In this document: piece by piece, positions 1 through 60,174 of the stretch
How the letters are laid out: every line of letters starts with the position of its first letter
How positions within the stretch are numbered: position 1 is the stretch's first letter
IMG/VR virus record: IMGVR_UViG_3300007276_005408
Location: 1-60,174 of that record
Source: a virus
DNA length: 60,174 bases
Reading direction: 5' to 3' (one strand)
Translations under genes and position numbers: made by a program
The notes under the pieces: generated by a model
The model's input: the letters and a program-made list of their open reading frames with translations, nothing else
What the model was told of the DNA's origin: nothing
Database searches by the model: none

Positions 1-198
1 CAACTCACCTTCAGTTCTTTCTACCTCTAAATCGCCAGTAGATAATCCACCGACAATAGCAAACTTATCATCCTGGTATCTTGGAGCATTCAAACTAAAG
101 CTAGCATAAGCAGTTGAGTATTTAAAAAATTTCCAAAGTTCGGTTTCTCCAAACAAAGATGAGGTTAATAATAAACCTATTATAATTTTCTTTAACAT
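1..198 (-). CDS. Outer-membrane barrel paralogue, N-terminal fragment
   Basis: The frame opens at the ATG at 198 behind a good AGGAG site and leaves the window at base 1 after 66 codons. Residues 1-17 form a signal peptide: two lysines, a hydrophobic IIIGLLL core, then a small-residue cleavage region. Of the 66 residues, 55 are identical to the start of the 432-residue protein at 952-2250, so the two are tandem duplicates separated by two small genes. Inferred to be exported to the outer membrane like its sibling; the barrel itself is outside the window. Confidence 0.8.
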   Translation of the reverse strand, partial: MLKKIIIGLLLTSSLFGETELWKFFKYSTAYASFSLNAPRYQDDKFAIVGGLSTGDLEVERTEGEL

Positions 199-235
199 CT
201 GTTTTCTCCTGTTATTGTAGTACCATCCACCAGTA

Positions 236-673
236 TTATATCCACATTCCGTACAAAAGTACTATTAGTCCAGTAGCTGGTAAGATATAAATCTTTTTAC
301 CACCCCACCAAGGAATGTCGTACCCTAAGATATGCCATTTGTAATCTATTGGTTTATAAATTGTTCCTTTATTTACATGATTCAAAGCGGCTTCATAACA
401 AAATGTTCCTATGAACCAACTACCAACACCTAACCAAAAGAATTTAGAGAATGAAGCTTCAATAAAGAATGCCACAATTACAGCACCCCATATGCCTACA
501 TTCTCTAAAATTCTCCACATATGATAATCGAATATACCATTCTTTCCGTTGTTCGGGTGTATTAGTTTATTCTTATTTTTTCTTGCTTTAGTACTCCAAG
601 TCCAACCTTCAGTTACACCCTCACTAAACCAATAAAGAATTATTAGTAAACAAAATAGTATTTGTAATATCAT
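236..673 (-). CDS. Polytopic membrane protein, unknown function
   Basis: A 145-residue protein starting behind AAGGAG. Hydrophobic stretches at about residues 2-17, 57-73, 78-95 and 128-145 suggest three or four membrane helices; residues 20-50 and 96-127 are polar and aromatic-rich. It lies between the two outer-membrane barrel paralogues in the same orientation, so it is probably part of an envelope-remodelling group. No family recognised. Confidence 0.7.
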   Translation of the reverse strand: MILQILFCLLIILYWFSEGVTEGWTWSTKARKNKNKLIHPNNGKNGIFDYHMWRILENVGIWGAVIVAFFIEASFSKFFWLGVGSWFIGTFCYEAALNHVNKGTIYKPIDYKWHILGYDIPWWGGKKIYILPATGLIVLLYGMWI

Positions 674-684
674 ATGCTTTCTCC

Positions 685-879
685 TTACTTACTTCCAAAC
701 ATTTTAGAAAAGAAGCCTTTCTTCTTTCCTTTCTTGCCTTTCTGTATTTTCTTGCCCTTCTTCTTTTTCTTCTTTTTGATTTCTCCCATTCCTGCCATCT
801 TCATATCTGAAGCATTAGCAGTCGGAACTGCACCAAAGAATATTATCAAAGAAAGTATTCCTGTTAGTATTGTTTTCAT
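685..879 (-). CDS. Short secreted lysine-rich protein
   Basis: A 64-residue protein. The ATG at 879 is preferred over a start 15 codons upstream because AAGGAG lies just before it and because it then begins with a clean signal peptide: MKTILTGILSLIIFFG followed by ANA. The mature part is about 40 residues and mostly lysine and glycine, with runs of up to seven lysines, ending in GFFSKMFGSK. Export followed by binding to anionic surfaces (LPS, DNA, phospholipid) is an inference from charge. It sits inside the outer-membrane gene group. No homologue recognised. Confidence 0.7.
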   Translation of the reverse strand: MKTILTGILSLIIFFGAVPTANASDMKMAGMGEIKKKKKKKGKKIQKGKKGKKKGFFSKMFGSK

Positions 880-902
880 TATACGCTCCTTGCGTTGTCT
901 AT

Positions 903-941
903 TTATTTTTTGCCACATTGGCAATTTTCACATTCACACAT
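903..941 (-). CDS. 12-residue cysteine-rich micro-ORF
   Basis: ATG at 941 lies six bases after AAGGAG. It is followed by 11 codons and a TAA, encoding MCECENCQCGKK. Four cysteines in a C-x-C-x2-C-x-C arrangement look like a metal-binding peptide. It fits exactly between the barrel gene at 952 and the lysine-rich gene. Evidence is the strong ribosome site and the non-random composition; expression is unproven. Confidence 0.4.
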   Translation of the reverse strand: MCECENCQCGKK

Positions 942-951
942 AGTATTCTCC

Positions 952-2250
952 TTACCATCCTACAAATTGATAATTCATACCGAACTTTATATCATAAGCC
1001 GGCCTTTCCCAATAGTAAAGGTATCTACCTTCTGTAAATACTCCTAAATTTTCCATTACCTTTACTCCTAATATAGCACCCATATCATAATCATTCCAAC
1101 TATGCCACATAGGTTCCATAAACATAAATTCACTTGGTTCACCACCCTCTTCTAAATGGGTCTGATAATTAGCAGCATTATGGTATGCGTGGTCTGTATG
1201 TCCATAATGAACAGGTAACCAATTACCCCAACCATGTATCCACCAATTATCATCATAGTGGTAAAAGTCTATACCCAATACCAAAGATGTTTCACTTTGG
1301 TATCCTAAATCTTTTTTCTTTCCATTGATATACTTCTCTAACATTCTTGGAAAGTGATATACAAAATATTCTCTATCTGTATAAGCAAATAACTTACCAT
1401 CGGCATCTCTCCATAACCAATCATGTCCCCAATACTCGCCTCTACCGTTCCAAAAAGGACCTGAACCTTCTACTTCTCTAACTTCACCTGTTTCAGGATC
1501 TACTTCATAAAGTGTTCTTTTTTCCCAGCCAGTAGGTGAATCAGGATCTATCATAGTAGAATCATACCACATATTATCATCGACATCAAAAGCATCTTCA
1601 GCAAAGTTCCACCATTGTCCCTTATACCAAGTGGTATCTAAAACCATAGCATCAAATCCATATACAGGATGTTGTCTGTGTTTTAGTCCAATAGAAAAGT
1701 GTAGCTTGTTATTTAGTGCTTCTGGCGTAAGATGTAATCTCAAATCTCCGTGTATGTAACTCAAGTCTTCCAATCCTAACTCTGTCCAACCGACTTTAGT
1801 CATAGCCCAATCACCAATGTATCTTACCCAATATTCTTGGTTTACATAATCATTACCCCATTGTCTACCTTCAGACCATTTCATTAGGTATTCCCAACCT
1901 TTTATAGGACCAAATGTGGCACTTTCATTAGCATTTGATTCTGAACCATCGTACCATTCTCCACCATTACCAGCATTTCTCACACCTCTTTTTGGTTCAT
2001 ATTGAAATCTTGCAATCTTACGAAGTCCAAATGATGTTTGAAAATCAGGCTTTAATTCTCTCTCTGTTCTTTCTACTTGAAGTAATCCAGTTGATAATCC
2101 ACCAACTATAGCGAATCTATCATCTTGATATCGTGGAGCATTCAAACTAAAACTGCCATAAGCAGTAGAATACTTTAAAAACTTCCATATTTCATTTTCA
2201 GCAAATAACGATGAGACCAATAACAGGCCTATTATCATTTTTTTCAACAT
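952..2250 (-). CDS. Outer-membrane beta-barrel protein
   Basis: A 432-residue protein, start at 2250 behind AGGAG. Residues 1-17 are a signal peptide (MLKKMIIGLLLVSSLFA). The rest is rich in Trp, Tyr and Gly with alternating polar/hydrophobic strands and ends in an aromatic residue (YQFVGW), as expected for an outer-membrane barrel. An extended aromatic and acidic loop region lies near residues 195-300. It is the full-length sibling of the fragment at 1-198. Phages rarely carry host-type barrels; roles in uptake or receptor masking are inferences. I cannot name the family. Confidence 0.75.
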   Translation of the reverse strand: MLKKMIIGLLLVSSLFAENEIWKFLKYSTAYGSFSLNAPRYQDDRFAIVGGLSTGLLQVERTERELKPDFQTSFGLRKIARFQYEPKRGVRNAGNGGEWYDGSESNANESATFGPIKGWEYLMKWSEGRQWGNDYVNQEYWVRYIGDWAMTKVGWTELGLEDLSYIHGDLRLHLTPEALNNKLHFSIGLKHRQHPVYGFDAMVLDTTWYKGQWWNFAEDAFDVDDNMWYDSTMIDPDSPTGWEKRTLYEVDPETGEVREVEGSGPFWNGRGEYWGHDWLWRDADGKLFAYTDREYFVYHFPRMLEKYINGKKKDLGYQSETSLVLGIDFYHYDDNWWIHGWGNWLPVHYGHTDHAYHNAANYQTHLEEGGEPSEFMFMEPMWHSWNDYDMGAILGVKVMENLGVFTEGRYLYYWERPAYDIKFGMNYQFVGW

Positions 2251-2299
2251 CTCTTTTCTCCTAAAGGATAGACTTTACTCATATAAATATATACTACCC

Positions 2300-2566
2300 T
2301 TAATTATATTCAGGAACAAATCTGAACTCATCATCACAAACGGCAAAAGTCAATATCCATTTCTTATCTTTACCTTCGTCCCATTCTTCGTAACTAGAAA
2401 GAACACAAGTATCAGTTGTCATTCTCTTTACAACTTTATCCATTTGGTCTTCTGTATTGCAAATGATATTTATTTCATCACCATTAGACTTTACCATTAC
2501 CATATTATCTGCATTGTTATAAACAGCATCAGACCTCAATCTCCGTCTTTGTTTACTTTTAGCCAT
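2300..2566 (-). CDS. Small basic-then-acidic protein, unknown
   Basis: An 88-residue protein. The ATG at 2566 (MAKSKQ) is chosen because GGAG lies six bases upstream and because it overlaps the stop of the preceding gene (2559-2783), as is usual here; an in-frame ATG at 2662 would overlap that gene far more. The N-terminus is basic (KSKQRRRLRS), followed by an alpha/beta-looking region with two Cys near residues 48 and 65. No family recognised. Confidence 0.65.
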   Translation of the reverse strand: MAKSKQRRRLRSDAVYNNADNMVMVKSNGDEINIICNTEDQMDKVVKRMTTDTCVLSSYEEWDEGKDKKWILTFAVCDDEFRFVPEYN

Positions 2567-2783
2567 TCTTTTCTCCATATAAGTCCCAAGTCTTTGGAGG
2601 CGGCTTTGGAGCTTCAATACCATCGTCAATAGTAATGCTTCCATTTTGTGCATCAACTTCAAAATATGCTACTCCTTTTTCTAAGAATATCTGATTCAGA
2701 CACTCAGTTAGTGATTCATAAACTGTATTACCCACTTTCCACCTGTCACCAGGCGGTACTCTTTCTGCAACATTTACTTTCAT
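2559..2783 (-). CDS. Small hypothetical protein
   Basis: A 74-residue protein with an AAGGAACT ribosome site and a start two bases from the phoH stop, so the two are probably co-translated. It is mixed alpha/beta with a proline-rich stretch (APKPPPKTW) close to the C-terminus. Function unknown. Confidence 0.7.
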   Translation of the reverse strand: MKVNVAERVPPGDRWKVGNTVYESLTECLNQIFLEKGVAYFEVDAQNGSITIDDGIEAPKPPPKTWDLYGEKNG

Positions 2784-2784
2784 A

Positions 2785-3615
2785 TTAGTTCCTTAAGTTA
2801 TAAAAATATCTATTCTTTGTTGTTGGTTCATCATATATCTGTCGCTCTATCCACATAGATAAAGTTTCTTCCGCTGATAGGATTCCTATATCATAATCAT
2901 CTTGATACCTTTCTAACATTTCAGCGACAATAGGATGTCTAACGACATCGCTTAAGTCAAACTGACTGAATCCCACTCTTCGTAATCCAGTGAACCTTTT
3001 GATAGCATCCTCTAAACCATTTTCATTTTTGATATCAGATTGCATCAAATCACCATTTATGATATATTTACTTCCTTGTCCTATACGAGTTACGAAAGTT
3101 TTTATTTGTGATGGTGTGGCATTTTGTGCTTCGTCCAATACAACTATACTATCTGTTAGTGTTAGTCCTCTCATATATGCTAAAGGAATAACTTGTACTA
3201 CTCCAGCCTTTTTGAGAACATCCAATCTTTGTTTACCAATAATCTGTTCCATATTGTAATATAACGACATCATATAAGGAGCAGTCTTCTCATCTATATC
3301 ACCAGGTAGGTATCCCATCTTTTCACCATCAACTTCTACCAGTGGTTTTGTAATCACCAACTTATCATACTTACCTTGAGCCAAATTCTTTAGAGCATAA
3401 TGTGTAGCCAAATATGTCTTACCACATCCAGCAGGACCTATTGAAAATGTAACATCGTTTCTTCCAATAGTTCGATAGAATGTTTTCTGATTTGGTGTTC
3501 TAAATTCTAGACTACTCCAATCGATTCTTTTGATTTGTGATAGAGCTTGTCTTTTATTCTCACAGGGTTGGTCTGCCTTGACTTGTGTAACCGTCTTTAC
3601 CTTGGATTTATCCAT
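2785..3615 (-). CDS. phoH: PhoH-like P-loop ATPase
   Basis: A 276-residue protein. Walker A is GPAGCGKT at 60-67 and Walker B is IVVLDEAQN at 157-165, followed by the PhoH-type TPSQIK-F-TRIG segment and the IINGDLMQSD motif near 190. This is the classic PhoH core of cytoplasmic ATPases found in many marine phages, where it is a common marker; its phage function is unsettled. The first 35 residues are a Lys-rich extension. A strong AGGAG precedes the start. Confidence 0.95.
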   Translation of the reverse strand: MDKSKVKTVTQVKADQPCENKRQALSQIKRIDWSSLEFRTPNQKTFYRTIGRNDVTFSIGPAGCGKTYLATHYALKNLAQGKYDKLVITKPLVEVDGEKMGYLPGDIDEKTAPYMMSLYYNMEQIIGKQRLDVLKKAGVVQVIPLAYMRGLTLTDSIVVLDEAQNATPSQIKTFVTRIGQGSKYIINGDLMQSDIKNENGLEDAIKRFTGLRRVGFSQFDLSDVVRHPIVAEMLERYQDDYDIGILSAEETLSMWIERQIYDEPTTKNRYFYNLRN

Positions 3616-3636
3616 TGGGATTCTCCTCTATTTTAG

Positions 3637-3936
3637 TTAGTAACTCGGTATTCCTTTAGTAATAAATATAATATATACTTTCTTAAGATAAGGTTTTACT
3701 TCTTTATTTAAGATTTCCAATAACTCCTTTGTAAGAAAATCAAACTCAGGATATTTTGTCAAAGCATCTATAAGATTATTTACATACTCTGACGGCATCG
3801 TATCCAATTTATACTCACCAGTTATAACTGCTTGTTCTATAAAAGTATTTATAGCAGCTGCTAAATCTGCTGGTACTCTTGATGTTGCTCTTAAATGTTT
3901 ATATCTCTTAAGTTGCTCTAACTCTTCTTGACTCAT
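3637..3936 (-). CDS. Helical hypothetical protein
   Basis: A 99-residue protein predicted mostly helical, with an amphipathic N-terminus (MSQEELEQLKRYKHL) and several Leu/Ile heptads. It lies between phoH and the first capsid-leader gene and lacks a leader of its own. No family recognised. Confidence 0.7.
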   Translation of the reverse strand: MSQEELEQLKRYKHLRATSRVPADLAAAINTFIEQAVITGEYKLDTMPSEYVNNLIDALTKYPEFDFLTKELLEILNKEVKPYLKKVYIIFITKGIPSY

Positions 3937-3939
3937 AAC

Positions 3940-4326
3940 CTATCCTATTGAATATTTTTTTGTACTTGACTTGAAATTCCTTTTCCTCATAATTGTTTTA
4001 GCTATCATCTCTAACTCTTTCCCATTCCATCTCAGAACCACTGGTACATTTATATCTGTACTCATATCTTTTAGTAGTATATTTACACCATCAGGTATTT
4101 GAGATATTGGCTTACCATACTTCTTATATATCTGTCTGTATATCTTTATTAGTTCTGCTGGATTTATAGGTTTACCATTTCTCGCATCATTTACTCTGTC
4201 CATAAAGTGTCTTGTAAATTCAACATCAATACCAACGCTTCCCCATACCTTATCTAAGTATTTCTCTACTTGATTTAGTTCACCTTGTGAAACAGCTTCT
4301 AATAATAAGTCTTTTAGTTTTATCAT
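3940..4326 (-). CDS. Leader-tagged virion cargo candidate, conserved phage protein
   Basis: A 128-residue protein that begins MIKLKDLLLE-AVSQ. The ten-residue leader ends in L-x-E, the cleavage consensus of T4-type prohead proteases, and resembles the T4 internal-protein capsid-targeting leader (MKTYQEFIAE-A). The body contains FTRHFMDRVNDARNGKPI and a VLRWNGKELEMIAKTIMRKRNFK tail, a pattern I know from uncharacterised proteins of other marine T4-like phages. Start overlaps the upstream stop by four bases. Packaging and ejection are inferences. Confidence 0.8.
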   Translation of the reverse strand: MIKLKDLLLEAVSQGELNQVEKYLDKVWGSVGIDVEFTRHFMDRVNDARNGKPINPAELIKIYRQIYKKYGKPISQIPDGVNILLKDMSTDINVPVVLRWNGKELEMIAKTIMRKRNFKSSTKKYSIG

Positions 4327-5237
4327 ACCTGGTCTATTATACCTTCTCTTTTACCAAACCATTGTCTAAACTTTGCTGGTGTACCAATTGTTACTTTACT
4401 CTTTGGTACATATTTGTATAACTCTTCTTGATATCTACCTGGCTTACCAAATTGTTCCCAGTTACCATCTTTAGTTATCCTACTCAACACAAAAGCGTCT
4501 ATGATTTTAGTATTATATATAAGTATCTCATTCCACCACGCAGATGGTTTATTTTCTACAGACCTAAGTCTTTTTTTGAATATCTCTTTGTTTGCCATTA
4601 GATATTTATTTTGCCAGTCAAAATAGGCTTTTATAAATTTGTTTACCATAGGACCAACAGCTTTCTTTTTCTTTTTTTCTATCTCATTCCAAGGCATCTT
4701 AGCATCGTCTTCCATCCACTGGTCTCGTAACTTTTCTTCTAAGTCATACATATCAGATTTCAACTTATCATACTTCTTACGCCATCCAGCAGCTCTTACA
4801 GCTTTGTTCCATACCTCTCTGTCACCTGTAATATAATGTCCTTCCATCCATCTACGGCCTGTCTTATCAGGCACACTATCGAAGTCCATATATCTAGTTG
4901 CTAATAAGTCACCTCTCACATAAAATACGATACCACCTATGGTCTGTATACCTTTACCTTTTGCTAAGGGTGAGTCTTTGTTAGCACGAGTGAATGTAGA
5001 TATAGACCTTTTCTTACCAAGTATATTATCTACTGTTTTTAGATGTTCAGGACTAGTAACATGAAAGGAGCTGATAGGTTGTTTACCAAACATCGATTCT
5101 AATTGCTTAGGATATAGTGCTATCATATCCATCGAACTAATGTTTGCCATTGTTGTTCTGGTATGTGCTGGATACCAGAGAGTTTTACCTTTGTGAGTAA
5201 GCCAATCCTCTGTCAATAAATCTTTGAGTTTTATCAC
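4323..5237 (-). CDS. Leader-tagged virion cargo candidate, possible ADP-ribosyltransferase-like
   Basis: A 304-residue protein with a GTG start at 5237; leader MIKLKDLLTE then DWLTHK. Residues 55-115 (SSFHVTSPEHLKTV, then KKRSISTFTRA, then GGIVFYVRGDLLA) and a late WWNEILI segment recall the order of motifs in ADP-ribosyltransferases (STS-like strand, then an E-containing strand). T4 packages its Alt ADP-ribosyltransferase in the head, so the idea is reasonable but weak. The middle is a Lys/Glu-rich coiled region (about 155-215). Alternative: an unrelated internal head protein. Confidence 0.75.
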   Translation of the reverse strand: MIKLKDLLTEDWLTHKGKTLWYPAHTRTTMANISSMDMIALYPKQLESMFGKQPISSFHVTSPEHLKTVDNILGKKRSISTFTRANKDSPLAKGKGIQTIGGIVFYVRGDLLATRYMDFDSVPDKTGRRWMEGHYITGDREVWNKAVRAAGWRKKYDKLKSDMYDLEEKLRDQWMEDDAKMPWNEIEKKKKKAVGPMVNKFIKAYFDWQNKYLMANKEIFKKRLRSVENKPSAWWNEILIYNTKIIDAFVLSRITKDGNWEQFGKPGRYQEELYKYVPKSKVTIGTPAKFRQWFGKREGIIDQV

Positions 5238-5240
5238 TGT

Positions 5241-5606
5241 CTATAACCAATTCTTCCAGATACTGTAAGAATAATTACTTGATATTTTTCTCAAATGTTT
5301 TTCAGTACCTGTTCCACCTTTTTTAGTAATAATTCTATATGCTTTCTTTTTGCCACCATCTATAAGAAAAACTCCGCCTGGTAGATTACCAATCTGCATT
5401 CCTCTATCAACTCTTACTTTAGTAGCTTTATCTCTGTAAATCATTTTGTTACCACCAGGTCCAGCAGTAGACCATTGGCCTGTTGGTTCTTTACCACCAG
5501 CAGCAATATAAAGATCATATGGTTTCATTACTTCCCAATATTCTGTATCACTTCCGTATAATGGATGTTTGTATGCTTCATTTACTAAATCTTTTAGTTT
5601 AATCAT
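5241..5606 (-). CDS. Leader-tagged virion cargo candidate, unknown
   Basis: A 121-residue protein beginning MIKLKDLVNE-AYKH, leader ending in V-x-E. The body is Gly/Lys/Tyr-rich and basic with no recognised domain (GGKEPTGQWSTAGPGGNKM, then a KKGGTGTEKHLRK segment). Same leader and close packing as its neighbours; the start overlaps the upstream stop by four bases. Confidence 0.75.
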   Translation of the reverse strand: MIKLKDLVNEAYKHPLYGSDTEYWEVMKPYDLYIAAGGKEPTGQWSTAGPGGNKMIYRDKATKVRVDRGMQIGNLPGGVFLIDGGKKKAYRIITKKGGTGTEKHLRKISSNYSYSIWKNWL

Positions 5607-6025
5607 ACCCTAACCTTATACTTACTCTTTAGAATACTCTCAACTTCTTTCTGACTTTTACCAATTATCATATCTATGTTTTTAGTAACCGGTATAGTTT
5701 TGTTACTAACTTTGATATCTAAATTTACTTCACCAACAATAGCAGAAACATATTTTCTTGCAGCCTTTGCTTTAGCATATCCACTTCTTCCGTGATGTAC
5801 ACCTTTTTCATCATATGTTTTTACGATTTCTAATTTATCCTTTGCTTCAGCTGATATGTTTCTACCTACCTCTGAAGCTAGTATTTTATCAGCAGAAGCC
5901 GATAACATTCCAGCACCCATTCCTTTAGAACGTATCTTTGACCTTCCAACTGCAACTACTCCTCTTGGATTCGGTGTTATAGCAACAAAGAAACTTTCAG
6001 TTAGTAAGTCTTTTAGTTTTATCAT
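5603..6025 (-). CDS. Leader-tagged virion cargo candidate, unknown
   Basis: A 140-residue protein beginning MIKLKDLLTE-SFFV. The first 20 bases of the gene are almost identical to those of the gene starting at 4326. The body is basic (SKIRSKGMGAGM, SGYAKAKAARKYVSA) and could bind DNA in the head. Start overlaps the upstream stop by four bases. No domain recognised. Confidence 0.75.
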   Translation of the reverse strand: MIKLKDLLTESFFVAITPNPRGVVAVGRSKIRSKGMGAGMLSASADKILASEVGRNISAEAKDKLEIVKTYDEKGVHHGRSGYAKAKAARKYVSAIVGEVNLDIKVSNKTIPVTKNIDMIIGKSQKEVESILKSKYKVRV

Positions 6026-6351
6026 TGTTGGTATTTCCTATCTTTAGTCATCTCTAACATAAGTTTTGATTTAGTATAGATGTATTCTATTTCTTCTATA
6101 GTAGTCATATCATTCTGATTCTTTATAGCTCTCTGTAAGTTTTTAGCACTGTCTAATAGATACTTTGCTTGACCACGAATCTGAGAATAAAAGTTTACAT
6201 TCAAATCCTCTACTACAGTATCCTTACCACCTTTTCTTTCAAACTCTGTAAGTCCATCTGGCTCACCATTGAATTTTTTAGACCATCTATTTTCTAATTT
6301 TTTGAAATCAGTATTGTTCCATTCTTTTAGTAAGTTCTTTAGTTTTATCAT
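6022..6351 (-). CDS. Leader-tagged virion cargo candidate, unknown
   Basis: A 109-residue, mostly helical protein beginning MIKLKNLLKE-WNNT. It has many charged residues and no Cys. Start and stop overlap the neighbouring cargo genes by one and four bases. The leader is the only feature linking it to the others; the body is unrelated by eye. Confidence 0.75.
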   Translation of the reverse strand: MIKLKNLLKEWNNTDFKKLENRWSKKFNGEPDGLTEFERKGGKDTVVEDLNVNFYSQIRGQAKYLLDSAKNLQRAIKNQNDMTTIEEIEYIYTKSKLMLEMTKDRKYQQ

Positions 6352-6644
6352 TACAGTACTCCGTGTATAATATCAAAATTAGAATATGTCTTCTTCAATA
6401 AATTCATAAATGGTTTTTCCATATCATTTCTAACCATACTAAGACCTCGTGGTAAACTTCCTACGACATCTTGTATGTCTATAATTCCTTGATAGAATTT
6501 CATATGTTGTTTACTACCAACCATCTTAGCTAATTCATATCTGGCCATAGTATGATTGTTTCTATCAGTAAGCATGCGAATCTTTTCTATATAAGCACCA
6601 CCTAACTCTTTTTTTTCTGTGAGTAAAGTTTTTAGTTTTACCAT
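6351..6644 (-). CDS. Leader-tagged virion cargo candidate, unknown
   Basis: A 97-residue, mostly helical protein beginning MVKLKTLLTE-KKEL, the most divergent leader that still keeps K-L-K-x-L-L-x-E. Start overlaps the upstream stop by seven bases. No domain recognised. Confidence 0.75.
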   Translation of the reverse strand: MVKLKTLLTEKKELGGAYIEKIRMLTDRNNHTMARYELAKMVGSKQHMKFYQGIIDIQDVVGSLPRGLSMVRNDMEKPFMNLLKKTYSNFDIIHGVL

Positions 6645-8410
6645 TTTCTACAACTCCAGTAACGGGCCTTGTGTCTAGGTCCTGGTGAATCACAATTATG
6701 TCTAGCTCTAAAAGATGCTCTAGCTTTAGGATTGGATTTTCTAATTCTCATAGTCCCACCCTTAGCATCACCACCTTGTCCAAAGTTTACTTTTACAACA
6801 TTGCCCTTTGGGTTCTTTACATATACTTTAAATTTCTTTTGGTCACCCTGCATAATTTTTCCTAACTTCACTTTCCTACCTTGGTATTCAGCTTCTGTTA
6901 GTGATAAGTCTTTTACATGCTCTAATGTGTATCCATGACCTTCACCATTTGTTTCGTAATAAACTTCAATTACTTCTTTCACACAATTAGGAACTTTTCT
7001 TCCACCCTTATCTTTCATTCCAACTTGTTTATATCCTACCCAACAAGCTTCGTCTACAGATTCTTTCTTCTTTAGTTTAGCATACTTCTTCATAGCATCT
7101 CTACTCTTCTGATTCTTCTTATTATACTTAGATAATTTTTTAGAGAACTTATCACCCAAACCTTCTTTTACTACTTTTAAAATTTTAAAACCTCTACCTT
7201 TATTTGAAGCATTAAAATCTCTTTTTGCTAAATTAGAATTTTTTGCCCTCATAATATCAGTTTTCTTTCTACCAGTAGAATCTTGATATGTTATTTTATA
7301 CATAGGTTCACTCATTTCATTCACACCTTCACCTAATACTCTCTTGACGGAATTCATAGTATCCATCCACCAATCTTGAGCAGGACCATGACCTGGTATT
7401 TGTAATCTATTTACCCAAGGACTTGGATAAGCTCCTTTGAAATCTTTATTAGCATCTTTTTCAAGATACTTAGTAATCTGTTTTACTCTTTCTCTTTCGT
7501 TCTGTCCTCTTTTTATGTATCCTCTTGCTTTTAGTTTTTGAGCAAACTTATTATCAGACTCTTTTACTGCTTCAGGTTCATCATTGATACCAACAATTTT
7601 TACTTGTGGTTTACCATTTACCATAACAACTTTAATCTTCTTACCTTTTTTAGCAAGCATTTGTGCATATGTAGCTTCACCTAAAGCAGAAAGTCCTGAT
7701 AAAGCCATAGCCTTACCTCTTGGTGATGAACTAGCATATGTTTTAGCAACATACTTGTAATGCTTTTTAATCATTTCAGTAGCATCTTTTGCACTGTTAC
7801 CATACTTGATAAGAAGTTGATATATCTTCTTCATCTCTACATTACTTTCTATGAGATGGTTGGTTTCATTTACAGACTCATTTGCTTTTTTAAGTGCTAC
7901 CTTTACTCGCTTATGATGTGATAGCCCTCTTCTAATTTTTTCAATTCCCTTAACAGCTCCTGTCATATTACCAGCCATTGATTTAGCTATCTTTTCTGCC
8001 TGTTTAATTTGTTTGAGTAGACTCAGTTCGTTTACGGATTCAAATTTTTTCATAAGTTTTCTCACCTTTTTCTTACTTTGTAAATTCTTAAAAATACCTG
8101 GTTTATATTTTTTCATATAAAGCAAATAATCGTATTGCTGTTTGTCGGATAATTTGTTTTCTTTGACACCTAATTTTTTCATTGTATGTGCCATCTTTTT
8201 TATAGTTGGAATCTTCCTACCCATATCACCTTTTCTGTATTGATGATAATCAAGCGCTATCTGTCCAAGTTTGACATTAGATACGTTTGGCAATTTATCT
8301 TTTAAATGTTTTACAACTTTATTGAAAGCTCCCATATACTTTACATTGTATGTAGGATATTTATTGTTCAAATCCTTTATGAGTTCAAATGCTAATTTTT
8401 CTAATTTCAT
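6638..8410 (-). CDS. Multi-module virion protein with predicted internal processing sites
   Basis: A 590-residue, very basic protein. Short linkers ending in V/L-x-E recur between unlike modules: VNE at 126-128, 180-182 and 363-365, VDE at 452-454 and LTE at 504-506. The module after 454 is a small Cys/Trp unit (ACWVGYKQVGMKDKGGRKVP then NC). The one after 506 (AEYQGRKVKLGKIMQG to the HNCDSPGP and RYWSCRKW end) is a basic unit I recognise from structural-region proteins of other large phages. The residues before each module match the prohead-protease consensus, so this may be a polyprotein cut inside the prohead. Its own N-terminus (MKLEKLAFE) is only a weak leader match. Confidence 0.75.
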   Translation of the reverse strand: MKLEKLAFELIKDLNNKYPTYNVKYMGAFNKVVKHLKDKLPNVSNVKLGQIALDYHQYRKGDMGRKIPTIKKMAHTMKKLGVKENKLSDKQQYDYLLYMKKYKPGIFKNLQSKKKVRKLMKKFESVNELSLLKQIKQAEKIAKSMAGNMTGAVKGIEKIRRGLSHHKRVKVALKKANESVNETNHLIESNVEMKKIYQLLIKYGNSAKDATEMIKKHYKYVAKTYASSSPRGKAMALSGLSALGEATYAQMLAKKGKKIKVVMVNGKPQVKIVGINDEPEAVKESDNKFAQKLKARGYIKRGQNERERVKQITKYLEKDANKDFKGAYPSPWVNRLQIPGHGPAQDWWMDTMNSVKRVLGEGVNEMSEPMYKITYQDSTGRKKTDIMRAKNSNLAKRDFNASNKGRGFKILKVVKEGLGDKFSKKLSKYNKKNQKSRDAMKKYAKLKKKESVDEACWVGYKQVGMKDKGGRKVPNCVKEVIEVYYETNGEGHGYTLEHVKDLSLTEAEYQGRKVKLGKIMQGDQKKFKVYVKNPKGNVVKVNFGQGGDAKGGTMRIRKSNPKARASFRARHNCDSPGPRHKARYWSCRKW

Positions 8411-8853
8411 TATTTACCTTTTTTCCAACCACCACCAGCTGCTTTATATTGTCTAGCGGCCCAACCATTTGCATATGCTGATGGATAAACATCAAACTTC
8501 TTTTTAGCTTGTGATTTATAATAAGACCATTTACTTGCATCTGTTGGTACATTCTTTTCTAAGAACATATTTAGTTTTTGTTCTGCAATTTCCTTTGTCA
8601 TCACTTTACCCTCTTTTTGCTTATCATAATAATCTTTAGGATGAAATTTCATTTCTACTACTTTTCCATCTTTCGTAATACTTTTGCCATCAACTATAAT
8701 TTCTACTGGATATGGTTTGTTTGGTTTATCATACCAATAAGCCATTTTGTATCCACCATTATCAAGCAGTTTGACTAACATACCTCTTTCGTAGTCTTTG
8801 TCTTCTGCTTTGAGAACTTTAGTCTCTCCTCTTGGTAATACTAAATCAGCCAT
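8410..8853 (-). CDS. Conserved phage protein with KKKFDVYPSAYAN motif
   Basis: A 147-residue protein with no leader. Residues 1-85 are a beta-rich region. The C-terminus reads KWSYYKSQAKKKFDVYPSAY then ANGWAARQYKAAGGGWKKGK, a short motif that recurs in proteins of many large phages and of large eukaryotic viruses, usually at a C-terminus and of unknown function. It starts on the last base of the upstream cargo gene. Likely a virion or DNA-associated protein, by context. Confidence 0.7.
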   Translation of the reverse strand: MADLVLPRGETKVLKAEDKDYERGMLVKLLDNGGYKMAYWYDKPNKPYPVEIIVDGKSITKDGKVVEMKFHPKDYYDKQKEGKVMTKEIAEQKLNMFLEKNVPTDASKWSYYKSQAKKKFDVYPSAYANGWAARQYKAAGGGWKKGK

Positions 8854-9833
8854 TATGAACCTTTGCCTGTTCCACTCTTTTTACCTTTAGTATGAGTAGA
8901 AACATTTACTGGCTTCCTACCTTGTCCTTTGATTTTCTTACCACCTCTACCAGCTTTGTTCTGTGCCGCCCTCTTCCTACGAGTTGCCGATTCTTTTTCT
9001 TTTTTAGACATCGAAGCAGCCTTTGATGCTGGTACACATTTAGCATATCCACGTTTATCTCCACTAGTTCCACAAGCAGGATGTTTACCAGATTTATCTT
9101 TCTTACCGATATTTACCCACTTTGATTTGAACCAATTTCTCAAATCTTCGTTTACAATATTACCACAGTTTACACAAGTATTTTCTTTTATAGCATTTAT
9201 TACTTGTTCTGTTTTTGATTTCTTTTTTAGTAGATGAGATCCTGCTGGTTCATCTCCCAACTCTCCGTCAACACCATAGCCACAAGTTCCTTCTCTATAG
9301 ACTATTTTACCATTTTTAGCTTCTATACCAATTCTGTGGTTTGAATACTTCTTTCTCAAATCAGCTAACTCTGCTGGAATCTCTTTTAGATTCTTTACAG
9401 ATACTTGCTTTACTACTTTATTATTTTTACTTACTATAAGATTCCAAGGTCCTGATGTAGGGCCCTTACGAACAGATTTCATAACCTTTGAAGTGCCTGA
9501 CATATCTTCATTCTGAGATTGATTCTCATTATCACTATCATCACTTTTCATATGATGAGTTAGATAATCTTTTACTGAATTCATATAGTCTGCTGATTTT
9601 GTAATCTTAGCTTCTAACCACTCAGGCAAGTCCATATCCTTATCTATCATTTTGAATACTGCCACAGCATCTTCTGCTATCTCTTTAGCATCGTACTTAG
9701 CCATCTTACCTTCTCTTTTATCGTGATGGTCTTCGTGCATATACTTCTTTTTTCTGTATAGAAGTTCTACGCCATCGATATGTCCAGCAACATAGTCTTG
9801 TGGCTTTTCTAATAGTAAGTCTTTTAGCTTCAT
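8853..9833 (-). CDS. Leader-tagged multi-module virion protein
   Basis: A 326-residue protein beginning MKLKDLLLE-KPQD. Residues 43-95 (AKYDAKEIAEDA to ADYMNSVKDYL) form a helical unit seen in prohead-associated proteins of marine T4-like phages. Residues 110-180 are a beta-rich unit. VNE at 227-229 precedes a basic Cys-containing unit (DLRNWFKSKWVNIG, CGTSGDKRGYAKCVPASKAA) that ends in a Gly/Lys/Arg tail. A CxxC pair lies at 220-223. The architecture again suggests proteolytic release of modules during prohead maturation. Confidence 0.75.
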   Translation of the reverse strand: MKLKDLLLEKPQDYVAGHIDGVELLYRKKKYMHEDHHDKREGKMAKYDAKEIAEDAVAVFKMIDKDMDLPEWLEAKITKSADYMNSVKDYLTHHMKSDDSDNENQSQNEDMSGTSKVMKSVRKGPTSGPWNLIVSKNNKVVKQVSVKNLKEIPAELADLRKKYSNHRIGIEAKNGKIVYREGTCGYGVDGELGDEPAGSHLLKKKSKTEQVINAIKENTCVNCGNIVNEDLRNWFKSKWVNIGKKDKSGKHPACGTSGDKRGYAKCVPASKAASMSKKEKESATRRKRAAQNKAGRGGKKIKGQGRKPVNVSTHTKGKKSGTGKGS

Positions 9834-10189
9834 TAGTTACCTAATAGTTTACTAATAATTTTTTGTTCTAACTTACCACCATACTGTCTAGCATAATATT
9901 CAGCATCACCTTTAGATTGTTTCTTAGGAGCTGCTTTCTTTGGTTCATCTTTCTTTTTGAACTTATCTTTTATTCTTTGAAAGATACTTTTTGCTTTCTT
10001 ATGTGCTGATGGGTCTTTCTTACTATATCCACTTTGACGAGCAGTATTTACAGATACTTTTTTGCCTTGTGCATTTTGTATTGCCATCCTAGCTGCAGTT
10101 GCTATTACTGCTGGATTTTCTGTAAGAAATGATTCGGTGAAAGCCTGTACCTCTTCGTGTACAATAGCTTCTATTTGTTTTTTATCCAT
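9833..10189 (-). CDS. Virion cargo candidate with internal LTE site
   Basis: A 118-residue protein. The ATG at 10189 is chosen because CGGAG lies just upstream; the alternative start at 10219 would place that site inside the gene. The leader is longer (MDKKQIEAIVHEEVQAFTES then FLTE at 21-24) and precedes a basic body (NPAVIATAARMAIQNAQGKK, later KAKSIFQRIKDKFKKKDEPK). By context and site it belongs to the head-cargo set. It is the first gene of the cassette in transcription order. Confidence 0.7.
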   Translation of the reverse strand: MDKKQIEAIVHEEVQAFTESFLTENPAVIATAARMAIQNAQGKKVSVNTARQSGYSKKDPSAHKKAKSIFQRIKDKFKKKDEPKKAAPKKQSKGDAEYYARQYGGKLEQKIISKLLGN

Positions 10190-10249
10190 CGATATATCTC
10201 CGATTATAAATGTATACAACTATAAATATAACTTTAGATGAAAAATAAA

Positions 10250-10369
10250 TTATTTTTTTATCTTTTTATATCCGTACTGTTCTCTGATGTATTGTCTTAC
10301 GATTTCACCTAATAATTGGTCATTTGGATTCTTCTCAACTAACTCAATTATAACTTCAATTGGCTTCAT
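10250..10369 (-). CDS. Small hypothetical protein
   Basis: A 39-residue ORF (MKPIEVIIELVEKNPNDQLL...). The ATG overlaps the last codons of the upstream gene, a typical arrangement here. Helical N-terminus, basic C-terminus (REQYGYKKIKK). Function unknown. Confidence 0.55.
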   Translation of the reverse strand: MKPIEVIIELVEKNPNDQLLGEIVRQYIREQYGYKKIKK

Positions 10370-10637
10370 TATCATCTCTTTTTAGAGTTATTCCTAATTC
10401 ATTCAGCATATCTTCCATACTATCCACTTTTATATTAGATAGAGACTTAGCGGCTACTGAATCTTCTATATACTCATCTAACATCTCTTCATATGGTCTT
10501 AGAGTTTCTAATACTTCAACAAAATCTCTAAGTCCTTCATTGTTGATATTTCTTTCCATCAATAAATGTAGACAAGCTATTATCTTATTTAGCTGTTCAC
10601 CAAATATTAAAAATGCTGATTCTTTTTTATAGTGCAT
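10356..10637 (-). CDS. Helical acidic hypothetical protein
   Basis: A 93-residue, helical and acidic protein with a Leu-rich first half and the repeated pattern EMLDEYIEDS / EDMLNELGI. Overlaps the upstream methyltransferase gene by 11 bases. No family recognised. Confidence 0.65.
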   Translation of the reverse strand: MHYKKESAFLIFGEQLNKIIACLHLLMERNINNEGLRDFVEVLETLRPYEEMLDEYIEDSVAAKSLSNIKVDSMEDMLNELGITLKRDDNEAN

Positions 10638-11295
10638 CTTTTCTTCCTAATCTTATAAATAACCTATCACCCCATTCTTCAAGTGGATGTGTTATTCTTG
10701 GTTTGATTGTTTCTATAATAGTTTTCAGATTTACATCAGACCAATCTTCTTCATCAAATGATTTACCAGTCATCCCTACTCCATTCTCATCAAACTTATC
10801 AATATCATCAATAATAATCATACACTCATTTTGGAAATGATCATATATGTGCATTATTTCTTCATTCAATGGAATCTGCTCTTTTGATGTAGGATTGTCA
10901 TTATCTCCCTTATGTCCACTAAAGTTTCCTATCCAAGTATGAGGACCACTCCAACCACCTTTATATTCTTTGACGCTTTCATCTCCACTCCAATGAGCAT
11001 CAAGATAAAATACTACTTTCTTTCCAGTATGGTTTTCATTATAGTCACTTATTATCTTTGGTATAACTTCAGCACTATCTCCTAACCAACAAGTAACATT
11101 TCCATTACCATTCTCTTCAATGCCCTTTTTAGCAAACTCATAAAGTCTCTCATCTATCTCTATCGTATGTACCCAATTCATACCTACTGCAAACTTTTTG
11201 GCTGTATCACCAAGAAAGGTTCCTGTCTCAACCACATCTGAGAATCCATATGGTAACTTACCTATTAGCTTTGTTATTGTTTCATTTCCTGCCAT
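10627..11295 (-). CDS. SAM-dependent methyltransferase-like protein
   Basis: A 222-residue protein. The N-terminus VVETGTFLGDTAKKFA followed by VHTIEIDERLYEFAKKG and VTCWLGDSAEVIPKI matches motif I and the acidic loop of class I methyltransferases; VVFYLDAHW is the next strand and IIIDDIDKF follows. It overlaps a glycosyltransferase gene, so methylation of a sugar or glycan is the likely job, though the substrate is not shown. Confidence 0.7.
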   Translation of the reverse strand: MAGNETITKLIGKLPYGFSDVVETGTFLGDTAKKFAVGMNWVHTIEIDERLYEFAKKGIEENGNGNVTCWLGDSAEVIPKIISDYNENHTGKKVVFYLDAHWSGDESVKEYKGGWSGPHTWIGNFSGHKGDNDNPTSKEQIPLNEEIMHIYDHFQNECMIIIDDIDKFDENGVGMTGKSFDEEDWSDVNLKTIIETIKPRITHPLEEWGDRLFIRLGRKDAL

Positions 11296-12055
11296 AATTA
11301 TCCTTTACTTTATTCCAACATTTTTCCATAACACTATTTCTTTCAGATGTTGGTATTCCATTGAAATGCCAAATGTCTCCCATATCAATATGCATAGAGT
11401 TATACAATATATCTGTTTTATGCATATGGTTCATATTGAACTTTTTTGGTAAGAACTTCTTATTGTCACCAAACATATATTCAGCAATAAAATTTACTGG
11501 TGTTTGGTCTGTACCTCTATAATCATTCTTCTCCATCCATCTCAAATCTTCTTTATGGCGATTATAAAAGTTCACAATAGTTTTACAAAATTCCTTACCT
11601 AATTCTTTATCTTCTGGCAAAACAACTATTCCATTATTGATATATCTTTCCCAATCTAACTTTACATTAGGAAACCATTTCTGATAACCTAATATACTAT
11701 GATAAGTCCACCCTAATCCTAAGTCATCTTTTACTCCAGCATACTTACCATCAGCAGCATCAAATGGATTTGGACAATTCCATTTTATCATAGTATCCGC
11801 ATCTACCAACATAACTCTATTGTATTCAGTAATCCAATCTTGTTGTTCTATAAAATCATAACATAACCATCTTTGCCAGGTAGGCATCATCTCATCAGTA
11901 TCTATGTTACTATTATCGAAAACAAATATATCAGCATTGTTTTGACTGCACCAATACTCCCAACTCTTTATGGCCCATTTTGTATATTCTTTTATATAAA
12001 AATTTGGGTCACATCTTTCAGTAGCCAATGCTGTCATAAATACTATGTCTTTCAT
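11282..12055 (-). CDS. GT-A glycosyltransferase
   Basis: A 257-residue protein. YNRVMLVDADTM gives the DxD nucleotide-sugar/metal site near residue 87, followed by CPNPFDAADGKYAGV, an INNGIVVL strand and GTDQTPVNF. The same blocks occur in the protein at 33363-34139, so the two are paralogues 21 kb apart. Probably adds a sugar to a phage-specified glycan; donor and acceptor unknown. Confidence 0.8.
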   Translation of the reverse strand: MKDIVFMTALATERCDPNFYIKEYTKWAIKSWEYWCSQNNADIFVFDNSNIDTDEMMPTWQRWLCYDFIEQQDWITEYNRVMLVDADTMIKWNCPNPFDAADGKYAGVKDDLGLGWTYHSILGYQKWFPNVKLDWERYINNGIVVLPEDKELGKEFCKTIVNFYNRHKEDLRWMEKNDYRGTDQTPVNFIAEYMFGDNKKFLPKKFNMNHMHKTDILYNSMHIDMGDIWHFNGIPTSERNSVMEKCWNKVKDNYGRK

Positions 12056-12249
12056 TATTTATCTTGATTGATTGGTCTAGGGTCTGGTTTTGGTGGTACA
12101 ATCGTCATTCCATCACCTGTTACTTGTATCTTCCTTTTCGGACTGTTTCTATATCTACTCAAATACTTACGGACATTGAGATTTTTTTTCTGTAGTCGTT
12201 TCTTACGAAGTTTTCGTAAAGCTCTTCTACTTTTGAATTGACTTATCAT
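12055..12249 (-). CDS. Small very basic protein
   Basis: A 64-residue protein. The first 40 residues carry more than twenty Arg/Lys (RRALRKLRKKRLQKKN), then a Pro-rich tail (VPPKPDPRP). The sequence suggests nucleic-acid binding, but no domain is recognised. It lies one base from the glycosyltransferase start. Confidence 0.6.
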   Translation of the reverse strand: MISQFKSRRALRKLRKKRLQKKNLNVRKYLSRYRNSPKRKIQVTGDGMTIVPPKPDPRPINQDK

Positions 12250-12412
12250 TTATAGTCTCCTTATATAGTTTATCAATTGATTTATCGTCACCACCTTGTT
12301 TGATGAGAGCACTTTTTCTTTTCATCACTGTTAGTGGAACATCTGCTAATGATGGTGGTCTTCCCCAGACATCACACGTAACTTTTTCTTCTAACCATTC
12401 TTTTTTTGTCAT
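12227..12412 (-). CDS. Small hypothetical protein
   Basis: A 61-residue protein containing CDVWGRPPSLADVPLTVMKR and a charged C-terminus. Overlaps the basic protein gene by 23 bases. Function unknown. Confidence 0.6.
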   Translation of the reverse strand: MTKKEWLEEKVTCDVWGRPPSLADVPLTVMKRKSALIKQGGDDKSIDKLYKETINDKSIQK

Positions 12413-12429
12413 TTGTTTTCCTTCAACTT

Positions 12430-13215
12430 TTAAAATCCAAGATATTTTTTTCTAGCAAATTCTATATCATAGCTATTATATGTATTCAATAATTCTTTGA
12501 TATTAAATGGATTTTTATAAGGCCACATAGTTCTCCAAAAAGGCCCCCATTTTTTATGCATATACTCAAAGTTTACTGTATTGACTTCCTCTAATTTATT
12601 ATGGAGATTTGGTTCTTCTACTTTAGTTTGACTTCCTGTTTCATAATAGTCTGTTGAACTACCGTGATAATACAACAATTCACAGAAGTCCTGACCTATA
12701 TCAGTATGCCATAATTTCATCTGATAATCGGCATCTTCACAATATGCAGGGTAAAAGTTTTCATCAAATAAACCTAATCTTTGAATCACCCAATCTTTGA
12801 TAAGAAATAAATCAAATGAACCTAAACCAAAATCTCCTCGTTTACCAAAGACAATACCTGTTTCTTTGTTTTGTGCTTTACTCCACATTTCTTCTAATAT
12901 TCCAGGCATAAAAGATACATCGTGATTTACAATAATCCAGTAAGGAGAATTTATATATGATTTGATTATGAGATTCCATGCACCCGAAACACCAATATTT
13001 GATGGCAAGTGGCAAACAAACATATTTTCAATATTATCATTTTCAATTGATTTTAATATTTCTAAGTCATTGGTTATTTCTCCCCTGCCATTATTATTGA
13101 ATATTATATAATTTTCAACAGGATAATCAATACTTTCTATTTGTCTTTTTAGCCAATGAGTACCATTGACTATAGCCGTTCCTAATACTGGAATCTTATC
13201 TTCCACCTCACTCAT
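12430..13215 (-). CDS. GT2-type glycosyltransferase
   Basis: A 261-residue protein from the ATG at 13215, chosen because it overlaps the upstream stop as TAATG; longer in-frame starts lie inside that gene. IPVLGTAIVN starts the Rossmann-like fold, PSNIGVSGAWNLII and YWIIVNHDV give the donor site (NHD in place of DxD), and LGLFDENFYPAYCEDADYQM is the typical acceptor-loop ED motif of family 2. Likely part of the glycan system although it sits outside the main island. Confidence 0.8.
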   Translation of the reverse strand: MSEVEDKIPVLGTAIVNGTHWLKRQIESIDYPVENYIIFNNNGRGEITNDLEILKSIENDNIENMFVCHLPSNIGVSGAWNLIIKSYINSPYWIIVNHDVSFMPGILEEMWSKAQNKETGIVFGKRGDFGLGSFDLFLIKDWVIQRLGLFDENFYPAYCEDADYQMKLWHTDIGQDFCELLYYHGSSTDYYETGSQTKVEEPNLHNKLEEVNTVNFEYMHKKWGPFWRTMWPYKNPFNIKELLNTYNSYDIEFARKKYLGF

Positions 13216-13538
13216 TATTTGATTTGTAATTTCTGTATCCATTCTGGCACATTCTTTTCCATATAATGCTGTATAACAAATGCTTCTGCAACGTGTGAGA
13301 AAAACCAAACGAATGTAAGTATTGGAACATAAATTCTAACATCTAATTCCATTATAGAAACTCCTAACCAAGTAAAGAATATCATACCTATAGATTTAGT
13401 TATAAAACTTATCCCACTAAATCCGAGACTAAGTATATTACCTCTAGCCACTACTATATAAATATTCAATACCAAATGTATTAGGTTTAGAAATGACGGA
13501 GCAATAACTCCCATTAGGAAATACATACTAGCTTCCAT
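13215..13538 (-). CDS. Membrane protein, unknown
   Basis: A 107-residue protein with hydrophobic segments near residues 5-30, 37-62 and 70-90, ending in a short polar tail (EKNVPEWIQKLQIK). AAGGAG precedes the start. It is in a run of small membrane proteins (13528-13808) that could concern lysis or envelope change; no family recognised. Confidence 0.65.
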   Translation of the reverse strand: MEASMYFLMGVIAPSFLNLIHLVLNIYIVVARGNILSLGFSGISFITKSIGMIFFTWLGVSIMELDVRIYVPILTFVWFFSHVAEAFVIQHYMEKNVPEWIQKLQIK

Positions 13539-13698
13539 TTGAATAACTCCTTCTTTGAAGAATCTCTACTATATCAGCATGCGCCGCTTTTGTTCTATGG
13601 TAAGTTTCTTCCCACCACTTTGTTTTATCATATAACTTTCGAATCATATAGGTCTGTATAAGTATCAAACCTATTGTACCAAATAAAAATATTTCCAT
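13528..13698 (-). CDS. Small single-span membrane protein
   Basis: A 56-residue ORF: an N-terminal hydrophobic helix (MEIFLFGTIGLILIQTYMI) then a charged tail with KTKWWEETYHRTKAAHADI. It overlaps both neighbours by a few bases, and the ribosome site of the downstream gene lies inside its last codons. Topology resembles small anchored coiled-coil proteins of phages; function unknown. Confidence 0.6.
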   Translation of the reverse strand: MEIFLFGTIGLILIQTYMIRKLYDKTKWWEETYHRTKAAHADIVEILQRRSYSNGS

Positions 13699-13808
13699 TA
13701 CTTTTTGAACCTTTCCTCTATCTTATCAGCTATCCAATCTATTATATCAGTAGACCATACTAATAACATCAGAATCAGAAACGATCCCCAACCTTCTAAA
13801 CTTGTCAT
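13698..13808 (-). CDS. Tiny membrane protein
   Basis: A 36-residue ORF behind TAGGAG. One hydrophobic segment (GSFLILMLLVWSTDIIDWIA) then a basic tail (DKIEERFKK). The stop overlaps the next ATG. Unknown function. Confidence 0.55.
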   Translation of the reverse strand: MTSLEGWGSFLILMLLVWSTDIIDWIADKIEERFKK

Positions 13809-13818
13809 TTATTTTCTC

Positions 13819-13887
13819 CTATGCTAGTGCTATATCATTATTTAAAAATTTTATATAAAGAGCCTCTGCTTGTATCATATCTTTCAT
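13819..13887 (-). CDS. Possible micro-ORF, 22 residues
   Basis: ATG at 13887 lies one base after the upstream stop (TGAAATG) and encodes MKDMIQAEALYIKFLNNDIA then LA. Context fits coupled translation, but composition is not informative; it may be a short spacer. Confidence 0.3.
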   Translation of the reverse strand: MKDMIQAEALYIKFLNNDIALA

Positions 13888-13888
13888 T

Positions 13889-14041
13889 TCACTTTTTAGG
13901 TGCGGGCCTTTTGTTATTTCCTCTATCTTTTTTTCTAAAGATCTTGTCGTATTTCTTTTCCCATTCATCTTGACTTATTCCTCTTCTTAGTTTATCGCCT
14001 TTACCGGCATTTGAATGTTTTTTATGTGAGTCTTTTTTCAT
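13889..14041 (-). CDS. Small basic phage protein with SNAGKGD motif
   Basis: A 50-residue protein. SNAGKGDKLRRG followed by EWEKKYDKIFRKK matches a pattern I know from small phage proteins (GKGD, then a YDxIF segment). The preceding gene carries a related SNTGKGD at its N-terminus. Very basic; function unknown. ATG at 14044 is an equally possible start. Confidence 0.55.
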   Translation of the reverse strand: MKKDSHKKHSNAGKGDKLRRGISQDEWEKKYDKIFRKKDRGNNKRPAPKK

Positions 14042-14342
14042 CATATATCTTCCAGTAATAGTTTAGTTGTTCTAATTCTGCTCTAACTAACTCACCAGCT
14101 CTCTTCTGACATCTAAGGGTAAATGTGAATCTATCCTGCCACTTGTTCTTATGTAGTACAATAGAGCCAATACCATTCTTTGTTGGTTTATTGTCTTTGA
14201 CATAAGATAACCACTTCATCATACGAACTTGAAGTTCTTTGATTTTGGTGTATTGTAACGCTTTATAATTTACAGGTACTTTGTATGGATAAGAACTGTA
14301 CTTATTATCCCCTTTGCCGGTATTTGAAAATTTTCTACTCAC
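14022..14342 (-). CDS. Hypothetical protein with SNTGKGD N-terminus
   Basis: A 106-residue basic protein. N-terminal SRKFSNTGKGDNKYSSYPYK is followed by a helical segment and a beta-type region (GIGSIVLHKNKWQDRFTFTL). Overlaps the neighbours by 4 and 20 bases. Unknown function. Confidence 0.65.
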   Translation of the reverse strand: MSRKFSNTGKGDNKYSSYPYKVPVNYKALQYTKIKELQVRMMKWLSYVKDNKPTKNGIGSIVLHKNKWQDRFTFTLRCQKRAGELVRAELEQLNYYWKIYDEKRLT

Positions 14343-14695
14343 AGATTACTTATCTGAATTAGAATGATTGCTAACGCTAATAGTAAACTAATCATTGTTT
14401 TTATAGTTGGTATCTCTCCTATAAAGAACCAAGCCATTATGCCAAATATAATTGTACTTATACCAAAACCTGCAAGTCTCATATTCCAAAAAGCACCAAA
14501 GTATTCGTAAGACCATTTGGTACTGTAAAAGAATAGTGGTGCTATAAAAAGACTTGTAGCATATAACCACCATACAGATTGTAACCATTGTTTATTCCAA
14601 ATTACCCATCCTTGTAATTGGAAGAAAGCAATTAGTGCTCCTATTATCTGAGCACTAATAGACCAAAGTAATTTATTGGTTAGAAGTTTTTCCAA
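14339..14695 (-). CDS. Four-helix membrane protein, DMT-like
   Basis: A 118-residue protein with four hydrophobic helices at roughly 9-27, 40-57, 68-92 and 97-117. The fourth (PTIKTMISLLLALAIILIQI) and the preceding WFFIGE resemble one half of a drug/metabolite transporter fold, and small proteins of this shape occur in other marine phages. Transport is an inference. Confidence 0.6.
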   Translation of the reverse strand: MEKLLTNKLLWSISAQIIGALIAFFQLQGWVIWNKQWLQSVWWLYATSLFIAPLFFYSTKWSYEYFGAFWNMRLAGFGISTIIFGIMAWFFIGEIPTIKTMISLLLALAIILIQISNL

Positions 14696-14892
14696 TTGCT
14701 CTCCTCTGCTGTTTGTAAAATTCCTTCTATAATATCTTTAGCCTTTGATGGATTGAATGAGATACCTTTTTTACTTGGTTTCATTTCACCATTATCATCG
14801 TACCATATTCTCAAATCAATGAACTCATGTCCCTCATATTCAGAAGCACTTATTCTAATTACTTCTCTACTATTTTTTTGTATCTCTACCAT
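14680..14892 (-). CDS. PC4-like ssDNA-binding / transcription coactivator
   Basis: A 70-residue protein from the ATG at 14892, which overlaps the upstream stop as TAATG. The body reads EVIRISASEYEGHEFIDLRI then WYDDNGEMKPSKKGISFN and a final helix: the beta-strand plus helix layout and the KPSKKGISF signature of the PC4/p15 family. Such proteins bind single-stranded DNA as dimers; in a phage it could act in replication or in redirecting host RNA polymerase. Confidence 0.8.
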   Translation of the reverse strand: MVEIQKNSREVIRISASEYEGHEFIDLRIWYDDNGEMKPSKKGISFNPSKAKDIIEGILQTAEESNWKNF

Positions 14893-15074
14893 TATTCCCA
14901 TATCCTTGCTATTCTACGAATGAAACCTAATGTAGCACCAAATCCTAATGCTATACCAGCTATCTGTAAGTTACCCATATACAACGCAATTGATGAAACA
15001 AGATATGCAGTAAATCTAAATACTCCATAAATTGAAAAATCATTTTGAGTCTTTAGTATTTCTTTTCTTGTCAT
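14892..15074 (-). CDS. Small membrane protein
   Basis: A 60-residue protein with two hydrophobic segments (about 17-34 and 37-50) and a basic end (GFIRRIARIWE). Stop overlaps the PC4-like gene start. Unknown function. Confidence 0.6.
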   Translation of the reverse strand: MTRKEILKTQNDFSIYGVFRFTAYLVSSIALYMGNLQIAGIALGFGATLGFIRRIARIWE

Positions 15075-15269
15075 CTACTCTTCCTCTTCATCTTCAACTA
15101 CTTCAAAATATTGTTCAGTACATCTAATAGTATTACCATTTACCAATTCTATTGTGTACATATTATCCGACGGGTAGTCAGGCTCATCTTCATCCGGTAA
15201 CCATTTTACTGTACCATTACCTAACGAATTAGCTTTGAACTTTACTGTATCGTTTACTTTAGCTTTCAT
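15075..15269 (-). CDS. Small acidic beta-rich protein
   Basis: A 64-residue protein, probably an SH3-like small barrel (VNDTVKFKANSLGNGTVKWL, YTIELVNGNTIRC) followed by an acidic tail (VVEDEEEE). Function unknown. Confidence 0.6.
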   Translation of the reverse strand: MKAKVNDTVKFKANSLGNGTVKWLPDEDEPDYPSDNMYTIELVNGNTIRCTEQYFEVVEDEEEE

Positions 15270-15564
15270 CTTTTACTTCCTTATATGTTATTTTTTCTAC
15301 CATATTACCTTGTTCATCATGAACATAAACAGACATACTCCCATCTCTACGAATATCTCCATCTTCTAAATTATCATCTATTATAGCAAAATGTGGTGGG
15401 TGTTCTCCTGGTGATACTAATGCGAGTTTAGTATTCTCAAATTCTAATAATCCCCAAGATGCATCTTCATGCAATACCTTACATTTGAAATTTTTTCTAT
15501 ACCAAGTAATTGCTTTTCTGATATTGAGTACTTGTATTCCTACATGATCTATTTTATCCAGCAT
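15259..15564 (-). CDS. VOC/glyoxalase-fold protein
   Basis: A 101-residue protein. The ATG at 15564 is chosen for TAGGAG eight bases upstream. MLDKIDHVGIQVLNIRKAIT then WYRKNFKCKVLHEDASWGLL is the first beta-alpha-beta-beta-beta unit of the vicinal oxygen chelate fold; HVGIQV supplies the usual metal-type His. HPPHFAIID begins the second half, which is shorter than usual. Substrate unknown; could be an isomerase, dioxygenase or resistance protein. Confidence 0.7.
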   Translation of the reverse strand: MLDKIDHVGIQVLNIRKAITWYRKNFKCKVLHEDASWGLLEFENTKLALVSPGEHPPHFAIIDDNLEDGDIRRDGSMSVYVHDEQGNMVEKITYKEVKDES

Positions 15565-15772
15565 GCATTCTTCTCCTAAATGTTTCACTCAATTCTGTAA
15601 TGTGTCTACACTTTCTTCTAAACTTATAACCTTTACAACCACAACTATAATGTTTGTGATAAGGATCCCATTCTACTGTATAGTGTTTACCATTCGCGCC
15701 ATCAACACGCCATTGATTACTTACCATAACTTCACCGTCAAATGTTTCAATTATTTTTTCTAACAGATTCAT
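15554..15772 (-). CDS. SWIM-type zinc finger protein
   Basis: A 72-residue protein. YSCGCKGYKFRRKCRHI fits the CxC...CxH pattern of SWIM zinc fingers, which bind DNA or proteins. Before it is a small beta region (GEVMVSNQWRVDGANGKHYT). The ribosome site of the next gene lies in its last codons. Confidence 0.7.
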   Translation of the reverse strand: MNLLEKIIETFDGEVMVSNQWRVDGANGKHYTVEWDPYHKHYSCGCKGYKFRRKCRHITELSETFRRRMHAG

Positions 15773-16038
15773 TACAGTCCTTTTGCTAGTGTTGGTGATG
15801 TATTCATAACTTCATCAAGTGTAACATCTTCATCAGCCCATCTTTCTATAGGGTCTAACTGCTTATCGGTTATAATAGATTTCTCTATCTCGTCTTTCAG
15901 GTGGTAAAGAGTACACCGAGCACCATCTATATAACTCTGTGAATCAGAGTTAGCATTGTACTCTGGTAAAGAATAGTAAGCATCATCTAACTCACCTTCT
16001 ATCTCCATTAGCATCTCTAGTATTTTTTCTTTTTTCAT
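15772..16038 (-). CDS. Helical acidic hypothetical protein
   Basis: An 88-residue, acidic, mostly helical protein (MKKEKILEMLMEIEGELDDA...). One base overlap with the SWIM gene. No family recognised. Confidence 0.65.
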   Translation of the reverse strand: MKKEKILEMLMEIEGELDDAYYSLPEYNANSDSQSYIDGARCTLYHLKDEIEKSIITDKQLDPIERWADEDVTLDEVMNTSPTLAKGL

Positions 16039-16274
16039 AATTCTATTCCAGCTAAATTCAAATCAACTACTTGACCAAAGTACTCATCGAATGTTTCTAC
16101 CAAATGTTTATAGTCTTTACTCTTTAGATTATCAAGCATTGCTTCAATGTCATTCGGTTCCCAACCATATTGTTTACCATATCTTTTAGCCAACCCAAGT
16201 AAATAGAAAGCATTACCTTTAGGACCTGATAAGTCTATGATTGGTTTTGTAGGGTTATGTTTTAGTATAGCCAT
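16035..16274 (-). CDS. Conserved small phage protein (IIDLSGPKGNAFYLLG motif)
   Basis: A 79-residue protein. The motif PIIDLSGPKGNAFYLLGLAK followed by a helical region and FDEYFGQVVDL recalls an uncharacterised family of T4-like phages. Four-base overlap with the next gene. Function unknown. Confidence 0.65.
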   Translation of the reverse strand: MAILKHNPTKPIIDLSGPKGNAFYLLGLAKRYGKQYGWEPNDIEAMLDNLKSKDYKHLVETFDEYFGQVVDLNLAGIEL

Positions 16275-16276
16275 AA

Positions 16277-16504
16277 TTATCCTTTTAGTGGTTGTGGTAT
16301 GTGAAGTCCATCAATAAGTTCTGTTACAGGTATCAACTCATCCGGAAAGTTATCTAAACCTAAAATCTTCTCGTCATCAGAGAACTTCTTTGACTCAGGA
16401 TGAAGCCATAAATCAGAATCAATAAAGTTCCAATTGACACTTCCATCTGATGTCCAATTATCTTTATCCATCAAAGCTTCGATTATAATTTCATTTATAG
16501 TCAT
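16277..16504 (-). CDS. Small acidic hypothetical protein
   Basis: A 75-residue acidic protein with several Trp (DKDNWTSDGSVNWNFIDSDL). It starts one base from the upstream stop. No family recognised. Confidence 0.6.
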   Translation of the reverse strand: MTINEIIIEALMDKDNWTSDGSVNWNFIDSDLWLHPESKKFSDDEKILGLDNFPDELIPVTELIDGLHIPQPLKG

Positions 16505-16848
16505 TATATACCTACTCCTATTTGTTGTTCTAATTCCCCAAACATCAAAAGAGAACTAACGATAACATCATCGTTCTCATCCCAATAAGAATCATACGCT
16601 GGTGGTCTCCAATAGGAACAACCAGTGTCTTGGTTATATATCTCATTGATATGAATCTCGCCATCTATATTTTCCCATACAACTGAAAACTCTTCACATT
16701 CCATAAAAGAATGAAACTCATTATTGAACTCAAGCATAAAATCTCTAAATGAAATTTCTCTAATTTTTGGTGAATGATTAGCAACACCTTTTACAACCTC
16801 ATCTATTCCGATGATATGTGATTTATTGAATATTGTTTCGTCTTTCAT
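16504..16848 (-). CDS. Hypothetical protein, first gene after a phage promoter
   Basis: A 114-residue acidic protein. It starts 25 bases downstream of the promoter at 16874-16904, with AAGGA in between, so it heads a transcription unit running to at least 15075. The C-terminal half has SYWRPPAYDSYWDENDD. No family recognised. Confidence 0.65.
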   Translation of the reverse strand: MKDETIFNKSHIIGIDEVVKGVANHSPKIREISFRDFMLEFNNEFHSFMECEEFSVVWENIDGEIHINEIYNQDTGCSYWRPPAYDSYWDENDDVIVSSLLMFGELEQQIGVGI

Positions 16849-16873
16849 TTATCTTTTCCTTTTTTGTTACAGG

Positions 16874-16904
16874 TAAAGCTACGAATAATTATGCTAAAAG
16901 TCAA
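16874..16904 (-). promoter_or_regulatory. Promoter copy 1 (TTG-N20-TAGCTTTA)
   Basis: Read on the minus strand: TTGACT, a spacer containing TTAGCATAATTATTCG, then TAGCTTTA. One of seven near-identical copies in the window, each pointing at a minus-strand gene. The TTG and TAnnTTT elements fit the Bacteroidota-type -33/-7 pattern. It overlaps the last codon of the upstream gene. Confidence 0.8.
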
Positions 16905-17365
16905 GAGTTATTTTGCTTTTTATTGATCTTTTTCTTGAATTGTTTATATAGGTTATTAGCATATATAAATTGTTTCTTTGATAATCCACCCTTAGCTTTT
17001 ACTTGATTGATAAAAGAGTCTACTAAGAATTTTCTATCAGCAATATAGTTTTCTGTATATCCACACTTATCTATCATAGACCTCAACTTTGTAAGTTTCA
17101 GTAATATGGTTTCTGATATGGGAGAGTTTTTTATATTACTCTTCTTCTTATGAAATTTTATAATCCTATGTATAGCAACTTCCATCTTTGCTGTAATTTG
17201 TCTACTACCTACTAATGCCATATGCATCTCATTTATGAAGTGAGCATACCCTTCGTCCAAACCTTTTACATATACTGAATCAGCTAATACTTTACGGAGA
17301 CCTAAAATCTCCCTACGATATTTATTTTTATTTAGTTCCAAACTATAAGTCCTTGATTTACCCAT
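16901..17365 (-). CDS. Basic helical hypothetical protein
   Basis: A 154-residue protein, rich in Lys and helical throughout, ending in KKQFIYANNLYKQFKKKINKK. Promoter copy 1 overlaps its 3' end. The C-terminal helices could bind nucleic acid, but no domain is recognised. Confidence 0.65.
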   Translation of the reverse strand: MGKSRTYSLELNKNKYRREILGLRKVLADSVYVKGLDEGYAHFINEMHMALVGSRQITAKMEVAIHRIIKFHKKKSNIKNSPISETILLKLTKLRSMIDKCGYTENYIADRKFLVDSFINQVKAKGGLSKKQFIYANNLYKQFKKKINKKQNNS

Positions 17366-17505
17366 TTAGATTTACCATTAGGGAATTGGATAAAGAATTG
17401 GTTCTTTCCAGAGACACTCTTTATACCTGTTATTATACCTTGTTTGCCATTGAAGAAAACAACTTTATTCTTCCAAAAGCCTTGTTTTATTTGTCCATTT
17501 TTCAT
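17332..17505 (-). CDS. Small basic protein directly behind a promoter
   Basis: A 57-residue ORF (MKNGQIKQGFWKNKVVFFNG then KQGIITGIKSV), probably a small beta barrel (SH3/KOW-like by eye). Its ATG is only three bases after the TAGCTTTA element of promoter copy 2, so the mRNA should be leaderless or nearly so. It overlaps the next gene by 34 bases in another frame. Confidence rests on composition and promoter position. Confidence 0.55.
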   Translation of the reverse strand: MKNGQIKQGFWKNKVVFFNGKQGIITGIKSVSGKNQFFIQFPNGKSKWVNQGLIVWN

Positions 17506-17508
17506 ACC

Positions 17509-17539
17509 TAAAGCTACGAATAATATTGCTAAGAGTCAA
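17509..17539 (-). promoter_or_regulatory. Promoter copy 2 (TTG-N20-TAGCTTTA)
   Basis: Minus strand TTGACT, spacer with TTAGCAATATTATTCG, then TAGCTTTA. The downstream ATG lies at 17505, about where transcription should begin, implying a leaderless message. Confidence 0.8.
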
Positions 17540-17548
17540 GTACTTTTT

Positions 17549-17794
17549 TTATATTTCTGGATCTTTTTCGTCCCAATAGTTATCGAATGGCTTGTTTATT
17601 TTGGTCTCGTACATATCATCCCCACACTCCAAACCATCTTCGTCTATCCCGATGTTGAAGTAATCCCATACATACCTTTGTAGGTCTTTCGAATTGATGT
17701 AAAGTCCGTAGTGGGTGCGGGGGCGTGTGGTGGAAAACGACTCTTGGTCTTTGCTTATTCGCTTGAAGAGATATTCCCCTAACTTGTTTACCAT
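17549..17794 (-). CDS. Small acidic hypothetical protein
   Basis: An 81-residue protein. Its ATG overlaps the end of the ASCH gene, and composition (DEDGLECGDDMYETK, DNYWDEKDPEI) is typical of the acidic accessory proteins here. A competing ORF at 17616-17843 in another frame is less plausible. Function unknown. Confidence 0.55.
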   Translation of the reverse strand: MVNKLGEYLFKRISKDQESFSTTRPRTHYGLYINSKDLQRYVWDYFNIGIDEDGLECGDDMYETKINKPFDNYWDEKDPEI

Positions 17795-18069
17795 ACATTT
17801 TTCGTGTGTAAGATTTTACCGATAGGTAAACAATAATGGTCATCTTCTAAGTAGAAGCCTTCGTAGGTAACAATCATAATAGGTGCTACTTTGGCGTATC
17901 CGTTACGAAATTGAATAACATCGTAACTTCTTCCTTCGAGTCTCTTACTCCAATACGGAGTGACATCTCTATATTCGATAAGCTTTTCACCAGCTAGGAT
18001 TTGCTCAAAGTAAGTTCTATATAGATTCAGGTGTAATACGGATCTTGTAATGTGTAAATGGTTACCCAA
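17788..18069 (-). CDS. ASCH-like RNA/nucleotide-binding domain protein
   Basis: A 93-residue protein. HLNLYRTYFEQILAGEKLIE then YRDVTPYWSKRLEGRSYDVI and FRNGYAKVAPIMIV match the order of features in ASCH domains (substrate-facing K-x-x-E-x-R, strands, then a small barrel). ASCH proteins bind RNA or modified nucleosides. The start is a TTG at 18069, four bases from the end of the upstream small gene, consistent with coupling. Confidence 0.65.
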   Translation of the reverse strand: MGNHLHITRSVLHLNLYRTYFEQILAGEKLIEYRDVTPYWSKRLEGRSYDVIQFRNGYAKVAPIMIVTYEGFYLEDDHYCLPIGKILHTKNVW

Positions 18070-18178
18070 TCATAATACCTATAACAAATCCAAATGTGAA
18101 TATAACAACTAACCATAAGTGCGATACAGTAACGGTCTTCTTTCTTTGTAACAGTTGGTCTAACATCTTGTTTCTCAT
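18062..18178 (-). CDS. Tiny single-span membrane protein
   Basis: A 38-residue ORF behind AGGAAAGGAAG: a basic N-terminus (MRNKMLDQLLQRKKT) and one membrane helix (LWLVVIFTFGFVIGIMIG). Overlaps the ASCH start. Function unknown. Confidence 0.55.
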   Translation of the reverse strand: MRNKMLDQLLQRKKTVTVSHLWLVVIFTFGFVIGIMIG

Positions 18179-18188
18179 ACTTCCTTTC

Positions 18189-18464
18189 CTACTTGAGTAG
18201 ATTACTCCATTGTAATAGCTTGAGCTTCTTCATTTGAATTCGATTATTCAAATCACGAGTATTGACTAACCCGCGCTCTTTCATAAGTTCTATCATAGTA
18301 AGTACATCACCGACTTCTTCGTTTAGTCGGTCATTGTTCTCATACTCTTCACAACGAATAGCTTTACTACAAGCCTCTATCATCTCACCACATTCTTCCA
18401 TAGCGATGACCAAAAGCTCGGTATTGTAATCTAACTTCTTATTTATTGACGGTTTCTTTTCCAT
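18189..18464 (-). CDS. MazG-like nucleotide pyrophosphohydrolase
   Basis: A 91-residue protein. E23-E24-x-x-E27 on one helix and E49-E50-x-x-D53 on the next form the EExxE...ExxD metal site of the MazG/all-alpha NTP pyrophosphatase fold; the fourth helix follows. Single-domain MazG proteins hydrolyse dNTPs or alarmones and are common in phages, where they may keep the host metabolically active. Confidence 0.75.
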   Translation of the reverse strand: MEKKPSINKKLDYNTELLVIAMEECGEMIEACSKAIRCEEYENNDRLNEEVGDVLTMIELMKERGLVNTRDLNNRIQMKKLKLLQWSNLLK

Positions 18465-18606
18465 TGATTTCCTCTTCTAATGCACATTTCAAGTGCGTGT
18501 ATTGGTTTACTAAATAATCATATTCCGTGTGGTAGGTACTGCCACCACATAAGGTACATACCCATAAGTCTCTTGGTTTCATATTCGAAAATAATTCTAA
18601 TTGCAT
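18439..18606 (-). CDS. Small Cys-containing protein
   Basis: A 55-residue ORF with GAGGAAG upstream. LWVCTLCGGSTYHTEYDYLV then NQYTHLKCALEEE contains a CxxC and a later HxxC, the look of a small zinc ribbon. It overlaps the MazG start by 26 bases. Function unknown. Confidence 0.55.
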   Translation of the reverse strand: MQLELFSNMKPRDLWVCTLCGGSTYHTEYDYLVNQYTHLKCALEEEINGKETVNK

Positions 18607-18608
18607 GT

Positions 18609-18857
18609 CTAACTTCCTCGTGTTGTATAATAAATATAAGTGCTATCATCCCATACGGCTTGTATCTTTTCCCAAGTATGATGAGTAGCACAATAACGTG
18701 TAACCTTCTGTAAATGTAATAACCTTATCTCTTCCTTGTATAGGTGCTGAATCCCTCTCTTATCCTGTAAGGGTATATAACCCACCGTAGTACATCCCAC
18801 TAAAACCAAAAGTACCCAAAGTCTCTCTACGAGAGAACTATACCCGACGCGCTTCAC
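18609..18857 (-). CDS. Small lipoprotein
   Basis: An 82-residue protein. The GTG at 18857 is chosen because GGAG lies six bases before it and because it gives a lipoprotein signal: MKRVGYSSLVERLWVLLVLV then GC, a good LVGC lipobox with Cys22. The mature part (about 60 residues) is polar and Tyr/His-rich. Small phage lipoproteins such as T5 Llp block outer-membrane receptors; that role here is a guess. Confidence 0.6.
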   Translation of the reverse strand: MKRVGYSSLVERLWVLLVLVGCTTVGYIPLQDKRGIQHLYKEEIRLLHLQKVTRYCATHHTWEKIQAVWDDSTYIYYTTRGS

Positions 18858-19098
18858 AATACTCTCCAGTAGTTTCAGAATAAAATTTATAGATAGGTTG
18901 AACATCTTTCCATAGCCAGGACTCAAACCCATAGACGATGAAGCTGATTAGAGATGAGTAGCTGTTATATAACATTTGATGTATTTTTTTTATCATTATG
19001 ATACCATTTTTTATCAAGTTCCTATAGTGAAAAAAACCTGCCTGTATATAAGCGTAGGTAAGAGCCTCTGACTTTTTGTCATAGGTCTTCCGATTCAC
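18838..19098 (-). CDS. Hypothetical protein, weakly supported start
   Basis: An 86-residue ORF from a GTG at 19098 (GAGG upstream); a TTG at 19104 is also possible. It contains a hydrophobic stretch (NSYSSLISFIVYGFESWLW) and an internal MIKKIHQM that might be the true start. Overlaps the lipoprotein gene by 20 bases. Function unknown. Confidence 0.4.
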   Translation of the reverse strand: MNRKTYDKKSEALTYAYIQAGFFHYRNLIKNGIIMIKKIHQMLYNSYSSLISFIVYGFESWLWKDVQPIYKFYSETTGEYCEARRV

Positions 19099-19137
19099 TA
19101 GCAATTGCCTCAGGTGGCCCTGTAGTCTGTCAATTTG

Positions 19138-19365
19138 TCAAGCTTCTCCAATTATCATATCGAACTCACTTTTGAAGTATTCCCTATCCACCATGATGCT
19201 GGGAACGGAAGCCTCAAATAGTTCAGGGTCTTCTTTCATAATACTTAGGATTTCTCCCGTACTGAATATACTTACCATATGCTCTTCGGCTTTGTGTAGC
19301 AGATAGTCCATCTGCTCTTTAGTTACTTTCATCTTTTTGAAGTCTACTTTCTTTTTTTCTTTCAT
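19138..19365 (-). CDS. Small acidic helical protein
   Basis: A 75-residue protein with a basic N-terminus (MKEKKKVDFKKMKVTKEQMD) and an acidic rest. No Shine-Dalgarno is visible; the ATG follows directly on a TATACTTATATA-like stretch, a motif also found just before the genes starting at 28196 and 49200. Function unknown. Confidence 0.55.
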   Translation of the reverse strand: MKEKKKVDFKKMKVTKEQMDYLLHKAEEHMVSIFSTGEILSIMKEDPELFEASVPSIMVDREYFKSEFDMIIGEA

Positions 19366-19389
19366 GTATATAAGTATCTACTTACTTTA

Positions 19390-19936
19390 GCAAAAATCTT
19401 TTTATCTTACCGCTGCTATAAAACTAGCGGAGGGGGGAGTCTCTTATTGACATTGGAAGTCCCCCCACCTAGGGAAATGTGTCTGCCTGTCCATCGGGCT
19501 TCAAACCGTCTGTTACACCCATCACCATTTAGCATATTTATCGGGTCGTTTTTTGGCTCTTCAGTTCAGACACTATTGATTCAATTCTTTGTCGGTATTT
19601 GTATCAGTTCCGACTTCTGAATCTAAAGGTGGGGATTCGAACCCCACAGCCTTACTAACGGACTAATCAGGCAATCACTCCCTTTTGTCCTCAGACAACC
19701 TCTTACCTCAAGAGATGATTAGTCTCTATCAACGGCCTTCTAAAGCCGTACCTTACTCAGTTTGATATCCTATATCTGGCATTTCAGCCCCTTTCGGTAC
19801 GATGTCTTTTTGGGACTCCAGAAGTCTCCGACATTTTGTCAGAGAATCTAACAGTGACTCTCAATCTTAGTCCCTAATTCTTTTAGTGTCTTACAAATTT
19901 TCAAAGAACAACCAACCCATCAAAATCTCTCCCCAA
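19390..19936 (-). ncRNA. Large structured non-coding RNA candidate
   Basis: About 550 nt with no convincing ORF, higher G+C than its surroundings, its own promoter (19945-19975) and a terminator-like hairpin at the far end. On the minus strand it contains many helices: GGGACT/AGTCCC near 19870 and 19808, CGTACC/GGTACG closing a domain near 19800-19750, ACGGC/GCCGT, an 8-bp GACTAATC/GATTAGTC helix 48 nt apart near 19720-19665, and a T-arm-like GTGGGG-TTCGAAT-CCCCAC hairpin near 19640. Size and phage setting recall the ornate large RNAs (GOLLD, ROOL); a group I intron-like core is an alternative because of the paired GACTA/TAGTC strands. I cannot assign it to a family by eye. Confidence 0.6.
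19391..19430 (-). terminator. Terminator-like hairpin at end of the structured RNA
   Basis: Minus strand: CCGCT ... AGCGG with an inner GCTA/TAGC pairing, followed by TAAGATAAAAAGATTTTT. A GGGGGGA/TCCCCCC hairpin lies just upstream, at about 19435-19470. Confidence 0.5.
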
Positions 19937-19944
19937 CCAACATA

Positions 19945-19975
19945 TAAAGCTACAACAAAAAAAGCAGAAAAACAA
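19945..19975 (-). promoter_or_regulatory. Promoter copy 3 (TTG-N20-TAGCTTTA)
   Basis: Minus strand TTG, 20 bases ending in TTTTTTTGTTG, then TAGCTTTA. Less conserved in the spacer than copies 1 and 2 but with identical end elements and spacing. It points at the structured RNA. Confidence 0.7.
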
Positions 19976-20134
19976 GGACTTTCTGCAATTATTTCCAGAT
20001 ATATCTTGAAGTGCTTTAGCTGCCAGTCGGTAGGATCTATCCGATCCCGCTGGGTAGACAATCCAAGCTTCATCTGTCGCTCAGACAGCGCGGTTGTACA
20101 CTATAAATTACAAAGGATTTGGCTAATAAACAAG

Positions 20135-20665
20135 CTAAATATCTTGTGAACTAGAAATATCTGAGGAGAATAGGCCATTTACAGCCTTGGTAAAGGATTC
20201 CACATTAGACGGAACAGAAGGACCTTTTTGATCCAGCTTGAGTAAGTAGTAACAATTGTAACATAGTAAGCGTAGGTTGCTAAAATCCTTATTGGTGTCG
20301 TCATTATCTAAGTAATCTAACTGTAAAGGCTTAGTCATATCAGAGGTTCTATACTCCTCATACCCACAATTACTGCAACATTCTTCCAGATAACCCTCGC
20401 GTACTAATCTATACTGAAGTTTCGTGGTAGAATAATTAGGATTCTTACCGCTAAGTATATCAGCTATCTCAGTAGGCTTGAATCCTCTTGGTAATCCTGT
20501 ATTCATAGTACGAGGACCACTTGGATTAGGTTGCCATAAATCATATTGTACGGCGTACTTTTTAAAAGTGTTATAAGCTACATTTAGCAATAGGCTGGCT
20601 TGTTTCATACTACGCGTTTCATTTATCGCCCATTGTATTCTATCTTTACTAAGTCTGCTACTCAT
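20135..20665 (-). CDS. Degenerate HNH-type DNA-binding protein
   Basis: A 176-residue protein. The ATG at 20665 is chosen for AGGAGG just upstream. Layout: N-terminal helix-turn-helix (SMKQASLLLNVAYNTFKKYA), a second winged-helix-like part (PTEIADILSGKNPNYSTTKL), then an HNH-type zinc finger with CxxC at 97-100 and CxxC at 135-138. Both usual catalytic histidines are tyrosine: LDY (Tyr118) instead of LDH, and CYNCYY (Tyr139) instead of CxxCH. It is therefore probably a DNA-binding regulator rather than a nuclease. It has its own promoter. Confidence 0.75.
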   Translation of the reverse strand: MSSRLSKDRIQWAINETRSMKQASLLLNVAYNTFKKYAVQYDLWQPNPSGPRTMNTGLPRGFKPTEIADILSGKNPNYSTTKLQYRLVREGYLEECCSNCGYEEYRTSDMTKPLQLDYLDNDDTNKDFSNLRLLCYNCYYLLKLDQKGPSVPSNVESFTKAVNGLFSSDISSSQDI

Positions 20666-20725
20666 CTGAGCCTCCTGTGACATATTGACATACTAAGTTT
20701 ATCAAAATGCTAGAAAAAAATTTGC

Positions 20726-20738
20726 TGTCATAATGACA
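20726..20738. promoter_or_regulatory. Candidate operator palindrome
   Basis: TGTCATAATGACA, a perfect 13-base palindrome between the promoter and the start of the HNH-type gene; related half-sites (TGACATATTGACATA) lie about 60 bases further on. Autoregulation by the HNH/HTH protein is possible but only inferred. Confidence 0.35.
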
Positions 20739-20765
20739 TACACACACTATATTATTCTAGTATCC

Positions 20766-20794
20766 TGTATATAATATATATCAATAAGTGTCAA
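20766..20794 (-). promoter_or_regulatory. Sigma70-like promoter of the HNH-type gene
   Basis: Minus strand TTGACA, 17-base spacer, TATACA. Its form (consensus -35, TATA-type -10) differs from the TTG-N20-TAGCTTTA set, so the HNH gene may be controlled separately. Confidence 0.5.
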
Positions 20795-21043
20795 TTATCA
20801 GTAGTAATCCCTTGACACCATATCATTCTACTATATCAAAAAGACATCACCCTGTCCTATTGGATACTCCTATTTCCGTCAGGAACGCTATGTATCTAGC
20901 GGACAGAGAAGTATCTAACTTTATTTACTTACCAAACTTACAGAATTATACCCCCCAAAGAGCATTATACCTTACTTACCTACAGGGCAAAAAGAAAGGG
21001 TAGCAATTACTTACTACCCTGACTTCTTATCTATCTTACTAGC

Positions 21044-21352
21044 TTACTTTACTACTATAGGCAAACTATATCTTACCTCTACAGGTGTACCGTTCTGAAA
21101 AGCTGGAGAGAACTTCATATCTCTTACGGCCTCTCTTACTACGGGATTTAGTCTGATATCGAATGTATCTACCACTTGAATCTTACCGACTTTCCCTTTT
21201 GCATCGATAATAAAATTTACCAATACCCTACCACGACTTTCTTCTACCGTTTGAATTACTTCTTTAGTATCCAAATAGAAAGACCTGATGATTGAGGGTT
21301 CTTTGGTAACTCCCATCATAGCGTTAGCAGCTAATAGTATGTTCAACAACAT
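21044..21352 (-). CDS. Stand-alone TonB C-terminal domain protein
   Basis: A 102-residue protein. GRVLVNFIIDAKGKVGKIQV then MKFSPAFQNGTPVEVRYSLP is the TonB C-terminal fold: V-x-V-x-F-x-I-D-x-x-G-K-V, a helix, then K-F-x-P-A-x-x-N-G-x-P-V. Full TonB has a membrane anchor and a proline-rich spacer; here only a 12-14 residue hydrophobic start (MLLNILLAANAMMG) precedes the domain, compatible with a short signal peptide or weak anchor. It could energise the phage TonB-dependent receptor at 57856-60174, or act as a decoy that occupies TonB boxes. Confidence 0.8.
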   Translation of the reverse strand: MLLNILLAANAMMGVTKEPSIIRSFYLDTKEVIQTVEESRGRVLVNFIIDAKGKVGKIQVVDTFDIRLNPVVREAVRDMKFSPAFQNGTPVEVRYSLPIVVK

Positions 21353-21480
21353 TACTCTATTCCTTTACAACTCATGCGATAGATTATATACTTAGAACTT
21401 AGTGCTAGTACTTTATATCCATTCACTCAAGTAACTTTTATTTTACTATATAGGTAAACCGATTACGATTTCAACCTACG

Positions 21481-21501
21481 ACACCGAGCCGAATCCGGTG
21501 T
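21481..21501. repeat. Inverted repeat, terminator-like
   Basis: ACACCG and CGGTGT separated by nine bases; on the plus strand it is followed by TTCTTATTT. It lies about 130 bases upstream of the TonB-like gene start, in sequence with no gene. It may be a transcript end or part of a leader structure. Confidence 0.4.
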
Positions 21502-21536
21502 TCTTATTTATATATATAAGAGTGAACTTAAATTAT

Positions 21537-21677
21537 TTAGGTATTTTTCCACCATAGCCTCCCTAAGTAAGAAAGAAGTCCCATCAAGTATCCTACTTGG
21601 ATTGCCTGATGAATACTTTGTGTCTGTGAGTATTGGTAGGCTGTAACCACTATAGCTATTATAATGGTATATCTCAT
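21537..21677 (-). CDS. Small membrane protein
   Basis: A 46-residue ORF: MRYTIIIAIVVTAYQYSQTQ, then a second semi-hydrophobic segment (IQVGYLMGLLSYLGRLWW). No clear ribosome site. Supported mainly by its composition in an otherwise empty stretch. Confidence 0.4.
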   Translation of the reverse strand: MRYTIIIAIVVTAYQYSQTQSIHQAIQVGYLMGLLSYLGRLWWKNT

Positions 21678-21691
21678 TACTATATAAATAT

Positions 21692-21736
21692 CCACTAACA
21701 ACGATTCTCTTCGATGGGAAGAGGCTTGTTTAGTGG
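21692..21736. other. Long imperfect hairpin
   Basis: CCACTAA pairs with TTAGTGG, and the inner CTCTTC pairs with GAAGAG around a GATGG loop. It lies upstream of the 46-residue ORF in a 165-base stretch without genes that also has an AAATCTTC/GAAGATTT hairpin. Possibly a 5' leader element or a small RNA. Confidence 0.4.
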
Positions 21737-21843
21737 TGGATACTATTAGGTACTATGGTTGATGAAATCTTCTTTGAAGATTTTATCTCATTGATAGGGC
21801 GTTACGAATCTCAAGCGATAGGCGTATTCATCGAGCTGCGTCT

Positions 21844-22053
21844 CTAATCCAACACCCAATCCCCATCTTCGACATCGTCCCAATCTCCCATCCCATCGGA
21901 CACCTCTGTATATCGTTCATTTCCACCAAGTAGATATCCCATATAGTCATCTTCCATCAGTTCCACATTAGGTTTTTCTTTTACACCATCAAGCTCACCG
22001 ACATCTTTATTCATATCCAGTATGGCCTGTAGTTTTGGGTCTGTTGTTTTCAT
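21844..22053 (-). CDS. Small very acidic protein
   Basis: A 69-residue protein with more than twenty Asp/Glu, ending GMGDWDDVEDGDWVLD. Acidic phage proteins sometimes mimic DNA to block nucleases; that is only a suggestion here. Confidence 0.55.
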   Translation of the reverse strand: MKTTDPKLQAILDMNKDVGELDGVKEKPNVELMEDDYMGYLLGGNERYTEVSDGMGDWDDVEDGDWVLD

Positions 22054-22054
22054 T

Positions 22055-22237
22055 TTATAGTCCTTTTATTTTATTATCTGTTATCAAATATATCAACATA
22101 TTCGTACCTAGCTCATCTTGCTTCCCTTTCAACATATCTTCTTTATCATTGTCTTTAGCCCATTGGTTGAACATCTTTGTTAGTTTCATCAATTTTTTAG
22201 ACATCTCTGCAGATACATAGTCTCTTTTATCCGCCAT
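22055..22237 (-). CDS. Small helical protein
   Basis: A 60-residue protein. The ATG at 22237 is preferred to a GTG at 22240 because GGAG then sits seven bases upstream. Charged and helical (AEMSKKLMKLTKMFNQWAKD). Unknown function. Confidence 0.6.
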   Translation of the reverse strand: MADKRDYVSAEMSKKLMKLTKMFNQWAKDNDKEDMLKGKQDELGTNMLIYLITDNKIKGL

Positions 22238-22314
22238 CACATTTCTCCTATTATTATTATTAGAATTATAAATGGTAGACTAGCTACCAACATTAGTATG
22301 ATTACATTTAGCAA
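22237..22314 (-). CDS. 25-residue membrane micro-ORF
   Basis: A TTG at 22314, seven bases after GAGG and overlapping the end of the zinc-ribbon gene, opens MLNVIILMLVASLPFIILII then IIGEM. Nearly all residues are hydrophobic; the stop overlaps the next ATG. A plausible membrane peptide, unproven. Confidence 0.4.
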   Translation of the reverse strand: MLNVIILMLVASLPFIILIIIIGEM

Positions 22315-22472
22315 TGTAGAGCCTCAGCAACCATACACTCACCTATCTCTTCAGCTAAATGTTCAAGCTCCTCGTCATCATCGTCCTCGTAGACACCACA
22401 ATGGTCAAGGCATTCTGAACAGATATCGTAGTCATCATAGACCATTTCTCCACAGCATTCTGAATATAACAT
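22308..22472 (-). CDS. Small zinc-ribbon protein
   Basis: A 54-residue ORF: MLYSECCGEMVYDDYDICSE then CLDHCGVY. CC...CxxC...C gives one zinc site, followed by an acidic tail (EDDDDEELEHLAEEIGEC). Similar one-finger proteins are frequent in large phages; function unknown. Confidence 0.65.
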   Translation of the reverse strand: MLYSECCGEMVYDDYDICSECLDHCGVYEDDDDEELEHLAEEIGECMVAEALHC

Positions 22473-22486
22473 ATATTACTCCTTTT

Positions 22487-22873
22487 TTATATTAGGTAGT
22501 TGGGACCAGTCCAACTATAAAATTTATCGTTTGAAAATATAGAACCCCTAGACCACTTAGCCGGAGCTCTCCATCCAGCGGCTTTGAATACATCACCTTT
22601 TCTATGTGGTATTCCCTTATGAGTTCCATCACAATTAGCGATGAATCCCCATACTGAACCATTAGTTATTATCTTAGTATACTTCCTACCAATTTTCATA
22701 TTGACATTCGTATTGAACTCATCAATCATTTTTTGTCTAATACTTTTTCCTGGCTCATCTAAGTCATTAGGATTACTACTCCACCCAGCATAATCTTTTT
22801 TGATACCGACTATTAGGTTATCGATAGCGTCCCAAAAGTCTATCGTTGAATTTTTATCATATACTTTACTCAT
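22487..22873 (-). CDS. Conserved phage hypothetical protein
   Basis: A 128-residue protein. The segment NGSVWGFIANCDGTHKGIPH then RKGDVFKAAGWRAPAKWSRG, ending in YSWTGPNYL, matches the layout of a family seen in T4-like phages (a beta region with GSVWGF, then DVxKAAG). Function unknown. Confidence 0.65.
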   Translation of the reverse strand: MSKVYDKNSTIDFWDAIDNLIVGIKKDYAGWSSNPNDLDEPGKSIRQKMIDEFNTNVNMKIGRKYTKIITNGSVWGFIANCDGTHKGIPHRKGDVFKAAGWRAPAKWSRGSIFSNDKFYSWTGPNYLI

Positions 22874-23001
22874 TTATTTGCCTCTATTTCTCTCGCTTCT
22901 TCTTCTATTTCTTCCCAAGTAATATTGTACTCACTAACTACCTTACCAATTTTGAAAGCATCCTCTGTACTATGTGGTGCTGGATTATCCCAATCATACA
23001 T
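22870..23001 (-). CDS. Hypothetical protein with unresolved start
   Basis: From the ATG at 23001 it encodes 43 residues (MYDWDNPAPHSTEDAFKIGK ...). The frame stays open upstream to about 23107 with protein-like sequence (TWVYRLDSINAKLDGDTIQY) but no ATG, GTG or TTG. That region is in the +1 frame relative to the end of the gene at 23087-23263, whose stop TAG lies at 23087. A +1 frameshift, an unusual start codon or a sequence error are all possible. Confidence 0.45.
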   Translation of the reverse strand: MYDWDNPAPHSTEDAFKIGKVVSEYNITWEEIEEEAREIEANK

Positions 23002-23086
23002 AGCTAGATAACTAACCAGCCCTATACTCTCTCCATTATCATACTGAATGGTATCTCCATCTAACTTAGCGTTTATACTATCTAAT

Positions 23087-23263
23087 CTATATACCCATGT
23101 GAACCTCAGCTTTCATTTCCCAGTAATCAGCCTCTTTATCAGCAAGCTTCTCTACCAACTCATCCATACCACATTTAGGTTCTGGTTCTATACCAATGAC
23201 TTTATCCATTTCAGCGAAGAAGTCATCCATATCATTTTTTATTTCTTTTAGTATTTCTTTCAT
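23087..23263 (-). CDS. Small acidic protein behind promoter copy 4
   Basis: A 58-residue ORF (MKEILKEIKNDMDDFFAEMD ... ADYWEMKAEVHMGI), helical and acidic, with AAAGGGA before the ATG. First gene after promoter copy 4. Its stop is followed in the +1 frame by a long open stretch (see 22870-23001). Confidence 0.6.
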   Translation of the reverse strand: MKEILKEIKNDMDDFFAEMDKVIGIEPEPKCGMDELVEKLADKEADYWEMKAEVHMGI

Positions 23264-23272
23264 AATTTCCCT

Positions 23273-23428
23273 TTATCTTACACCTAAAGCTACAACAGAA
23301 TATGCTAACAAACAAGGATTATTTCTTGATTTACTCATCTTTTTCTTGTTATACTTCGTTAGCGACATACTGGCATTATCAGTAAATATCACTAACGAAA
23401 GCATAATTATCTTACTCAACCTTTTCAA
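23273..23428 (-). CDS. Small protein with signal-like N-terminus
   Basis: A 51-residue ORF from a TTG at 23428 with GGAG five bases upstream, overlapping the preceding stop. MKRLSKIIMLSLVIFTDNAS looks like a signal peptide or membrane anchor. Promoter copy 4 lies inside its 3' end, which raises the chance that the ORF is partly fortuitous. Confidence 0.4.
   Translation of the reverse strand: MKRLSKIIMLSLVIFTDNASMSLTKYNKKKMSKSRNNPCLLAYSVVALGVR
23285..23315 (-). promoter_or_regulatory. Promoter copy 4 (TTG-N20-TAGCTTTA)
   Basis: Minus strand TTG, 20-base spacer containing TTAGCATATTCTGTTG, then TAGCTTTA. Points at the 58-residue gene starting at 23263. Confidence 0.75.
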
Positions 23429-23727
23429 ACAAACTCCATTCCATTCATAGCAGCGTCAAACTCAGGATGATTCATAATAGAGTGATTATCTAAGTAATCC
23501 CTCTCTAAATCATTCATCAAATTAGCCTGCCCTTCCTTACTCATCCAATTGAACCTATGAAAGTTCTCTCCAACTTCACCCCACTCATTCTCACCGATCC
23601 TCGTCATCTCAACGATTTTGATACTATTAGAAACAGAAGAAAGAACATACTCTACAATGAGTTTGTTTCCTTCAAAGTTAGAGGAAGAATCGAACTTCCC
23701 AAGCTGTTTTTCAAAAATGTGTGTCAT
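23425..23727 (-). CDS. Hypothetical protein
   Basis: A 100-residue protein. Its region GKFDSSSNFEGNKLIVEYVL then SSVSNSIKIVEMTR looks like a beta sandwich, followed by a helical C-terminus (LMNDLERDYLDNHS). No family recognised. Confidence 0.65.
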   Translation of the reverse strand: MTHIFEKQLGKFDSSSNFEGNKLIVEYVLSSVSNSIKIVEMTRIGENEWGEVGENFHRFNWMSKEGQANLMNDLERDYLDNHSIMNHPEFDAAMNGMEFV

Positions 23728-23728
23728 A

Positions 23729-23899
23729 CTATTTGTTTTCCTTTTTTCTATTGAATAAAAAATCTAAAATATTATTGGCAGTTTCGTTCTCTTCAACTAT
23801 CTCATTGAGGTTGTCAAATAGATTTAGCTGATTTTTATGATTACCATAATCAGTTCTCTCAACTAAATCACCAAAAGCATTTATCACTAAGTTCTTCAT
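23729..23899 (-). CDS. Small hypothetical protein
   Basis: A 56-residue protein. The ATG at 23899 is chosen for CGGAG upstream; the start at 23917 would put that site inside the gene. Helical, Asn/Leu-rich. Driven by the variant promoter at 23923-23952. Confidence 0.55.
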   Translation of the reverse strand: MKNLVINAFGDLVERTDYGNHKNQLNLFDNLNEIVEENETANNILDFLFNRKKENK

Positions 23900-23922
23900 A
23901 TTTTCTCCGTATCTCATATAAG

Positions 23923-23952
23923 ATCATACGCAAAAATATGCACATGAGTCAA
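23923..23952 (-). promoter_or_regulatory. Variant promoter
   Basis: Minus strand TTGACT, 18-base spacer with GTGCATATTTTTGCG, then TATGAT. Shares the TTGACT and the AT-rich core of the repeated promoters but has a sigma70-type -10 in place of TAGCTTTA. Confidence 0.5.
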
Positions 23953-23986
23953 GGACTTTTGGTATTTATTTCTTGTTTATTTTATT

Positions 23987-24268
23987 TTATGTGAATAAGT
24001 CGTATAACTGTTTGAAGAATAACCCTATGAACCCAGCACCGATTGTCATGCGCCATTTCTGTGAATCTTCTCGGTATCTGGTATTGTCTTTTGTTTCAGC
24101 CCACAATCCTTCATGCGGATTGAACATATTCTCTTTGATGAATCGAAGCGACTCTTCTGTTTTACCATGAGCCATAGACATATCGTGCTTCATATCGTCT
24201 ATGTCTTTTTTGATATCGTCAATCTTATTGTGAATCAAATCGAATTCTTTTCTATCAGTAGCATTCAT
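23987..24268 (-). CDS. Coiled-coil protein with C-terminal membrane anchor
   Basis: A 93-residue protein. Residues 5-35 are a heptad-type coiled coil (IHNKIDDIKKDIDDMKHDMS); residues 75-90 (MTIGAGFIGLFFKQLYDLF) form a C-terminal membrane helix. The topology resembles XhlA-type phage membrane proteins associated with lysis, but similarity is only architectural. Confidence 0.6.
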   Translation of the reverse strand: MNATDRKEFDLIHNKIDDIKKDIDDMKHDMSMAHGKTEESLRFIKENMFNPHEGLWAETKDNTRYREDSQKWRMTIGAGFIGLFFKQLYDLFT

Positions 24269-24276
24269 ATCTATAA

Positions 24277-24537
24277 TTATTCACCTACTTTGATTTTATT
24301 TGCTCGAACTACTCTTTTTCTTCTTTTTCTTGGCTTTGGTTTGGATTGATTTTCTAGTCTGAATATCTCTTCCTTTAGAGCTTCTCTTACAGCCCTATCT
24401 TGATATATTCTTGCCTCTAAATCAGCTATCCTACTAGCGGCACCAAATGATGATGCCACTATTCCAGCTATAAATCCAATAAGTATTCCTAACCATACCC
24501 AACCTATTGTTGCCATATTATTTACCAGCCAATCCAT
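24277..24537 (-). CDS. Membrane-anchored coiled-coil protein, basic tail
   Basis: An 86-residue protein: membrane helix at about 8-32 (IGWVWLGILIGFIAGIVASS), coiled region (ADLEARIYQDRAVREALKEE), then a very basic tail (KPKPRKRRKRVVRANK). With its two neighbours it could be part of a lysis or envelope module. Inner-membrane spanin-like topology is one option; no family recognised. Confidence 0.6.
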   Translation of the reverse strand: MDWLVNNMATIGWVWLGILIGFIAGIVASSFGAASRIADLEARIYQDRAVREALKEEIFRLENQSKPKPRKRRKRVVRANKIKVGE

Positions 24538-24644
24538 TACTTACCTTTTTTCTTATCCTGTGATAACTTTTCAGCTATTGCTGTTATTTTCTTTTCTATT
24601 GACGCTAATAAATTGACAATAGCATTTGCCTGTTGTTCATTCAT
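24537..24644 (-). CDS. Tiny helical protein
   Basis: A 35-residue ORF (MNEQQANAIVNLLASIEKKI then TAIAEKLSQDKKKGK) that starts on the stop of the Mom-like gene and ends on the next ATG. A short amphipathic helix; function unknown. Confidence 0.5.
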   Translation of the reverse strand: MNEQQANAIVNLLASIEKKITAIAEKLSQDKKKGK

Positions 24645-25408
24645 GATGATACTCCTGTTTGTTTATGTACTTCTACTTTTATAACTTCTGACTCTGTTAT
24701 ATTTCTTACTTTAGGGTATGGTAACAGTGGATGTTTCATAGTCTTCATGGCCATTCTCTTATCACTTTTATTACCGAGCAAGTAAACATACCTATGTTTC
24801 CTCATCTCCCTTTTTACCCAAAAATCTTTCTCAACTAAACTTTTCATTTTCTTTATATCGTTTGTCCCGTAATATGGAAATATGGTTCTTCCATGCTGCC
24901 ACTTACCATCTTCTTCAAACTTATATAACCAACTCTCCGTCCACCTCAGATTATCTCCTTGATACAACCAATTGGTTGCCTGATATACAGTACCAACATG
25001 ACCTCTCATTGGGTCTGAATATGATATGAGAGCTTTTATCTTTTGTTTATACTTCTTTAGCCATCTGAAACTCTCTCCTATTAGATAAGACTCAGCATTA
25101 CTACCATACCCATCATGTACAAATAATCTAACCAACTCATATACTGACTTTCTATCTATTGAAGTTGCTATTGAAGCACCTGAATGTCTACCTATTGGGT
25201 CTCCATAACATATCGTACCGATTAGTTTTTCTTCTTTACCCTCAAAAAATGTATGTTCATTATCTGTAGTATAATATAAACCCAAAGCAACAGAACATTT
25301 AGTCCATTGTTTTGAATAGTGGTTAGCAACAATCATTTCTTTTGCTAACATTCTAGGTATTTCTCTAACAGATAATCTGCTAGAATCTACATACTTTTCT
25401 ATAGCCAT
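24641..25408 (-). CDS. Mom-like DNA-modification GNAT protein (paralogue 1)
   Basis: A 255-residue protein. ANHYSKQWTKCSVALGLYY, then YELVRLFVHDGYGSNAESYL, then LISYSDPMRGHVGTVYQATN then W match the core of the phage Mu Mom family, GNAT-fold enzymes that modify adenine in DNA and protect it from restriction. A closely similar paralogue lies at 53683-54444 and a more distant one at 51463-52089. Substrate and product in this phage are not known. Confidence 0.8.
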   Translation of the reverse strand: MAIEKYVDSSRLSVREIPRMLAKEMIVANHYSKQWTKCSVALGLYYTTDNEHTFFEGKEEKLIGTICYGDPIGRHSGASIATSIDRKSVYELVRLFVHDGYGSNAESYLIGESFRWLKKYKQKIKALISYSDPMRGHVGTVYQATNWLYQGDNLRWTESWLYKFEEDGKWQHGRTIFPYYGTNDIKKMKSLVEKDFWVKREMRKHRYVYLLGNKSDKRMAMKTMKHPLLPYPKVRNITESEVIKVEVHKQTGVSS

Positions 25409-25509
25409 ATAGTATTTGCCATAACTAGCCCTATTAGATATCCCACCATAACTCCTATTGCTATGCCCATAACCATATACTCTAAGTTATGCTTTTGGTT
25501 TTCCGTCAT
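25399..25509 (-). CDS. Tiny membrane protein
   Basis: A 36-residue ORF (MTENQKHNLEYMVMGIAIGV then MVGYLIGLVMANTIWL), one membrane helix with a glycine zipper look. It overlaps genes on both sides; ATG at 25512 is an alternative start. Confidence 0.5.
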   Translation of the reverse strand: MTENQKHNLEYMVMGIAIGVMVGYLIGLVMANTIWL

Positions 25510-26047
25510 CATTTTTCTTTTCTATATCAACTCTCATTATACACTCTGATAATAAGATAGATTGTAAATCATTACACTCATCGTAAAACTCATCTATCAA
25601 TTCATCGTAATCTGTACCATCTTCTTCACATTCTTCTTCAAATGGTCTTTCAGGACCATCAGCATCTTCTTCCCAGTGAAATCCATTCTTACTACCATAA
25701 CCAGCAAACCAAAAGTCATCCGATTCTTCGTCTCCGACAAAAGACATACAAGCCTCGCTATCCATAGCTTGTATAACTGAATTGAGTTCTTCTAAGAATC
25801 CTACTGCTGGTGACCAAGCCGAACAAAAGTTTATATAAGTTTCATCTTCTCCAAAATCACAGTCTTCTATAATAACCCACTTAGAACCTACAACATCTGT
25901 GCTATATTTGAAGTCCTTACCAAACACTGGTTCTACGACACCTTTTACATCATCATATGATAAAGCACCCCACCACTTTTCTAATGTCTGATGAAGCTCT
26001 GGTTTATTTGAATTTATTGTTACTCTTTGCCATACATGATTAGCCAT
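25487..26047 (-). CDS. Api92-like ferredoxin-fold protein (tentative)
   Basis: A 186-residue protein. MANHVWQRVTINSNKPELHQ followed by a central WVIIEDCDF, YINFCSAWSPA and VGDEESDDFW is similar in layout to phage Api92/DUF1281-type proteins, which have a ferredoxin-like N-terminus. Very acidic C-terminus (EEECEEDGTDYDELIDEFYD). Role unknown; assignment by eye only. Confidence 0.6.
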   Translation of the reverse strand: MANHVWQRVTINSNKPELHQTLEKWWGALSYDDVKGVVEPVFGKDFKYSTDVVGSKWVIIEDCDFGEDETYINFCSAWSPAVGFLEELNSVIQAMDSEACMSFVGDEESDDFWFAGYGSKNGFHWEEDADGPERPFEEECEEDGTDYDELIDEFYDECNDLQSILLSECIMRVDIEKKNDDGKPKA

Positions 26048-26048
26048 T

Positions 26049-26228
26049 TTATTCCTCTTCTTCTTTTTCTAAAAATTCTGAATTTTGATGTACATATATA
26101 AGACTACCAGTCTCTTCTGATGGAGGAGGATTTATCTCATAATCTAGTTTCATTTGGATAGCCTCAGCTTCTATTTCCAATGTTATTTGTTCTAATTCTT
26201 TTTCTTGTTCTTTAGTTAGTTTTGTCAT
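26049..26228 (-). CDS. Small acidic coiled-coil protein
   Basis: A 59-residue ORF (MTKLTKEQEKELEQITLEIE ... FLEKEEEE). The ATG overlaps the stop of the oxygenase gene. Function unknown. Confidence 0.6.
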   Translation of the reverse strand: MTKLTKEQEKELEQITLEIEAEAIQMKLDYEINPPPSEETGSLIYVHQNSEFLEKEEEE

Positions 26229-26899
26229 TTCTTTTCTCTCCCAAAGGCTCCACCTGAAAACACCGAATAAGCACCATATATAAATTTTCTATCCGACTTG
26301 GTGTTCGATTGTAATGAAACCGAATGATATGAATTCGGTGTTGATAAAAAGAAAATTGCTCTATTCTTTTTTGCTTCTATTACATTGTGTACAGGTTGTT
26401 GTTTGTCCCAAATTTGTCTTGGCAACTCAATCATATCATCTGATGAATGGATTAGAAAATCTCCACCATCCCAATCTTTGTCACTAAAAAATATCAAGAA
26501 CCCTAAAATTCTTTTTGGCATGTCTCTGTGTATCTCCCTTACATATCCATCTCTAGCAACAGACCAGTCCATATCTAAGTAACAATCCTTTCCAACTTCA
26601 GCATCTACATTACCTTGCCAATATTCTATATATTCTTTATAATAATTCATAAATGTACTAAACACATCATTCCCACGCATAAACCCATAAAACTCTTTCC
26701 AAGTTGGAGAACCAGCGGCCCAAGTATCAAAATTGAGATGTTCTTCATCCATTTTTTGTCTACCACCCATTACATTTTCACTGTATATATCTGGAAACTC
26801 TGTCACTAACTTATCAAGAGTATATTTATCAAAACATTCTTCTACTACCATATGTGGATATGGGTATTCAAATGATTTTCCGTTGGAAAAATCAATCAT
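26225..26899 (-). CDS. 2-oxoglutarate/Fe(II) dioxygenase
   Basis: A 224-residue protein. H124-R-D126 and H192 (in NSYHSVS) form the facial triad of the prolyl-4-hydroxylase-like oxygenases; R204 (SDRKF) is placed to bind 2-oxoglutarate. PKRILGFLIFFSDKDWDGGD supplies the core strands. Such phage enzymes may hydroxylate protein, sugar or base; in this genome sugar or DNA modification are both reasonable. Confidence 0.8.
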   Translation of the reverse strand: MIDFSNGKSFEYPYPHMVVEECFDKYTLDKLVTEFPDIYSENVMGGRQKMDEEHLNFDTWAAGSPTWKEFYGFMRGNDVFSTFMNYYKEYIEYWQGNVDAEVGKDCYLDMDWSVARDGYVREIHRDMPKRILGFLIFFSDKDWDGGDFLIHSSDDMIELPRQIWDKQQPVHNVIEAKKNRAIFFLSTPNSYHSVSLQSNTKSDRKFIYGAYSVFSGGAFGREKK

Positions 26900-27159
26900 T
26901 AGTGATCAAATCCCTCATCAGGTTCTATTGGTTCTTCTTTCCACCATTGATATTGTTTCAAACTATTCTTCTGATTCAACTCAAATTGTAATTCATAGTC
27001 TTTCTTTTTCACTATTCTCCAAATCTTATGAAACTCTTGTTTCATATCCACCATTTTCTTTCTACCTATAAAATAATGTTCAGCTCCACCAGGTGTTACT
27101 GAATCTATTTTATCTATTATATCATCTGTATAATTGTCAATCAAATAATACATAGCCAT
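26899..27159 (-). CDS. Hypothetical protein next to the oxygenase
   Basis: An 86-residue protein, start overlapping nothing upstream and stop overlapping the oxygenase start. MAMYYLIDNYTDDIIDKIDS then a Lys/Trp-rich part (KQYQWWKEEPIEPDEGFDH). No family recognised. Confidence 0.6.
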   Translation of the reverse strand: MAMYYLIDNYTDDIIDKIDSVTPGGAEHYFIGRKKMVDMKQEFHKIWRIVKKKDYELQFELNQKNSLKQYQWWKEEPIEPDEGFDH

Positions 27160-27169
27160 CGCGTTTCTC

Positions 27170-27820
27170 CTAATCTAATACAATACTAAACTCTCCATTT
27201 GTTTCTTCTAGCTTCCAATCATCGAAGTATGTATATCCAATAGTTACAGTATCACCTCTCATTGATTTTACTGGAGCAAACATAGTGTTTACTTCTCCAT
27301 GCATATCCGAATAAGAAGCACTGTTCACTACAGGCACTTCAAATCCATTGAACCAAGTTACATATGTGGTATCATATCCAATATACCAAAGGTCTTCTGA
27401 ACCAGTAGTCTGTACCATATACCCAAGCGTATCTCCAATCGTCCAATAGTGATTAGAATGCCACGAAAACTTTATTACATTTACACCGATTGAGTCTCTA
27501 GTAGCAACACCAGTCAATCTATGTAATGTTTGCCAATTAGTAGTGTCTATTGGCAAATGGTAATATCCATTACCATCTAAATCTATATCGGATAAGAAAC
27601 TAAATAATACTGATGAAAGAGTGTCTTCAGCATTTATTGTTGTGTCTCTATCTTCTCCATGCACATGCACATCAGGTTCATAAGGTTCCCATTCATTAGA
27701 ATAACCTAATGGACTTGTTAGTTCAGAATCTCCACACCCTATAATACTAAATGCGCTTAGGGTGATTAGAGTACTTATTATCTTTTTTCCGATACCCAAA
27801 TTCTTTAGATGTATTTTCAT
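27170..27820 (-). CDS. Lipoprotein, surface or periplasmic
   Basis: A 216-residue protein. MKIHLKNLGIGKKIISTLIT then LSAFSIIGC gives a basic n-region, hydrophobic core and an IIGC lipobox (Cys29). The mature protein is beta-rich with many Asp-Thr and Tyr-Trp pairs and ends EFSIVLD. No domain recognised. Likely attached to the outer membrane; possible roles include receptor blocking or substrate capture. Confidence 0.7.
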   Translation of the reverse strand: MKIHLKNLGIGKKIISTLITLSAFSIIGCGDSELTSPLGYSNEWEPYEPDVHVHGEDRDTTINAEDTLSSVLFSFLSDIDLDGNGYYHLPIDTTNWQTLHRLTGVATRDSIGVNVIKFSWHSNHYWTIGDTLGYMVQTTGSEDLWYIGYDTTYVTWFNGFEVPVVNSASYSDMHGEVNTMFAPVKSMRGDTVTIGYTYFDDWKLEETNGEFSIVLD

Positions 27821-27923
27821 CTTTACTCCATTCCTTTTTCTTTTTTATTGGTTTTTTCTTTGGTTTGATTTTATCGTTATAAGCTTGTTCTTCAAGCTCA
27901 TCATAATAATCGTATTTTCCCAT
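27747..27923 (-). CDS. Small very basic protein behind promoter copy 5
   Basis: A 58-residue ORF starting MGKYDYYDELEEQAYNDKIK, then KPKKKPIKKKKEWSKDENTS. GGAG lies next to the start and the ATG is about ten bases from the promoter element. It overlaps the lipoprotein gene by 74 bases in another frame, the largest overlap here, so one start may be wrong. Confidence 0.5.
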   Translation of the reverse strand: MGKYDYYDELEEQAYNDKIKPKKKPIKKKKEWSKDENTSKEFGYRKKDNKYSNHPKRI

Positions 27924-27933
27924 CATTCACTCC

Positions 27934-27964
27934 TAAAGCTACGAATAATTGTGCTAATTGTCAA
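27934..27964 (-). promoter_or_regulatory. Promoter copy 5 (TTG-N20-TAGCTTTA)
   Basis: Minus strand TTGACA, spacer with TTAGCACAATTATTCG, then TAGCTTTA. The GGAG ribosome site of the downstream gene begins two bases after the element, implying a very short leader. Confidence 0.8.
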
Positions 27965-28196
27965 GGATTATTTTCCATTCTTTTACAGTATCTAAGAACT
28001 CTGTAACAGTGTAAGATTTCTTTTTCTCATCTATTATACTTACACTACCAAGCGCTTCAGGCTCTTTTTGTATTATGTAATTCAATGCTGTAAATCCGTT
28101 GCCTGTATAAAATTTCCCAAAGGATTCTTCTCCTAAGATGTTCTCATCCCACAAATCTTCTGGTATACTATTGTCCATTATTATATAATATGTCAT
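27954..28196 (-). CDS. Small acidic hypothetical protein
   Basis: An 80-residue protein. No Shine-Dalgarno is visible; the ATG directly follows a TATACTTATATAT stretch. Content: MTYYIIMDNSIPEDLWDENI ... VTEFLDTVKEWKIILDN. Promoter copy 5 overlaps its last codons. Function unknown. Confidence 0.6.
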   Translation of the reverse strand: MTYYIIMDNSIPEDLWDENILGEESFGKFYTGNGFTALNYIIQKEPEALGSVSIIDEKKKSYTVTEFLDTVKEWKIILDN

Positions 28197-28212
28197 ATAT
28201 ATAAGTATATAT

Positions 28213-29409
28213 TTATTTCACTAAAATCAAATCTTTTTCATATGAGTCAAGTGAACTTATATAAAATTTGAATACTTCTAATTCAAACTCTCCAATATCT
28301 CCACTATCTTTTAGTATATTTGCCAGATTGGTTATAACCTGAAAGTTTTCTTGAGTCAAATCTCTACAATCAAACTCAACACATATATCATGCAACTCTG
28401 ATATTTTACTGTTACCATATAACTTTATCCTCTCTCCCAAATTATATGTTGTATTTGGTTGTTCTTCTCTTATGTATTCTGACATACAATCTGAGTCTTG
28501 TAAATCCAAATATATTTTATCACAGAAAGGTTCTAACTCTTTTAGTAAATTTACTGTACAATTGTAAGCTACAAAACCTATATCATACTTAGGTGATACC
28601 ACTGGTTTCATATATTGATCATGTTGTACCATTGTTCCCCACTTACGAATAAAGTTTCTCATATTCTTTGTGGTGGTATGTATCCACTCTGGACTATCTT
28701 TGCCTGGTGCTCCACCTGATGATGGATTGAACCTACTACCTCTACTTGTCATGTGATATACAAGTCCTCTCCAAGTCTGTATGAACTCCAATCCTAAAAG
28801 ATGAAATCGATTGAATATATCAGAGTCCTCTTTTGATTGTGGAGCAAATAATTTATCATGACCACCAGTCTTCCAATAGTCTTCTTTGTATATAGCCCAA
28901 GGTGCAAATATTCCTTCTGTGTCTCCGTTCTGATGTGGATTCTCTTCTACAAATTGAAGTAATCCTAGCTCATCAAACTCTTCAGGTTCTATTCCAAAGT
29001 CCTTTACTATTTTCTCAGGACCTCCAGGATGAAGAGGTGGTTCTATTCTTGTAGCACTCACCACAGTCCCTTTCTCTATCTTCTTTAGAACCTCAGTATC
29101 TAAGTTAGGACAAGCATACATATCTGCGTGAAAAAACATAACTATATCGTTACTGGCTTTCTCACATAAAAAGTCATACCAATAAACAATACCCTTTCTC
29201 TCAGGTCCTTTGTTTCTGAATATTTGTACATTAGGGTCTTTCTTTTTTATAGTCTGTAACCACTTCCAAGTACCATCATCTGAGAAATCATCTCCGAACA
29301 TTATTTCGTGTCTGTAACCTAAGTTCTTTCTGATACTATTGTAAGACCACTCTAAATATTTTAGATTGTTTCTACTTGGTTGTATAAAACTAATGGTTTT
29401 TTGCGACAT
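28213..29409 (-). CDS. GT2-type glycosyltransferase with C-terminal extension
   Basis: A 398-residue protein. MSQKTISFIQPSRNNLKYLE then IMFGDDFSDDGTWKWL is the family 2 nucleotide-binding start; FFHADMY carries the DxD-type motif near residue 95; YWKTGGHDKLFAPQSKEDSD is the acceptor-side ED motif. Residues 265-398 are an extra domain without recognised similarity. Last gene of the glycan island in transcription order. Confidence 0.8.
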   Translation of the reverse strand: MSQKTISFIQPSRNNLKYLEWSYNSIRKNLGYRHEIMFGDDFSDDGTWKWLQTIKKKDPNVQIFRNKGPERKGIVYWYDFLCEKASNDIVMFFHADMYACPNLDTEVLKKIEKGTVVSATRIEPPLHPGGPEKIVKDFGIEPEEFDELGLLQFVEENPHQNGDTEGIFAPWAIYKEDYWKTGGHDKLFAPQSKEDSDIFNRFHLLGLEFIQTWRGLVYHMTSRGSRFNPSSGGAPGKDSPEWIHTTTKNMRNFIRKWGTMVQHDQYMKPVVSPKYDIGFVAYNCTVNLLKELEPFCDKIYLDLQDSDCMSEYIREEQPNTTYNLGERIKLYGNSKISELHDICVEFDCRDLTQENFQVITNLANILKDSGDIGEFELEVFKFYISSLDSYEKDLILVK

Positions 29410-30280
29410 AATTATCCTTTATATATTCTATAATATCTACAGTTGGATTCCATCCTAATAATTCTTTTGCTTTAGTATCGGTGTTTAGTGTTTCTCTAGC
29501 TTCGCCAGGCCACGCATCAATGTATTCCAATGAATAGAACTGACCAAAGGCACCAGCTATATCATTGATAGAATAATTCTTACCTCTACCCAACTCTATT
29601 TCTTCTGCTTCGTATCTCATATCTACAGCACCATGCATAGCTTCCATCGACTTTACTATACCATCAACTATGTCACCTACATAAGTAAAATCTCTTCTCT
29701 GCTCTCCGTCACCTGTAATAGTTAATGGCTTACCTTCAGTATAAAGTCTTTCAAAAATACCTAATACATTACAATAAGCACCCTCTGTCGCTTGATGTTC
29801 CCCATATACATTATAGAACCTCGTTATTATTGTTGGCACATCATATATTTTGGAATACATTTTGATTACTTCTTCACCTAACCATTTTGTAAAGGTGTAT
29901 GGGTTAGCATATTTATCTCCATGCGTTGATGATGAGCCAGCATATACCAAAGGACAACCCAATCCTCTTACCCATTCCATAACAGATTGTGTTCCTAAAG
30001 AGTTAGCTTCAAAACTCAATGATGGGTGGTCGAATGATGGTTGTATCCTAGCTAAAGCTGCTAAATGAAATACACCATCCACATTATCAGGCATATCTGA
30101 ATACATATCGATATTACTGATGTCCATTTCTGTATAATTTACATTTTCATCCTCAATATGATTCTCTTTTTTACCAGTAGAATAGTTATCCAAACTGAAA
30201 ACTTTATGACCATCTGATAATAGTCTTTTTATTAGATTAGTACCAACAAATCCAGCACCACCCGTTACTACAAAATTCAT
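29390..30280 (-). CDS. NAD-dependent nucleotide-sugar epimerase/dehydratase
   Basis: A 296-residue protein of the extended short-chain dehydrogenase family. GGAGFVG (7-13) binds NAD; Y128-x3-K132 (NPYTFTK) is the catalytic pair; GDGEQRRDFTYVGDIV is the nucleotide-sugar-side motif. Closest in style to UDP-glucose 4-epimerases. Supplies an activated sugar to the adjoining glycosyltransferases. Confidence 0.9.
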   Translation of the reverse strand: MNFVVTGGAGFVGTNLIKRLLSDGHKVFSLDNYSTGKKENHIEDENVNYTEMDISNIDMYSDMPDNVDGVFHLAALARIQPSFDHPSLSFEANSLGTQSVMEWVRGLGCPLVYAGSSSTHGDKYANPYTFTKWLGEEVIKMYSKIYDVPTIITRFYNVYGEHQATEGAYCNVLGIFERLYTEGKPLTITGDGEQRRDFTYVGDIVDGIVKSMEAMHGAVDMRYEAEEIELGRGKNYSINDIAGAFGQFYSLEYIDAWPGEARETLNTDTKAKELLGWNPTVDIIEYIKDNYVAKNH

Positions 30281-30918
30281 CCTATTCTCCTATATATTCC
30301 TATGCCACAAGTATTCTCATTACCAGTGACTTTGTAATTGACAGTGTTTTCGAATCCATCAAAATCACACTCTTCAATAAATCTTCTTACGCCTGGCATT
30401 TTATCGTTATCTATATCGTGGAATATAAAATAACCACCCACTTTTACCATCTGTGAATAGAACTCATAATCCTTTTTCACATACTCATAATCGTGGTTTC
30501 CATCACAAAAAACAATATCATATTCAAGACCCAAATTACTTACTTGTCTCTTTACTTTTTCACCAGTTGAGTCTCCTATAATAAATACTGTCCCATCTTT
30601 AAAAGATAGGTTTCCTACAAGAGATTTTTCTACATTTGGGCATAATAAAGCATCCACTATTACATTATTGTCTATGTTCAAATTGTTCCAAAACATAGTA
30701 TTAGTTAGATTTGAAGCAGTCCCTATCTCCAAAAAGTTTATTGGCTTTTCTTCAAATTTATCTTGAAAGTAAACTAAAGTACTAGCAAACTCTTCAGGTA
30801 CCTGCATCAGATAATCTCTGTCACCATCGAACAATTTAGTTCCACCATAAGCGACTGGAGCATTAGCCTTTATTATCTCATAAAATTCTCTGTAACTTCC
30901 CACTATAAAGTCTCCCAT
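30277..30918 (-). CDS. Class I SAM methyltransferase
   Basis: A 213-residue protein. INFLEIGTASNLTN is motif I, VIVDALLC the acidic second strand, and YDIVFCDGNHDYEYVKKDYE followed by GGYFIFHDI the fourth strand and loop, as in the MT24/cephalosporin-hydroxylase-like group. Four-base overlap with the epimerase. Likely sugar O-methylation. Confidence 0.75.
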   Translation of the reverse strand: MGDFIVGSYREFYEIIKANAPVAYGGTKLFDGDRDYLMQVPEEFASTLVYFQDKFEEKPINFLEIGTASNLTNTMFWNNLNIDNNVIVDALLCPNVEKSLVGNLSFKDGTVFIIGDSTGEKVKRQVSNLGLEYDIVFCDGNHDYEYVKKDYEFYSQMVKVGGYFIFHDIDNDKMPGVRRFIEECDFDGFENTVNYKVTGNENTCGIGIYRRIG

Positions 30919-31838
30919 ATTTTTTTCATATAGTGATGGAATGTTTTTTCACTATAAGTAGATTCATATAATTCCTTTGTTTCAGCTGAACAACTATTAT
31001 AAAATCCTTTATCATATTTTAGTCTTTTAGCAATAGATTTAGCAGCACCTATGTCACCGACAGCAACAGTTGTTTTTGGATGGCAAATATTTTGTGTTCT
31101 GAAAGTCTCTATACCAATACAAGGTATACCTAAATAAGAACAATTCAGATTGAACGTACCAGCGCCAGGCTCACCTAAATGTACAGCATATTTATTCTTT
31201 GATAGCTCATACATCCAAGTCAACCAATCTACCCACTCTAAATGTGCTATATCCATACCTCTCTCTTCAGGTTTCATTCTACCAGTAACAGGCGCTCTCA
31301 AATCTTCTGATAATACCTTACCAACTACATAATCATCAAATCCTCTATAAATACTGACGAAATTTCCACCTAACATAACACTTTCTGTTTTTTCTTCTGA
31401 TACTTTTACTTCGTCTGTAATCATAAGTGTTGGTAGATACTCACATCTAACATCTAAAAGACCCTCATAATATTTCTTATCTATCTCATTGTGACAAAAT
31501 ATTACATCCATCTCTACCAAAGTATTGAAATACCATATTTGGTCTTCAATTTCTCCATCTTGCCAATAATAAAATGTACTCTCTTGCATTACTGATACCC
31601 TCTTGCACACTCTACGATAATGCTCTATCAATGAAAACTCTCTCAACTTATCTTTATGTTGTTTAGGTATTATAAGAATACCCAAATCATAAGAGTTATC
31701 TGGCAAAGTACTAAGTTCATACCAATGGTGATGTGTGGCATTTAGTGAACATACCCAAGCTAAATCAGTTCTCATATTTGGATGATTTCTTGGTGGTGTT
31801 CCACTATAACCAGCTTCTGTAAAGAATCCTATTTTCAT
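30903..31838 (-). CDS. GT-B glycosyltransferase-like protein
   Basis: A 311-residue protein. The N-terminal half has MKIGFFTEAGYSGTPPRNHP and VMQESTFYYWQDGEIEDQIW; the C-terminal half has YAVHLGEPGAGTFNLNCSYL then GIPCIGIETFRTQN, the place where family 4-like enzymes bind the donor (G-x-x-N...S-x-x-G-x-P). Overlaps the methyltransferase by 16 bases. Confidence 0.65.
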   Translation of the reverse strand: MKIGFFTEAGYSGTPPRNHPNMRTDLAWVCSLNATHHHWYELSTLPDNSYDLGILIIPKQHKDKLREFSLIEHYRRVCKRVSVMQESTFYYWQDGEIEDQIWYFNTLVEMDVIFCHNEIDKKYYEGLLDVRCEYLPTLMITDEVKVSEEKTESVMLGGNFVSIYRGFDDYVVGKVLSEDLRAPVTGRMKPEERGMDIAHLEWVDWLTWMYELSKNKYAVHLGEPGAGTFNLNCSYLGIPCIGIETFRTQNICHPKTTVAVGDIGAAKSIAKRLKYDKGFYNSCSAETKELYESTYSEKTFHHYMKKIWETL

Positions 31839-32467
31839 CTTATAAACATTCTCTCTATTCTAAAGTGTTCAACTAACTCAAACCCAAACTTCAAACCATT
31901 GTAATTAGTATGAAATGCTCTTAGACTTTTGTCCATAAAATATGATTTGTCTTTTTGTGATGTAAAGTTCTGTAACATCTTGAGCTTCTCTTCACCAGCA
32001 AAGTATTTATCTAACCCTATATAGACATTAGGTTTCCAATCCTCTAATGTACTTGGTGTTTTATATGTAACCAGTCCAGTAGAACAATTCCTAATCAATG
32101 CCCAAGCTATATTATTAGCAATCCTATGTTCAAAATGAGAGTCTATATTTGGCGTAGTCATAATAATATCATAATCACTTATAGTATATTTTGACTCAAC
32201 TAAATTTATCCACGCATCTTCTGTTTTATCTTTTATATGTGAACCATTTACAAATTTACCATTGATATTCAGATACTCATCCCATATCTTCTGACACTCC
32301 CCATTTCTACCATCACCACTTGTGTCGTCAAAGTCGCCACCACTTGACATTACAGCAACATCAAAGTTTGTATCTTTATTTAGAATCATAGTACCTAACA
32401 TACCATATTCAGCATCATCAGGATGTGCTGAAAGACATAATACTTTTTTACAATCTAAGAATTTCAT
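31835..32467 (-). CDS. PIG-L/LmbE-type N-acetylsugar deacetylase
   Basis: A 210-residue protein. A14-H15-P16-D17-D18 is the zinc-binding HPDD motif, and IDSHFEHRIANN supplies the later HxxxH-type ligand. GDGRNGECQKIW matches the R-x-x-E helix. The family removes acetyl groups from GlcNAc-type sugars or conjugates, which would free an amine for further modification, for example by the ATP-grasp enzyme encoded just upstream. Confidence 0.85.
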   Translation of the reverse strand: MKFLDCKKVLCLSAHPDDAEYGMLGTMILNKDTNFDVAVMSSGGDFDDTSGDGRNGECQKIWDEYLNINGKFVNGSHIKDKTEDAWINLVESKYTISDYDIIMTTPNIDSHFEHRIANNIAWALIRNCSTGLVTYKTPSTLEDWKPNVYIGLDKYFAGEEKLKMLQNFTSQKDKSYFMDKSLRAFHTNYNGLKFGFELVEHFRIERMFIR

Positions 32468-33366
32468 ATAACTATCTCATCGAAATGTCTAATAACTTTT
32501 ATTGGTTTGGGCTCATTAATAAGTATCTCTTTATTTTCCAAAATACCAATAATTATTTCAACAAAATTTACACCAGCTAATGTTGTAAAATATGTACCAC
32601 CACCAAATCTTGGATTGACTTCTATAAACTTTGGAACCCCATTTTCATCCTCTTTCAATTGAATACACACAGGACCTTTGAGTCCCAAAAAGTTACACAT
32701 TCTCATACACTCATTTTCTATATATTCATCTCTTACTATCTCTCCTTGCGTTGATATACCAGCCTTTGTCTGTAATCTCTTTCTAACAACTGCTACATAA
32801 CCACATAACACATCGACAGTGTATTCTTGACCTGGCAAATAGTCTGAATAAATATATTCTACATCACTATGATATGTTGATAGGTATTGATGTACATCCT
32901 CACAATGAAACACTCCTCTACTGCCACCCAACTCGTATCTTGGTCTAGCAATACTATTTTTGAAATTCATATTTTCATTAGACCAAGTCTTCGGTAAATC
33001 AAAATCATCTTTTACTTTTTTGTAAAACTCCCACTTATCATTACATAGTTTTATCGTATCAGAATTAGACATAAAGACATTTGTAATATCTGATAGAGAT
33101 TCGAACTTATCTATCTCCATATTACCAGTAGGTAATAAAACATCTACCTTTTCTTTCTCTATTATTTTTCTGATTGTGGGTATGAAATCTTCATCCGTAC
33201 TTTTGGGGACAATATATTTTGAATTTGCCAGGCAAAGACCAACAGAGTCTTCTGTTATATCCGTAGCAATAATTTTATGAGATGTACCTAACCTATCGTA
33301 ATTATTCAATGATTTTATAACTCCGATAGCAGCTGGTCCTCCAGCAGAAGTTACCATTATCTTCAA
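32464..33366 (-). CDS. ATP-grasp ligase
   Basis: A 300-residue protein. MKIMVTSAGGPAAIGVIKSL is the pre-ATP-grasp Rossmann start; IARPRYELGGSRGVFHCED and IYSDYLPGQEYTVDVLCG are the ATP-binding strands; KFIEVNPRFGGGTYFTTLAG is the metal-binding end. Such enzymes join a carboxylate to an amine. Next to a deacetylase this suggests attachment of an amino or other acid to an amino sugar. Confidence 0.8.
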   Translation of the reverse strand: MKIMVTSAGGPAAIGVIKSLNNYDRLGTSHKIIATDITEDSVGLCLANSKYIVPKSTDEDFIPTIRKIIEKEKVDVLLPTGNMEIDKFESLSDITNVFMSNSDTIKLCNDKWEFYKKVKDDFDLPKTWSNENMNFKNSIARPRYELGGSRGVFHCEDVHQYLSTYHSDVEYIYSDYLPGQEYTVDVLCGYVAVVRKRLQTKAGISTQGEIVRDEYIENECMRMCNFLGLKGPVCIQLKEDENGVPKFIEVNPRFGGGTYFTTLAGVNFVEIIIGILENKEILINEPKPIKVIRHFDEIVI

Positions 33367-34139
33367 TTTTTATACAACTCCTCGTAAGTTCTTTTTATCC
33401 AATACTTTTGGTCTCTTTCTTTTGGATTTGGTGGTATAGCATTAAAGTGATACACCCATCCAGCATTTGTATAATGAAGTTCATCCTTCATCCAAAACTG
33501 CGCCTCCTCATCCAATACAATCAGATTCTTTCTCCATACATCTTGTAGGTTATAGCAAGGTGGTAAAATCTTTACATCTACATTATGTCTATCTAACATA
33601 TAGTTCAGTATTGTTTGGTCTGTGCCTGCCTGTACTTCAGCAATTACTTTTCTTATGTTTTCCGCATCACCTTCATAGTATTTTTTCATCTCATCGAAAA
33701 ACCATCTATGTTCTTTGTTGACTATCTGAAAACCACCATTGATATATTTATGTGGCATTATTCTATGTCCATCAAATAACTTATCTCCAAAGTCTCTGAT
33801 ACTTCTAGTAACCCACTCATAGCAACCATCATTCATAACCCCACAATACTTACCATCTGATTCTTCGAAGAAGTTAGGACAATCAGGATGAACAATCGTA
33901 TCAGCATCTACCATCAGTATTTGATTATACTCTATTTCATTTTCTTCTAAGAAGTCAAATAGATAATACCTTTGCCAAGTTATTTTCATATAGTCTACTG
34001 GAAAGAGTAAATCTTCCCATACTAGTAATTCACAATTATTCTTATCACAAAAATATTTCCAGCTATCAACTGAATATTGATAAGAATCATTTCTACCATC
34101 ACCCATTTTTATATTGGGTATGAAAACTATATTCTTCAT
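33363..34139 (-). CDS. GT-A glycosyltransferase (paralogue of 11282-12055)
   Basis: A 258-residue protein. YNQILMVDADTIVHPDCPNF then FEESDGKYCGV contains the DxD site; later INGGFQIV and GTDQTILNYM. The same ordered blocks occur in the protein at 11282-12055, so both derive from one ancestor. Linked by four-base overlap to the ATP-grasp gene. Confidence 0.8.
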   Translation of the reverse strand: MKNIVFIPNIKMGDGRNDSYQYSVDSWKYFCDKNNCELLVWEDLLFPVDYMKITWQRYYLFDFLEENEIEYNQILMVDADTIVHPDCPNFFEESDGKYCGVMNDGCYEWVTRSIRDFGDKLFDGHRIMPHKYINGGFQIVNKEHRWFFDEMKKYYEGDAENIRKVIAEVQAGTDQTILNYMLDRHNVDVKILPPCYNLQDVWRKNLIVLDEEAQFWMKDELHYTNAGWVYHFNAIPPNPKERDQKYWIKRTYEELYKN

Positions 34140-34143
34140 TCCT

Positions 34144-35001
34144 CTATATCAATTCCATAATTTCATCAACAGTAAATCTTTCAGCATCCTCTGAAGAAAG
34201 TCCATCTGCTAATATCTTTTCATGCAAATTCTCACCTTTTCCTAAACCAATAACTTCTGGTTTTATATCTTTGTCCTTTGCGTATTTGTTTATCATCGCT
34301 TGTAATAAATCTCCCATTTCCATAGCCTTCATATCAGGAACATATGGTAATGAATTTTCAGCCTTCAACATACAATCCCATATCAAGTCAACTGCTTGAT
34401 CGATAGTCCAAAAGAATCTTGTAGCTTTTGGTTCTGTAATTATCGGTGTCTGTCCCTTTTTCAACAAATCTCTCCATTTAGGTAAGACCGAACCAGTAGA
34501 ATACAATACATTACCATACCTAACAATTCTAAATTGGGTATCAGGATAGTTTGTTTCAAATTGTCTATACAATGCTTCCATCAAAAACTTAGAAGCACCA
34601 TACACACCTGACACTATCGCTGCTTTATCTGTACTAATTCCTACATTGAAATCTAAGTCATACTCAGCAGTTAGTTCTAATAGATTCAATGAACCAATGG
34701 TGTTAGACCTAATACATTCACGACTCTGTGTTTCAGCAATACCCACGTGTTTGAAAGCAGCTAAATGAAATATCCCATCTACCATCCTAACTGCCTGTTC
34801 ACAGTCAAATTTATCAGCAATATCTCCAGTCAAAAACTCTACATAAGGTAGGTCTTGTTTTAACTGAATCAACTTTCCTTCATCTCTAGCAATAGTAAGA
34901 ATATTACCACCTTGTTCGTGTATTCTCTCAATGGTTTTCTTACCAAGAAATCCACTACCACCAGTTACCAAATATGTTTTACCTCTATCTATTGTAATCA
35001 T
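34144..35001 (-). CDS. FlaA1/PseB-like UDP-GlcNAc 4,6-dehydratase
   Basis: A 285-residue protein. GGSGFLG (14-20) binds NAD(P); STDKA (123-127) and Y134-x3-K138 (YGASK) form the active site; VRYGNVLYSTGSVLPKWRDL and ITEPKATRFFWTI are typical of the polysaccharide-biosynthesis dehydratases that invert C5. Such enzymes start pathways to deoxyamino sugars and pseudaminic-type acids. Confidence 0.85.
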   Translation of the reverse strand: MITIDRGKTYLVTGGSGFLGKKTIERIHEQGGNILTIARDEGKLIQLKQDLPYVEFLTGDIADKFDCEQAVRMVDGIFHLAAFKHVGIAETQSRECIRSNTIGSLNLLELTAEYDLDFNVGISTDKAAIVSGVYGASKFLMEALYRQFETNYPDTQFRIVRYGNVLYSTGSVLPKWRDLLKKGQTPIITEPKATRFFWTIDQAVDLIWDCMLKAENSLPYVPDMKAMEMGDLLQAMINKYAKDKDIKPEVIGLGKGENLHEKILADGLSSEDAERFTVDEIMELI

Positions 35002-35010
35002 TTTTTTCTC

Positions 35011-35781
35011 CTAATAATCACTAAGTTTTAATCTGTTTACTCCGATTTCATTTACCAAATCGTAATTTTCTTCTTTAGGCCTCGCCTTATACCAAGCCTT
35101 TGTTCTAGTCTCATTGAATGAGTCCTTACATAACATTGTATACATAAAAACTCTTCTATCTTTATTTACATGTGGTATTCCGTGATTTGAAAATTCTGAG
35201 TTTTCAAATATAACTACCCTATTGAATTTTGGTTCTATCTGTTTCCAACACTCTTTCATATCATCTGTCCAAAGTTCAAGATATCCTGTGTCTTCTGACA
35301 CCCATTCTTTATTCATATAACCAACCACAGTTATTCTTTTCTCTAAGTTTAGATGTGGGTGTAATCTAGCATCACTGTGAACCAATTGGAACCCATCTTT
35401 CTTTATGTATCGTAAACCACTCCATTGTCCAATTTCATTATAATCATCAGGTACTAAATTATCTACACCAGTAACCTTTGTCATCCAATCGACACTTTCT
35501 TGAGTCTGAAACTTTCTGAATACATCGCCCCATTTGCCAGGCATATCTTCTACTTTACTGATACCATAGTTATTTGGTTCAAGCAAATTATCTTTATCAA
35601 ATATTTTATTTCTGAATTTATACCATCTATTATCTTCTACAGGTGGTATGTAATTATATAACTCTTCAGCAAGCTTCTTATTGAAAAAATTATCAACCAC
35701 CACATATCTGTAATGTTTCCATTCATAATTGAACTTTTTGTTCAAATCTTCAAAATTTACTTTTCCTAATATATCCATCAT
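35011..35781 (-). CDS. 2-oxoglutarate/Fe(II) dioxygenase
   Basis: A 256-residue protein. H135-S-D137 and H200 (SNHGIPH) make the metal triad and R209 or R210 the cosubstrate site. EKRITVVGYMNKEW and YLELWTDD are core strands seen in phage and glycan-cluster oxygenases. Within the glycan island it probably hydroxylates a sugar or its substituent. Confidence 0.8.
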   Translation of the reverse strand: MMDILGKVNFEDLNKKFNYEWKHYRYVVVDNFFNKKLAEELYNYIPPVEDNRWYKFRNKIFDKDNLLEPNNYGISKVEDMPGKWGDVFRKFQTQESVDWMTKVTGVDNLVPDDYNEIGQWSGLRYIKKDGFQLVHSDARLHPHLNLEKRITVVGYMNKEWVSEDTGYLELWTDDMKECWKQIEPKFNRVVIFENSEFSNHGIPHVNKDRRVFMYTMLCKDSFNETRTKAWYKARPKEENYDLVNEIGVNRLKLSDY

Positions 35782-36569
35782 TGTTTCCTACACCAGTCAC
35801 CAAGATGTGTTACTTCTGGTTTATGATTTATGTCTCCCCATCTTCCTGAAACAAAACATCCCCATTTCTTATGTGTTTCTTCATGACCTATTAGATTAGT
35901 ATCCATCATAACTATGTCTCTTATTTCTTTTTCTAAGTGGCTAGTACCCTTTGTTTGGTTACTCCAATATTCTTGATGTATTGGTTTATAAAAATCTCTA
36001 CACTTACTAACCTTTGCTATGTGTGGATTGCCTGAATAAAACAAACCTTTAGTTAGTGGTAAGTCTATCTCCGTTTCAACTTCGAAGTATCCACCATCAT
36101 GCGAATCCCAATGTGATGCTCCGCCAGGACCCATATAAGTGTATGAAAATCTTACATAGTTAAAGTGTTCATGTTCATCCATCTTATCCATAATCTTCAT
36201 CGCTGGTACATCTTCTACAAACTTCCAGTCATGTTCTAAGAATAAAAAATATGGTGTCTTACAATTATCTATCATATGCCACCAACTACCACGCATTAGT
36301 TCTTGTCTATCTTCTACAATATCAACATTTATGTGACTAAACTCATTGACTAATCTACTCTGTATATTATCATAGTATTGTTTGAAAAGTTCAGGATACT
36401 TATCTTCCATAACCTTATCTATGTAAAGATAATATTTAGCGTTACCAAGTCCAAGCTTCTCATGCGAACTCTGTAGAGTTTCGAATAACATAGTATTTTC
36501 TAAATATGGGTCTGTGGCAACATTGACAATATGTGTCATAACCATAACCGATATTCTATCTTCTATCAT
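35778..36569 (-). CDS. Glycosyltransferase-like protein
   Basis: A 263-residue protein. RISVMVMTHIVNVATDPYLE, YYLYIDKVMEDKYPEL and PYFLFLEHDWKFV (EHD in place of DxD) fit a GT-A fold. The C-terminal half (PHIAKVSKCRDFYKPIHQEY) is less typical. Overlaps both neighbours by four bases. Confidence 0.65.
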   Translation of the reverse strand: MIEDRISVMVMTHIVNVATDPYLENTMLFETLQSSHEKLGLGNAKYYLYIDKVMEDKYPELFKQYYDNIQSRLVNEFSHINVDIVEDRQELMRGSWWHMIDNCKTPYFLFLEHDWKFVEDVPAMKIMDKMDEHEHFNYVRFSYTYMGPGGASHWDSHDGGYFEVETEIDLPLTKGLFYSGNPHIAKVSKCRDFYKPIHQEYWSNQTKGTSHLEKEIRDIVMMDTNLIGHEETHKKWGCFVSGRWGDINHKPEVTHLGDWCRKQ

Positions 36570-37354
36570 AAACTTTCTCCTATTAGTTTTACTAATCTGT
36601 CATTTGAAGTATTTACTCCATCAGCCCATCTATCGAATGCTCCACTTTTGAAATGTAATACAGAGTTTCTTTTTGATTTTATCTCTTCGCTTATCTCTTC
36701 TTTAGAAAGGCCTGATACATTGAAGTTATATTTAGGTGATATATCAAGTACCTTTACATCAACTCCAAGTGAACCATTGTTTATATGTTCTCTCCATTGA
36801 TGAATAACACAACTAAAGTCTTGGTCTACCCACCAGTCTCTTTCTTCCAGTCCCTTTTTATGTGGATGATTCATTCTAAAATTTACATAAGGTTCCCAAG
36901 TTGGATTGTTCAATTGTTCAACAAATATAGACATAAAGTCTTTACCTTCTTTATTACTACGAGCTCCCCAACAACCACCATTTGTTGCAGCCCAAGCCTT
37001 TTGGTTTCTTGTAGTGTAACAATAATCAAATTCATTTTCAAATGCCTCAAATGGGTCTGATAAGAATAACATATCTCCATCAAATACCATAAGATTGTCC
37101 CCTTCTGGTAAACTCTGTAATAAGTCATTAGCCCTTTCAATCTTACAAGTCATTCTTCTATTGTCCCATAGCTTCTTTTCGAACCATAAAACCTCAATAC
37201 CCATAGAGTTTAGTAACTCCTCTGAACCCTTTTGTAATTCAGGTGAAGATACGAATATATTACAATCAGAAACAGACTTCAGCGAAAGTAGACATAGGTG
37301 AAACCAGTCGTCTTTCTCAACTTTACCTGTCCAAGAAAAAAATACATTATCCAT
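36566..37354 (-). CDS. GT-A glycosyltransferase
   Basis: A 262-residue protein. GDNLMVFDGDMLFLSDPF gives a clear DxD around residue 93; CWGARSNKEGKDFM and WWVDQDFSCVIHQW follow, and VLHFKSGAFDRW near the end is the acceptor/metal His region of family 8-like enzymes. Confidence 0.75.
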   Translation of the reverse strand: MDNVFFSWTGKVEKDDWFHLCLLSLKSVSDCNIFVSSPELQKGSEELLNSMGIEVLWFEKKLWDNRRMTCKIERANDLLQSLPEGDNLMVFDGDMLFLSDPFEAFENEFDYCYTTRNQKAWAATNGGCWGARSNKEGKDFMSIFVEQLNNPTWEPYVNFRMNHPHKKGLEERDWWVDQDFSCVIHQWREHINNGSLGVDVKVLDISPKYNFNVSGLSKEEISEEIKSKRNSVLHFKSGAFDRWADGVNTSNDRLVKLIGESL

Positions 37355-37832
37355 TTTTAGGGATTCTCCTCTTTAGTATTTCACTCCAATTATCTTTGAA
37401 TATTTCATAATCGATGTTATTCTCATTTAGCTTTTGAATCACATCCCAGTACAAAACTTTATATGGTGGTTCTACCTGATGCTTTTTACTCAAATCATCA
37501 ACTAAAAAACAATCCTCATCTTTTATTATACCAACCTTATCCATAGTATTATCACAAGTAATAATTGATTTATACGGAAATCCAAATCTATCTAACCACT
37601 CCTTTGTCCACTCATAAGCATTGTCATACCATCTAGCAGTCAGCATATGAATTTCATAATGCTTATCTAACTCCTTTACTGCTTCAAGTGAGCCTGGTAA
37701 AACGACATCTTTTTGATGTTCTTCGTATGTGAATGCTTTATCAAAATCACACCAACCATCTGTTGTGTTTCTTCTTATTCTTTCCCAGTGATTATTTAGA
37801 GTATTGTCTATATCGCAAAATAACTTTTTCAT
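37347..37832 (-). CDS. HAD-superfamily phosphatase
   Basis: A 161-residue protein. D7-x-D9 (CDIDNTL) is the nucleophile motif, MLTAR the second motif, and DEDCFLVDDLSKKH the final acidic motif. The size and cap-less look suit small-molecule phosphatases such as those in sugar-phosphate pathways (compare KdsC/GmhB). Probably dephosphorylates a sugar intermediate. Confidence 0.8.
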   Translation of the reverse strand: MKKLFCDIDNTLNNHWERIRRNTTDGWCDFDKAFTYEEHQKDVVLPGSLEAVKELDKHYEIHMLTARWYDNAYEWTKEWLDRFGFPYKSIITCDNTMDKVGIIKDEDCFLVDDLSKKHQVEPPYKVLYWDVIQKLNENNIDYEIFKDNWSEILKRRIPKNG

Positions 37833-38674
37833 TTGAATTCCTTATGAAACCTTTCGTACTTATAAGTATCAGAAGTATATGTGAAAATAGAATAATTTTT
37901 TGAGTCTGTGTTCATGCCATACAAATTATATTTAATTGCTATCTCTATTGGTATATCTGTTTTAGGTACAACAAACACAGGCGATGGTTCACCACCAAAT
38001 ATGTCAATCAATAACTCTGAATTTCTATCTATTTTATTTCTTAGTTTTTCGACATCAAACTTTACCATCTGTTCTTGTAGGTGTTGAAAGATAGTTACTG
38101 GAGCAGTAGATGGCGTTTGTCCTATGAATCCATAGTTTTTATATCTAGCAAGATTCATATAAGAAAATATAGCATCACTTTGCATCTCATTCCAAAAGTC
38201 TTTTCTGATAAATATTATACTCAATCCAGCAAGGGAACCAAGTTGTTTATTCGAAGTGGTTACAAATATCTTAGTATTCTTTGGTATATCATAATAAGGA
38301 AATGAACTTATACCATCAACAATACAATCAGCATCATCAAATGTCTTTCCGTTTGAGGTTTCCAATTGACAATATAGTTTATGAGTACCATTTGTTTTAC
38401 TCTTAGGCTGTCGTCTGTCAAACTCTAACCACTTATCATGCCATAACCCTTCATTACCAATCACATCGATTGGATGTAATACAGACCAAAATACAGACTC
38501 TATTGCCAATGTACCACTACCACCCATAAATAAAACATCATATTTATGTCTATGCAATCCAGCCTTATCAAGCATCAGATTTGATAATTCTTTATATAAA
38601 TTTATGAAATGGGTATCTCTATGTGAAAAATCCGTTACTATATTTGTCGTTATGTCTGTATTAGGACCGAACAT
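37829..38674 (-). CDS. PLP-dependent class V aminotransferase
   Basis: A 281-residue protein. FGPNTDITTNIVTDFSHRD at the start and GGSGT at 51-55 match the 2-aminoethylphosphonate/serine-glyoxylate transaminase group; VTTSNKQLGSLAG contains the PLP lysine K143. At 281 residues it is shorter than the usual 360-380, lacking part of the C-terminal domain. Could aminate a keto-sugar or keto acid made by the island. Confidence 0.75.
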   Translation of the reverse strand: MFGPNTDITTNIVTDFSHRDTHFINLYKELSNLMLDKAGLHRHKYDVLFMGGSGTLAIESVFWSVLHPIDVIGNEGLWHDKWLEFDRRQPKSKTNGTHKLYCQLETSNGKTFDDADCIVDGISSFPYYDIPKNTKIFVTTSNKQLGSLAGLSIIFIRKDFWNEMQSDAIFSYMNLARYKNYGFIGQTPSTAPVTIFQHLQEQMVKFDVEKLRNKIDRNSELLIDIFGGEPSPVFVVPKTDIPIEIAIKYNLYGMNTDSKNYSIFTYTSDTYKYERFHKEFK

Positions 38675-39767
38675 CTATAAACTCCTTTATTGATTTATAT
38701 ACCAAGTCAAAATGGTTTCTTTTATCCAACCAATTATAACAATATCTTGGTATATGTTGTTTTAGTTCACTCATATTTTCTGTCAAAAACTTTACAAGAT
38801 TAGGTTCTTTAGGATTATAGAAAGGTGGACTGTACCAATGCCCTATACCACTTTCATCTGAATAACCAGCAGCGTATGTTGGCTGTACCTCTAAAAATGA
38901 AAGTGAGTTATCTTCTTGATTTATAATAACATCTACTCCTTGATGATTCAATCCAAGACAATGAACTGCTGAACAAATGTATTCTTCATGTTCTGTCATA
39001 ATTGTCTCGCATAATTTATTGTAGATTATAAAATCGTTTATATGTTTATCACTAAACTTACCAGCAGTTATAGCGCACCAATCACTCTTATCTACAACTC
39101 TCGCATAACCTGATACAATTCTATCACCAGCAACATGCAATCTAAAAGATGTGTTTACTCCTCTGCTCTCATCAACTGAGTTTACTAATTCTACACATAA
39201 CTTTTTAGTTTGTATTCGGCGCGTTTGACCAGTCTCTGAATATGGTTTTTCATTATCTAACTTAGTTAGACACTCATCTAACATAGACTCATCATCAACC
39301 TTATAAGTATTGTAACCACCTACGCTGTTATTTAGTCTAACTAAGAAAGGAAAAGCAATTGGGTGATTCTCACGCTGTTTATAGAAATCATTTTTATCTT
39401 CATAAGTAAAGAAATCAGGACAATTTACTCCCACATCCTTCCATCTAGCAAATGCCACCTCTTTATTCTGTACAGATAGAAATCCAATTGGTGAGTTTGT
39501 TATAAAAGGTATATCACCAATCTGTTGGCGCTGTTTCAACATACCTTCATACTCTTCTCTATTCATTTCATCAGGATCAGGATACCATCTTATGTAACGA
39601 ATATCATCTTTATATTTTTCGTATTGTTCAATTACTGAGTGTCCATCTTCACCATCAACATCTAATACCTTACCGAAATGTTTTTCCAACATTTCCTTTT
39701 CGAACACTCTCCAATTTTTATTGACTTTACCTACTCCTCTATTAGCACTAATTACACTATACATCAT
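38661..39767 (-). CDS. ATP-grasp-like ligase
   Basis: A 368-residue protein. IAFPFLVRLNNSVGGYNTYK and VDVIINQEDNSLSFLEVQPT are ATP-grasp strands with the closing E-x-Q-P in place of E-x-N-P. The N-terminal 150 residues would bind the acceptor. The second ATP-grasp enzyme of the island; substrate unknown. Confidence 0.65.
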   Translation of the reverse strand: MMYSVISANRGVGKVNKNWRVFEKEMLEKHFGKVLDVDGEDGHSVIEQYEKYKDDIRYIRWYPDPDEMNREEYEGMLKQRQQIGDIPFITNSPIGFLSVQNKEVAFARWKDVGVNCPDFFTYEDKNDFYKQRENHPIAFPFLVRLNNSVGGYNTYKVDDESMLDECLTKLDNEKPYSETGQTRRIQTKKLCVELVNSVDESRGVNTSFRLHVAGDRIVSGYARVVDKSDWCAITAGKFSDKHINDFIIYNKLCETIMTEHEEYICSAVHCLGLNHQGVDVIINQEDNSLSFLEVQPTYAAGYSDESGIGHWYSPPFYNPKEPNLVKFLTENMSELKQHIPRYCYNWLDKRNHFDLVYKSIKEFIDVRS

Positions 39768-40476
39768 AATACTCCAATATTAAATCTTTGAAATCAGGAG
39801 AATCTAAAGACTTCCTTATTCTAGTCTCAATCCTTCTATCAGCAATATCAGTTTTCAAATGAATTATATGCGTGTCATCTGAAAACTCACTCTCCCAATG
39901 AGTACTGACTAATATTCTATCTATATCGCCAATCTTCAACAAATGTATATTCTCTTCAGCAACCTCACTTAGTGATGGGCTTTCACGAGGTACATTTGTA
40001 GGTTTAGTATCTATTCTTTCAATCCACTCTTGCATAAACTTTGATGTTACCTTTGTTGGTTGTCCAATTACAAAAGAGCCTAAATATGGTGTTCCAGCAT
40101 CCCTCTTACATAGCTGTATATCATAGTTGCTATCTATCAGAGAAGATATATCTTTTACGAAAATACAATCACCATCAACCATCACTAGTGGCATTTTTGT
40201 TATTTCTAATAAGTGTTTGAAGACTATTGTTTTAGAACCAACATTTTCTTGCCATCCTTTACCCCAAGCTCCACCATTATTATAATCAGTTTTTAGTTTT
40301 GTATCATAGATGAACACCTCATCACCTTTACTGAGAAAATATTTTCTCTGTTCTTCTGTTAGTCCAGTGTCCACAATAAAAACATTATCTACTTTAGACA
40401 TATCATTTTTTTCATACAGCGAGTTTATCCAAAGTCTTCCGAATGGAAAATAAGAAGAATTGAAAACTACCATCAT
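39757..40476 (-). CDS. GT-A glycosyltransferase
   Basis: A 239-residue protein. The ATG at 40476 (MMVVFNSSYF) lies one base after the upstream stop and is preferred over longer in-frame starts inside that gene. PLVMVDGDCIFVKDIS carries the DxD; LGSFVIGQPTKVTSKFMQEW follows. No strong ribosome site, so translation may be coupled. Confidence 0.75.
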   Translation of the reverse strand: MMVVFNSSYFPFGRLWINSLYEKNDMSKVDNVFIVDTGLTEEQRKYFLSKGDEVFIYDTKLKTDYNNGGAWGKGWQENVGSKTIVFKHLLEITKMPLVMVDGDCIFVKDISSLIDSNYDIQLCKRDAGTPYLGSFVIGQPTKVTSKFMQEWIERIDTKPTNVPRESPSLSEVAEENIHLLKIGDIDRILVSTHWESEFSDDTHIIHLKTDIADRRIETRIRKSLDSPDFKDLILEYYDV

Positions 40477-40477
40477 A

Positions 40478-41464
40478 TTATACTGCATCAAATACATCCT
40501 CCCAAGTATACAACTTTTTTTGTGTAAACATATTATAGATGTTATGTTCTGACATCTTATTAGCGTTAGTGTACCAAGTATGACTGTGTCGTCCCTTCCC
40601 AACATCGCCAGGGGTGATTCCCTTCTCACCCTCAACATAAAGTCTTTTTTTAGGATGTTTTCTATTATGTACTAACAATATATTTTTGACTACATATTGT
40701 GGTATACCCCCAAGAATTCTCTGTAACATAATCATAAAACCAGTGTCTTCATGAACAAAGAAAGCACATTGTGGAATATTTACTCCTGACTTCACAACAT
40801 CTGATGACATCACTAAACCACAGCCATTGAATTTTGGTTTTTTCAAAACTCTAACATCTAATTCTTCAACACCTTCATTTATTTTATTCATTTCATCAAT
40901 TGACATTGTGTATTTCAGACTCCACCAGTTCTCCGTATCATTTTCTATAAATGGTTTATCTGTAAATTTTGTATGCTCTATTGGTTCCCAACTTTTGTCC
41001 CACATTTTACATCCACCAAAGAATGTAACATACTTAGGTGTATCTTCTTTTACCCCACTATGTAAGCTATCAAGTATCTCAAATGTTCTATCAGGTAGAA
41101 GAGCATCACTTTCACCCCACATCAGAACATCGACTTCGGTACAATATTTTGTATTGAATTCTCTTCTATAATCTGATATTGTATAGAATATATTATCAGT
41201 AGTTAGTGTGTAATTTACTGCGTATTCGTCACCAAAACTATCCACCATCGCTTCAAATCTTTTTACGATGTCATATAAAGAGGCCTGTTCTTTATCTATT
41301 TTCTCTAATTTTTGTCCAGCGTAAAAATACAAATCTATAATTACAGACTTTTTATTTTCAATAGTATCCAAAGAATTTTTTAGACTCTGTAAATACTCTC
41401 CTATAATTTCTATCTCATACCATTGTATCAAACAGCCAATAGCAAATTTATTAGTTAGTTTCAT
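40478..41464 (-). CDS. Glycosyltransferase-like protein
   Basis: A 328-residue protein. VDVLMWGESDALLPDRTFEI resembles the acidic donor motif of GT-A enzymes, and FNGCGLVMSSDVVKSGVNIP, FFVHEDTGFMIMLQ resemble the acceptor side. Adjacent and overlapping with clear glycosyltransferase genes. Confidence 0.65.
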   Translation of the reverse strand: MKLTNKFAIGCLIQWYEIEIIGEYLQSLKNSLDTIENKKSVIIDLYFYAGQKLEKIDKEQASLYDIVKRFEAMVDSFGDEYAVNYTLTTDNIFYTISDYRREFNTKYCTEVDVLMWGESDALLPDRTFEILDSLHSGVKEDTPKYVTFFGGCKMWDKSWEPIEHTKFTDKPFIENDTENWWSLKYTMSIDEMNKINEGVEELDVRVLKKPKFNGCGLVMSSDVVKSGVNIPQCAFFVHEDTGFMIMLQRILGGIPQYVVKNILLVHNRKHPKKRLYVEGEKGITPGDVGKGRHSHTWYTNANKMSEHNIYNMFTQKKLYTWEDVFDAV

Positions 41465-42284
41465 ATAACTCCATCATAGTTTTTCTTGGTATTTTCTCTG
41501 ATGCTGGATTCCTATCTGAAACTATATTGAAATCAATATTTTGAGTTTTTAGGTATTCGTAAAGTCCTAAAGCACCTTCTATATTTATTTTTACCTCATC
41601 ATAAGTAATTCCACCTGAACCACCTATTGGCAATCTTTCTACATTTACATTATCATACTCTACCTTATCTTTATCTCTACCTTTTTGGTAAAAGTGATCA
41701 TAATTTATGTATTGCTGTCCCTTTTCATGTTCTCTTAGAACTCCAATGTCCCATCCAATGGTAACTATTTTTTTACAACCCAAGTACATAGACAATGGTA
41801 TTGCTAACTCATACATTAGACCAGGACCCCAAGGTCTTTCAAATGATTTATCAAAAGAAATCTCTTCCCAATCTCCTTGTGATGCCACAGTATTTACAAT
41901 ACTTCCAAAGTTTCTGTATATAGGTGTCATAAAGTCACAAGGAACATCATTATCAATTATATAATATGGTTGGTCTTGTTGGTATACAGTCCAAACAACA
42001 ATCGTATCATCTGTTTTATAATCATAAGTTTTTATATTTACAGCATTCAGTAATTGGAAATCCATCTGTTCGTAAAATAAATCATATGTTTGTTTTATAC
42101 CTATAACTAATTTATCAGATAAGAAACTTTTCAACTCATCAACATCGTGATTGTTCAAACTCGGCCCACCAGTAACTATATATGCTGTTTCTCCATCATA
42201 CTTATCTTTTAGAATTTCTAACCTTTGATGGCTTTCATCAAAGTTCTGCATTTCTTGTTTTAGTTTTTTTGTAATCGTTTTCAT
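41451..42284 (-). CDS. DUF115/Maf-like glycan transferase candidate
   Basis: A 277-residue protein. TAYIVTGGPSLNNHDVDELK is the GPSL signature found in DUF115/MptE-like proteins, some of which transfer nonulosonic acids (motility-associated Maf proteins), and in related sialyltransferase folds. CKKIVTIGWDIG and ALGLYEYLKTQNIDFNIVSD follow. Encoded next to a CMP-sugar synthetase, it may be the transferase that uses the CMP-activated acid. Confidence 0.65.
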   Translation of the reverse strand: MKTITKKLKQEMQNFDESHQRLEILKDKYDGETAYIVTGGPSLNNHDVDELKSFLSDKLVIGIKQTYDLFYEQMDFQLLNAVNIKTYDYKTDDTIVVWTVYQQDQPYYIIDNDVPCDFMTPIYRNFGSIVNTVASQGDWEEISFDKSFERPWGPGLMYELAIPLSMYLGCKKIVTIGWDIGVLREHEKGQQYINYDHFYQKGRDKDKVEYDNVNVERLPIGGSGGITYDEVKINIEGALGLYEYLKTQNIDFNIVSDRNPASEKIPRKTMMELYETN

Positions 42285-43939
42285 TTAGGATAAATTTCCT
42301 CTATCTTTTTTATATCTTCAGGATAATCTACAGCATAAGATACAGTATCTAATTCTAACATCTTTACTTTCATACCCTTTTCCAAAAATCTAACTATCTC
42401 TATGTCCTCTACACTTTCTAATGATGTCTTATTATCACTATGAAACTTATTCAATTGTTCCTTACTGAATCCATAGATACATACTTGTTTATAAGCTTCT
42501 GAACCAACAATGATAGGGTCTAAACCATTCTTATTCATTGGTACACAACCTCTACTAGCATACAATAAATTATTATTGTTGTCTGTTACAACTTTTGGTA
42601 TCTTCACATCACTTGGGTCTTCGTCAATATGTAACTTAGACATGCAATTTATGATATGTTTGGGATTATCTTTTTTAGCTTCTATAACCTTATTCACATC
42701 GTCAGCACTAACTAATGGTTCATCACCTTGTATGTTAATAAATATATCAGCATCAATTTCTTTGGATGCTTCAGCAACTCTATCGGTTCCAGTCAAACAT
42801 TCGTCTGAAGTCATAACAACCTGATAACCATTGCTCTTTACAAAATGTGCTATCTCTTCATTTTCAGTAGCCACATACACATTCTTACTACCAACAGATT
42901 TTTCAGCAATCTCACATACCCATAGAATCATTTCTTTTCCGTATATCTTAGCTAATGGTTTGCCAGGAAATCTACTTGATTTGTATCTAGCAGGTATAAC
43001 AACTACAGACCTCTGTTCTTTCAGTTCTTTCAATTTGCTTGAATCATAAGAGTATGTGTTTTTTAGTTTACTAGCTGCTTCAAATAACTGAGAACCTTTT
43101 AGGTTAGATTGATTTAGGTCTTGTACATATAATGGATGCACTGTATTCATACCAGCATACATATACAATGGATTATGTCCCCAACCTAATTTGTTTTTCA
43201 TAGTTTGAAATTCATCGACTAAATCTAAAACATCAGCTGAGATATCTCCATCCTTTAGCTGTAATAATTGTTCTGTAAAAACATTACCTACACCTCTACC
43301 CATTCCAGTAACAGTCCCATCACACCATTCAGCACCACTATCTAAAGCAGTTACACAATTAGCAAATGCGAGATTTAGATTGTCGTGGGTATGAATACCT
43401 TGTACGCTGTGATTTTCAAATATGGATGCGACATCCATAGGTTTTAGAGCACCATAACTATCAGCTACATACCTAACATCAACCCCAACTTTATCCATAG
43501 AATCAGTAAAATATTTTATATCAGCACCTTCTAATATAGATGTCTGCATCAGATTACACATTACTTCATAACCTAAGTCTTGTATTCTTTCTATCAACTC
43601 TAATGAATTAGCTATCTCAGACTTCTTCACAGCAACCCTACAGATTTGAAATATACCCGATGGTTTTATTATGTCTTCTAATAGATAATGTCTATTTATA
43701 TAGTCTTTAGCATCAATCATAAAAGATAACTTAGAACTTACATCAAAATTTACAACTGATTTTATGAACCCATCATTACATTTCCTATAAGGCCCACCCT
43801 TTATTGGTGACTTATAACCAAGCTCTATTACATCAACATTTGTATCTAACGACTTTACAAGTCTTCTTACTAACTCATTATCAAAATGCCAGTCTGTATA
43901 ATAACCACCATCTCTCAATGTACAATCTAATATTTTCAT
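42281..43939 (-). CDS. Fusion: HMGL-like aldolase plus CMP-KDO-type cytidylyltransferase
   Basis: A 552-residue protein; the ATG at 43939 overlaps the upstream stop (ATGA). Residues 1-300 are a DRE-TIM barrel: LDCTLRDGGYYTDWHFD at the start, GIHTHDNLNLAFAN metal histidines at 182-195, as in 4-hydroxy-2-oxovalerate aldolase-type enzymes. Residues 311-552 are KdsB-like: VVVIPARYKSSRFPGKPLAK, INIQGDEPL and YAVDYPED. One polypeptide may thus make a 2-keto acid sugar and activate it with CMP. Confidence 0.85.
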   Translation of the reverse strand: MKILDCTLRDGGYYTDWHFDNELVRRLVKSLDTNVDVIELGYKSPIKGGPYRKCNDGFIKSVVNFDVSSKLSFMIDAKDYINRHYLLEDIIKPSGIFQICRVAVKKSEIANSLELIERIQDLGYEVMCNLMQTSILEGADIKYFTDSMDKVGVDVRYVADSYGALKPMDVASIFENHSVQGIHTHDNLNLAFANCVTALDSGAEWCDGTVTGMGRGVGNVFTEQLLQLKDGDISADVLDLVDEFQTMKNKLGWGHNPLYMYAGMNTVHPLYVQDLNQSNLKGSQLFEAASKLKNTYSYDSSKLKELKEQRSVVVIPARYKSSRFPGKPLAKIYGKEMILWVCEIAEKSVGSKNVYVATENEEIAHFVKSNGYQVVMTSDECLTGTDRVAEASKEIDADIFINIQGDEPLVSADDVNKVIEAKKDNPKHIINCMSKLHIDEDPSDVKIPKVVTDNNNNLLYASRGCVPMNKNGLDPIIVGSEAYKQVCIYGFSKEQLNKFHSDNKTSLESVEDIEIVRFLEKGMKVKMLELDTVSYAVDYPEDIKKIEEIYPK

Positions 43940-44493
43940 ACACCCACTATTCGTTTTTTTGATTGTGCATCCCAATGATGTACTGGGATACCTCTTTCTC
44001 TTATTGCTGTCCGTATCTTTTTGGTATCTTCTCTTTCTTTATGTACCTTCTTTCCATGAAACTCAGCATACACAATATTTACATAGTCTATCGAACCATC
44101 TTCAATCATCTTTGGAAGTACTTCATACTCAGCACCTTCAATGTCCATCTTCATTATTATATAATCATCCTTACTAAAATTTTCTGTAATCCATTTACTA
44201 ATATCAACCGACTCTACTTGTATAGGATTTGTGAAATCTAAATTACCACGAGTCTTTCCATATATCAGAGATGAAGAAGCAGCATGTCCTAAATAAAAAT
44301 TTTGTATACCATCTTCTATCCAAACAGCTTTGTTATGAAAAGTTATACCATCTGTATTCTGTAACACCTCTATGAATCTTGGATTACACTCAAATGATAT
44401 TATTTCATAGTCACTACTATTAGGATATTCTTCTCTGAACTTCTTTACCGATATAGCTGCATGAGCACCTAAATCTAAAAAAACCTTTCTCAT
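43936..44493 (-). CDS. FkbM-family methyltransferase
   Basis: A 185-residue protein. VFLDLGAHAAISVKKFREEY, IISFECNPRFIEVLQ, IIMKMDIEGAEYEVLPKMIE and YAEFHG are the standard FkbM blocks in order. Likely O-methylates a sugar of the glycan; slightly shorter than usual. Confidence 0.85.
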   Translation of the reverse strand: MRKVFLDLGAHAAISVKKFREEYPNSSDYEIISFECNPRFIEVLQNTDGITFHNKAVWIEDGIQNFYLGHAASSSLIYGKTRGNLDFTNPIQVESVDISKWITENFSKDDYIIMKMDIEGAEYEVLPKMIEDGSIDYVNIVYAEFHGKKVHKEREDTKKIRTAIRERGIPVHHWDAQSKKRIVGV

Positions 44494-45134
44494 CTTCTTA
44501 CATTCATCTCCTTACTAAAATTTTCATTATAGAACATATTTTGCTGTGTCTGTTTCTCTATAGTTTTTGGATGATAAAGACTCAACACTTCTTGTGGTGG
44601 TAGATGAGCATATGTTTTGACTCCTGTAATATACTCATGTAATGGTCTAGTCCACCTTATGTTTTCACTTCTACGAAACACACGAGCTTGGTAATCAGGA
44701 TAGTTTACCCAATCTTTTTCTGTAAGTTGCCATCCCCATTTCTGTACATCTTCTTGTGTCATACCATCAATAGTATTTACTCTCGGAATCCAAATCAAAT
44801 CAACTTCTTCATTCATTTGTATTATCTTTTTTAATTGTAATAGTAAAAAATTATGTGGATACTCATCGGCATCTATATGAAAGATGTAATCACCACTTGC
44901 CTTTTCTATAACTGAATTCTTTTGAGCAGAAAAATCTCCATCAAGCTTTCTTTTGTAAACTACAGCTTTGTTTTCAGATATGTATTCACCCAGTACAGCC
45001 TCTACCTTTTCGTCATCACCATCCACACAAACTACTATCTCATCTTCTTTATCTATATTTTTATTTAGTACTTCTAATAACTTTTGTAGTTCTTCCCATT
45101 CATTATGAACTGTAATACCATAAGTAATTGTCAT
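44490..45134 (-). CDS. GT2-type glycosyltransferase
   Basis: A 214-residue protein. ITYGITVHNEWEELQKLLEV, EIVVCVDGDDEKVE and GDYIFHIDADEYPH (DxD) are family 2 motifs; WTRPLHEYITG is the acceptor region. Short, with only the catalytic domain. Confidence 0.85.
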   Translation of the reverse strand: MTITYGITVHNEWEELQKLLEVLNKNIDKEDEIVVCVDGDDEKVEAVLGEYISENKAVVYKRKLDGDFSAQKNSVIEKASGDYIFHIDADEYPHNFLLLQLKKIIQMNEEVDLIWIPRVNTIDGMTQEDVQKWGWQLTEKDWVNYPDYQARVFRRSENIRWTRPLHEYITGVKTYAHLPPQEVLSLYHPKTIEKQTQQNMFYNENFSKEMNVRR

Positions 45135-45601
45135 TTTCCAGCCTCAAGATTTTTTATGATTTGCGCGTTTAGTTTTATTGGTTCGTAGTACACAGTATAT
45201 TTTTTAGCAATAGCATAATCATATGTTCTGTACAAATTGTTTCTTTTCATAAATGGTTCTATTTTTTTGAAGTCTGCGTCAACTCTTTTTTCATTTGGTT
45301 TACCACCAACATCAATTTTTATAATTGCTTCTATTGGTGTAACTTTCTCAACTAAAATAATATTACCTGCATTTTTTAGATTTTGTAACAGAGCTTGTGG
45401 TGAAACCAATGGTGAATTTGACATCTCAACTTTCATACCAGCAAGATGTGAAGTTTTATTACCATCATTCTTTTTATAAGGTATGTTCTTTCCAAGAACT
45501 AATATAGAGTGTAATTTAGTGGAGCCCTTTGATGGATATCTAAACGATATAATATCACCAGCTGCTACTTTACTCCAATTAGTTAGTTTACGCGTCGCCA
45601 T
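45131..45601 (-). CDS. Conserved phage hypothetical protein
   Basis: A 156-residue basic protein. AGDIISFRYPSKGSTKLHSI then LVLGKNI looks like a small beta barrel, followed by KKIEPFMKRNNLYRTY. I have the impression of similar unannotated proteins in T4-like phages; function unknown. Confidence 0.65.
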   Translation of the reverse strand: MATRKLTNWSKVAAGDIISFRYPSKGSTKLHSILVLGKNIPYKKNDGNKTSHLAGMKVEMSNSPLVSPQALLQNLKNAGNIILVEKVTPIEAIIKIDVGGKPNEKRVDADFKKIEPFMKRNNLYRTYDYAIAKKYTVYYEPIKLNAQIIKNLEAGK

Positions 45602-46046
45602 CTTTTACAATCCCCATAGCTTTACAAGCTTCCATAAATTCGAATTGGCCAAACTTTAGTGGATTTTCAATATCCAATCTTTTATCATGACCATCATATT
45701 GTTCTCTTTCTTCTTCCGGCACATCAATTACTGGAGCGTAACACCAATTCCAATCGGTGGCTAGTCCTTCAGGATAAATTATCCCTTTTTGTCCCATATT
45801 GATTACTGATGGAAACCATACTAAGCCTCTTTCTTCATCCATTACCCTCAAGTCATTCATCAACTCAGTATTATTCTCAACCATTTTTTCTAAGTGTTCG
45901 CTGTCCATAGCAAAATGAGAATTAGTAGTCATACCACACACAAAGCATAAATATGATTCGAATGGTTCACCCTTTACTTCAGTTTTTTCAACTAAACAAT
46001 TGGTTGATAAATCCTGACATACAGGACAAGTAGTTTTTTCTTCCAT
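45588..46046 (-). CDS. Zinc-finger-containing hypothetical protein
   Basis: A 152-residue protein. TCPVCQDLST... and YLCFVCGMTT form a CxxC/CxxC zinc ribbon in the first 45 residues. The remainder (WFPSVINMGQKGIIYPEGLA ... DWNWCYAPVIDVPEEE) is an acidic domain of unknown role. Overlaps its neighbour by 14 bases. Confidence 0.7.
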   Translation of the reverse strand: MEEKTTCPVCQDLSTNCLVEKTEVKGEPFESYLCFVCGMTTNSHFAMDSEHLEKMVENNTELMNDLRVMDEERGLVWFPSVINMGQKGIIYPEGLATDWNWCYAPVIDVPEEEREQYDGHDKRLDIENPLKFGQFEFMEACKAMGIVKDGDA

Positions 46047-46048
46047 AA

Positions 46049-47395
46049 TTACATCCTCTTTAGTTTAGGTAGCGTTACCTTAGATGGCTTCTTTACTTCA
46101 CCCACCTTCTTTAGTTTAGGTAAAGATAAGTTTATTGCCTTTGGTGCTTCTTCAAATTTAGGTAAGTATTTTTCTAATATAGTTTTAAATACCTTTGTCA
46201 TATTATTCAAAGAAAATTTACCACTATTAGCCATAGCTAATTTTCTAGTAGGTTCTTTATATTTTTGGAGATTATTGAAAACATATAACATATGTCTTGC
46301 AGCGTTCTGATAGTTTACTGTAAACCATTGAGTACCTTCAACTAACATATCTTTTGGTAAAGAACTTTTATGTACTGGCGTCATAACTCCTTGTAAAAGT
46401 ACAGATTGAGTCTTATTCAAAAAATCTACATGACCACTCCAAGCAGGAGCAATTATCGGTTTACCACTAAGACTAGCTTCTAATAACGGACGACCAAACC
46501 CCTCTCCATGTGTAAAAGTTATATGAGCTTTTACTTTAGGATGATTGTATAATTGATTCATCTCCTCATCTTCTAAGTCACCATGCAACAAATATATGTT
46601 TGGGAAGTCTTTAGCACCGCTGTGGATATTCTCTTTTATTAGTCTTATCTTTTTTAGTACTTCAGTTCTATCCATAACAGAAAATGTTGCTTGACTTGCC
46701 TTCAATATAAGACCTGGTGCATTTTTCTTACCTTTGAATGTTGTTAGAAATGTCTGTATCATACTAGCTAAATCTTTTCTATCATGCCCAAAGTCACCTT
46801 GTAACCAGTGGCCCACAAATAAAAAGTTCCAATTGTTTTCTACTAATTCCATTTCCTTTATCAAGTCTGTAGAAAATTCTTTAGTCTTACCATAAACATT
46901 TGTATCAGCACCCTCAAACAAAACTTCCATAGGTTTAGTCAATCTTACTTCACCTATTTTCTGATTTTTCTGTTCATCCATTTTATCAAATACCACTTTT
47001 GTAAATGTCTCTTTTACAAAATTAGATGGAACGATATTCATATCCATTCTGTTCAATCCCTCAACCCACTCAGGCTTTGGTGTAGTACATTCGATACCAG
47101 CAGTAATTCCTATATTATATTTAGCTATCGGTGTAAATTCATTTGGTACACTAACTTGAATATGTATTTCAGGTTGTCTTTCTGTATTTTGTTGTTTCAA
47201 TATTCTAGATATTATTTTTTTGTCTTCTTCATTATTAGCACTCAAAGCATTCATCGGTGTATTACCCCACCTCATAGAATTTATTCTAATATCAAATAAA
47301 TCCATAGCTATTAGACTTCTAACTAAGTCTCTACTATGTGCTCCATAACCACTTCTAGTAGCAACAGGTGCTGTAAATAATAACATTGGTTTCAT
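46049..47395 (-). CDS. GT4-type glycosyltransferase
   Basis: A 448-residue protein. ATRSGYGAHSRDLVRSLIAM is the GT-B acceptor-side start; WNFLFVGHWLQGDFGHDRKD and ITFTHGEGFGRPLLEASLSG then KPIIAPAWSG is the family 4 E-G-F-G-x-x-x-x-E donor motif. The C-terminus carries the repeated LPKLKK/LPKLKR motif three times, which may mediate an interaction. Confidence 0.85.
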   Translation of the reverse strand: MKPMLLFTAPVATRSGYGAHSRDLVRSLIAMDLFDIRINSMRWGNTPMNALSANNEEDKKIISRILKQQNTERQPEIHIQVSVPNEFTPIAKYNIGITAGIECTTPKPEWVEGLNRMDMNIVPSNFVKETFTKVVFDKMDEQKNQKIGEVRLTKPMEVLFEGADTNVYGKTKEFSTDLIKEMELVENNWNFLFVGHWLQGDFGHDRKDLASMIQTFLTTFKGKKNAPGLILKASQATFSVMDRTEVLKKIRLIKENIHSGAKDFPNIYLLHGDLEDEEMNQLYNHPKVKAHITFTHGEGFGRPLLEASLSGKPIIAPAWSGHVDFLNKTQSVLLQGVMTPVHKSSLPKDMLVEGTQWFTVNYQNAARHMLYVFNNLQKYKEPTRKLAMANSGKFSLNNMTKVFKTILEKYLPKFEEAPKAINLSLPKLKKVGEVKKPSKVTLPKLKRM

Positions 47396-47403
47396 AAGTA
47401 CTC

Positions 47404-48786
47404 CTAAGTCTTATACATTGTGAATCGTTTACGAGGTGTCCATTTATCAAATGCTGTTTCCATATGGTCTATAAAGTTTTTACCTAACCACTTTGAAGAC
47501 ATCATCGATTCATCACCATTTACCCAATCATGTCCTACCATACCACATCGTTCTCTTTCTTCTCTACCCATATCATACCACTCTTTTAGAACATCAGCAA
47601 AGTCTTCCGCATTTGGTCTGTCATCCCAAATGTATGGTGTTGGTAAAGAACCTTGTATTGAACGATTAGCAGGCCATACTGGTTTACACCATTCACCCCA
47701 AGTCAAATCATCATTGTCTTTCCATTTTCTATAGTCATGCAAACTTTCAATGTCCTTATAATCTTGATAAGTAATGTGTTTGTCTTTCAATTTAAATCCA
47801 CATTGGTCTTGTAATCCACCTGTAACATTTACTGATATTGGTGTTCCACAATGTAGTGACTCACAAGTACCTAATCCAAAGCCTTCATTTGAAGCCATAT
47901 TTATAGAAACATCCGACAAGTTGTATAGATAACACAATTCCATATCACTCAATCCTTGATGTGAAAATATTACATCATACTCAGGACATAACTCTTCAAC
48001 TACTGCTGGCAAGTCTGTTCCGTTAGGGTCTTTAGGTGATGTATGCATTATCAGTACACACCTATCAGCCTTTTCTTTTGGTAAGGTATCACAGAAGTAT
48101 TTGTATGATAATATAACATCTGCTGGCAGTTTTCTTTTTATGTTTCTGTTATTCCAAAATACAACATAGTCATATTTTTTGTTCCCAAAAACTTTCTTAG
48201 AAAATTCTACTAGCTTTTTATCTTTCTTATCTATTGGATGAAATGTTTCCGTTTCTATTCCGTGTGGTACATAGGTCGAATCCCAATCTGTTCTTTCTTT
48301 ATTTTGACAAACATTCTGAACAATATTATGTGTTTGTTTAGATATGTTCATAATCAAATCACAAGACTCATAGAATGGTTCATTCCATCTTGGATATGGT
48401 AAATCATCCCATATGTTATAATAGAATATTGGAATCTCTCTTCTGAGTTCGTGTTCCATTTGATACAACCAAGTCCAAAATCTAGGGTCAGTATAATGTA
48501 ATATAGCATCTGGCTTTTCTAATGCCATAACTTCTCTTAGTGTTTCAGGACTTCCGTATCCACTAACAGGATATAACCTTAGATAAACATCTGTCATTCC
48601 CTTATCTTTTTCCAACGACTCTCCCATATCCATAATTTTACCTTCATCAGGATGTTTTATTGCCCCAGCTATTTGAGCCCAATCATACTTATGTAAGGTA
48701 TTCATCACTATGGTTTTGGATTGAGTAGCAATACCACTGTGCATTCTCAAATCGTCTGAAAGAAGAAGTATCTTCTGTTTAGCCAT
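47404..48786 (-). CDS. GT4-type glycosyltransferase
   Basis: A 460-residue protein. LLLSDDLRMHSGIATQSKTI is the GT-B start, YVPHGIETETFHPI the linker, and SINMASNEGFGLGTCESLHC then GTPISVNVTGG the donor site. First gene of the glycan island in transcription order. Similar large enzymes are found in marine T4-like phages, where their substrates are unproven. Confidence 0.85.
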   Translation of the reverse strand: MAKQKILLLSDDLRMHSGIATQSKTIVMNTLHKYDWAQIAGAIKHPDEGKIMDMGESLEKDKGMTDVYLRLYPVSGYGSPETLREVMALEKPDAILHYTDPRFWTWLYQMEHELRREIPIFYYNIWDDLPYPRWNEPFYESCDLIMNISKQTHNIVQNVCQNKERTDWDSTYVPHGIETETFHPIDKKDKKLVEFSKKVFGNKKYDYVVFWNNRNIKRKLPADVILSYKYFCDTLPKEKADRCVLIMHTSPKDPNGTDLPAVVEELCPEYDVIFSHQGLSDMELCYLYNLSDVSINMASNEGFGLGTCESLHCGTPISVNVTGGLQDQCGFKLKDKHITYQDYKDIESLHDYRKWKDNDDLTWGEWCKPVWPANRSIQGSLPTPYIWDDRPNAEDFADVLKEWYDMGREERERCGMVGHDWVNGDESMMSSKWLGKNFIDHMETAFDKWTPRKRFTMYKT

Positions 48787-49009
48787 TCAGAACCTCTTTA
48801 TCATTTTTATTAAAAAAGTATTTATCTAATACTTCTAATTTATCATCATATTCAGCTATAATTGCCAGCTCTTTCTCTATTGTGTCCATAATATCTGGAT
48901 GTTCAGCAACACCTACAACATTTCTCAATAAGTTATTCACATTGACTTTATGTTTTTCAATGTGAGCTTGAAAGTGTAGTCTACTTGCTTTCAATATTTC
49001 TTTTCTCAC
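48779..49009 (-). CDS. Small helical phage protein
   Basis: A 76-residue helical protein (SRLHFQAHIEKHKVNVNNLL, IEKELAIIAEYDDKLEVLDK). Overlaps both neighbours by 4-8 bases. No family recognised with certainty. Confidence 0.65.
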   Translation of the reverse strand: MRKEILKASRLHFQAHIEKHKVNVNNLLRNVVGVAEHPDIMDTIEKELAIIAEYDDKLEVLDKYFFNKNDKEVLNG

Positions 49010-49200
49010 AGCCTACTCCCACTTTGTACTAAATTGTCCCATTCGACAATTGTTTTTCTGAATGAATCATCCTTGACATATAAGTCCATAGACCTATTGA
49101 CAAGCTTTTGTAATGTAAAGTTATCTTCCAAATTTGATATTTTGAATTTTTTGTACAAATCATCCAATAACTTTACGGTAGTCAATTTAACATTGTTCAT
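49006..49200 (-). CDS. Small ribbon-helix-helix-like protein
   Basis: A 64-residue protein. NNVKLTTVKLLDDLYKKFKI then FTLQKLVNRSMDLYV suggests strand-helix-helix as in small DNA-binding dimers (Arc/MetJ type). A TATACTTATATA stretch and a CGGAG lie upstream. Could be a phage regulator; tentative. Confidence 0.6.
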   Translation of the reverse strand: MNNVKLTTVKLLDDLYKKFKISNLEDNFTLQKLVNRSMDLYVKDDSFRKTIVEWDNLVQSGSRL

Positions 49201-49238
49201 ATGTTTACTCCGTATATATGTATATAAGTATATAAGAA

Positions 49239-49640
49239 CTAACTTATTATTACAACTTTTTTTTCTCTTTTTGTAGCTTCATGCAAAGCACTTTCAGTAC
49301 CCTTTGAAACTATATCTTTTGGTAAGAAAGCAACCATTACATCACAGTATTCAGCTATCTGTTTGTTTCTATGGTGGTAATGCCAAGTAGCATACTTTCT
49401 ACCATAGTTATAACTTTCTAAAACACAATGCTGATTATACTGATAATGTTTTGGTGGAAACTCCGAATATTTTACTCCGAACTCCAATGAAAACTTTTTA
49501 GCATAGCCATCAGCACCATCTATCTGTCCACCACTTACAACCTCTAAGTCATCTCCCCACTTTTGTTTTAGTTTGAAAACGAACTCTTGAATCTTTCTTC
49601 TGTTAGTATATTTTCTACTGCCGACTATAGCAACTCTCAT
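49239..49640 (-). CDS. SLOG/DUF2493-type nucleotide-binding protein
   Basis: A 133-residue protein. MRVAIVGSRKYTNRRKIQEF, VVSGGQIDGADGYAKKF, HHRNKQIAEYCDVMVAFLP and GTESALHEATKREKKVV are the ordered motifs of DUF2493 (a SLOG Rossmann fold). Members bind nucleotides or nucleotide-derived signals; phage role unknown. Confidence 0.75.
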   Translation of the reverse strand: MRVAIVGSRKYTNRRKIQEFVFKLKQKWGDDLEVVSGGQIDGADGYAKKFSLEFGVKYSEFPPKHYQYNQHCVLESYNYGRKYATWHYHHRNKQIAEYCDVMVAFLPKDIVSKGTESALHEATKREKKVVIIS

Positions 49641-50050
49641 TGTCCATCATTCCTTTTCTGTTTCTTAGGTTTTTCACCAGCACAAAAAACAGCGCAATCT
49701 GAAAATGATTTTAGACAACCTATCAAATCTTCAACTGATTTGTAATTATGTACAAACCTTCTACAGTTACCCATCTGTAAATCATCTTCTGGTCTTATTA
49801 TATCATACCATATAAAATCATTAGGTTCTAAAGTTGCTGTTGATTTTATAACTGTTCTGATATGTAACTTAGACTTATGTTCATCAGCAAATCTATTTAT
49901 GGTATCCACATCTATCTCACCTTCTTTACACCAAAAGTTTAGAAAGAATGGTTTTTTTGTGTGACATAAATCTATATAGTCCATTATAATTGGTTCGTAA
50001 TCAGTATTGATAAATTCCGATAACTTCATTCGTAAAGATACTTTATTCAT
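49637..50050 (-). CDS. Hypothetical protein
   Basis: A 137-residue protein. Mixed alpha/beta with several Cys (DLCHTKKPFFLNFWCKEGEI, GNCRRFVHN, SDCAVFCAGEKPKKQKRN). It sits between the nuclease and the SLOG gene with short overlaps. No family recognised. Confidence 0.65.
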   Translation of the reverse strand: MNKVSLRMKLSEFINTDYEPIIMDYIDLCHTKKPFFLNFWCKEGEIDVDTINRFADEHKSKLHIRTVIKSTATLEPNDFIWYDIIRPEDDLQMGNCRRFVHNYKSVEDLIGCLKSFSDCAVFCAGEKPKKQKRNDGQ

Positions 50051-50916
50051 TATTTTACTCCTGCGTCACAAAATTCTGTTTGATTGAAATCACACCATCT
50101 ACAATTTTTCTTAGATGCCTCTTTATTATAAGTATGTTCAACATTGTATTCTCCTTCAGGAGTAAAGCATTCTTTTAGAAAAGAATCCAGTCGCTGTACA
50201 ACTTTATTTATAGATGGTTTGCCATTTGCTGGTACAAACTTCTGTACTCTTTTCTGAGGGAAATCTAAGTTCTCATATAGTTTTCTTTTTACAATAAAAT
50301 ACTCCACTTCAATCTTATCGATTGGATGGTTGTATTGTTTAGCATAAAATTGTTTATACAATAGCAGTTGGTCTGTCTTATTCCTATCTGCCTTTTGCCA
50401 TTTATTCCAACCCATAGTAGATGTCTTTATATCATAAATCTTTATTACATTTCTAACAGTGTCTTTGATAACCAAGTCAAGATAACCAATAAATTTTATA
50501 TTATTTGGTAAGTCATAATCTAACTTGACTTCAATACCAAGTAACTCATAACCCTTCTTACTAAAATATTGACCTCTTCTTTTCTTTAGAAAGTCTAATA
50601 TTTCTGTACCATGCACATAAAATTCAACCATATCCTTTTCTGTACAGAACATCTCACCACCATTTTGCTTGAGAGCAGACTCAAAATTCTTTCTCATTCT
50701 AACTCTGAGTAAATCCTCTAAGTCCAAAGTGTCAGCTTTTTTAGCAGTCTCTGTATACATTACATGCAAATATGTTTGTATCACTTCATGCATTGAAGTT
50801 CCAAAGAGAGTATGTATCGACTCTGTAAACTCTCTATGTCCATCGACATATGCTGTTTTCCATCTGTGTGGACATTGAGCCCACATTGAATATTGACTAT
50901 AACTTATTCTTTTCAT
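50050..50916 (-). CDS. PD-(D/E)XK nuclease, RecB/Cas4-like with Fe-S cysteines
   Basis: A 288-residue protein; the ATG at 50916 overlaps the upstream stop (CTAATG). C15 near the start and three cysteines at the end (NCRWCDFNQTEFCD) are spaced as in Cas4/AddB-type 4Fe-4S nucleases. GYLDLVIKD and IKIYDIKTST hold the D...D-x-K catalytic residues. Probably a 5'-3' exonuclease for replication or recombination, replacing part of the usual T4 set. Confidence 0.85.
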   Translation of the reverse strand: MKRISYSQYSMWAQCPHRWKTAYVDGHREFTESIHTLFGTSMHEVIQTYLHVMYTETAKKADTLDLEDLLRVRMRKNFESALKQNGGEMFCTEKDMVEFYVHGTEILDFLKKRRGQYFSKKGYELLGIEVKLDYDLPNNIKFIGYLDLVIKDTVRNVIKIYDIKTSTMGWNKWQKADRNKTDQLLLYKQFYAKQYNHPIDKIEVEYFIVKRKLYENLDFPQKRVQKFVPANGKPSINKVVQRLDSFLKECFTPEGEYNVEHTYNKEASKKNCRWCDFNQTEFCDAGVK

Positions 50917-51035
50917 TAGTCCATCCACTTTCCGTGTTTTCGTAAATGCCATAGTCTATGTGTAAACATTTCCCATAGCAAACCAGACAAAGTATCTGAT
51001 TCATAGACACCAACTTTACATTCGTATTTATACAT
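50916..51035 (-). CDS. Small hypothetical protein
   Basis: A 39-residue ORF (MYKYECKVGVYESDTLSGLL then WEMFTHRLWHLRKHGKWMD). Start and stop both overlap the neighbouring genes as TAATG-type junctions, good evidence of co-translation. Function unknown. Confidence 0.6.
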   Translation of the reverse strand: MYKYECKVGVYESDTLSGLLWEMFTHRLWHLRKHGKWMD

Positions 51036-51421
51036 TACTTACCCCACTTACCATTCTTTACGATTGTAGCCATAATACCATAGTTAGAAATATCTAAATA
51101 AGCATCTTCCATCGGTTCACCTTGTACAGCATTATCTCTACCACTCATCAATAAAGTTTTTAGTCTTTGTATCTTATCATTCATACGAAACCACAGACCA
51201 GTAAGTGATAAGTGAATTTCTTCTTCGGTTTGTAATTGTGTCCCCACAGATATATTACCAGGACCATAGTCATGTTGCTTTTTTAGAAACAATTCATATT
51301 GTTCTTTTTGTAATCTACGAAACTCAGCAGTCATCTCAGGCCATTCTTTCTCCATCTGTTCGACTATAGGATGTTCAGGCTCTGAATACTCTACGCTCTT
51401 AGATTCTTTTATATTTTTCAT
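51035..51421 (-). CDS. DUF1599-type (nucleotide modification associated) MazG-fold protein
   Basis: A 128-residue protein. EQYELFLKKQHDYGPGNISV, LTGLWFRMNDKIQRLK and EPMEDAYLDISNYGIMATIV match the DUF1599 layout, an all-alpha NTP pyrophosphatase-like fold reported in base-modification clusters. First gene behind promoter copy 6, next to a Mom-like gene. Confidence 0.75.
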   Translation of the reverse strand: MKNIKESKSVEYSEPEHPIVEQMEKEWPEMTAEFRRLQKEQYELFLKKQHDYGPGNISVGTQLQTEEEIHLSLTGLWFRMNDKIQRLKTLLMSGRDNAVQGEPMEDAYLDISNYGIMATIVKNGKWGK

Positions 51422-51442
51422 ATATCACTCCATTTTACATTA

Positions 51443-51473
51443 TAAAGCTACGAACTTTTATGCTAAAAGTCAA
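51443..51473 (-). promoter_or_regulatory. Promoter copy 6 (TTG-N20-TAGCTTTA)
   Basis: Minus strand TTGACT, spacer with TTAGCATAAAAGTTCG, then TAGCTTTA. Points at 51035-51421; a GGAG lies before that gene's ATG. Overlaps the 3' end of the Mom-like gene. Confidence 0.8.
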
Positions 51474-52089
51474 GCTTTTTTATTTTTCTTTTGATTCTTT
51501 TATTGAGATAGTATGTATAAATATGTTTTGGTTTTCTCTTCTTCCAAAAAATATTCTTGTCTCCACTATCATAGCGTCGCTTGATTTCTCTGCTGTATGG
51601 TCTGTGTATTTGATTCATAGACCGACTGTGCATTTCCTTGCCATCTACCATCAGTATTCTAGCACCAGCAGTTTCTCCTAAGTATTCAAAGTTACTAGCT
51701 TTGTATATTATACCTGAGTGTCCGTGGTGTTGGTCAGCAAAAGAAACTACGACTTCCATATCTGTATTTTGTTTTAGCCACCTAAGAGTCTTACCTATAA
51801 AGTAACTCTCTGTATTTGTTGGCGTATCATCTATACAACACAGTCTTCTTAGTTCTAAACATTTTGTTGGATTGATTGGATTATACTTTTCAGCGGTTGC
51901 TGGCATCGATGGATGTGCGTACATCATAGCGCCAATCATCTTTGGTAGTCCAAAGTTTCCCTCACCATATAACCCAAAGTGATACAAAGATTGCACACCA
52001 TTCACATTCTGTGAATAATGGTACTTCTCTATAAACTGAACTAAGGATTTTCTAGGTATTTCTTCTACAGTAAAATCCTTTACAGACAC
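51463..52089 (-). CDS. Mom-like DNA-modification GNAT protein (paralogue 2)
   Basis: A 208-residue protein. HYSQNVNGVQSLYHFGLYG, CLELRRLCCIDDTPTNTESY, VVSFADQHHGHSGIIYKASN and KEMHSRSMNQIHRP match Mu Mom-type proteins; this is the paralogue closest to the classical Mom layout. Overlaps the clamp-loader gene by one base. Confidence 0.8.
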   Translation of the reverse strand: MSVKDFTVEEIPRKSLVQFIEKYHYSQNVNGVQSLYHFGLYGEGNFGLPKMIGAMMYAHPSMPATAEKYNPINPTKCLELRRLCCIDDTPTNTESYFIGKTLRWLKQNTDMEVVVSFADQHHGHSGIIYKASNFEYLGETAGARILMVDGKEMHSRSMNQIHRPYSREIKRRYDSGDKNIFWKKRKPKHIYTYYLNKRIKRKIKKLDF

Positions 52090-52544
52090 TATATAATACC
52101 TAGCTTCCTTACTTCTTTTTCTTCTATACCATACTTAAATAATATATCAGCTATTTCTGCTTGTCCACCAGCAGTCATATCTAACACATCACAAGCATCT
52201 ACTGCTTCTCTTATACTAACCTGCATATCTTTAGCTAGTATTTCATAAACCCATTTTGGATATTTCATCTTTTTGTCTCCTTTGATGTATTTTAGCCATT
52301 GTCTACCTTTAGGAAAAATATTTGTGTATAACTTATACACTACTTCAGGCTCTAAATTATATTTCTGAACCTCATTTACGATATCTATCCAATCCATTTT
52401 CATAGATAGAAATCTATTTACCATATAATTAGACCAAGACTTTTTGTCTTCGTCTGATATATCATCCCAATAATTAGGATTTTGTACATCAGTAATTTGT
52501 TTGATGTGGTCGAATAAAGATTTAGCCTTCAGAGCTTTTGCCAT
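52089..52544 (-). CDS. 62: Clamp-loader small subunit, gp62-like
   Basis: A 151-residue protein; the ATG at 52544 is chosen for GGGAGG upstream. SLFDHIKQITDVQNPNYWDD then WSNYMVNRFLSMKMDWIDIV, and FPKGRQWLKYIKG, are features of marine T4-like gp62 proteins. With gp44 it opens the sliding clamp and loads it at primer ends. Order 45-44-62 is as in T4, with insertions. Confidence 0.85.
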   Translation of the reverse strand: MAKALKAKSLFDHIKQITDVQNPNYWDDISDEDKKSWSNYMVNRFLSMKMDWIDIVNEVQKYNLEPEVVYKLYTNIFPKGRQWLKYIKGDKKMKYPKWVYEILAKDMQVSIREAVDACDVLDMTAGGQAEIADILFKYGIEEKEVRKLGII

Positions 52545-52764
52545 CTCTATAAACCTCCCCGCAATTGCCACAGCTATATACTTGTACAGGCACAATAGCC
52601 TCTTGTCCAGTAGGTGACATTAGTGCTGATATCTTCTTTAGAAAAAAACTCTGTATAAAAGAATAGTTACCACACTTTTCACATTGAATATTTTCTGCTT
52701 GTGCTAAGTCTACAGTAACCTGTCCTTTATTGCCGCCCATAGGTTTCATTGGTTTCATACTCAT
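52522..52764 (-). CDS. Zinc-ribbon protein between clamp-loader genes
   Basis: An 80-residue protein. IQCEKCGNYSFIQSFFLKKI ... VYSCGNCGEVYRDG is one treble-clef/ribbon zinc site (CxxC, CxxC). N-terminal MSMKPMKPMGGNKGQ is flexible. Position between 44 and 62 recalls other marine T4-like phages. Function unknown. Confidence 0.75.
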   Translation of the reverse strand: MSMKPMKPMGGNKGQVTVDLAQAENIQCEKCGNYSFIQSFFLKKISALMSPTGQEAIVPVQVYSCGNCGEVYRDGKSSEG

Positions 52765-52771
52765 ATCTTCC

Positions 52772-53695
52772 TCACTTTATTATTGTTAGTAATTTTACCA
52801 TTGTAGCCATAAAGTTTATTTCTTTATCTACTACAACTATGTCGTCTCTTTGCCCTTCAGCTAATATTAGAATAACTTCAGCAGTATGTCCACTAGCCCA
52901 ATCATCTAAGGTATCGTAAAGTAATCTAAATCCATCAGAGAAATCTGTAACCTTACTATCTGCTAATAACTTTCTTATCTTTTTGAAAGCATCCTTCTTA
53001 TTATCATTTTTCAATATTTCAATCAATGTTAGTTTATAATCATTCTCCATCAATGCCTGTTCATCGATAACTAACAAACCATCTACCACTTGTCTCTGAG
53101 CAGAGTTTATAACTCTACGAATATCAGGATAACCTGCGTTTACCAAATTGACAACATCATCCATCTTACAAGCAACTTCTTCTTCTTTCAATATATTATT
53201 GAGATGAACAGCAACCTCTTTCTTTGATGGTGGTACAATTTGAAATGATTGACAACGACTTTGTATTGGGTCTATAATTCTTTCTACAAAGTTACAAGTT
53301 AGAATGAACCTACAATGTTTAGAGAAAGTCTCCATAAGGTTACGAAGAGCGGCTTGTGCGTTAGGTGTGATGTAATCACACTCATCTAAGATTATAATCT
53401 TTGAGTCTTTGAATCCAATAGTAGAAGCAAAGTTACGAACTTTATTACGAACTGTGTCTACACTATTCTCATCAGAAGCATTGATATATAGATAATCACA
53501 ATCTATACTATTTACCAACATCTTTGCTAATGTGGTTTTACCAGTACCAGCTCTACCAAACAATAGTAGATGTGGCATATCACCACTTTTCAAATAAACA
53601 TCTACCTTACTCTTTAGATGTTCGTTACCAATATAGTTTTCTAATTTTGTCGGGCGATATCTCTCAACCCATAAACTATGTTCTAATCTTTCCAT
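52772..53695 (-). CDS. 44: Clamp-loader AAA+ subunit, gp44-like
   Basis: A 307-residue protein. Walker A GRAGTGKTT at 47-55, Walker B ILDECD at 102-107 and SRC at 146-148 (arginine finger) identify an RFC/gp44-type AAA+ ATPase. WVERYRPTKLENYIGNEHL is the typical N-terminus. Forms the ATP motor that loads gp45. Confidence 0.95.
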   Translation of the reverse strand: MERLEHSLWVERYRPTKLENYIGNEHLKSKVDVYLKSGDMPHLLLFGRAGTGKTTLAKMLVNSIDCDYLYINASDENSVDTVRNKVRNFASTIGFKDSKIIILDECDYITPNAQAALRNLMETFSKHCRFILTCNFVERIIDPIQSRCQSFQIVPPSKKEVAVHLNNILKEEEVACKMDDVVNLVNAGYPDIRRVINSAQRQVVDGLLVIDEQALMENDYKLTLIEILKNDNKKDAFKKIRKLLADSKVTDFSDGFRLLYDTLDDWASGHTAEVILILAEGQRDDIVVVDKEINFMATMVKLLTIIK

Positions 53696-54444
53696 TTGTT
53701 ATTTTCCACTGTTATTTTAGTTATTGTAACATCATGTACATAATTCTTAGGATAATTCATTATAGGATGTTTCATCATTCTTTTGAAGTGTCTATTTTCT
53801 CTTTTATTACCAAGAAAATAAATGTATCTATGTTTACTAGCTTCTTTCTTCAACCAAAAATCTCTTCCAATTGCTTTCTTTAGATTTTCTGGCGCAGCTG
53901 AACCATATTTAGAATACACACTTCGACTATGCATCCAATCATCATCTTCATTTACTCTCAATGAGTATGTAGGTGCTAACTGAAAATCACCACATCCTTG
54001 GTATATCCAATTAGTAGCTTGATAGATAGCACCATCATGACTCTGTTCCGGATCTGCGTATGAGATTAGAACCTTTATATTCTGTGCGAACTCTTTCATC
54101 CATTTGAAAGATAAAGATATTGCCAGTGATTCGATATTCTTTCCATACCCATCGTGTATGAATAATCTAGTAAGTTCCAAAATATTTTTATTTTGTATAA
54201 CCTCTTCTGAAAATATAGAACCGACAACTCTCCTTCCAACTGGAAAACCATAACAAGCCACGCCAATCAACTTTTCGTTTTTATCAAAAAATTGATGTTG
54301 ACTGTCTTCTTCATAGAATACTCCCAAAGGATATCTACAAGAAGACAGTCTACCACTATAATGATTCTTTTCAATCATATCTCTAGCTATTCTTTTATCT
54401 ATAGGTCTAAGAGATACTTTTGATTTATCTACATAAGATTCCAT
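53683..54444 (-). CDS. Mom-like DNA-modification GNAT protein (paralogue 3)
   Basis: A 253-residue protein inserted between the clamp and clamp-loader genes. KNHYSGRLSSCRYPLGVFYE, LELTRLFIHDGYGKNIESLA, VLISYADPEQSHDGAIYQAT and a RYIYFLGNKRENRHFKRMM tail align along the whole length with paralogue 1 (24641-25408). One-base spacing to the clamp gene suggests it is made with the replisome. Confidence 0.8.
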   Translation of the reverse strand: MESYVDKSKVSLRPIDKRIARDMIEKNHYSGRLSSCRYPLGVFYEEDSQHQFFDKNEKLIGVACYGFPVGRRVVGSIFSEEVIQNKNILELTRLFIHDGYGKNIESLAISLSFKWMKEFAQNIKVLISYADPEQSHDGAIYQATNWIYQGCGDFQLAPTYSLRVNEDDDWMHSRSVYSKYGSAAPENLKKAIGRDFWLKKEASKHRYIYFLGNKRENRHFKRMMKHPIMNYPKNYVHDVTITKITVENNKWKD

Positions 54445-55161
54445 TTAGTCATTGGTTTCAGCAACTAAATAATACAAAGCATCGTAATCATCAACTTTGA
54501 ATTGTATTCTAGCAAGACCTTTTGACGAAATCTCAAGTGTCGCACTTTCACACTCTTTATTAGCAGTTAGAACATCTTTCAATAGATTGGAACTGAAAGC
54601 AACATTATCTATCTTAGATAGTTCTTCTGTTTCTACAGGGATAGTAACCCTATTAGTGCTTATTTCAGCATACCCAATAACCACTTTACATTCTTTATCA
54701 TTAGTGATAACAGTAAAGTTACCCGCATCTGGCAATGCTGATACACCTGAAATAAACTTACTCATAAAAGACTTATCGACTTTTATCTTTACTTCAAATT
54801 CTGGCACACTTTTCATATTAGGTGCTTGATTTATAACAGATAAATCTGACAACATATAGTTGACATTTGAATTGTTATCAGAAACCTTTAGTGATACAGC
54901 TTTATCACCAGCCCTCGTCAAATCAATACTGATTTTCTCATTCAGAACTGATAGTAGTTTTACCAATTGTTCTGTATTATAAACACCCATTTCAACAGCA
55001 TCAAACGAAAAATTATCCAAAGATAATTCACCAAGTAGATTCTTATCACCAGTTATAAAACGAGTAGATAGTTTATTACCATCACTCTTTAGTACAACAG
55101 ATGAGCAGTTTCCATTTAGGTAGTATTTTTCGATGAAGCGTGTAATTGAGACTTTATTCAT
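54445..55161 (-). CDS. 45: Sliding clamp, gp45-like
   Basis: A 238-residue protein: length and two-domain layout as in T4 gp45 (228). SITRFIEKYYLNGNCSSVVL, FDAVEMGVYNTEQLVKLLSV and the C-terminal ARIQFKVDDYDALYYLVAET are gp45-type segments. A trimeric processivity factor for the polymerase. Good AAGGAG site. Confidence 0.9.
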   Translation of the reverse strand: MNKVSITRFIEKYYLNGNCSSVVLKSDGNKLSTRFITGDKNLLGELSLDNFSFDAVEMGVYNTEQLVKLLSVLNEKISIDLTRAGDKAVSLKVSDNNSNVNYMLSDLSVINQAPNMKSVPEFEVKIKVDKSFMSKFISGVSALPDAGNFTVITNDKECKVVIGYAEISTNRVTIPVETEELSKIDNVAFSSNLLKDVLTANKECESATLEISSKGLARIQFKVDDYDALYYLVAETND

Positions 55162-55225
55162 TTATTACTCCTTATTAGTTATTAGATATATACATATATA
55201 TATATATCAAAGTTATTTGTCAAAA

Positions 55226-57595
55226 TCAAAAAAATCTTTCTAAAGATGTCTTTTTATTTACTGGGACATCCCATTTCAATGTTTCATAAAACATCATTAT
55301 TTTCTTTTCCAGCATCTGAGCATACATTTTTTTATGGTCTATGTATGTCTTTATAAACTCTATTATTTGTGGTGGGTCTTCGTAACCTTTATACCCACAA
55401 GATTCCATAGCTAATGTATTTTGTTTTAGGTACACCCATCTTATCTTTTGAGCTTCATTTATCTTTTCATATTGTTTACCCAAACCAAAGTGTCCCAACA
55501 AATCATTGTAATTTATAGCAGCCTTTACATGTGCCGGAGAACCTTTTGCGAAATTTGTAAAGTGACCATTCTTACCAGCACTGTATTTCTTTAGGTTCTT
55601 TACCCCAGTAGGCATTGCTATCCTATCAAAGTCTAATAGTTTCATAGATTCTTTGAAGTTTATAATTCTTTCATCTATCTTATCCTTTGGCACAGTTGCT
55701 AAAATGTCCTCTAACACACTCTTCAGTAATTCACCCATAGCTTTTGGAAAGTTACTACGAACTAAGTCCAAACCTTTTACATGCAGTTTGTTTACCTTTA
55801 CCCCATTGTCATTGATAATCTTCATACCATATCTTTTCTTCACAATGAACAAACCTGATTTAGCTATCAACTCCTGCTTTATCTCAAACCTATGTTTATC
55901 TAAGTTCAAAAACTTCTTACCAAAATAATCATAGGATTTGTTTAGGTATGTCTGCATCTCATCAGCTACATCCAATATCCTCTTACTCATCATAGTCTCA
56001 CTGTCGTAATCTATATTAGGAAACCTTTTCTTTACCAATGGTAGTGCTGAATAGAATACAGAATCAGTATCGATGTAAATACAATAGTCATCATTAGTAC
56101 CAAGCTCATTATTGTAAAAGTGATTACCAATCTCTTTAGTAAATTTTATTAGTTCTTGACCAGTAAGTGTTGTAGCTTCCGCATTATCTAAGTCATAGAA
56201 ACGAAATACAGGTAAACCCAATACACCATAAAGTGAATTTAGAACCACCTTCTGAATCAACTGGCGACTTTTGAAGTATGTGTATTTCTGTTCATCTCCA
56301 GCGTCACCAAACTTCTTCATCAACTTTCTATACTCCACACGAGTATCAAACCACTTCTCTAATAGAGCTGGAATCAATCCTTTCTTATCACTACGATATA
56401 GAACACCATTAGAAGATACAGAAACTTTATTGTTGTCAAAGAAATCTTTTAGTTCTGTTTCTGTAAGTTTACCCATCTCTTTTTCGCCAGACATTAGAGT
56501 ATAAGTTTTCTTTACACCCTTCATAAATTCTTTAGCATTCCAACCAGTCAATTTCCCCATCTTAGTTTCAGGTGATATATTCAAAGACATAATAACTGAT
56601 GGATACATAGATGTAATATCCAAATCAAATACCCAATCATGCTTTCCTCTTTGTGGTGGCTGTACATAAGCACCAGCAAACTTTTCCCCATCATCTAATG
56701 TCTTTGGTCGTGGTGGTTTATTTGGAGCAACAACTCCTAAGTTCTTTAGATACACTAAGATAGCACCCTCTAAATATCTTGATGAAAAATATACATCTTC
56801 ATAAGGAACATGACCTACATGACACACACCTCGCGCCATCTCAATAAAATCTAATTTATCATTTAGTCTCTTTACAAGTCTAACATCATGAATGTTATAC
56901 TCTACGAACTTATCTATATTATTTTCATATAAGTCATTGAGTGTTCCAGTATATTCTATTTTGTTTTCACTCAATTCAAATTCAGCAACAGCATCTAATC
57001 TGTAAGATGATAACTGTGTATATGTAAAGAGTCTGTATAAAGAGTAGTAGTCTAAACAACTAACACCAGCAAACATATATCTTTTTCTATGCTTGTTCCA
57101 ATTTACAATTTTTATAGGAGATAATAAGTCAGCAATATTTTTACCAGCAACAACCATTATTCGATTATATAAATACGGCATATCAAATGTGTCTATATTC
57201 CAACCAGTAATTATAGTAGGCTCATCTTCTAAATAAACCTCAAGAAATCTTTTGAATAAATCTAACTCATTGTCGAAACTTTCAATTATAATATTGTCTT
57301 TTGATTTTAGTCTGAGTTTGTCTTTTTCATCTAATACAAAAGCGTAGTATGAATCGGTAGATGATAGATATATAGCGATAGAGGTTATCTTATTCGTTGC
57401 TTTTCGGTAGTCTGGAAAGCCATCTGTAACTTCAACCTCAATATCGATATTCAACAATCGATGATTTTTAGAGAGTTCTTCCGACTTAGCATACTTATCA
57501 ACTAACACACGAGTTTCTACTGGCACATCAGACTCAAATAAATTTGGTGTGGCTGGATTGAATTGAGTTACCTTCTTTAGTTTGTCACCATACAA
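55226..57595 (-). CDS. 43: Family B DNA polymerase, gp43-like
   Basis: At least 789 residues from a TTG at 57595. Exonuclease motifs: DIE at 51-53, NIDTFDMPYLYNR at 133-145, YNIHD at 233-237. Polymerase motifs: DLDITSMYPSVI near 324, VVLNSLYGVLGL, and YIDTDSVFY. The C-terminus KKTSLERFF resembles the clamp-binding tail of T4/RB69 polymerase. Coding potential continues upstream in the same frame to about 57733 (VHIWDDELGYYTIPHKPYAY), but that stretch has no ATG, GTG or TTG; see findings. Probably about 45 residues longer than the TTG start shows. Confidence 0.95.
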   Translation of the reverse strand: MYGDKLKKVTQFNPATPNLFESDVPVETRVLVDKYAKSEELSKNHRLLNIDIEVEVTDGFPDYRKATNKITSIAIYLSSTDSYYAFVLDEKDKLRLKSKDNIIIESFDNELDLFKRFLEVYLEDEPTIITGWNIDTFDMPYLYNRIMVVAGKNIADLLSPIKIVNWNKHRKRYMFAGVSCLDYYSLYRLFTYTQLSSYRLDAVAEFELSENKIEYTGTLNDLYENNIDKFVEYNIHDVRLVKRLNDKLDFIEMARGVCHVGHVPYEDVYFSSRYLEGAILVYLKNLGVVAPNKPPRPKTLDDGEKFAGAYVQPPQRGKHDWVFDLDITSMYPSVIMSLNISPETKMGKLTGWNAKEFMKGVKKTYTLMSGEKEMGKLTETELKDFFDNNKVSVSSNGVLYRSDKKGLIPALLEKWFDTRVEYRKLMKKFGDAGDEQKYTYFKSRQLIQKVVLNSLYGVLGLPVFRFYDLDNAEATTLTGQELIKFTKEIGNHFYNNELGTNDDYCIYIDTDSVFYSALPLVKKRFPNIDYDSETMMSKRILDVADEMQTYLNKSYDYFGKKFLNLDKHRFEIKQELIAKSGLFIVKKRYGMKIINDNGVKVNKLHVKGLDLVRSNFPKAMGELLKSVLEDILATVPKDKIDERIINFKESMKLLDFDRIAMPTGVKNLKKYSAGKNGHFTNFAKGSPAHVKAAINYNDLLGHFGLGKQYEKINEAQKIRWVYLKQNTLAMESCGYKGYEDPPQIIEFIKTYIDHKKMYAQMLEKKIMMFYETLKWDVPVNKKTSLERFF

Positions 57596-57771
57596 AGAAA
57601 TGTGCTGTCCATTTCTATCTTTTACATAAGCATATGGTTTATGTGGGATTGTATAATAACCAAGCTCATCGTCCCAAATATGAACCTTTCTTTTTTTATT
57701 GTCGTAATATAAATTTTGGTATATAACTAACTCCGATTGTTATAGGATATAAAATCCCCATTTTCAATACT

Positions 57772-57802
57772 TAAAGCTACAAAGAATTATGCTAAAAGTC
57801 AA
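57772..57802 (-). promoter_or_regulatory. Promoter copy 7 (TTG-N20-TAGCTTTA)
   Basis: Minus strand TTGACT, spacer with TTAGCATAATTCTTTG, then TAGCTTTA. It lies directly after the receptor terminator and drives the polymerase and downstream replication genes. Confidence 0.8.
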
Positions 57803-57818
57803 GTCTTTTTTAGATAAA

Positions 57819-57845
57819 TGGGGGAAATAAATGAAATTCCCCCCA
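57819..57845 (-). terminator. Terminator hairpin after the TonB-dependent receptor
   Basis: Minus strand TGGGGGGAA and TTTCCCCCA pair around a nine-base loop, ten bases after the receptor stop codon, followed by an A/T-rich stretch. It separates the receptor unit from the polymerase promoter. Confidence 0.65.
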
Positions 57846-57855
57846 ATTTTATCAT

Positions 57856-60174
57856 TTAGAAATTAACAGATAGTCCTAAGTTGAAGTGTCTTGGAGAACC
57901 AAGAAATACTTCAGCATTATGAGCTAAGTGCATTTTATCACCATACCCATTGTACTGACTGTTATCAACTGCATCTTGAACATATACATCATCAAGAACA
58001 TTGAATACATGACCACTAATAGTCATATTCAACCCAGCAATTTCTGGCAGTTTGTAAGATAAATGCATGTCTAACTTACCATACGATGGAGTTTTCCATA
58101 CTTGTGCTCTATCTACATCCTCACCGTCAACCTCACGAGAATCAGGACTCCAATCAGCATAATGATTATCATACCATTTGTAAAGACCCTGTACACGTAA
58201 ACCTTCAATTGGCTTTAGTGTAAGACCACCAACATAAGATGTCTGTGGCATATCACCAACCTTTAGATTGCTTAGAGCATATTGATACTCAGTAGATGTC
58301 TGACCAATGACTTGATTGTCATCATTGTATTCCATCTCTGTGTAATCACCTTTAGCATCGCCATCAAAGTACCAGTCACCAAAACTTACAACGAAATCTA
58401 CATCAACCATTTCGTGTAGAGCAACTTTAGACTCAACTTCGACACCAGAGTGACTTTGATTTACACCAGTAAGATAAATAATATCAGAGTCTCCTGAATC
58501 ACCTTGACCAGTCGTTACCGACTTAGTTAGGTTTCTATCATTCCACTTAGTGTTATAGTAACTACCTTTGATAGAAACTAAATCACTATTATATTCTCCA
58601 CCTATTTCAAAAGATGTGAATTTCTCATTACCTGGTTCTGAAGATACAGTTCCATCGTAAGAAATTACATTGTCAAGAATTGGTGGTTTTTGAAGATACC
58701 CAATATTAGCAAATGCTGAAAGTCTATCGTCAAGATTATATCTACCACCACCTTTCACTTGGAAAGTAGTAATAGCATCAGCCTCAACAACTTTTTTATC
58801 AACTGAGAAGTGGTCTTGATAGGTATAACCAATAGTGGATATTCCACCCATACCATACAAGTTAATTTTTTCAGTATCATACTTACCTTGTAAGAAAGCA
58901 CCAAACCAATCTACTGTGGTTTCGTTGTGGTAAGCGATAATATCACCTAACCCAACTTTCTTACCATCAGCAGCATTGTCATCAGCAAAGTCTACATAGT
59001 AGTCTCCACCAAGTAAGTCACGAACTTCCCTAGCATGTTCTATTCCAGCAGTTCTCCAATCAATACCAACTTGAACTTCAAGTTCATCTGATACATCATA
59101 GTTCAACTTAGAAATTAATCCAAGTGTACTTTGACGGTTGATTGAATTACGAAGAATACCAGTAGAACGATTTTCGGTATCAGAGAAAGCAGAATCTACA
59201 TTAGCAGAGTTCTGTGCAATCTCAGCATCCCAATCCCAAGTCCAAGGTGAAGATGCATACCAGCTTTCTCCCTCAACTGCAGGTTTTCTACTAACACTTC
59301 CATATGTACCAGTACCACCACCAGAACCACCCGACCAATAAGCAACAGAACTTAGTCTCATGTCGTCATTGATATCATAGAAATGGTTTAGGTTTACAAG
59401 TGGCTTATGAAAGAAATTTTCTCTTTCATTTAGGAAGTCGGGACTAAACCTATCTGATGTTTTATCTCCATACATATACCAATATTGTTTTCCTTTGTAA
59501 TCGGAACTTATTGGTGCTACGTTTTGGTTATAAAACCTACCAGCTTCAGTTTCAAACTTCTCACCCGCAACATAAGCTGAATCATTGTATCCATCGATAC
59601 TTCCAGCTAAGTCTTGAGAGTAAGTTGCTATATTCTGTTTGTACAGGTTCTGTCCATGCCTTTGTGGGGCACCGATAGCATATAACTCAAATCTCTGCTT
59701 ATCCGATACAGCGTAAGATGTACCCAAATAATAAGCCCAAGCGTCTGTCCAAGTTCCATCAATAAAACCATCGCCAGTTTTACGAACTATCGTTCCACTT
59801 ATTGCTAACTTATCATTTATTAGACCTGAGTTATAATTCAAGGTGGTTTTTAAAAACCCACCCTCACCGATTTCCTGTTTGAACTTCCCACCTTTTTCGT
59901 GAGATGAGGGATCGGTAATGATATTCATTGTTCCACCAATTGATGGTGTTGCTAGATTGACGGCTGATAGACCTCTTTGCATCTGAATTGAGGAAGTAGC
60001 ATCACCTACCCCATCCCAATTAGACCAATAGACCCATCCGTTCTCCATATCATTCTGAGGAACTCCGTTAATCATAACAGCCACATTTCGTTGGTTGAAA
60101 CCACGAACATTGATACGAGCATCACCCGCACCACCACCTTGATTAGTAGCATATACACTCGGTGTAGTATTCAG
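57856..60174 (-). CDS. TonB-dependent outer-membrane receptor, 5' end missing
   Basis: The window holds the last 772 residues; the frame enters open at 60174. The first part is the plug domain: NVRGFNQRNVAVMINGVPQN then MENGWVYWSNWDG, and SIQMQRGLSAVNLATPSIGG then TMNIITDP. The remainder is a barrel of long amphipathic strands, ending in the C-terminal Phe signal (RHFNLGLSVNF). Residues near 560-600 (VNQSHSGVEVESKVALHEMV) and GLRVQGLYKWYDNHYADW are typical barrel repeats. The style is that of Bacteroidota receptors. A host-type nutrient receptor next to a phage polymerase gene is unusual. Confidence 0.9.
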   Translation of the reverse strand: MNTTPSVYATNQGGGAGDARINVRGFNQRNVAVMINGVPQNDMENGWVYWSNWDGVGDATSSIQMQRGLSAVNLATPSIGGTMNIITDPSSHEKGGKFKQEIGEGGFLKTTLNYNSGLINDKLAISGTIVRKTGDGFIDGTWTDAWAYYLGTSYAVSDKQRFELYAIGAPQRHGQNLYKQNIATYSQDLAGSIDGYNDSAYVAGEKFETEAGRFYNQNVAPISSDYKGKQYWYMYGDKTSDRFSPDFLNERENFFHKPLVNLNHFYDINDDMRLSSVAYWSGGSGGGTGTYGSVSRKPAVEGESWYASSPWTWDWDAEIAQNSANVDSAFSDTENRSTGILRNSINRQSTLGLISKLNYDVSDELEVQVGIDWRTAGIEHAREVRDLLGGDYYVDFADDNAADGKKVGLGDIIAYHNETTVDWFGAFLQGKYDTEKINLYGMGGISTIGYTYQDHFSVDKKVVEADAITTFQVKGGGRYNLDDRLSAFANIGYLQKPPILDNVISYDGTVSSEPGNEKFTSFEIGGEYNSDLVSIKGSYYNTKWNDRNLTKSVTTGQGDSGDSDIIYLTGVNQSHSGVEVESKVALHEMVDVDFVVSFGDWYFDGDAKGDYTEMEYNDDNQVIGQTSTEYQYALSNLKVGDMPQTSYVGGLTLKPIEGLRVQGLYKWYDNHYADWSPDSREVDGEDVDRAQVWKTPSYGKLDMHLSYKLPEIAGLNMTISGHVFNVLDDVYVQDAVDNSQYNGYGDKMHLAHNAEVFLGSPRHFNLGLSVNF

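Follow-up and report, generated by a model that had tools for sequence, protein, structure and literature searches.

Seven otherwise unrelated genes of an uncultivated phage share a leader that is likely to be a T4-type capsid-targeting sequence

Introduction

In phage T4, the internal proteins IPI, IPII and IPIII and the protein Alt carry a ten-residue N-terminal leader and are cut by gp21. The leader has a hydrophobic or aromatic residue at positions 4 and 7, L or I at position 8 and E at position 10; mutational data assign targeting to residues 4 and 7 and processing to residues 8 and 10 (PMC9026906). An LIE near the N-terminus has also been noted for gp21 itself (PMC9026906). The cargo is variable and the mature internal proteins diverge from each other (PMC9026906), so homology of the bodies does not define the class. 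In the giant phages SPN3US and phiKZ, the head protease likewise strips proteins that are packaged and ejected of their N-terminal propeptides (PMC5694885), but these are mostly longer than 100 residues and carry an A-x-E or S-x-E motif, unlike the leader described here. In cyanophage S-SCSM1, an NMN adenylyltransferase (NMNAT) has been detected in virions by mass spectrometry (PMC9602691).

We analysed a stretch of phage DNA of 60,174 nucleotides (the window). A preliminary description, made from the sequence alone, had proposed that seven genes share a T4-like capsid-targeting leader on unrelated bodies, as a modular way of loading head cargo for delivery. Most of the computational checks proposed there support the T4-like reading of the leader. 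Modular loading is also supported, although cleavage, the exact mature ends and ejection remain unproven for the window phage.

Results

The seven leader ORFs were all confirmed on the minus strand between 3940 and 9833, and share the ten-residue N-terminus M-(I/V)-K-L-K-x-L-(L/V)-x-E. The claim of a common leader therefore held in full, with the correction that gene 4323 starts with GTG. The features are listed below (an arrow marks a predicted cut or a joint; G-numbers denote records of related phages).

4297..4326, minus strand: leader MIKLKDLLLE of gene 3940-4326, predicted cut LLLE↓AVSQ
3940..4296, minus strand: body of gene 3940, compact alpha/beta domain of the GIDVEF..H family (phrog_23027, E 4e-21)
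5208..5237, minus strand: leader MIKLKDLLTE (GTG start) of gene 4323-5237, predicted cut LLTE↓DWLT
4323..5207, minus strand: body of gene 4323, orthologue G037:18001-18897 (58% over 305 aa)
5577..5606, minus strand: leader MIKLKDLVNE of gene 5241-5606, predicted cut LVNE↓AYKH
5241..5576, minus strand: body of gene 5241, no Pfam or PHROG match
5996..6025, minus strand: leader MIKLKDLLTE of gene 5603-6025, predicted cut LLTE↓SFFV
5603..5995, minus strand: body of gene 5603, orthologues in close relatives only
6322..6351, minus strand: leader MIKLKNLLKE of gene 6022-6351, predicted cut LLKE↓WNNT
6022..6321, minus strand: body of gene 6022, compared with PHROG, Pfam and by within-window BLASTP, no function assigned
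6615..6644, minus strand: leader MVKLKTLLTE of gene 6351-6644, predicted cut LLTE↓KKEL
6351..6614, minus strand: body of gene 6351, leader kept on the orthologues in G037 and G036
6638..8410, minus strand: gene 6638, 590-aa modular protein without leader, several (L/V)-x-E joints
8410..8853, minus strand: gene 8410, small leaderless neighbour, PF19197-like, below cut-off
9807..9833, minus strand: nine-residue leader MKLKDLLLE of gene 8853-9833, predicted cut LLLE↓KPQD
8853..9806, minus strand: body of gene 8853, C-terminal domain at residues 227-326
9833..10189, minus strand: gene 9833, leaderless neighbour, contains joint FLTE↓NPAVIATAAR

Six leaders have L or V at residue 8 and E at residue 10; the seventh (gene 8853) fits one residue shorter. 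Two marks of the T4-type class are present in the window genes, namely a short N-terminal leader on otherwise unrelated proteins and the residue preferences at 4, 7, 8 and 10, which are the positions conserved here. The window leader differs in being Leu-rich (MIKLKDLLTE against MKTYQEFIAE in T4). No further gene of the window starts with the pattern, which is absent from genes 6638, 8410 and 9833 although these lie inside the interval first assigned to the cassette. At the protein level the pattern has eight matches in the window against 0.06 expected. One is spurious, an internal start of the sliding-clamp ORF that fits by chance.

The first 20 or so bases are also alike. The DNA pattern ATGATAAAACTAAAAGACTT has five matches in the window with up to three mismatches (0.08 expected from shuffles), and DNA near-identity accounts only partly for the conservation; the peptide level dominates. 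In pairwise comparisons of the seven genes, codons 3-10 are 90 times identical, 44 times synonymous and 34 times non-synonymous, whereas the corresponding counts for codons 11-20 are 6, 2 and 202. We conclude that the conserved unit is a peptide, ending at residue 10 or 11. Within-window BLASTP aligned the leader set only over approximately residues 1-14, all else being insignificant chance matches; this upholds the claim that the bodies look unrelated. Several cassette genes overlap by 1-4 bases.

The seven mature N-termini predicted earlier follow from the L-x-E rule, but four of the seven genes have W, K or D directly behind the predicted cut, unlike the A or G that follows the best-supported sites, and some window leaders may therefore be cut poorly or not at all. 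Overall, and to the disadvantage of the leader reading, the residue following the predicted cut is highly variable, with K the most frequent.

The AF2 model of gene 3940 (overall pLDDT 91.9) has body blocks at 92 or above and a mean of 51 over residues 1-10. Elsewhere, this body occurs behind T4-like leaders (MKTFNQYLLSE, MKSFKEHLTE, MRSFKEYILE and MLKFKQYISE), within longer fusions or leaderless. Against the leader reading, L-x-E precedes it in only 21 of 36 contexts, and seven begin at the body without a leader. The best PDB fold match to the model is weak (E 0.04), and RelE/HigB/ParE-type toxins match only at E 0.2 and above (TM ~0.35), so we claim no function for gene 3940. The AF2 model of gene 4323 was uninformative (mean pLDDT 42) and was discarded, and PDB sequence searches with this gene and with a zeta-toxin-like kinase of the relatives gave no useful match. 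Orthologues of gene 4323 carry MIKLRDLITE or MIKLKNLLNE, and that in G037 sits immediately upstream of the terminase gene. The gene 5241 orthologue (G027:2635) has MIKLKELLDE, and that of gene 6022 (G027:1896) has MIKLKKLLE↓W, one residue shorter with L-x-E kept. Gene 6351 orthologues in G037 and G036 are located between the protease and gp22. In many relatives the C-terminal domain of gene 8853 is found again close to the protease gene, and comparison of gene 8853 with cultured phages gave no match. Its close relative in G001 (88% identical) lacks approximately the first 39 residues, which counts against the leader reading.

Across the window and ten related records, the T4 CTS pattern (hydrophobic at 4, 7 and 8, E at 10) fits 46 of 1277 ORFs, with ~1 expected. 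In related phages, many bodies with no relation to each other bear the leader, a favourable outcome of the search that the preliminary description had proposed. It had also asked for a gp21-type protease and a gp22 scaffold. Both are found in relatives: the protease in 20 of 26 records by PF03420, with phrog_207 matches as well, together with gp22-like scaffold and gp23-like capsid genes and with tagged genes between the protease and these. No head genes were found in the 60-kb window fragment, so the window phage's own protease and its specificity remain unseen, although a PF03420-type protease is present in many relatives with the leader. Terminase and portal are present in G002, the longest syntenic relative, whose record ends before the protease. 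Leader genes are enriched in the terminase-to-capsid block (13/102 ORFs against 14/671 outside, P = 7e-6). Some tagged genes are far from the head block; the cassette adjoins phoH in the window, G002 and G027, and lies ~70 kb from the terminase in G002.

The tagged set differs in gene content between close relatives. Its bodies include the zeta-toxin-like kinase (PF06414, E 2.3e-11), a cytidylyltransferase + poly(A)-polymerase-head protein and a NUDIX hydrolase. Nearly all distinct capsid proteins listed for the group have an L/I-x-E step at the propeptide end, and most of its proteases have LIE near their own N-terminus. That the group protease cuts after L/I-x-E is inferred from the capsid propeptides and from the joints described below; no cut has been observed.

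We regard conserved joints as the strongest evidence for the leader reading. In front of the kinase body, (L/I/V)-x-E↓G is found in 14 of 14 non-redundant dissimilar prefixes. The EYQG body, which ends gene 6638, is preceded by (L/I/V/M)-x-E in 21 of 21 contexts, and the GGAYGHM body by a hydrophobic P3 in 11 of 11 and by E in 9 of 11; the hydrophobic fraction in the background is 0.27, and P2 is free. L-x-E thus stands before the same body after many dissimilar prefixes, and T4-like leaders stand on orthologous bodies; both favour the original reading. For the DLRNWF, KNVPT and YDVEN domains the rule broke down or gave mixed results, DLRNWF often having T-N-E in front rather than hydrophobic-x-E. 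A global scan of junctions in all homologous pairs gave 882 against 564 expected. This excess is only moderate because alignment ends are fuzzy, and anchored families were therefore used instead. In gene 6638 the clearest joints are SLTE↓AEYQGRKVKLG at residue 506 and SVDE↓ACWVGY at residue 454, and segments of this protein match separate proteins elsewhere. The last 48 residues of gene 8410 (KNVPTD...) are a mobile domain also present in relatives' proteins, and a longer protein from the head block of G019 has the joint of gene 9833 in the form KLNE↓NPAVIATAAR. Such larger proteins appear to be polyproteins jointed by protease sites, although here too no cut has been observed.

Discussion

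We consider it likely that the shared N-terminus is a T4-type capsid-targeting sequence. In this model, hydrophobic residues 4 and 7 would dock the new protein into the scaffold core while the prohead forms, and the gp21-type protease of the group would cut after (L/I/V)-x-E at residue 10 (9 in gene 8853), freeing the mature body inside the head to exit with the DNA at infection. Docking, cleavage, the mature ends, packaging by the leader and ejection are all inferred for the window phage. The leader would be a transferable module that unrelated cargo genes have acquired, the same cargo bearing other leaders in other phages, and larger cargo would be domain chains joined by the same protease site.

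The virion-detected NMNAT of S-SCSM1 favours this reading. It carries MKSFLQFLKE, is the sole strict-pattern ORF in that phage, and has homologues elsewhere with such leaders; it and other cyanophage virion NMNATs are homologous to leader-tagged proteins of the window's relatives. Related cargo is also carried by Pelagibacter phage HTVC008M and Methylophilales phage Melnitz. The window has no copy of the NMNAT, however, and cyanophages are a different group. Most S-SCSM1 proteins detected by mass spectrometry that have no structural role do not fit the strict leader, and we found no discussion of the leader in PMC9602691. We found no proteomics for any phage with the MIKLK form.

The likeness to T4 extends to the relatives' head genes, including the PF03420 protease, and to the variability of the cargo. 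It does not extend to the bodies: three searched against phage genomes returned no T4 record, and no PHROG or Pfam match named the T4 internal proteins or Alt. Unlike T4, the group has up to seven tagged genes per cassette and what look like chains of several domains joined at protease sites. No description of the leader in marine T4-like phages was found in the open-licence literature searched. In our judgement the principle is already known from T4; the form of the leader, its scale and the jointed architecture are new.

The tagged proteins could be targeted and cut yet serve only as prohead core or scaffold accessories, kept or degraded and never delivered. Several tagged genes are small and adjoin gp22, and T4 gp67 and gp68 are a precedent as core proteins cut by gp21 (PMC9026906). 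We think this unlikely, given the enzyme-like bodies and a gene content that varies among close relatives, unlike essential core parts. There is still less to recommend a tag for some other structure (tail, membrane or replication compartment) with L-x-E incidental. The tagged genes distant from the head block and the position beside phoH would suit it, but leader genes are enriched in that block, hydrophobic-x-E is kept at joints inside long fusions where an N-terminal tag is impossible, and the capsid propeptide sites match.

We give even less weight to a cassette for translation initiation or gene starts that is conserved at the DNA level and spread by recombination at overlapping gene ends. 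The 1-4 base overlaps and the similar first 20 bases speak for it; against it, leader differences are mostly synonymous (44 against 34), relatives keep the peptide, and conservation stops at L-x-E. An ordinary domain common along the proteins by homology, which would have refuted the original proposal, is all but excluded. We found no support for it; only the first residues align within the window, and the bodies occur elsewhere with other N-termini.

If the capsid-targeting reading is correct, the virion cargo of a large uncultivated group of T4-like phages is marked by a simple code that can be read at the N-terminus. Sequence alone would then suffice to list the proteins that enter at the very start of infection, among them many families whose function is unknown. 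As a head-loading tag, the leader would mean that the group probably carries many different proteins into the infected cell, extending the T4 paradigm of three internal proteins and Alt to many-protein cassettes. It further supplies alternative capsid-targeting tags with which T4-like heads can be loaded with proteins. The conservation of the L-x-E joints points to a second use of the head protease, in dividing packaged multi-domain proteins. A bolder proposal, for which we see the case as evenly balanced, is that sets of effectors are packaged, some as polyproteins (kinase, nucleotidyltransferase, poly(A)-polymerase-like and small basic domains) cut apart inside the capsid at L-x-E; one translation product would then deliver several separate proteins with the DNA. 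A search of viral contigs with two patterns, one of them MIKLK(D/E)L, returned at least 599 rows, and we conclude that the leader is used widely in uncultivated T4-like phages, its processing there being inferred.

Conservation of the leader

The window, 60,174 bases long, is an entire IMG/VR virus record but only a fragment; almost all of its genes lie on the minus strand. Seven ORFs within 3940-9833 (3940, 4323, 5241, 5603, 6022, 6351 and 8853, named by left coordinate; 4323 starts with GTG) begin with a leader of the form M-(I/V)-K-L-K-x-L-(L/V)-x-E (MIKLK form) or MKLKDLLLE; genes 6638, 8410 and 9833 of the cassette interval (3940-10189) have none. The preliminary description had reported these coordinates and leaders, with unrelated bodies behind them, and both points held: within-window BLASTP found no significant similarity between the seven proteins beyond the leader. 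It had also described the first 20 or so bases as nearly identical, and a 20-base gene-start pattern has five matches in the window against 0.08 expected. Over codons 3-10, pairs of the seven genes share an identical codon 90 times, have synonymous codons 44 times and differ 34 times; the corresponding counts for codons 11-20 are 6, 2 and 202. Based on these codon statistics and the absence of significant BLASTP similarity outside the leader, we concluded that the conserved unit is a ten-residue peptide, preserved as a peptide, and that the bodies behind it are unrelated. AF2 models residues 1-10 of gene 3940 with a mean pLDDT of 51 and the later blocks with 92 or more, a prediction of the kind expected for a detachable leader.

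Experimental data from T4 and a cyanophage anchor this interpretation. Ten residues of T4 IPIII are enough for packaging; in the T4 capsid-targeting sequence (CTS), residues 4 and 7 serve targeting and residues 8 and 10 processing (PMC9026906). A protein pattern was built on these determinants: it asks for a hydrophobic or aromatic residue at both 4 and 7, for L/I/V at 8 and E at 10, and for K or R at 2 or 3, and it also allows the version one residue shorter. It has eight matches in the window against 0.06 expected, one of them spurious (inside the sliding-clamp ORF); over 11 pooled records, it fits 46 of 1277 ORFs against about 1 expected. The virion proteome of cyanophage S-SCSM1 contains an NMN adenylyltransferase (NMNAT), and NMNAT-like proteins are reported in virions of other cyanophages (PMC9602691). 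The S-SCSM1 enzyme begins MKSFLQFLKE, followed after the predicted cut by AAES, and no other ORF of that genome matches the strict pattern; NMNAT homologues among the fetched loci begin MIKNFSQYLLE, MTIKKFSDYIVE or MKFKDFLFE. The S-SCSM1 protein ties together leader form, cargo type and virion presence, albeit as a single match without a statistic and with its peptide ends unseen.

The joint between prefix and body

A protease site at the leader's end would be expected to survive a change of prefix, and the joint sequence does so in the anchored families (recurring kinase, EYQG and GGAYGHM bodies). The zeta-toxin-like P-loop kinase body (PF06414) follows (L/I/V)-x-E and starts with G in 14/14 clearly different prefixes, some of them short leaders and others the ends of long proteins. 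Window gene 6638 ends in the EYQG body, which stands behind 21 different prefixes; every one of them terminates in (L/I/V/M)-x-E, with A or G next. At the joint of the GGAYGHM body, P3 is hydrophobic in 11/11 contexts (the background hydrophobic fraction is 0.27) and E is present in 9/11; P2 is unconstrained at the joints. The T4 protease cuts after L/I-x-E (PMC9026906), and L/I-x-E, mostly LLDE followed by A, occurs in the capsid proteins of the group at the site corresponding to the expected cut of the T4 capsid protein gp23. The rule is not universal: TNE often precedes the DLRNWF domain, and further domains gave a mixed outcome. The mature ends listed in the preliminary description are correct as predictions, no cut having been observed for any MIKLK-form protein. 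Since the residue after the predicted cut varies broadly, with K the most frequent, some sites may be poor.

The gene 3940 body is widespread: of its relatives, 577 were confirmed and 80 of these were kept. It has L-x-E at the joint in 21 of 36 non-redundant contexts. The leaders in front of it include MKTFNQYLLSE, MKSFKEHLTE, MRSFKEYILE and MLKFKQYISE, from which the T4 leader MKTYQEFIAE, similar in form, is barely distinguishable. Other contexts are long fusions with ends INE, VNE, ILE and LVE, and seven begin at the body itself.

We note two variant starts. In a family beginning MVKLKDLVKDLELGKVYTDKD or MKLQDIIKDIELGKVYTDKD (related viral records G027:1500-1886, L363, and G021:129294-129845, L134), the cut position is occupied by D rather than E; a D at position 10 of the T4 leader reportedly permits targeting and blocks processing (PMC9026906). 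Another start, MKKSQLREIIRKEL or MKISKKRLKEIILEE, recurs on proteins that are unrelated to one another and encoded close to head genes (L187, Flavobacterium phage immuto; G021:111838), 15 times against 2.2 expected in a crude count that includes terminase genes and other families. It could be another packaging leader.

Genome position in relatives

Searches of the window with the relatives' proteins detected no terminase, portal, protease or capsid gene; the gp21-type prohead protease and gp22 scaffold, both undetected in the window, are present in relatives. Relatives of gene 8853 are encoded on 72 viral contigs, and 20 of 26 such or comparable records have the gp21-type protease (PF03420). 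The order there is terminase, portal, protease, a series of small genes, gp22-like scaffold (identified by position and by similarity to the gene at that position in other records, without a family match) and capsid gene. Leader-tagged genes sit in the small-gene series between protease and scaffold; they account for 13 of the 102 ORFs that the block from terminase to capsid gene holds and for 14 of the 671 outside it (P = 7e-6), and more lie up to 20 kb upstream of the block. In G037, a tagged orthologue of gene 4323 (58% over 305 aa) immediately precedes the terminase, and one of gene 6351 (53% over 97 aa) sits in the interval from protease to gp22, as does the gene 6351 orthologue of G036. 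G027 matches the window at 85-94% DNA identity across parts of 235-7061 and shares the cassette, with some members different. In the syntenic G002, the cassette adjoins phoH, some 70 kb from terminase and portal, and the contig stops short of the expected protease position. Because tagged genes and orthologues occupy the relatives' head block and the G002 cassette lies this far from the terminase, the window cassette is probably a satellite of the system found there.

Other genes of relatives:
G027:3034-3927 (L363, closest relative), in place of window genes 3940 and 4323, a radical-SAM-like gene that lacks the leader
G007:5753-6079 (L144), a ribosomal protein S21-like gene (phrog_21469) in the head block, between tagged genes and gp22
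G002:53603-55510 (L170) and G027:10504-11642 (L363), near phoH, phage proteins whose starts resemble those of type IV prepilins (KGFTLIELIMVTIILGILAAVAIPRY)

Mechanism and cargo

We suggest, with considerable confidence, that the newly made protein would dock in the scaffold core through its leader, that the protease would then cut this leader off at residue 10, and that the body would leave the head with the DNA at ejection; neither cutting, packaging nor ejection has been observed for any MIKLK-form protein. Tagged cargo in relatives includes a zeta-toxin-like kinase, a NUDIX hydrolase and one 1803-aa protein combining a cytidylyltransferase with a poly(A)-polymerase head domain. By inference, such cargo might act early on the host's metabolism of nucleotides or RNA, or on defence. 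As large domain chains carry L-x-E joints, for example a 1392-aa G002 protein encoded two to three genes before the terminase, which starts with a leader (MDKLTEFLIKPFLTE) and runs on into the kinase, the protease may also split packaged multi-domain proteins; no such cut has been observed. The principle itself is known, since CTSs are already described as letting T4-like phages package varied proteins (PMC9026906); what is new is the form of the leader, the scale, the fact that a large uncultivated group carries it, and the jointed architecture.

Other genes of the window

The following lie elsewhere in the window; the two beta-barrel-like proteins have no Pfam match. The Mom-family matches (PF25680, E about 1e-44 to 1e-47) suggest, by inference from family, that one fragment encodes several DNA-modifying acyltransferases.
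24641-25408, 51463-52089 and 53683-54444 (minus strand), three separate Mom-family proteins
952-2250 (minus strand), large outer-membrane beta-barrel-like protein with a signal-peptide-like start
57856-60084 (minus strand), large outer-membrane beta-barrel-like protein, TonB-dependent receptor-like by eye
28213-47395 (minus strand), long series of glycosyltransferase-, sugar-nucleotide- and methyltransferase-like genes, by eye
42281-43975 (minus strand), within that series, HMGL-like domain fused to a cytidylyltransferase

What the first reader, a model, noticed from the sequence alone, without database searches (positions are those of the whole stretch)
19390..19936. Large ornate RNA with its own promoter
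About 550 nt free of genes, flanked by promoter copy 3 and a terminator-like hairpin, with several long-range helices, an 8-bp GACTAATC/GATTAGTC helix and a T-arm-like hairpin. Phages are known to carry giant structured RNAs of unknown function (GOLLD, ROOL). The nearby HNH-type gene also recalls intron or HEARO-type arrangements. It is the strongest non-protein signal in the window.
Basis: partly seen in the sequence, partly recalled or inferred. Interest (0 to 1): 0.78.

Follow-up and report, generated by a model that had tools for sequence, protein, structure and literature searches.

The report
Swappable structured RNAs in marine phages
A gene-free stretch of a T4-like, apparently marine, virus of bacteria encodes a chain of separate folded RNA modules, one shaped like a transfer RNA, and related viruses carry the same modules shuffled into different combinations, pointing to an unrecognised toolkit of viral RNAs whose job is unknown.

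Summary
Window 19388-~19940 (minus strand) is a gene-free transcription unit with a sigma70-like promoter. It is not one giant RNA. It is an array of at least five separate structured modules: A, B0, a tRNA-like cloverleaf (TLS), C and D. A short AAAGAWTT linker recurs between modules.

Related T4-like phage contigs carry homologous loci in which the modules are deleted, swapped or rearranged. Structure is backed by covariation: TLS on 14 sequences, covariation score 0.614 against 0.241 shuffled; module A 0.42 against 0.16; module D 0.25 against 0.13 (only four sequences). TLS also exists as a stand-alone gene with its own promoter, and module A occurs alone between gp32-like and uvsX-like genes. 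In relatives that slot holds a real tRNA-Ala, another three-way-junction RNA, or a plain hairpin.

No Rfam family reached its gathering score; GOLLD, ROOL, HEARO, intron and tmRNA are not supported. The closest precedents are T4's stable RNAs rnaC and rnaD, of unknown function. rnaC also folds as a cloverleaf with a 3' T-arm, but shows no detectable homology. Best reading: a polycistronic array cut into stable trans-acting RNAs. The tRNA-mimic or host-takeover role is inference. No expression data exist.

The parts
19947..19975 (-). Promoter-like site TTGTTT-N17-TAGCTT; start of transcription expected near 19936-19940
   Evidence: consensus match only
19812..19874 (-). Module A: three-way junction, outer helix GGGACT/AGTCCC, near-invariant hairpin (A)GGUUAAGAGCC (window: AGAUUGAGAGUC), variable apical helix
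   Evidence: 11 sequences, 98.5% paired, covariation 0.424 against 0.162 shuffled
19875..19883 (-). Linker AAAGAATTA between leader and module A
   Evidence: linker motif enriched in 15 array regions
19746..19805 (-). Module B0: helix GUACC/GGUAC enclosing GAAAGGGGCUGAAA ... AACUGAGUAA
   Evidence: closing helix differs in compensating ways (GUACC/GGUAC, GCACC/GGUGC, GUAGU/ACUAC, UGACC/GGUCA)
19622..19746 (-). tRNA-like cloverleaf (TLS): acceptor-like stem (weak in this copy, 4 of 7 pairs), D-arm-like hairpin, anticodon-arm-like helices, T-arm; no encoded CCA
   Evidence: window copy 125.6 bits, E 6e-30 with model R1 (training member)
19629..19647 (-). T-arm with canonical T-loop GUUCGAAUC
19716..19721 (-). 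Loop UAAUCA, 5' strand of the proposed pseudoknot with 19672-19677
   Evidence: 98% paired, five of six pairs invariant
19672..19677 (-). UGAUUG, 3' strand of the proposed pseudoknot
19586..19619 (-). Module C: hairpin GUCGG/CCGAC followed by linker ACAAAGAATT
   Evidence: GUUGG/CCAAC in L138
19480..19572 (-). Module D1: helix-bounded module, outer helix UGUCUG/CAGACA (AGUUG/CAACU in relatives)
19429..19469 (-). Module D2: long hairpin GGUGGGGGGACU/AGACUCCCCCCUCC; followed by U8 in L140, so possibly the array terminator
19388..19418 (-). Terminal inverted-repeat element TAGCAGCGGTAAGATAAAAAGATTTTTGCTA, conserved before the small downstream gene
20135..20683 (-). Neighbour: HTH plus HNH-like Cys-Cys domain with catalytic histidines replaced; syntenic marker, probably not functionally tied
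19138..19365 (-). Neighbour: small protein (75 aa), no PHROG match, downstream of the array

Best explanation
The region is a phage gene array for structured non-coding RNAs. It is transcribed leftwards from a host sigma70-like promoter as one precursor of about 550 nt: A - B0 - TLS - C - D - terminal hairpins. Each module is closed by its own helix. Single-stranded AAAGAWTT linkers recur between modules and are probably the cut sites (they resemble the RN-WUU preference of RNase E, from general knowledge), while the tRNA-like module offers an acceptor/T-arm stack of the kind RNase P and tRNA-maturation enzymes recognise. Processing would release several stable RNAs, as in the T4 tRNA-rnaC-rnaD cluster. 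The released RNAs most likely act in trans on the host; the TLS most likely works as a tRNA mimic that engages tRNA-binding factors, as a decoy or competitor. Shown here: homology, conserved structure, modular exchange, stand-alone TLS genes, strand. Inferred: transcription, processing, stability, trans action. Guess (about 0.25): the tRNA-mimic role in host takeover or counter-defence.
For: Homologous gene-free loci in related phages, 77-82% identical over parts, with modules in different combinations. TLS covariation: 14 sequences, 24 of 32 pairs changed on both sides, score 0.614 against 0.241+-0.020 shuffled and at most 0.172 when slid. A TLS not used to build the model (G041) was found with all pairs standard at 49 bits, E 1e-10. 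Module A: 0.424 against 0.162; module D: 0.253 against 0.125. Nearly every array inspected has a promoter-like site 57-112 nt before its first module. Stand-alone TLS genes with their own promoter in L256-L265. Linker motif: 41 overlapping matches against 1.7 expected, 7 per kb against 0.9 per kb in the window's minus strand. The same cassette slot between gp32-like and uvsX genes holds module A (G002), tRNA-Ala (G017), module H (six genomes), another structured RNA (G007) or a hairpin (G028). T4 precedent: rnaC and rnaD are separate RNAs confirmed by Northern blot, of unknown function (PMC9697503, PMC3014915), and rnaC folds with a 3' T-arm.
Against: No transcript data for any of these phages. 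The acceptor-like stem is weak in the window copy and in L124, L137 and L184 (4 to 5 of 7 pairs), so the tRNA likeness may be decaying or serve another purpose there. The pseudoknot helix is nearly invariant, so it is not tested by covariation. The linker motif was defined from these same arrays, so its enrichment is partly circular, and it is absent from L135 and L242. No cleavage evidence. No target or partner identified.
Confidence: 0.62

Rival explanations
1. One ornate large RNA (GOLLD/ROOL-like), in which the modules are domains of a single folded molecule that works as a whole, perhaps as an assembly.
For: Length (about 550 nt), phage origin, intricate structure, a candidate kissing/pseudoknot contact. 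GOLLD also has a conserved 3' and a variable 5' part (PMC12286853).
Against: No Rfam match at gathering score. Modules occur alone (TLS in L256-L265; module A in G002), doubled (A-A in L132, L134), separated by a second promoter (L140, L141), or replaced by unrelated modules in the same context (C against J in L127 and L246).
Confidence: 0.13
2. Cis-acting leader or 3'-end elements: the structures regulate or stabilise the mRNAs of the neighbouring genes (riboswitch, terminator, processing or 3' stabiliser), rather than acting as free RNAs.
For: In the gp32-uvsX slot the only common denominator is a stable closed structure, from tRNA to a plain hairpin. Module A in G002 is followed by UUGUUUUUUU. 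The array precedes a small gene in most loci.
Against: Arrays with their own promoters hold up to five modules and no coding sequence; TLS stands alone with its own promoter upstream of yet another promoter; different modules precede the same small gene and the same modules precede different genes.
Confidence: 0.18
3. Decaying tRNA cluster: the T-arms and cloverleaves are remnants of phage tRNA genes under no constraint.
For: Canonical T-loops, one relative with a real tRNA-Ala in a cassette slot, weak acceptor in some copies.
Against: Pervasive compensatory change with invariant non-tRNA loops (UAAUCA, UGAUUR) across the alignments is the opposite of decay; modules A, D and H have no tRNA likeness.
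Confidence: 0.04

Closest known systems
T4 stable RNAs rnaC and rnaD (species 1 and 2 RNA), tRNA cluster of phage T4
   Same: T4-like phage; small structured RNAs in a polycistronic non-coding unit; rnaC minimum-energy fold is a three-armed cloverleaf with 3' T-arm CCGGGUUCGAAUCCCGG next to the closing stem; function unknown (PMC3014915, PMC9697503).
   Different: Models R1 and R2 do not hit rnaC or rnaD; here many more module families, freely exchanged, and usually away from tRNA clusters.
GOLLD and ROOL RNAs
   Same: Large, ornate, phage-borne non-coding RNAs of unknown function (PMC12286853).
   Different: No Rfam match; modular and separable rather than one conserved fold; no tRNA found in the window.
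Phage tRNA gene arrays
   Same: Exchangeable small structured RNA genes in series; one relative has tRNA-Ala in a slot that elsewhere holds module A or H. Some phage tRNAs evade tRNA-targeting defence (PMC11555353, abstract).
   Different: TLS has no anticodon arm of tRNA type, no encoded CCA, and is not called by ARAGORN.
tRNA-like structures such as mascRNA or plant-virus TLS (recalled, not tested beyond Rfam)
   Same: Acceptor stem stacked on a T-arm without a functional anticodon.
   Different: Internal arms and the loop-loop pairing differ; no Rfam match at gathering score.

Membership tests
GOLLD / ROOL | Match to the Rfam covariance model at gathering score | tested here: not met
   whole window, none; E<=10 in the region, no GOLLD or ROOL
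GOLLD / ROOL | Often near tRNA islands | tested here: not met
   no tRNA in the window; tRNA-Ala and tRNA-Cys lie about 5 kb away in L124 and L127
GOLLD / ROOL | Forms RNA-only multimeric cages | not testable with these tools
   needs cryo-EM or native gels
HEARO / group I or II intron / tmRNA / RNase P | Rfam covariance match on the RNA strand | tested here: not met
   only sub-threshold T-arm fragments of tmRNA (10-13 bits) and chance matches
Group I intron or HEARO with HNH gene | Active HNH endonuclease gene inside or linked to the RNA | tested here: not met
   HNH-like protein lies outside the array and lacks His at the catalytic HNH positions in all six homologues aligned
tRNA | Cloverleaf with anticodon arm recognised by ARAGORN | tested here: not met
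   no tRNA called at any TLS
tRNA-like structure (works like) | Seven-pair acceptor-like stem next to a T-arm with canonical T-loop | tested here: met
   T-arm 100% paired, acceptor 84% paired with all seven pairs changed on both sides; weak in the window copy itself (4 of 7)
T4 rnaC / rnaD | Sequence or covariance homology to T4 rnaC or rnaD | tested here: not met
   R1 hits only tRNAs in the T4 region, R2 none
T4 rnaC / rnaD | Cloverleaf with 3' T-arm | tested here: met
   (minimum-energy fold only)
T4 rnaC / rnaD | Stable, separately processed transcripts seen in infected cells | not testable with these tools
   no RNA data here; known for T4 (PMC9697503)

The most novel reading that the evidence does not exclude
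A system of mobile RNA cassettes: T4-like phages keep a repertoire of small structured RNAs of many unrelated families (tRNA-like cloverleaves, three-way junctions, helix-bounded modules). These are swapped between fixed genomic slots and strung into linker-separated arrays, and each disarms or redirects a different host function, the RNA counterpart of an anti-defence protein island.
Probability: 0.25. Interest if true: 0.92.

Novelty: new variant of a known kind. Interest (0 to 1): 0.76.

Why it matters
T4's RNAs C and D are still without a known function. This locus shows that phages related to the T4 group carry an exchangeable set of such RNAs, several of them structurally well defined by covariation and absent from Rfam. 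It supplies alignments, covariance models and natural deletion and replacement variants with which the function of phage stable RNAs could be tested, and it would add several new structured RNA families.

Tried and rejected
Nucleotide search of named phages and plasmids: no match. Close relatives through the downstream 75-aa protein: none. Named relative Mel-JY01 (PolB 47% identical): no homologous RNA seen in the 42 kb inspected, only a tRNA-Leu. Bacteroidetes-type promoter (TTG-N20-TAnnTTTG): considered and dropped, because L142's site fits sigma70 TAnnnT but not TAnnTTTG (by eye). Pattern hits L125, L126, L267-L271 have no covariance or profile support and are taken as chance. The rpsL_pseudo hit in L109 (below gathering) lies outside any array. 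Weak R1 hits in tRNA-rich records are real tRNAs.

Full report
WHERE IT IS. The window is a virus record of 60,174 bases with a T4-type PolB; the best named relative is Microcystis phage Mel-JY01 at 47% identity. Nearly all plausible genes are on the minus strand, and the stretch 19390-19885 holds no ORF of 60 aa or more on either strand. A promoter-like TTGTTT-N17-TAGCTT lies at 19975-19947 on the minus strand, so the unit runs leftwards from about 19936-19940 to the terminal inverted repeat at 19418-19388. Single-sequence folding is only modestly better than shuffles (z -2.4 minus, -2.1 plus). No Rfam family reaches its gathering score anywhere in the window, and even at E<=10 the only suggestive match is a weak tRNA-Sec hit on the T-arm region.

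HOMOLOGUES. PolB relatives gave 70 loci; searching 30 of their records with the region's DNA found homologous gene-free stretches, for example 77% identity over 470 nt in G013, 81% over 232 nt in G026 and 82% over 141 nt in G018. They lie after the same HTH plus HNH-like gene and mostly before a 61-87 aa gene. A scan with that HNH-like protein and scans with RNA patterns gave more. One is on a contig binned as Flavobacteriales (L266), with the same gene order and module A at 48 bits; a bin label is weak evidence of host.

A MOSAIC, NOT ONE RNA. The loci align only in blocks. Combinations seen: window and L138 A-B0-TLS-C-D; L137 B0-TLS-C-G-E; L139 C-E; L127 A-B0-TLS-C, with F in front in L124; L246 A-B0-TLS-J, where an unrelated helix-bounded module J sits in the place of C and is followed by the same linker; L140 leader-TLS-D, then a second promoter and A; L141 B0-TLS, then a second promoter and A; L132 and L134 A-A; L130 F-A; L135 TLS-D; L245 hairpin-TLS plus three further modules; L242 TLS plus G and repeats. 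TLS stands alone, after a leader hairpin and its own promoter, in L256-L265. The linker AAAGAWTT recurs between modules: 41 overlapping matches in 15 array regions against a shuffled mean of 1.7 and maximum of 7. The motif was chosen from these arrays, so this figure describes rather than tests.

STRUCTURE. TLS: acceptor-like stem, D-arm-like hairpin, anticodon-arm-like helices, T-arm. On the MAFFT alignment of nine sequences, 93.2% of cells pair and 20 of 38 pairs change on both sides; covariation is 0.483 against 0.219+-0.021 in shuffles and at most 0.134 when slid. On 14 sequences aligned to the model it is 0.614 against 0.241, slid at most 0.172 (this alignment leans to the model). All seven acceptor pairs change on both sides; examples of complete stems are AGACAAG/CUUGUCU, UGGAAUG/CAUUUCA, UCCUGUG/CAUAGGG, UGGGAUG/CAUUCUA and GGGUUAG/CUAAUCC in G041, which was not in the training set and scored 49 bits with every pair standard. 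In the window, L124, L137 and L184 the acceptor is weak (4 to 5 of 7 pairs). Loop UAAUCA and UGAUUR are complementary in essentially all sequences (98% of cells), but nearly invariant, so the pseudoknot is plausible and untested. Module A: three-way junction, 11 sequences, 98.5% paired, 0.424 against 0.162. Module D: four sequences, 0.253 against 0.125. Invariant U-G and G-U pairs (A: columns 18-24 and 30-77; TLS: 64-124) place the RNA on the minus strand, since they would be A-C on the other.

GACTAATC with GATTAGTC is perfect only here; in 8 of 9 sequences it carries an A-G mismatch and its covariation equals shuffles.

CASSETTE SLOTS. Module A also occurs alone between gp32-like and uvsX-like genes in G002 (39.8 bits). 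In relatives the same slot holds a genuine tRNA-Ala (G017, 71.7 bits), a second three-way-junction RNA, module H (G009, G012, G020, G023, G025, G027), a different structured stretch (G007) or a plain hairpin (G028). Module H recurs elsewhere in G041. So these RNAs behave like tRNA genes: small, self-contained, exchangeable.

MECHANISM. Best reading: a precursor cut at the AU-rich linkers into stable RNAs, as in T4's tRNA-rnaC-rnaD unit. rnaC and rnaD have been confirmed by Northern blot as late RNAs of unknown function (PMC9697503; PMC3014915); a change in the rnaD homologue of a T4-like phage arose in all lines evolved on one host (PMC12685909). rnaC's minimum-energy fold is likewise a three-armed cloverleaf with a 3' T-arm, but R1 and R2 do not detect rnaC or rnaD, so this is likeness and not homology. 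Phage tRNAs can evade tRNA-targeting defence (PMC11555353, abstract), which makes a tRNA-mimic role reasonable but unproven. Main rival: cis-acting stabilisers or processing elements, best supported in the gp32-uvsX slot, where anything from a tRNA to a hairpin serves.

LIMITS. There is no expression evidence. Records are fragments, so absence of a module from a genome cannot be concluded. Module boundaries for C and E-T are read from few sequences. Novelty is rated 'new variant of a known kind' because phage stable RNAs of unknown function are known; the modular exchange and the individual families appear new to Rfam 15.

Noticed in passing
window 20135-20683 (-); homologues in L104-L108, L130-L181: HTH plus HNH-like protein whose catalytic His positions read Tyr or Phe (LDYLD, CYNCY or CFNCF) while the Cys pairs are kept in all six homologues aligned; probably a DNA-binding regulator derived from a homing endonuclease.
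   Followed up: partly
G041 (L242, about 3.0-5.1 kb, minus strand): At least three further structured-looking non-coding stretches near the TLS array, including one bounded by UAGUGGCUCC/GGAGCCACUA; families not examined.
   Followed up: no
L127 5272-5343, L246 526-597: A further conserved helix-bounded element (CGCCCA-ACCUCC ... GGAGGU-GGGCG) just after an AAA-type ATPase gene.
   Followed up: no
window 19388-19418 and equivalent sites in relatives: Inverted repeat TTTAGCGGTACGCTAAATAATATTTAGCTA-like element before the small downstream gene, conserved whichever modules precede it; could be terminator, promoter or operator.
   Followed up: no
L155 3634-4800: Two long tandem non-coding units, each with a promoter-like site and ending in a T-rich hairpin (GACAGAGTAGCTCTCTGTCTTTTTTT), after a more distant HNH-like relative; no match to the modules described here.
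   Followed up: no
window 24641-25408 (-) and 28213-48786 (-): Mom-like DNA modification gene (PHROG 1384, E 2e-51) and a block with several glycosyltransferase-like genes, suggesting modified or glycosylated DNA or surface glycan synthesis.
   Followed up: no
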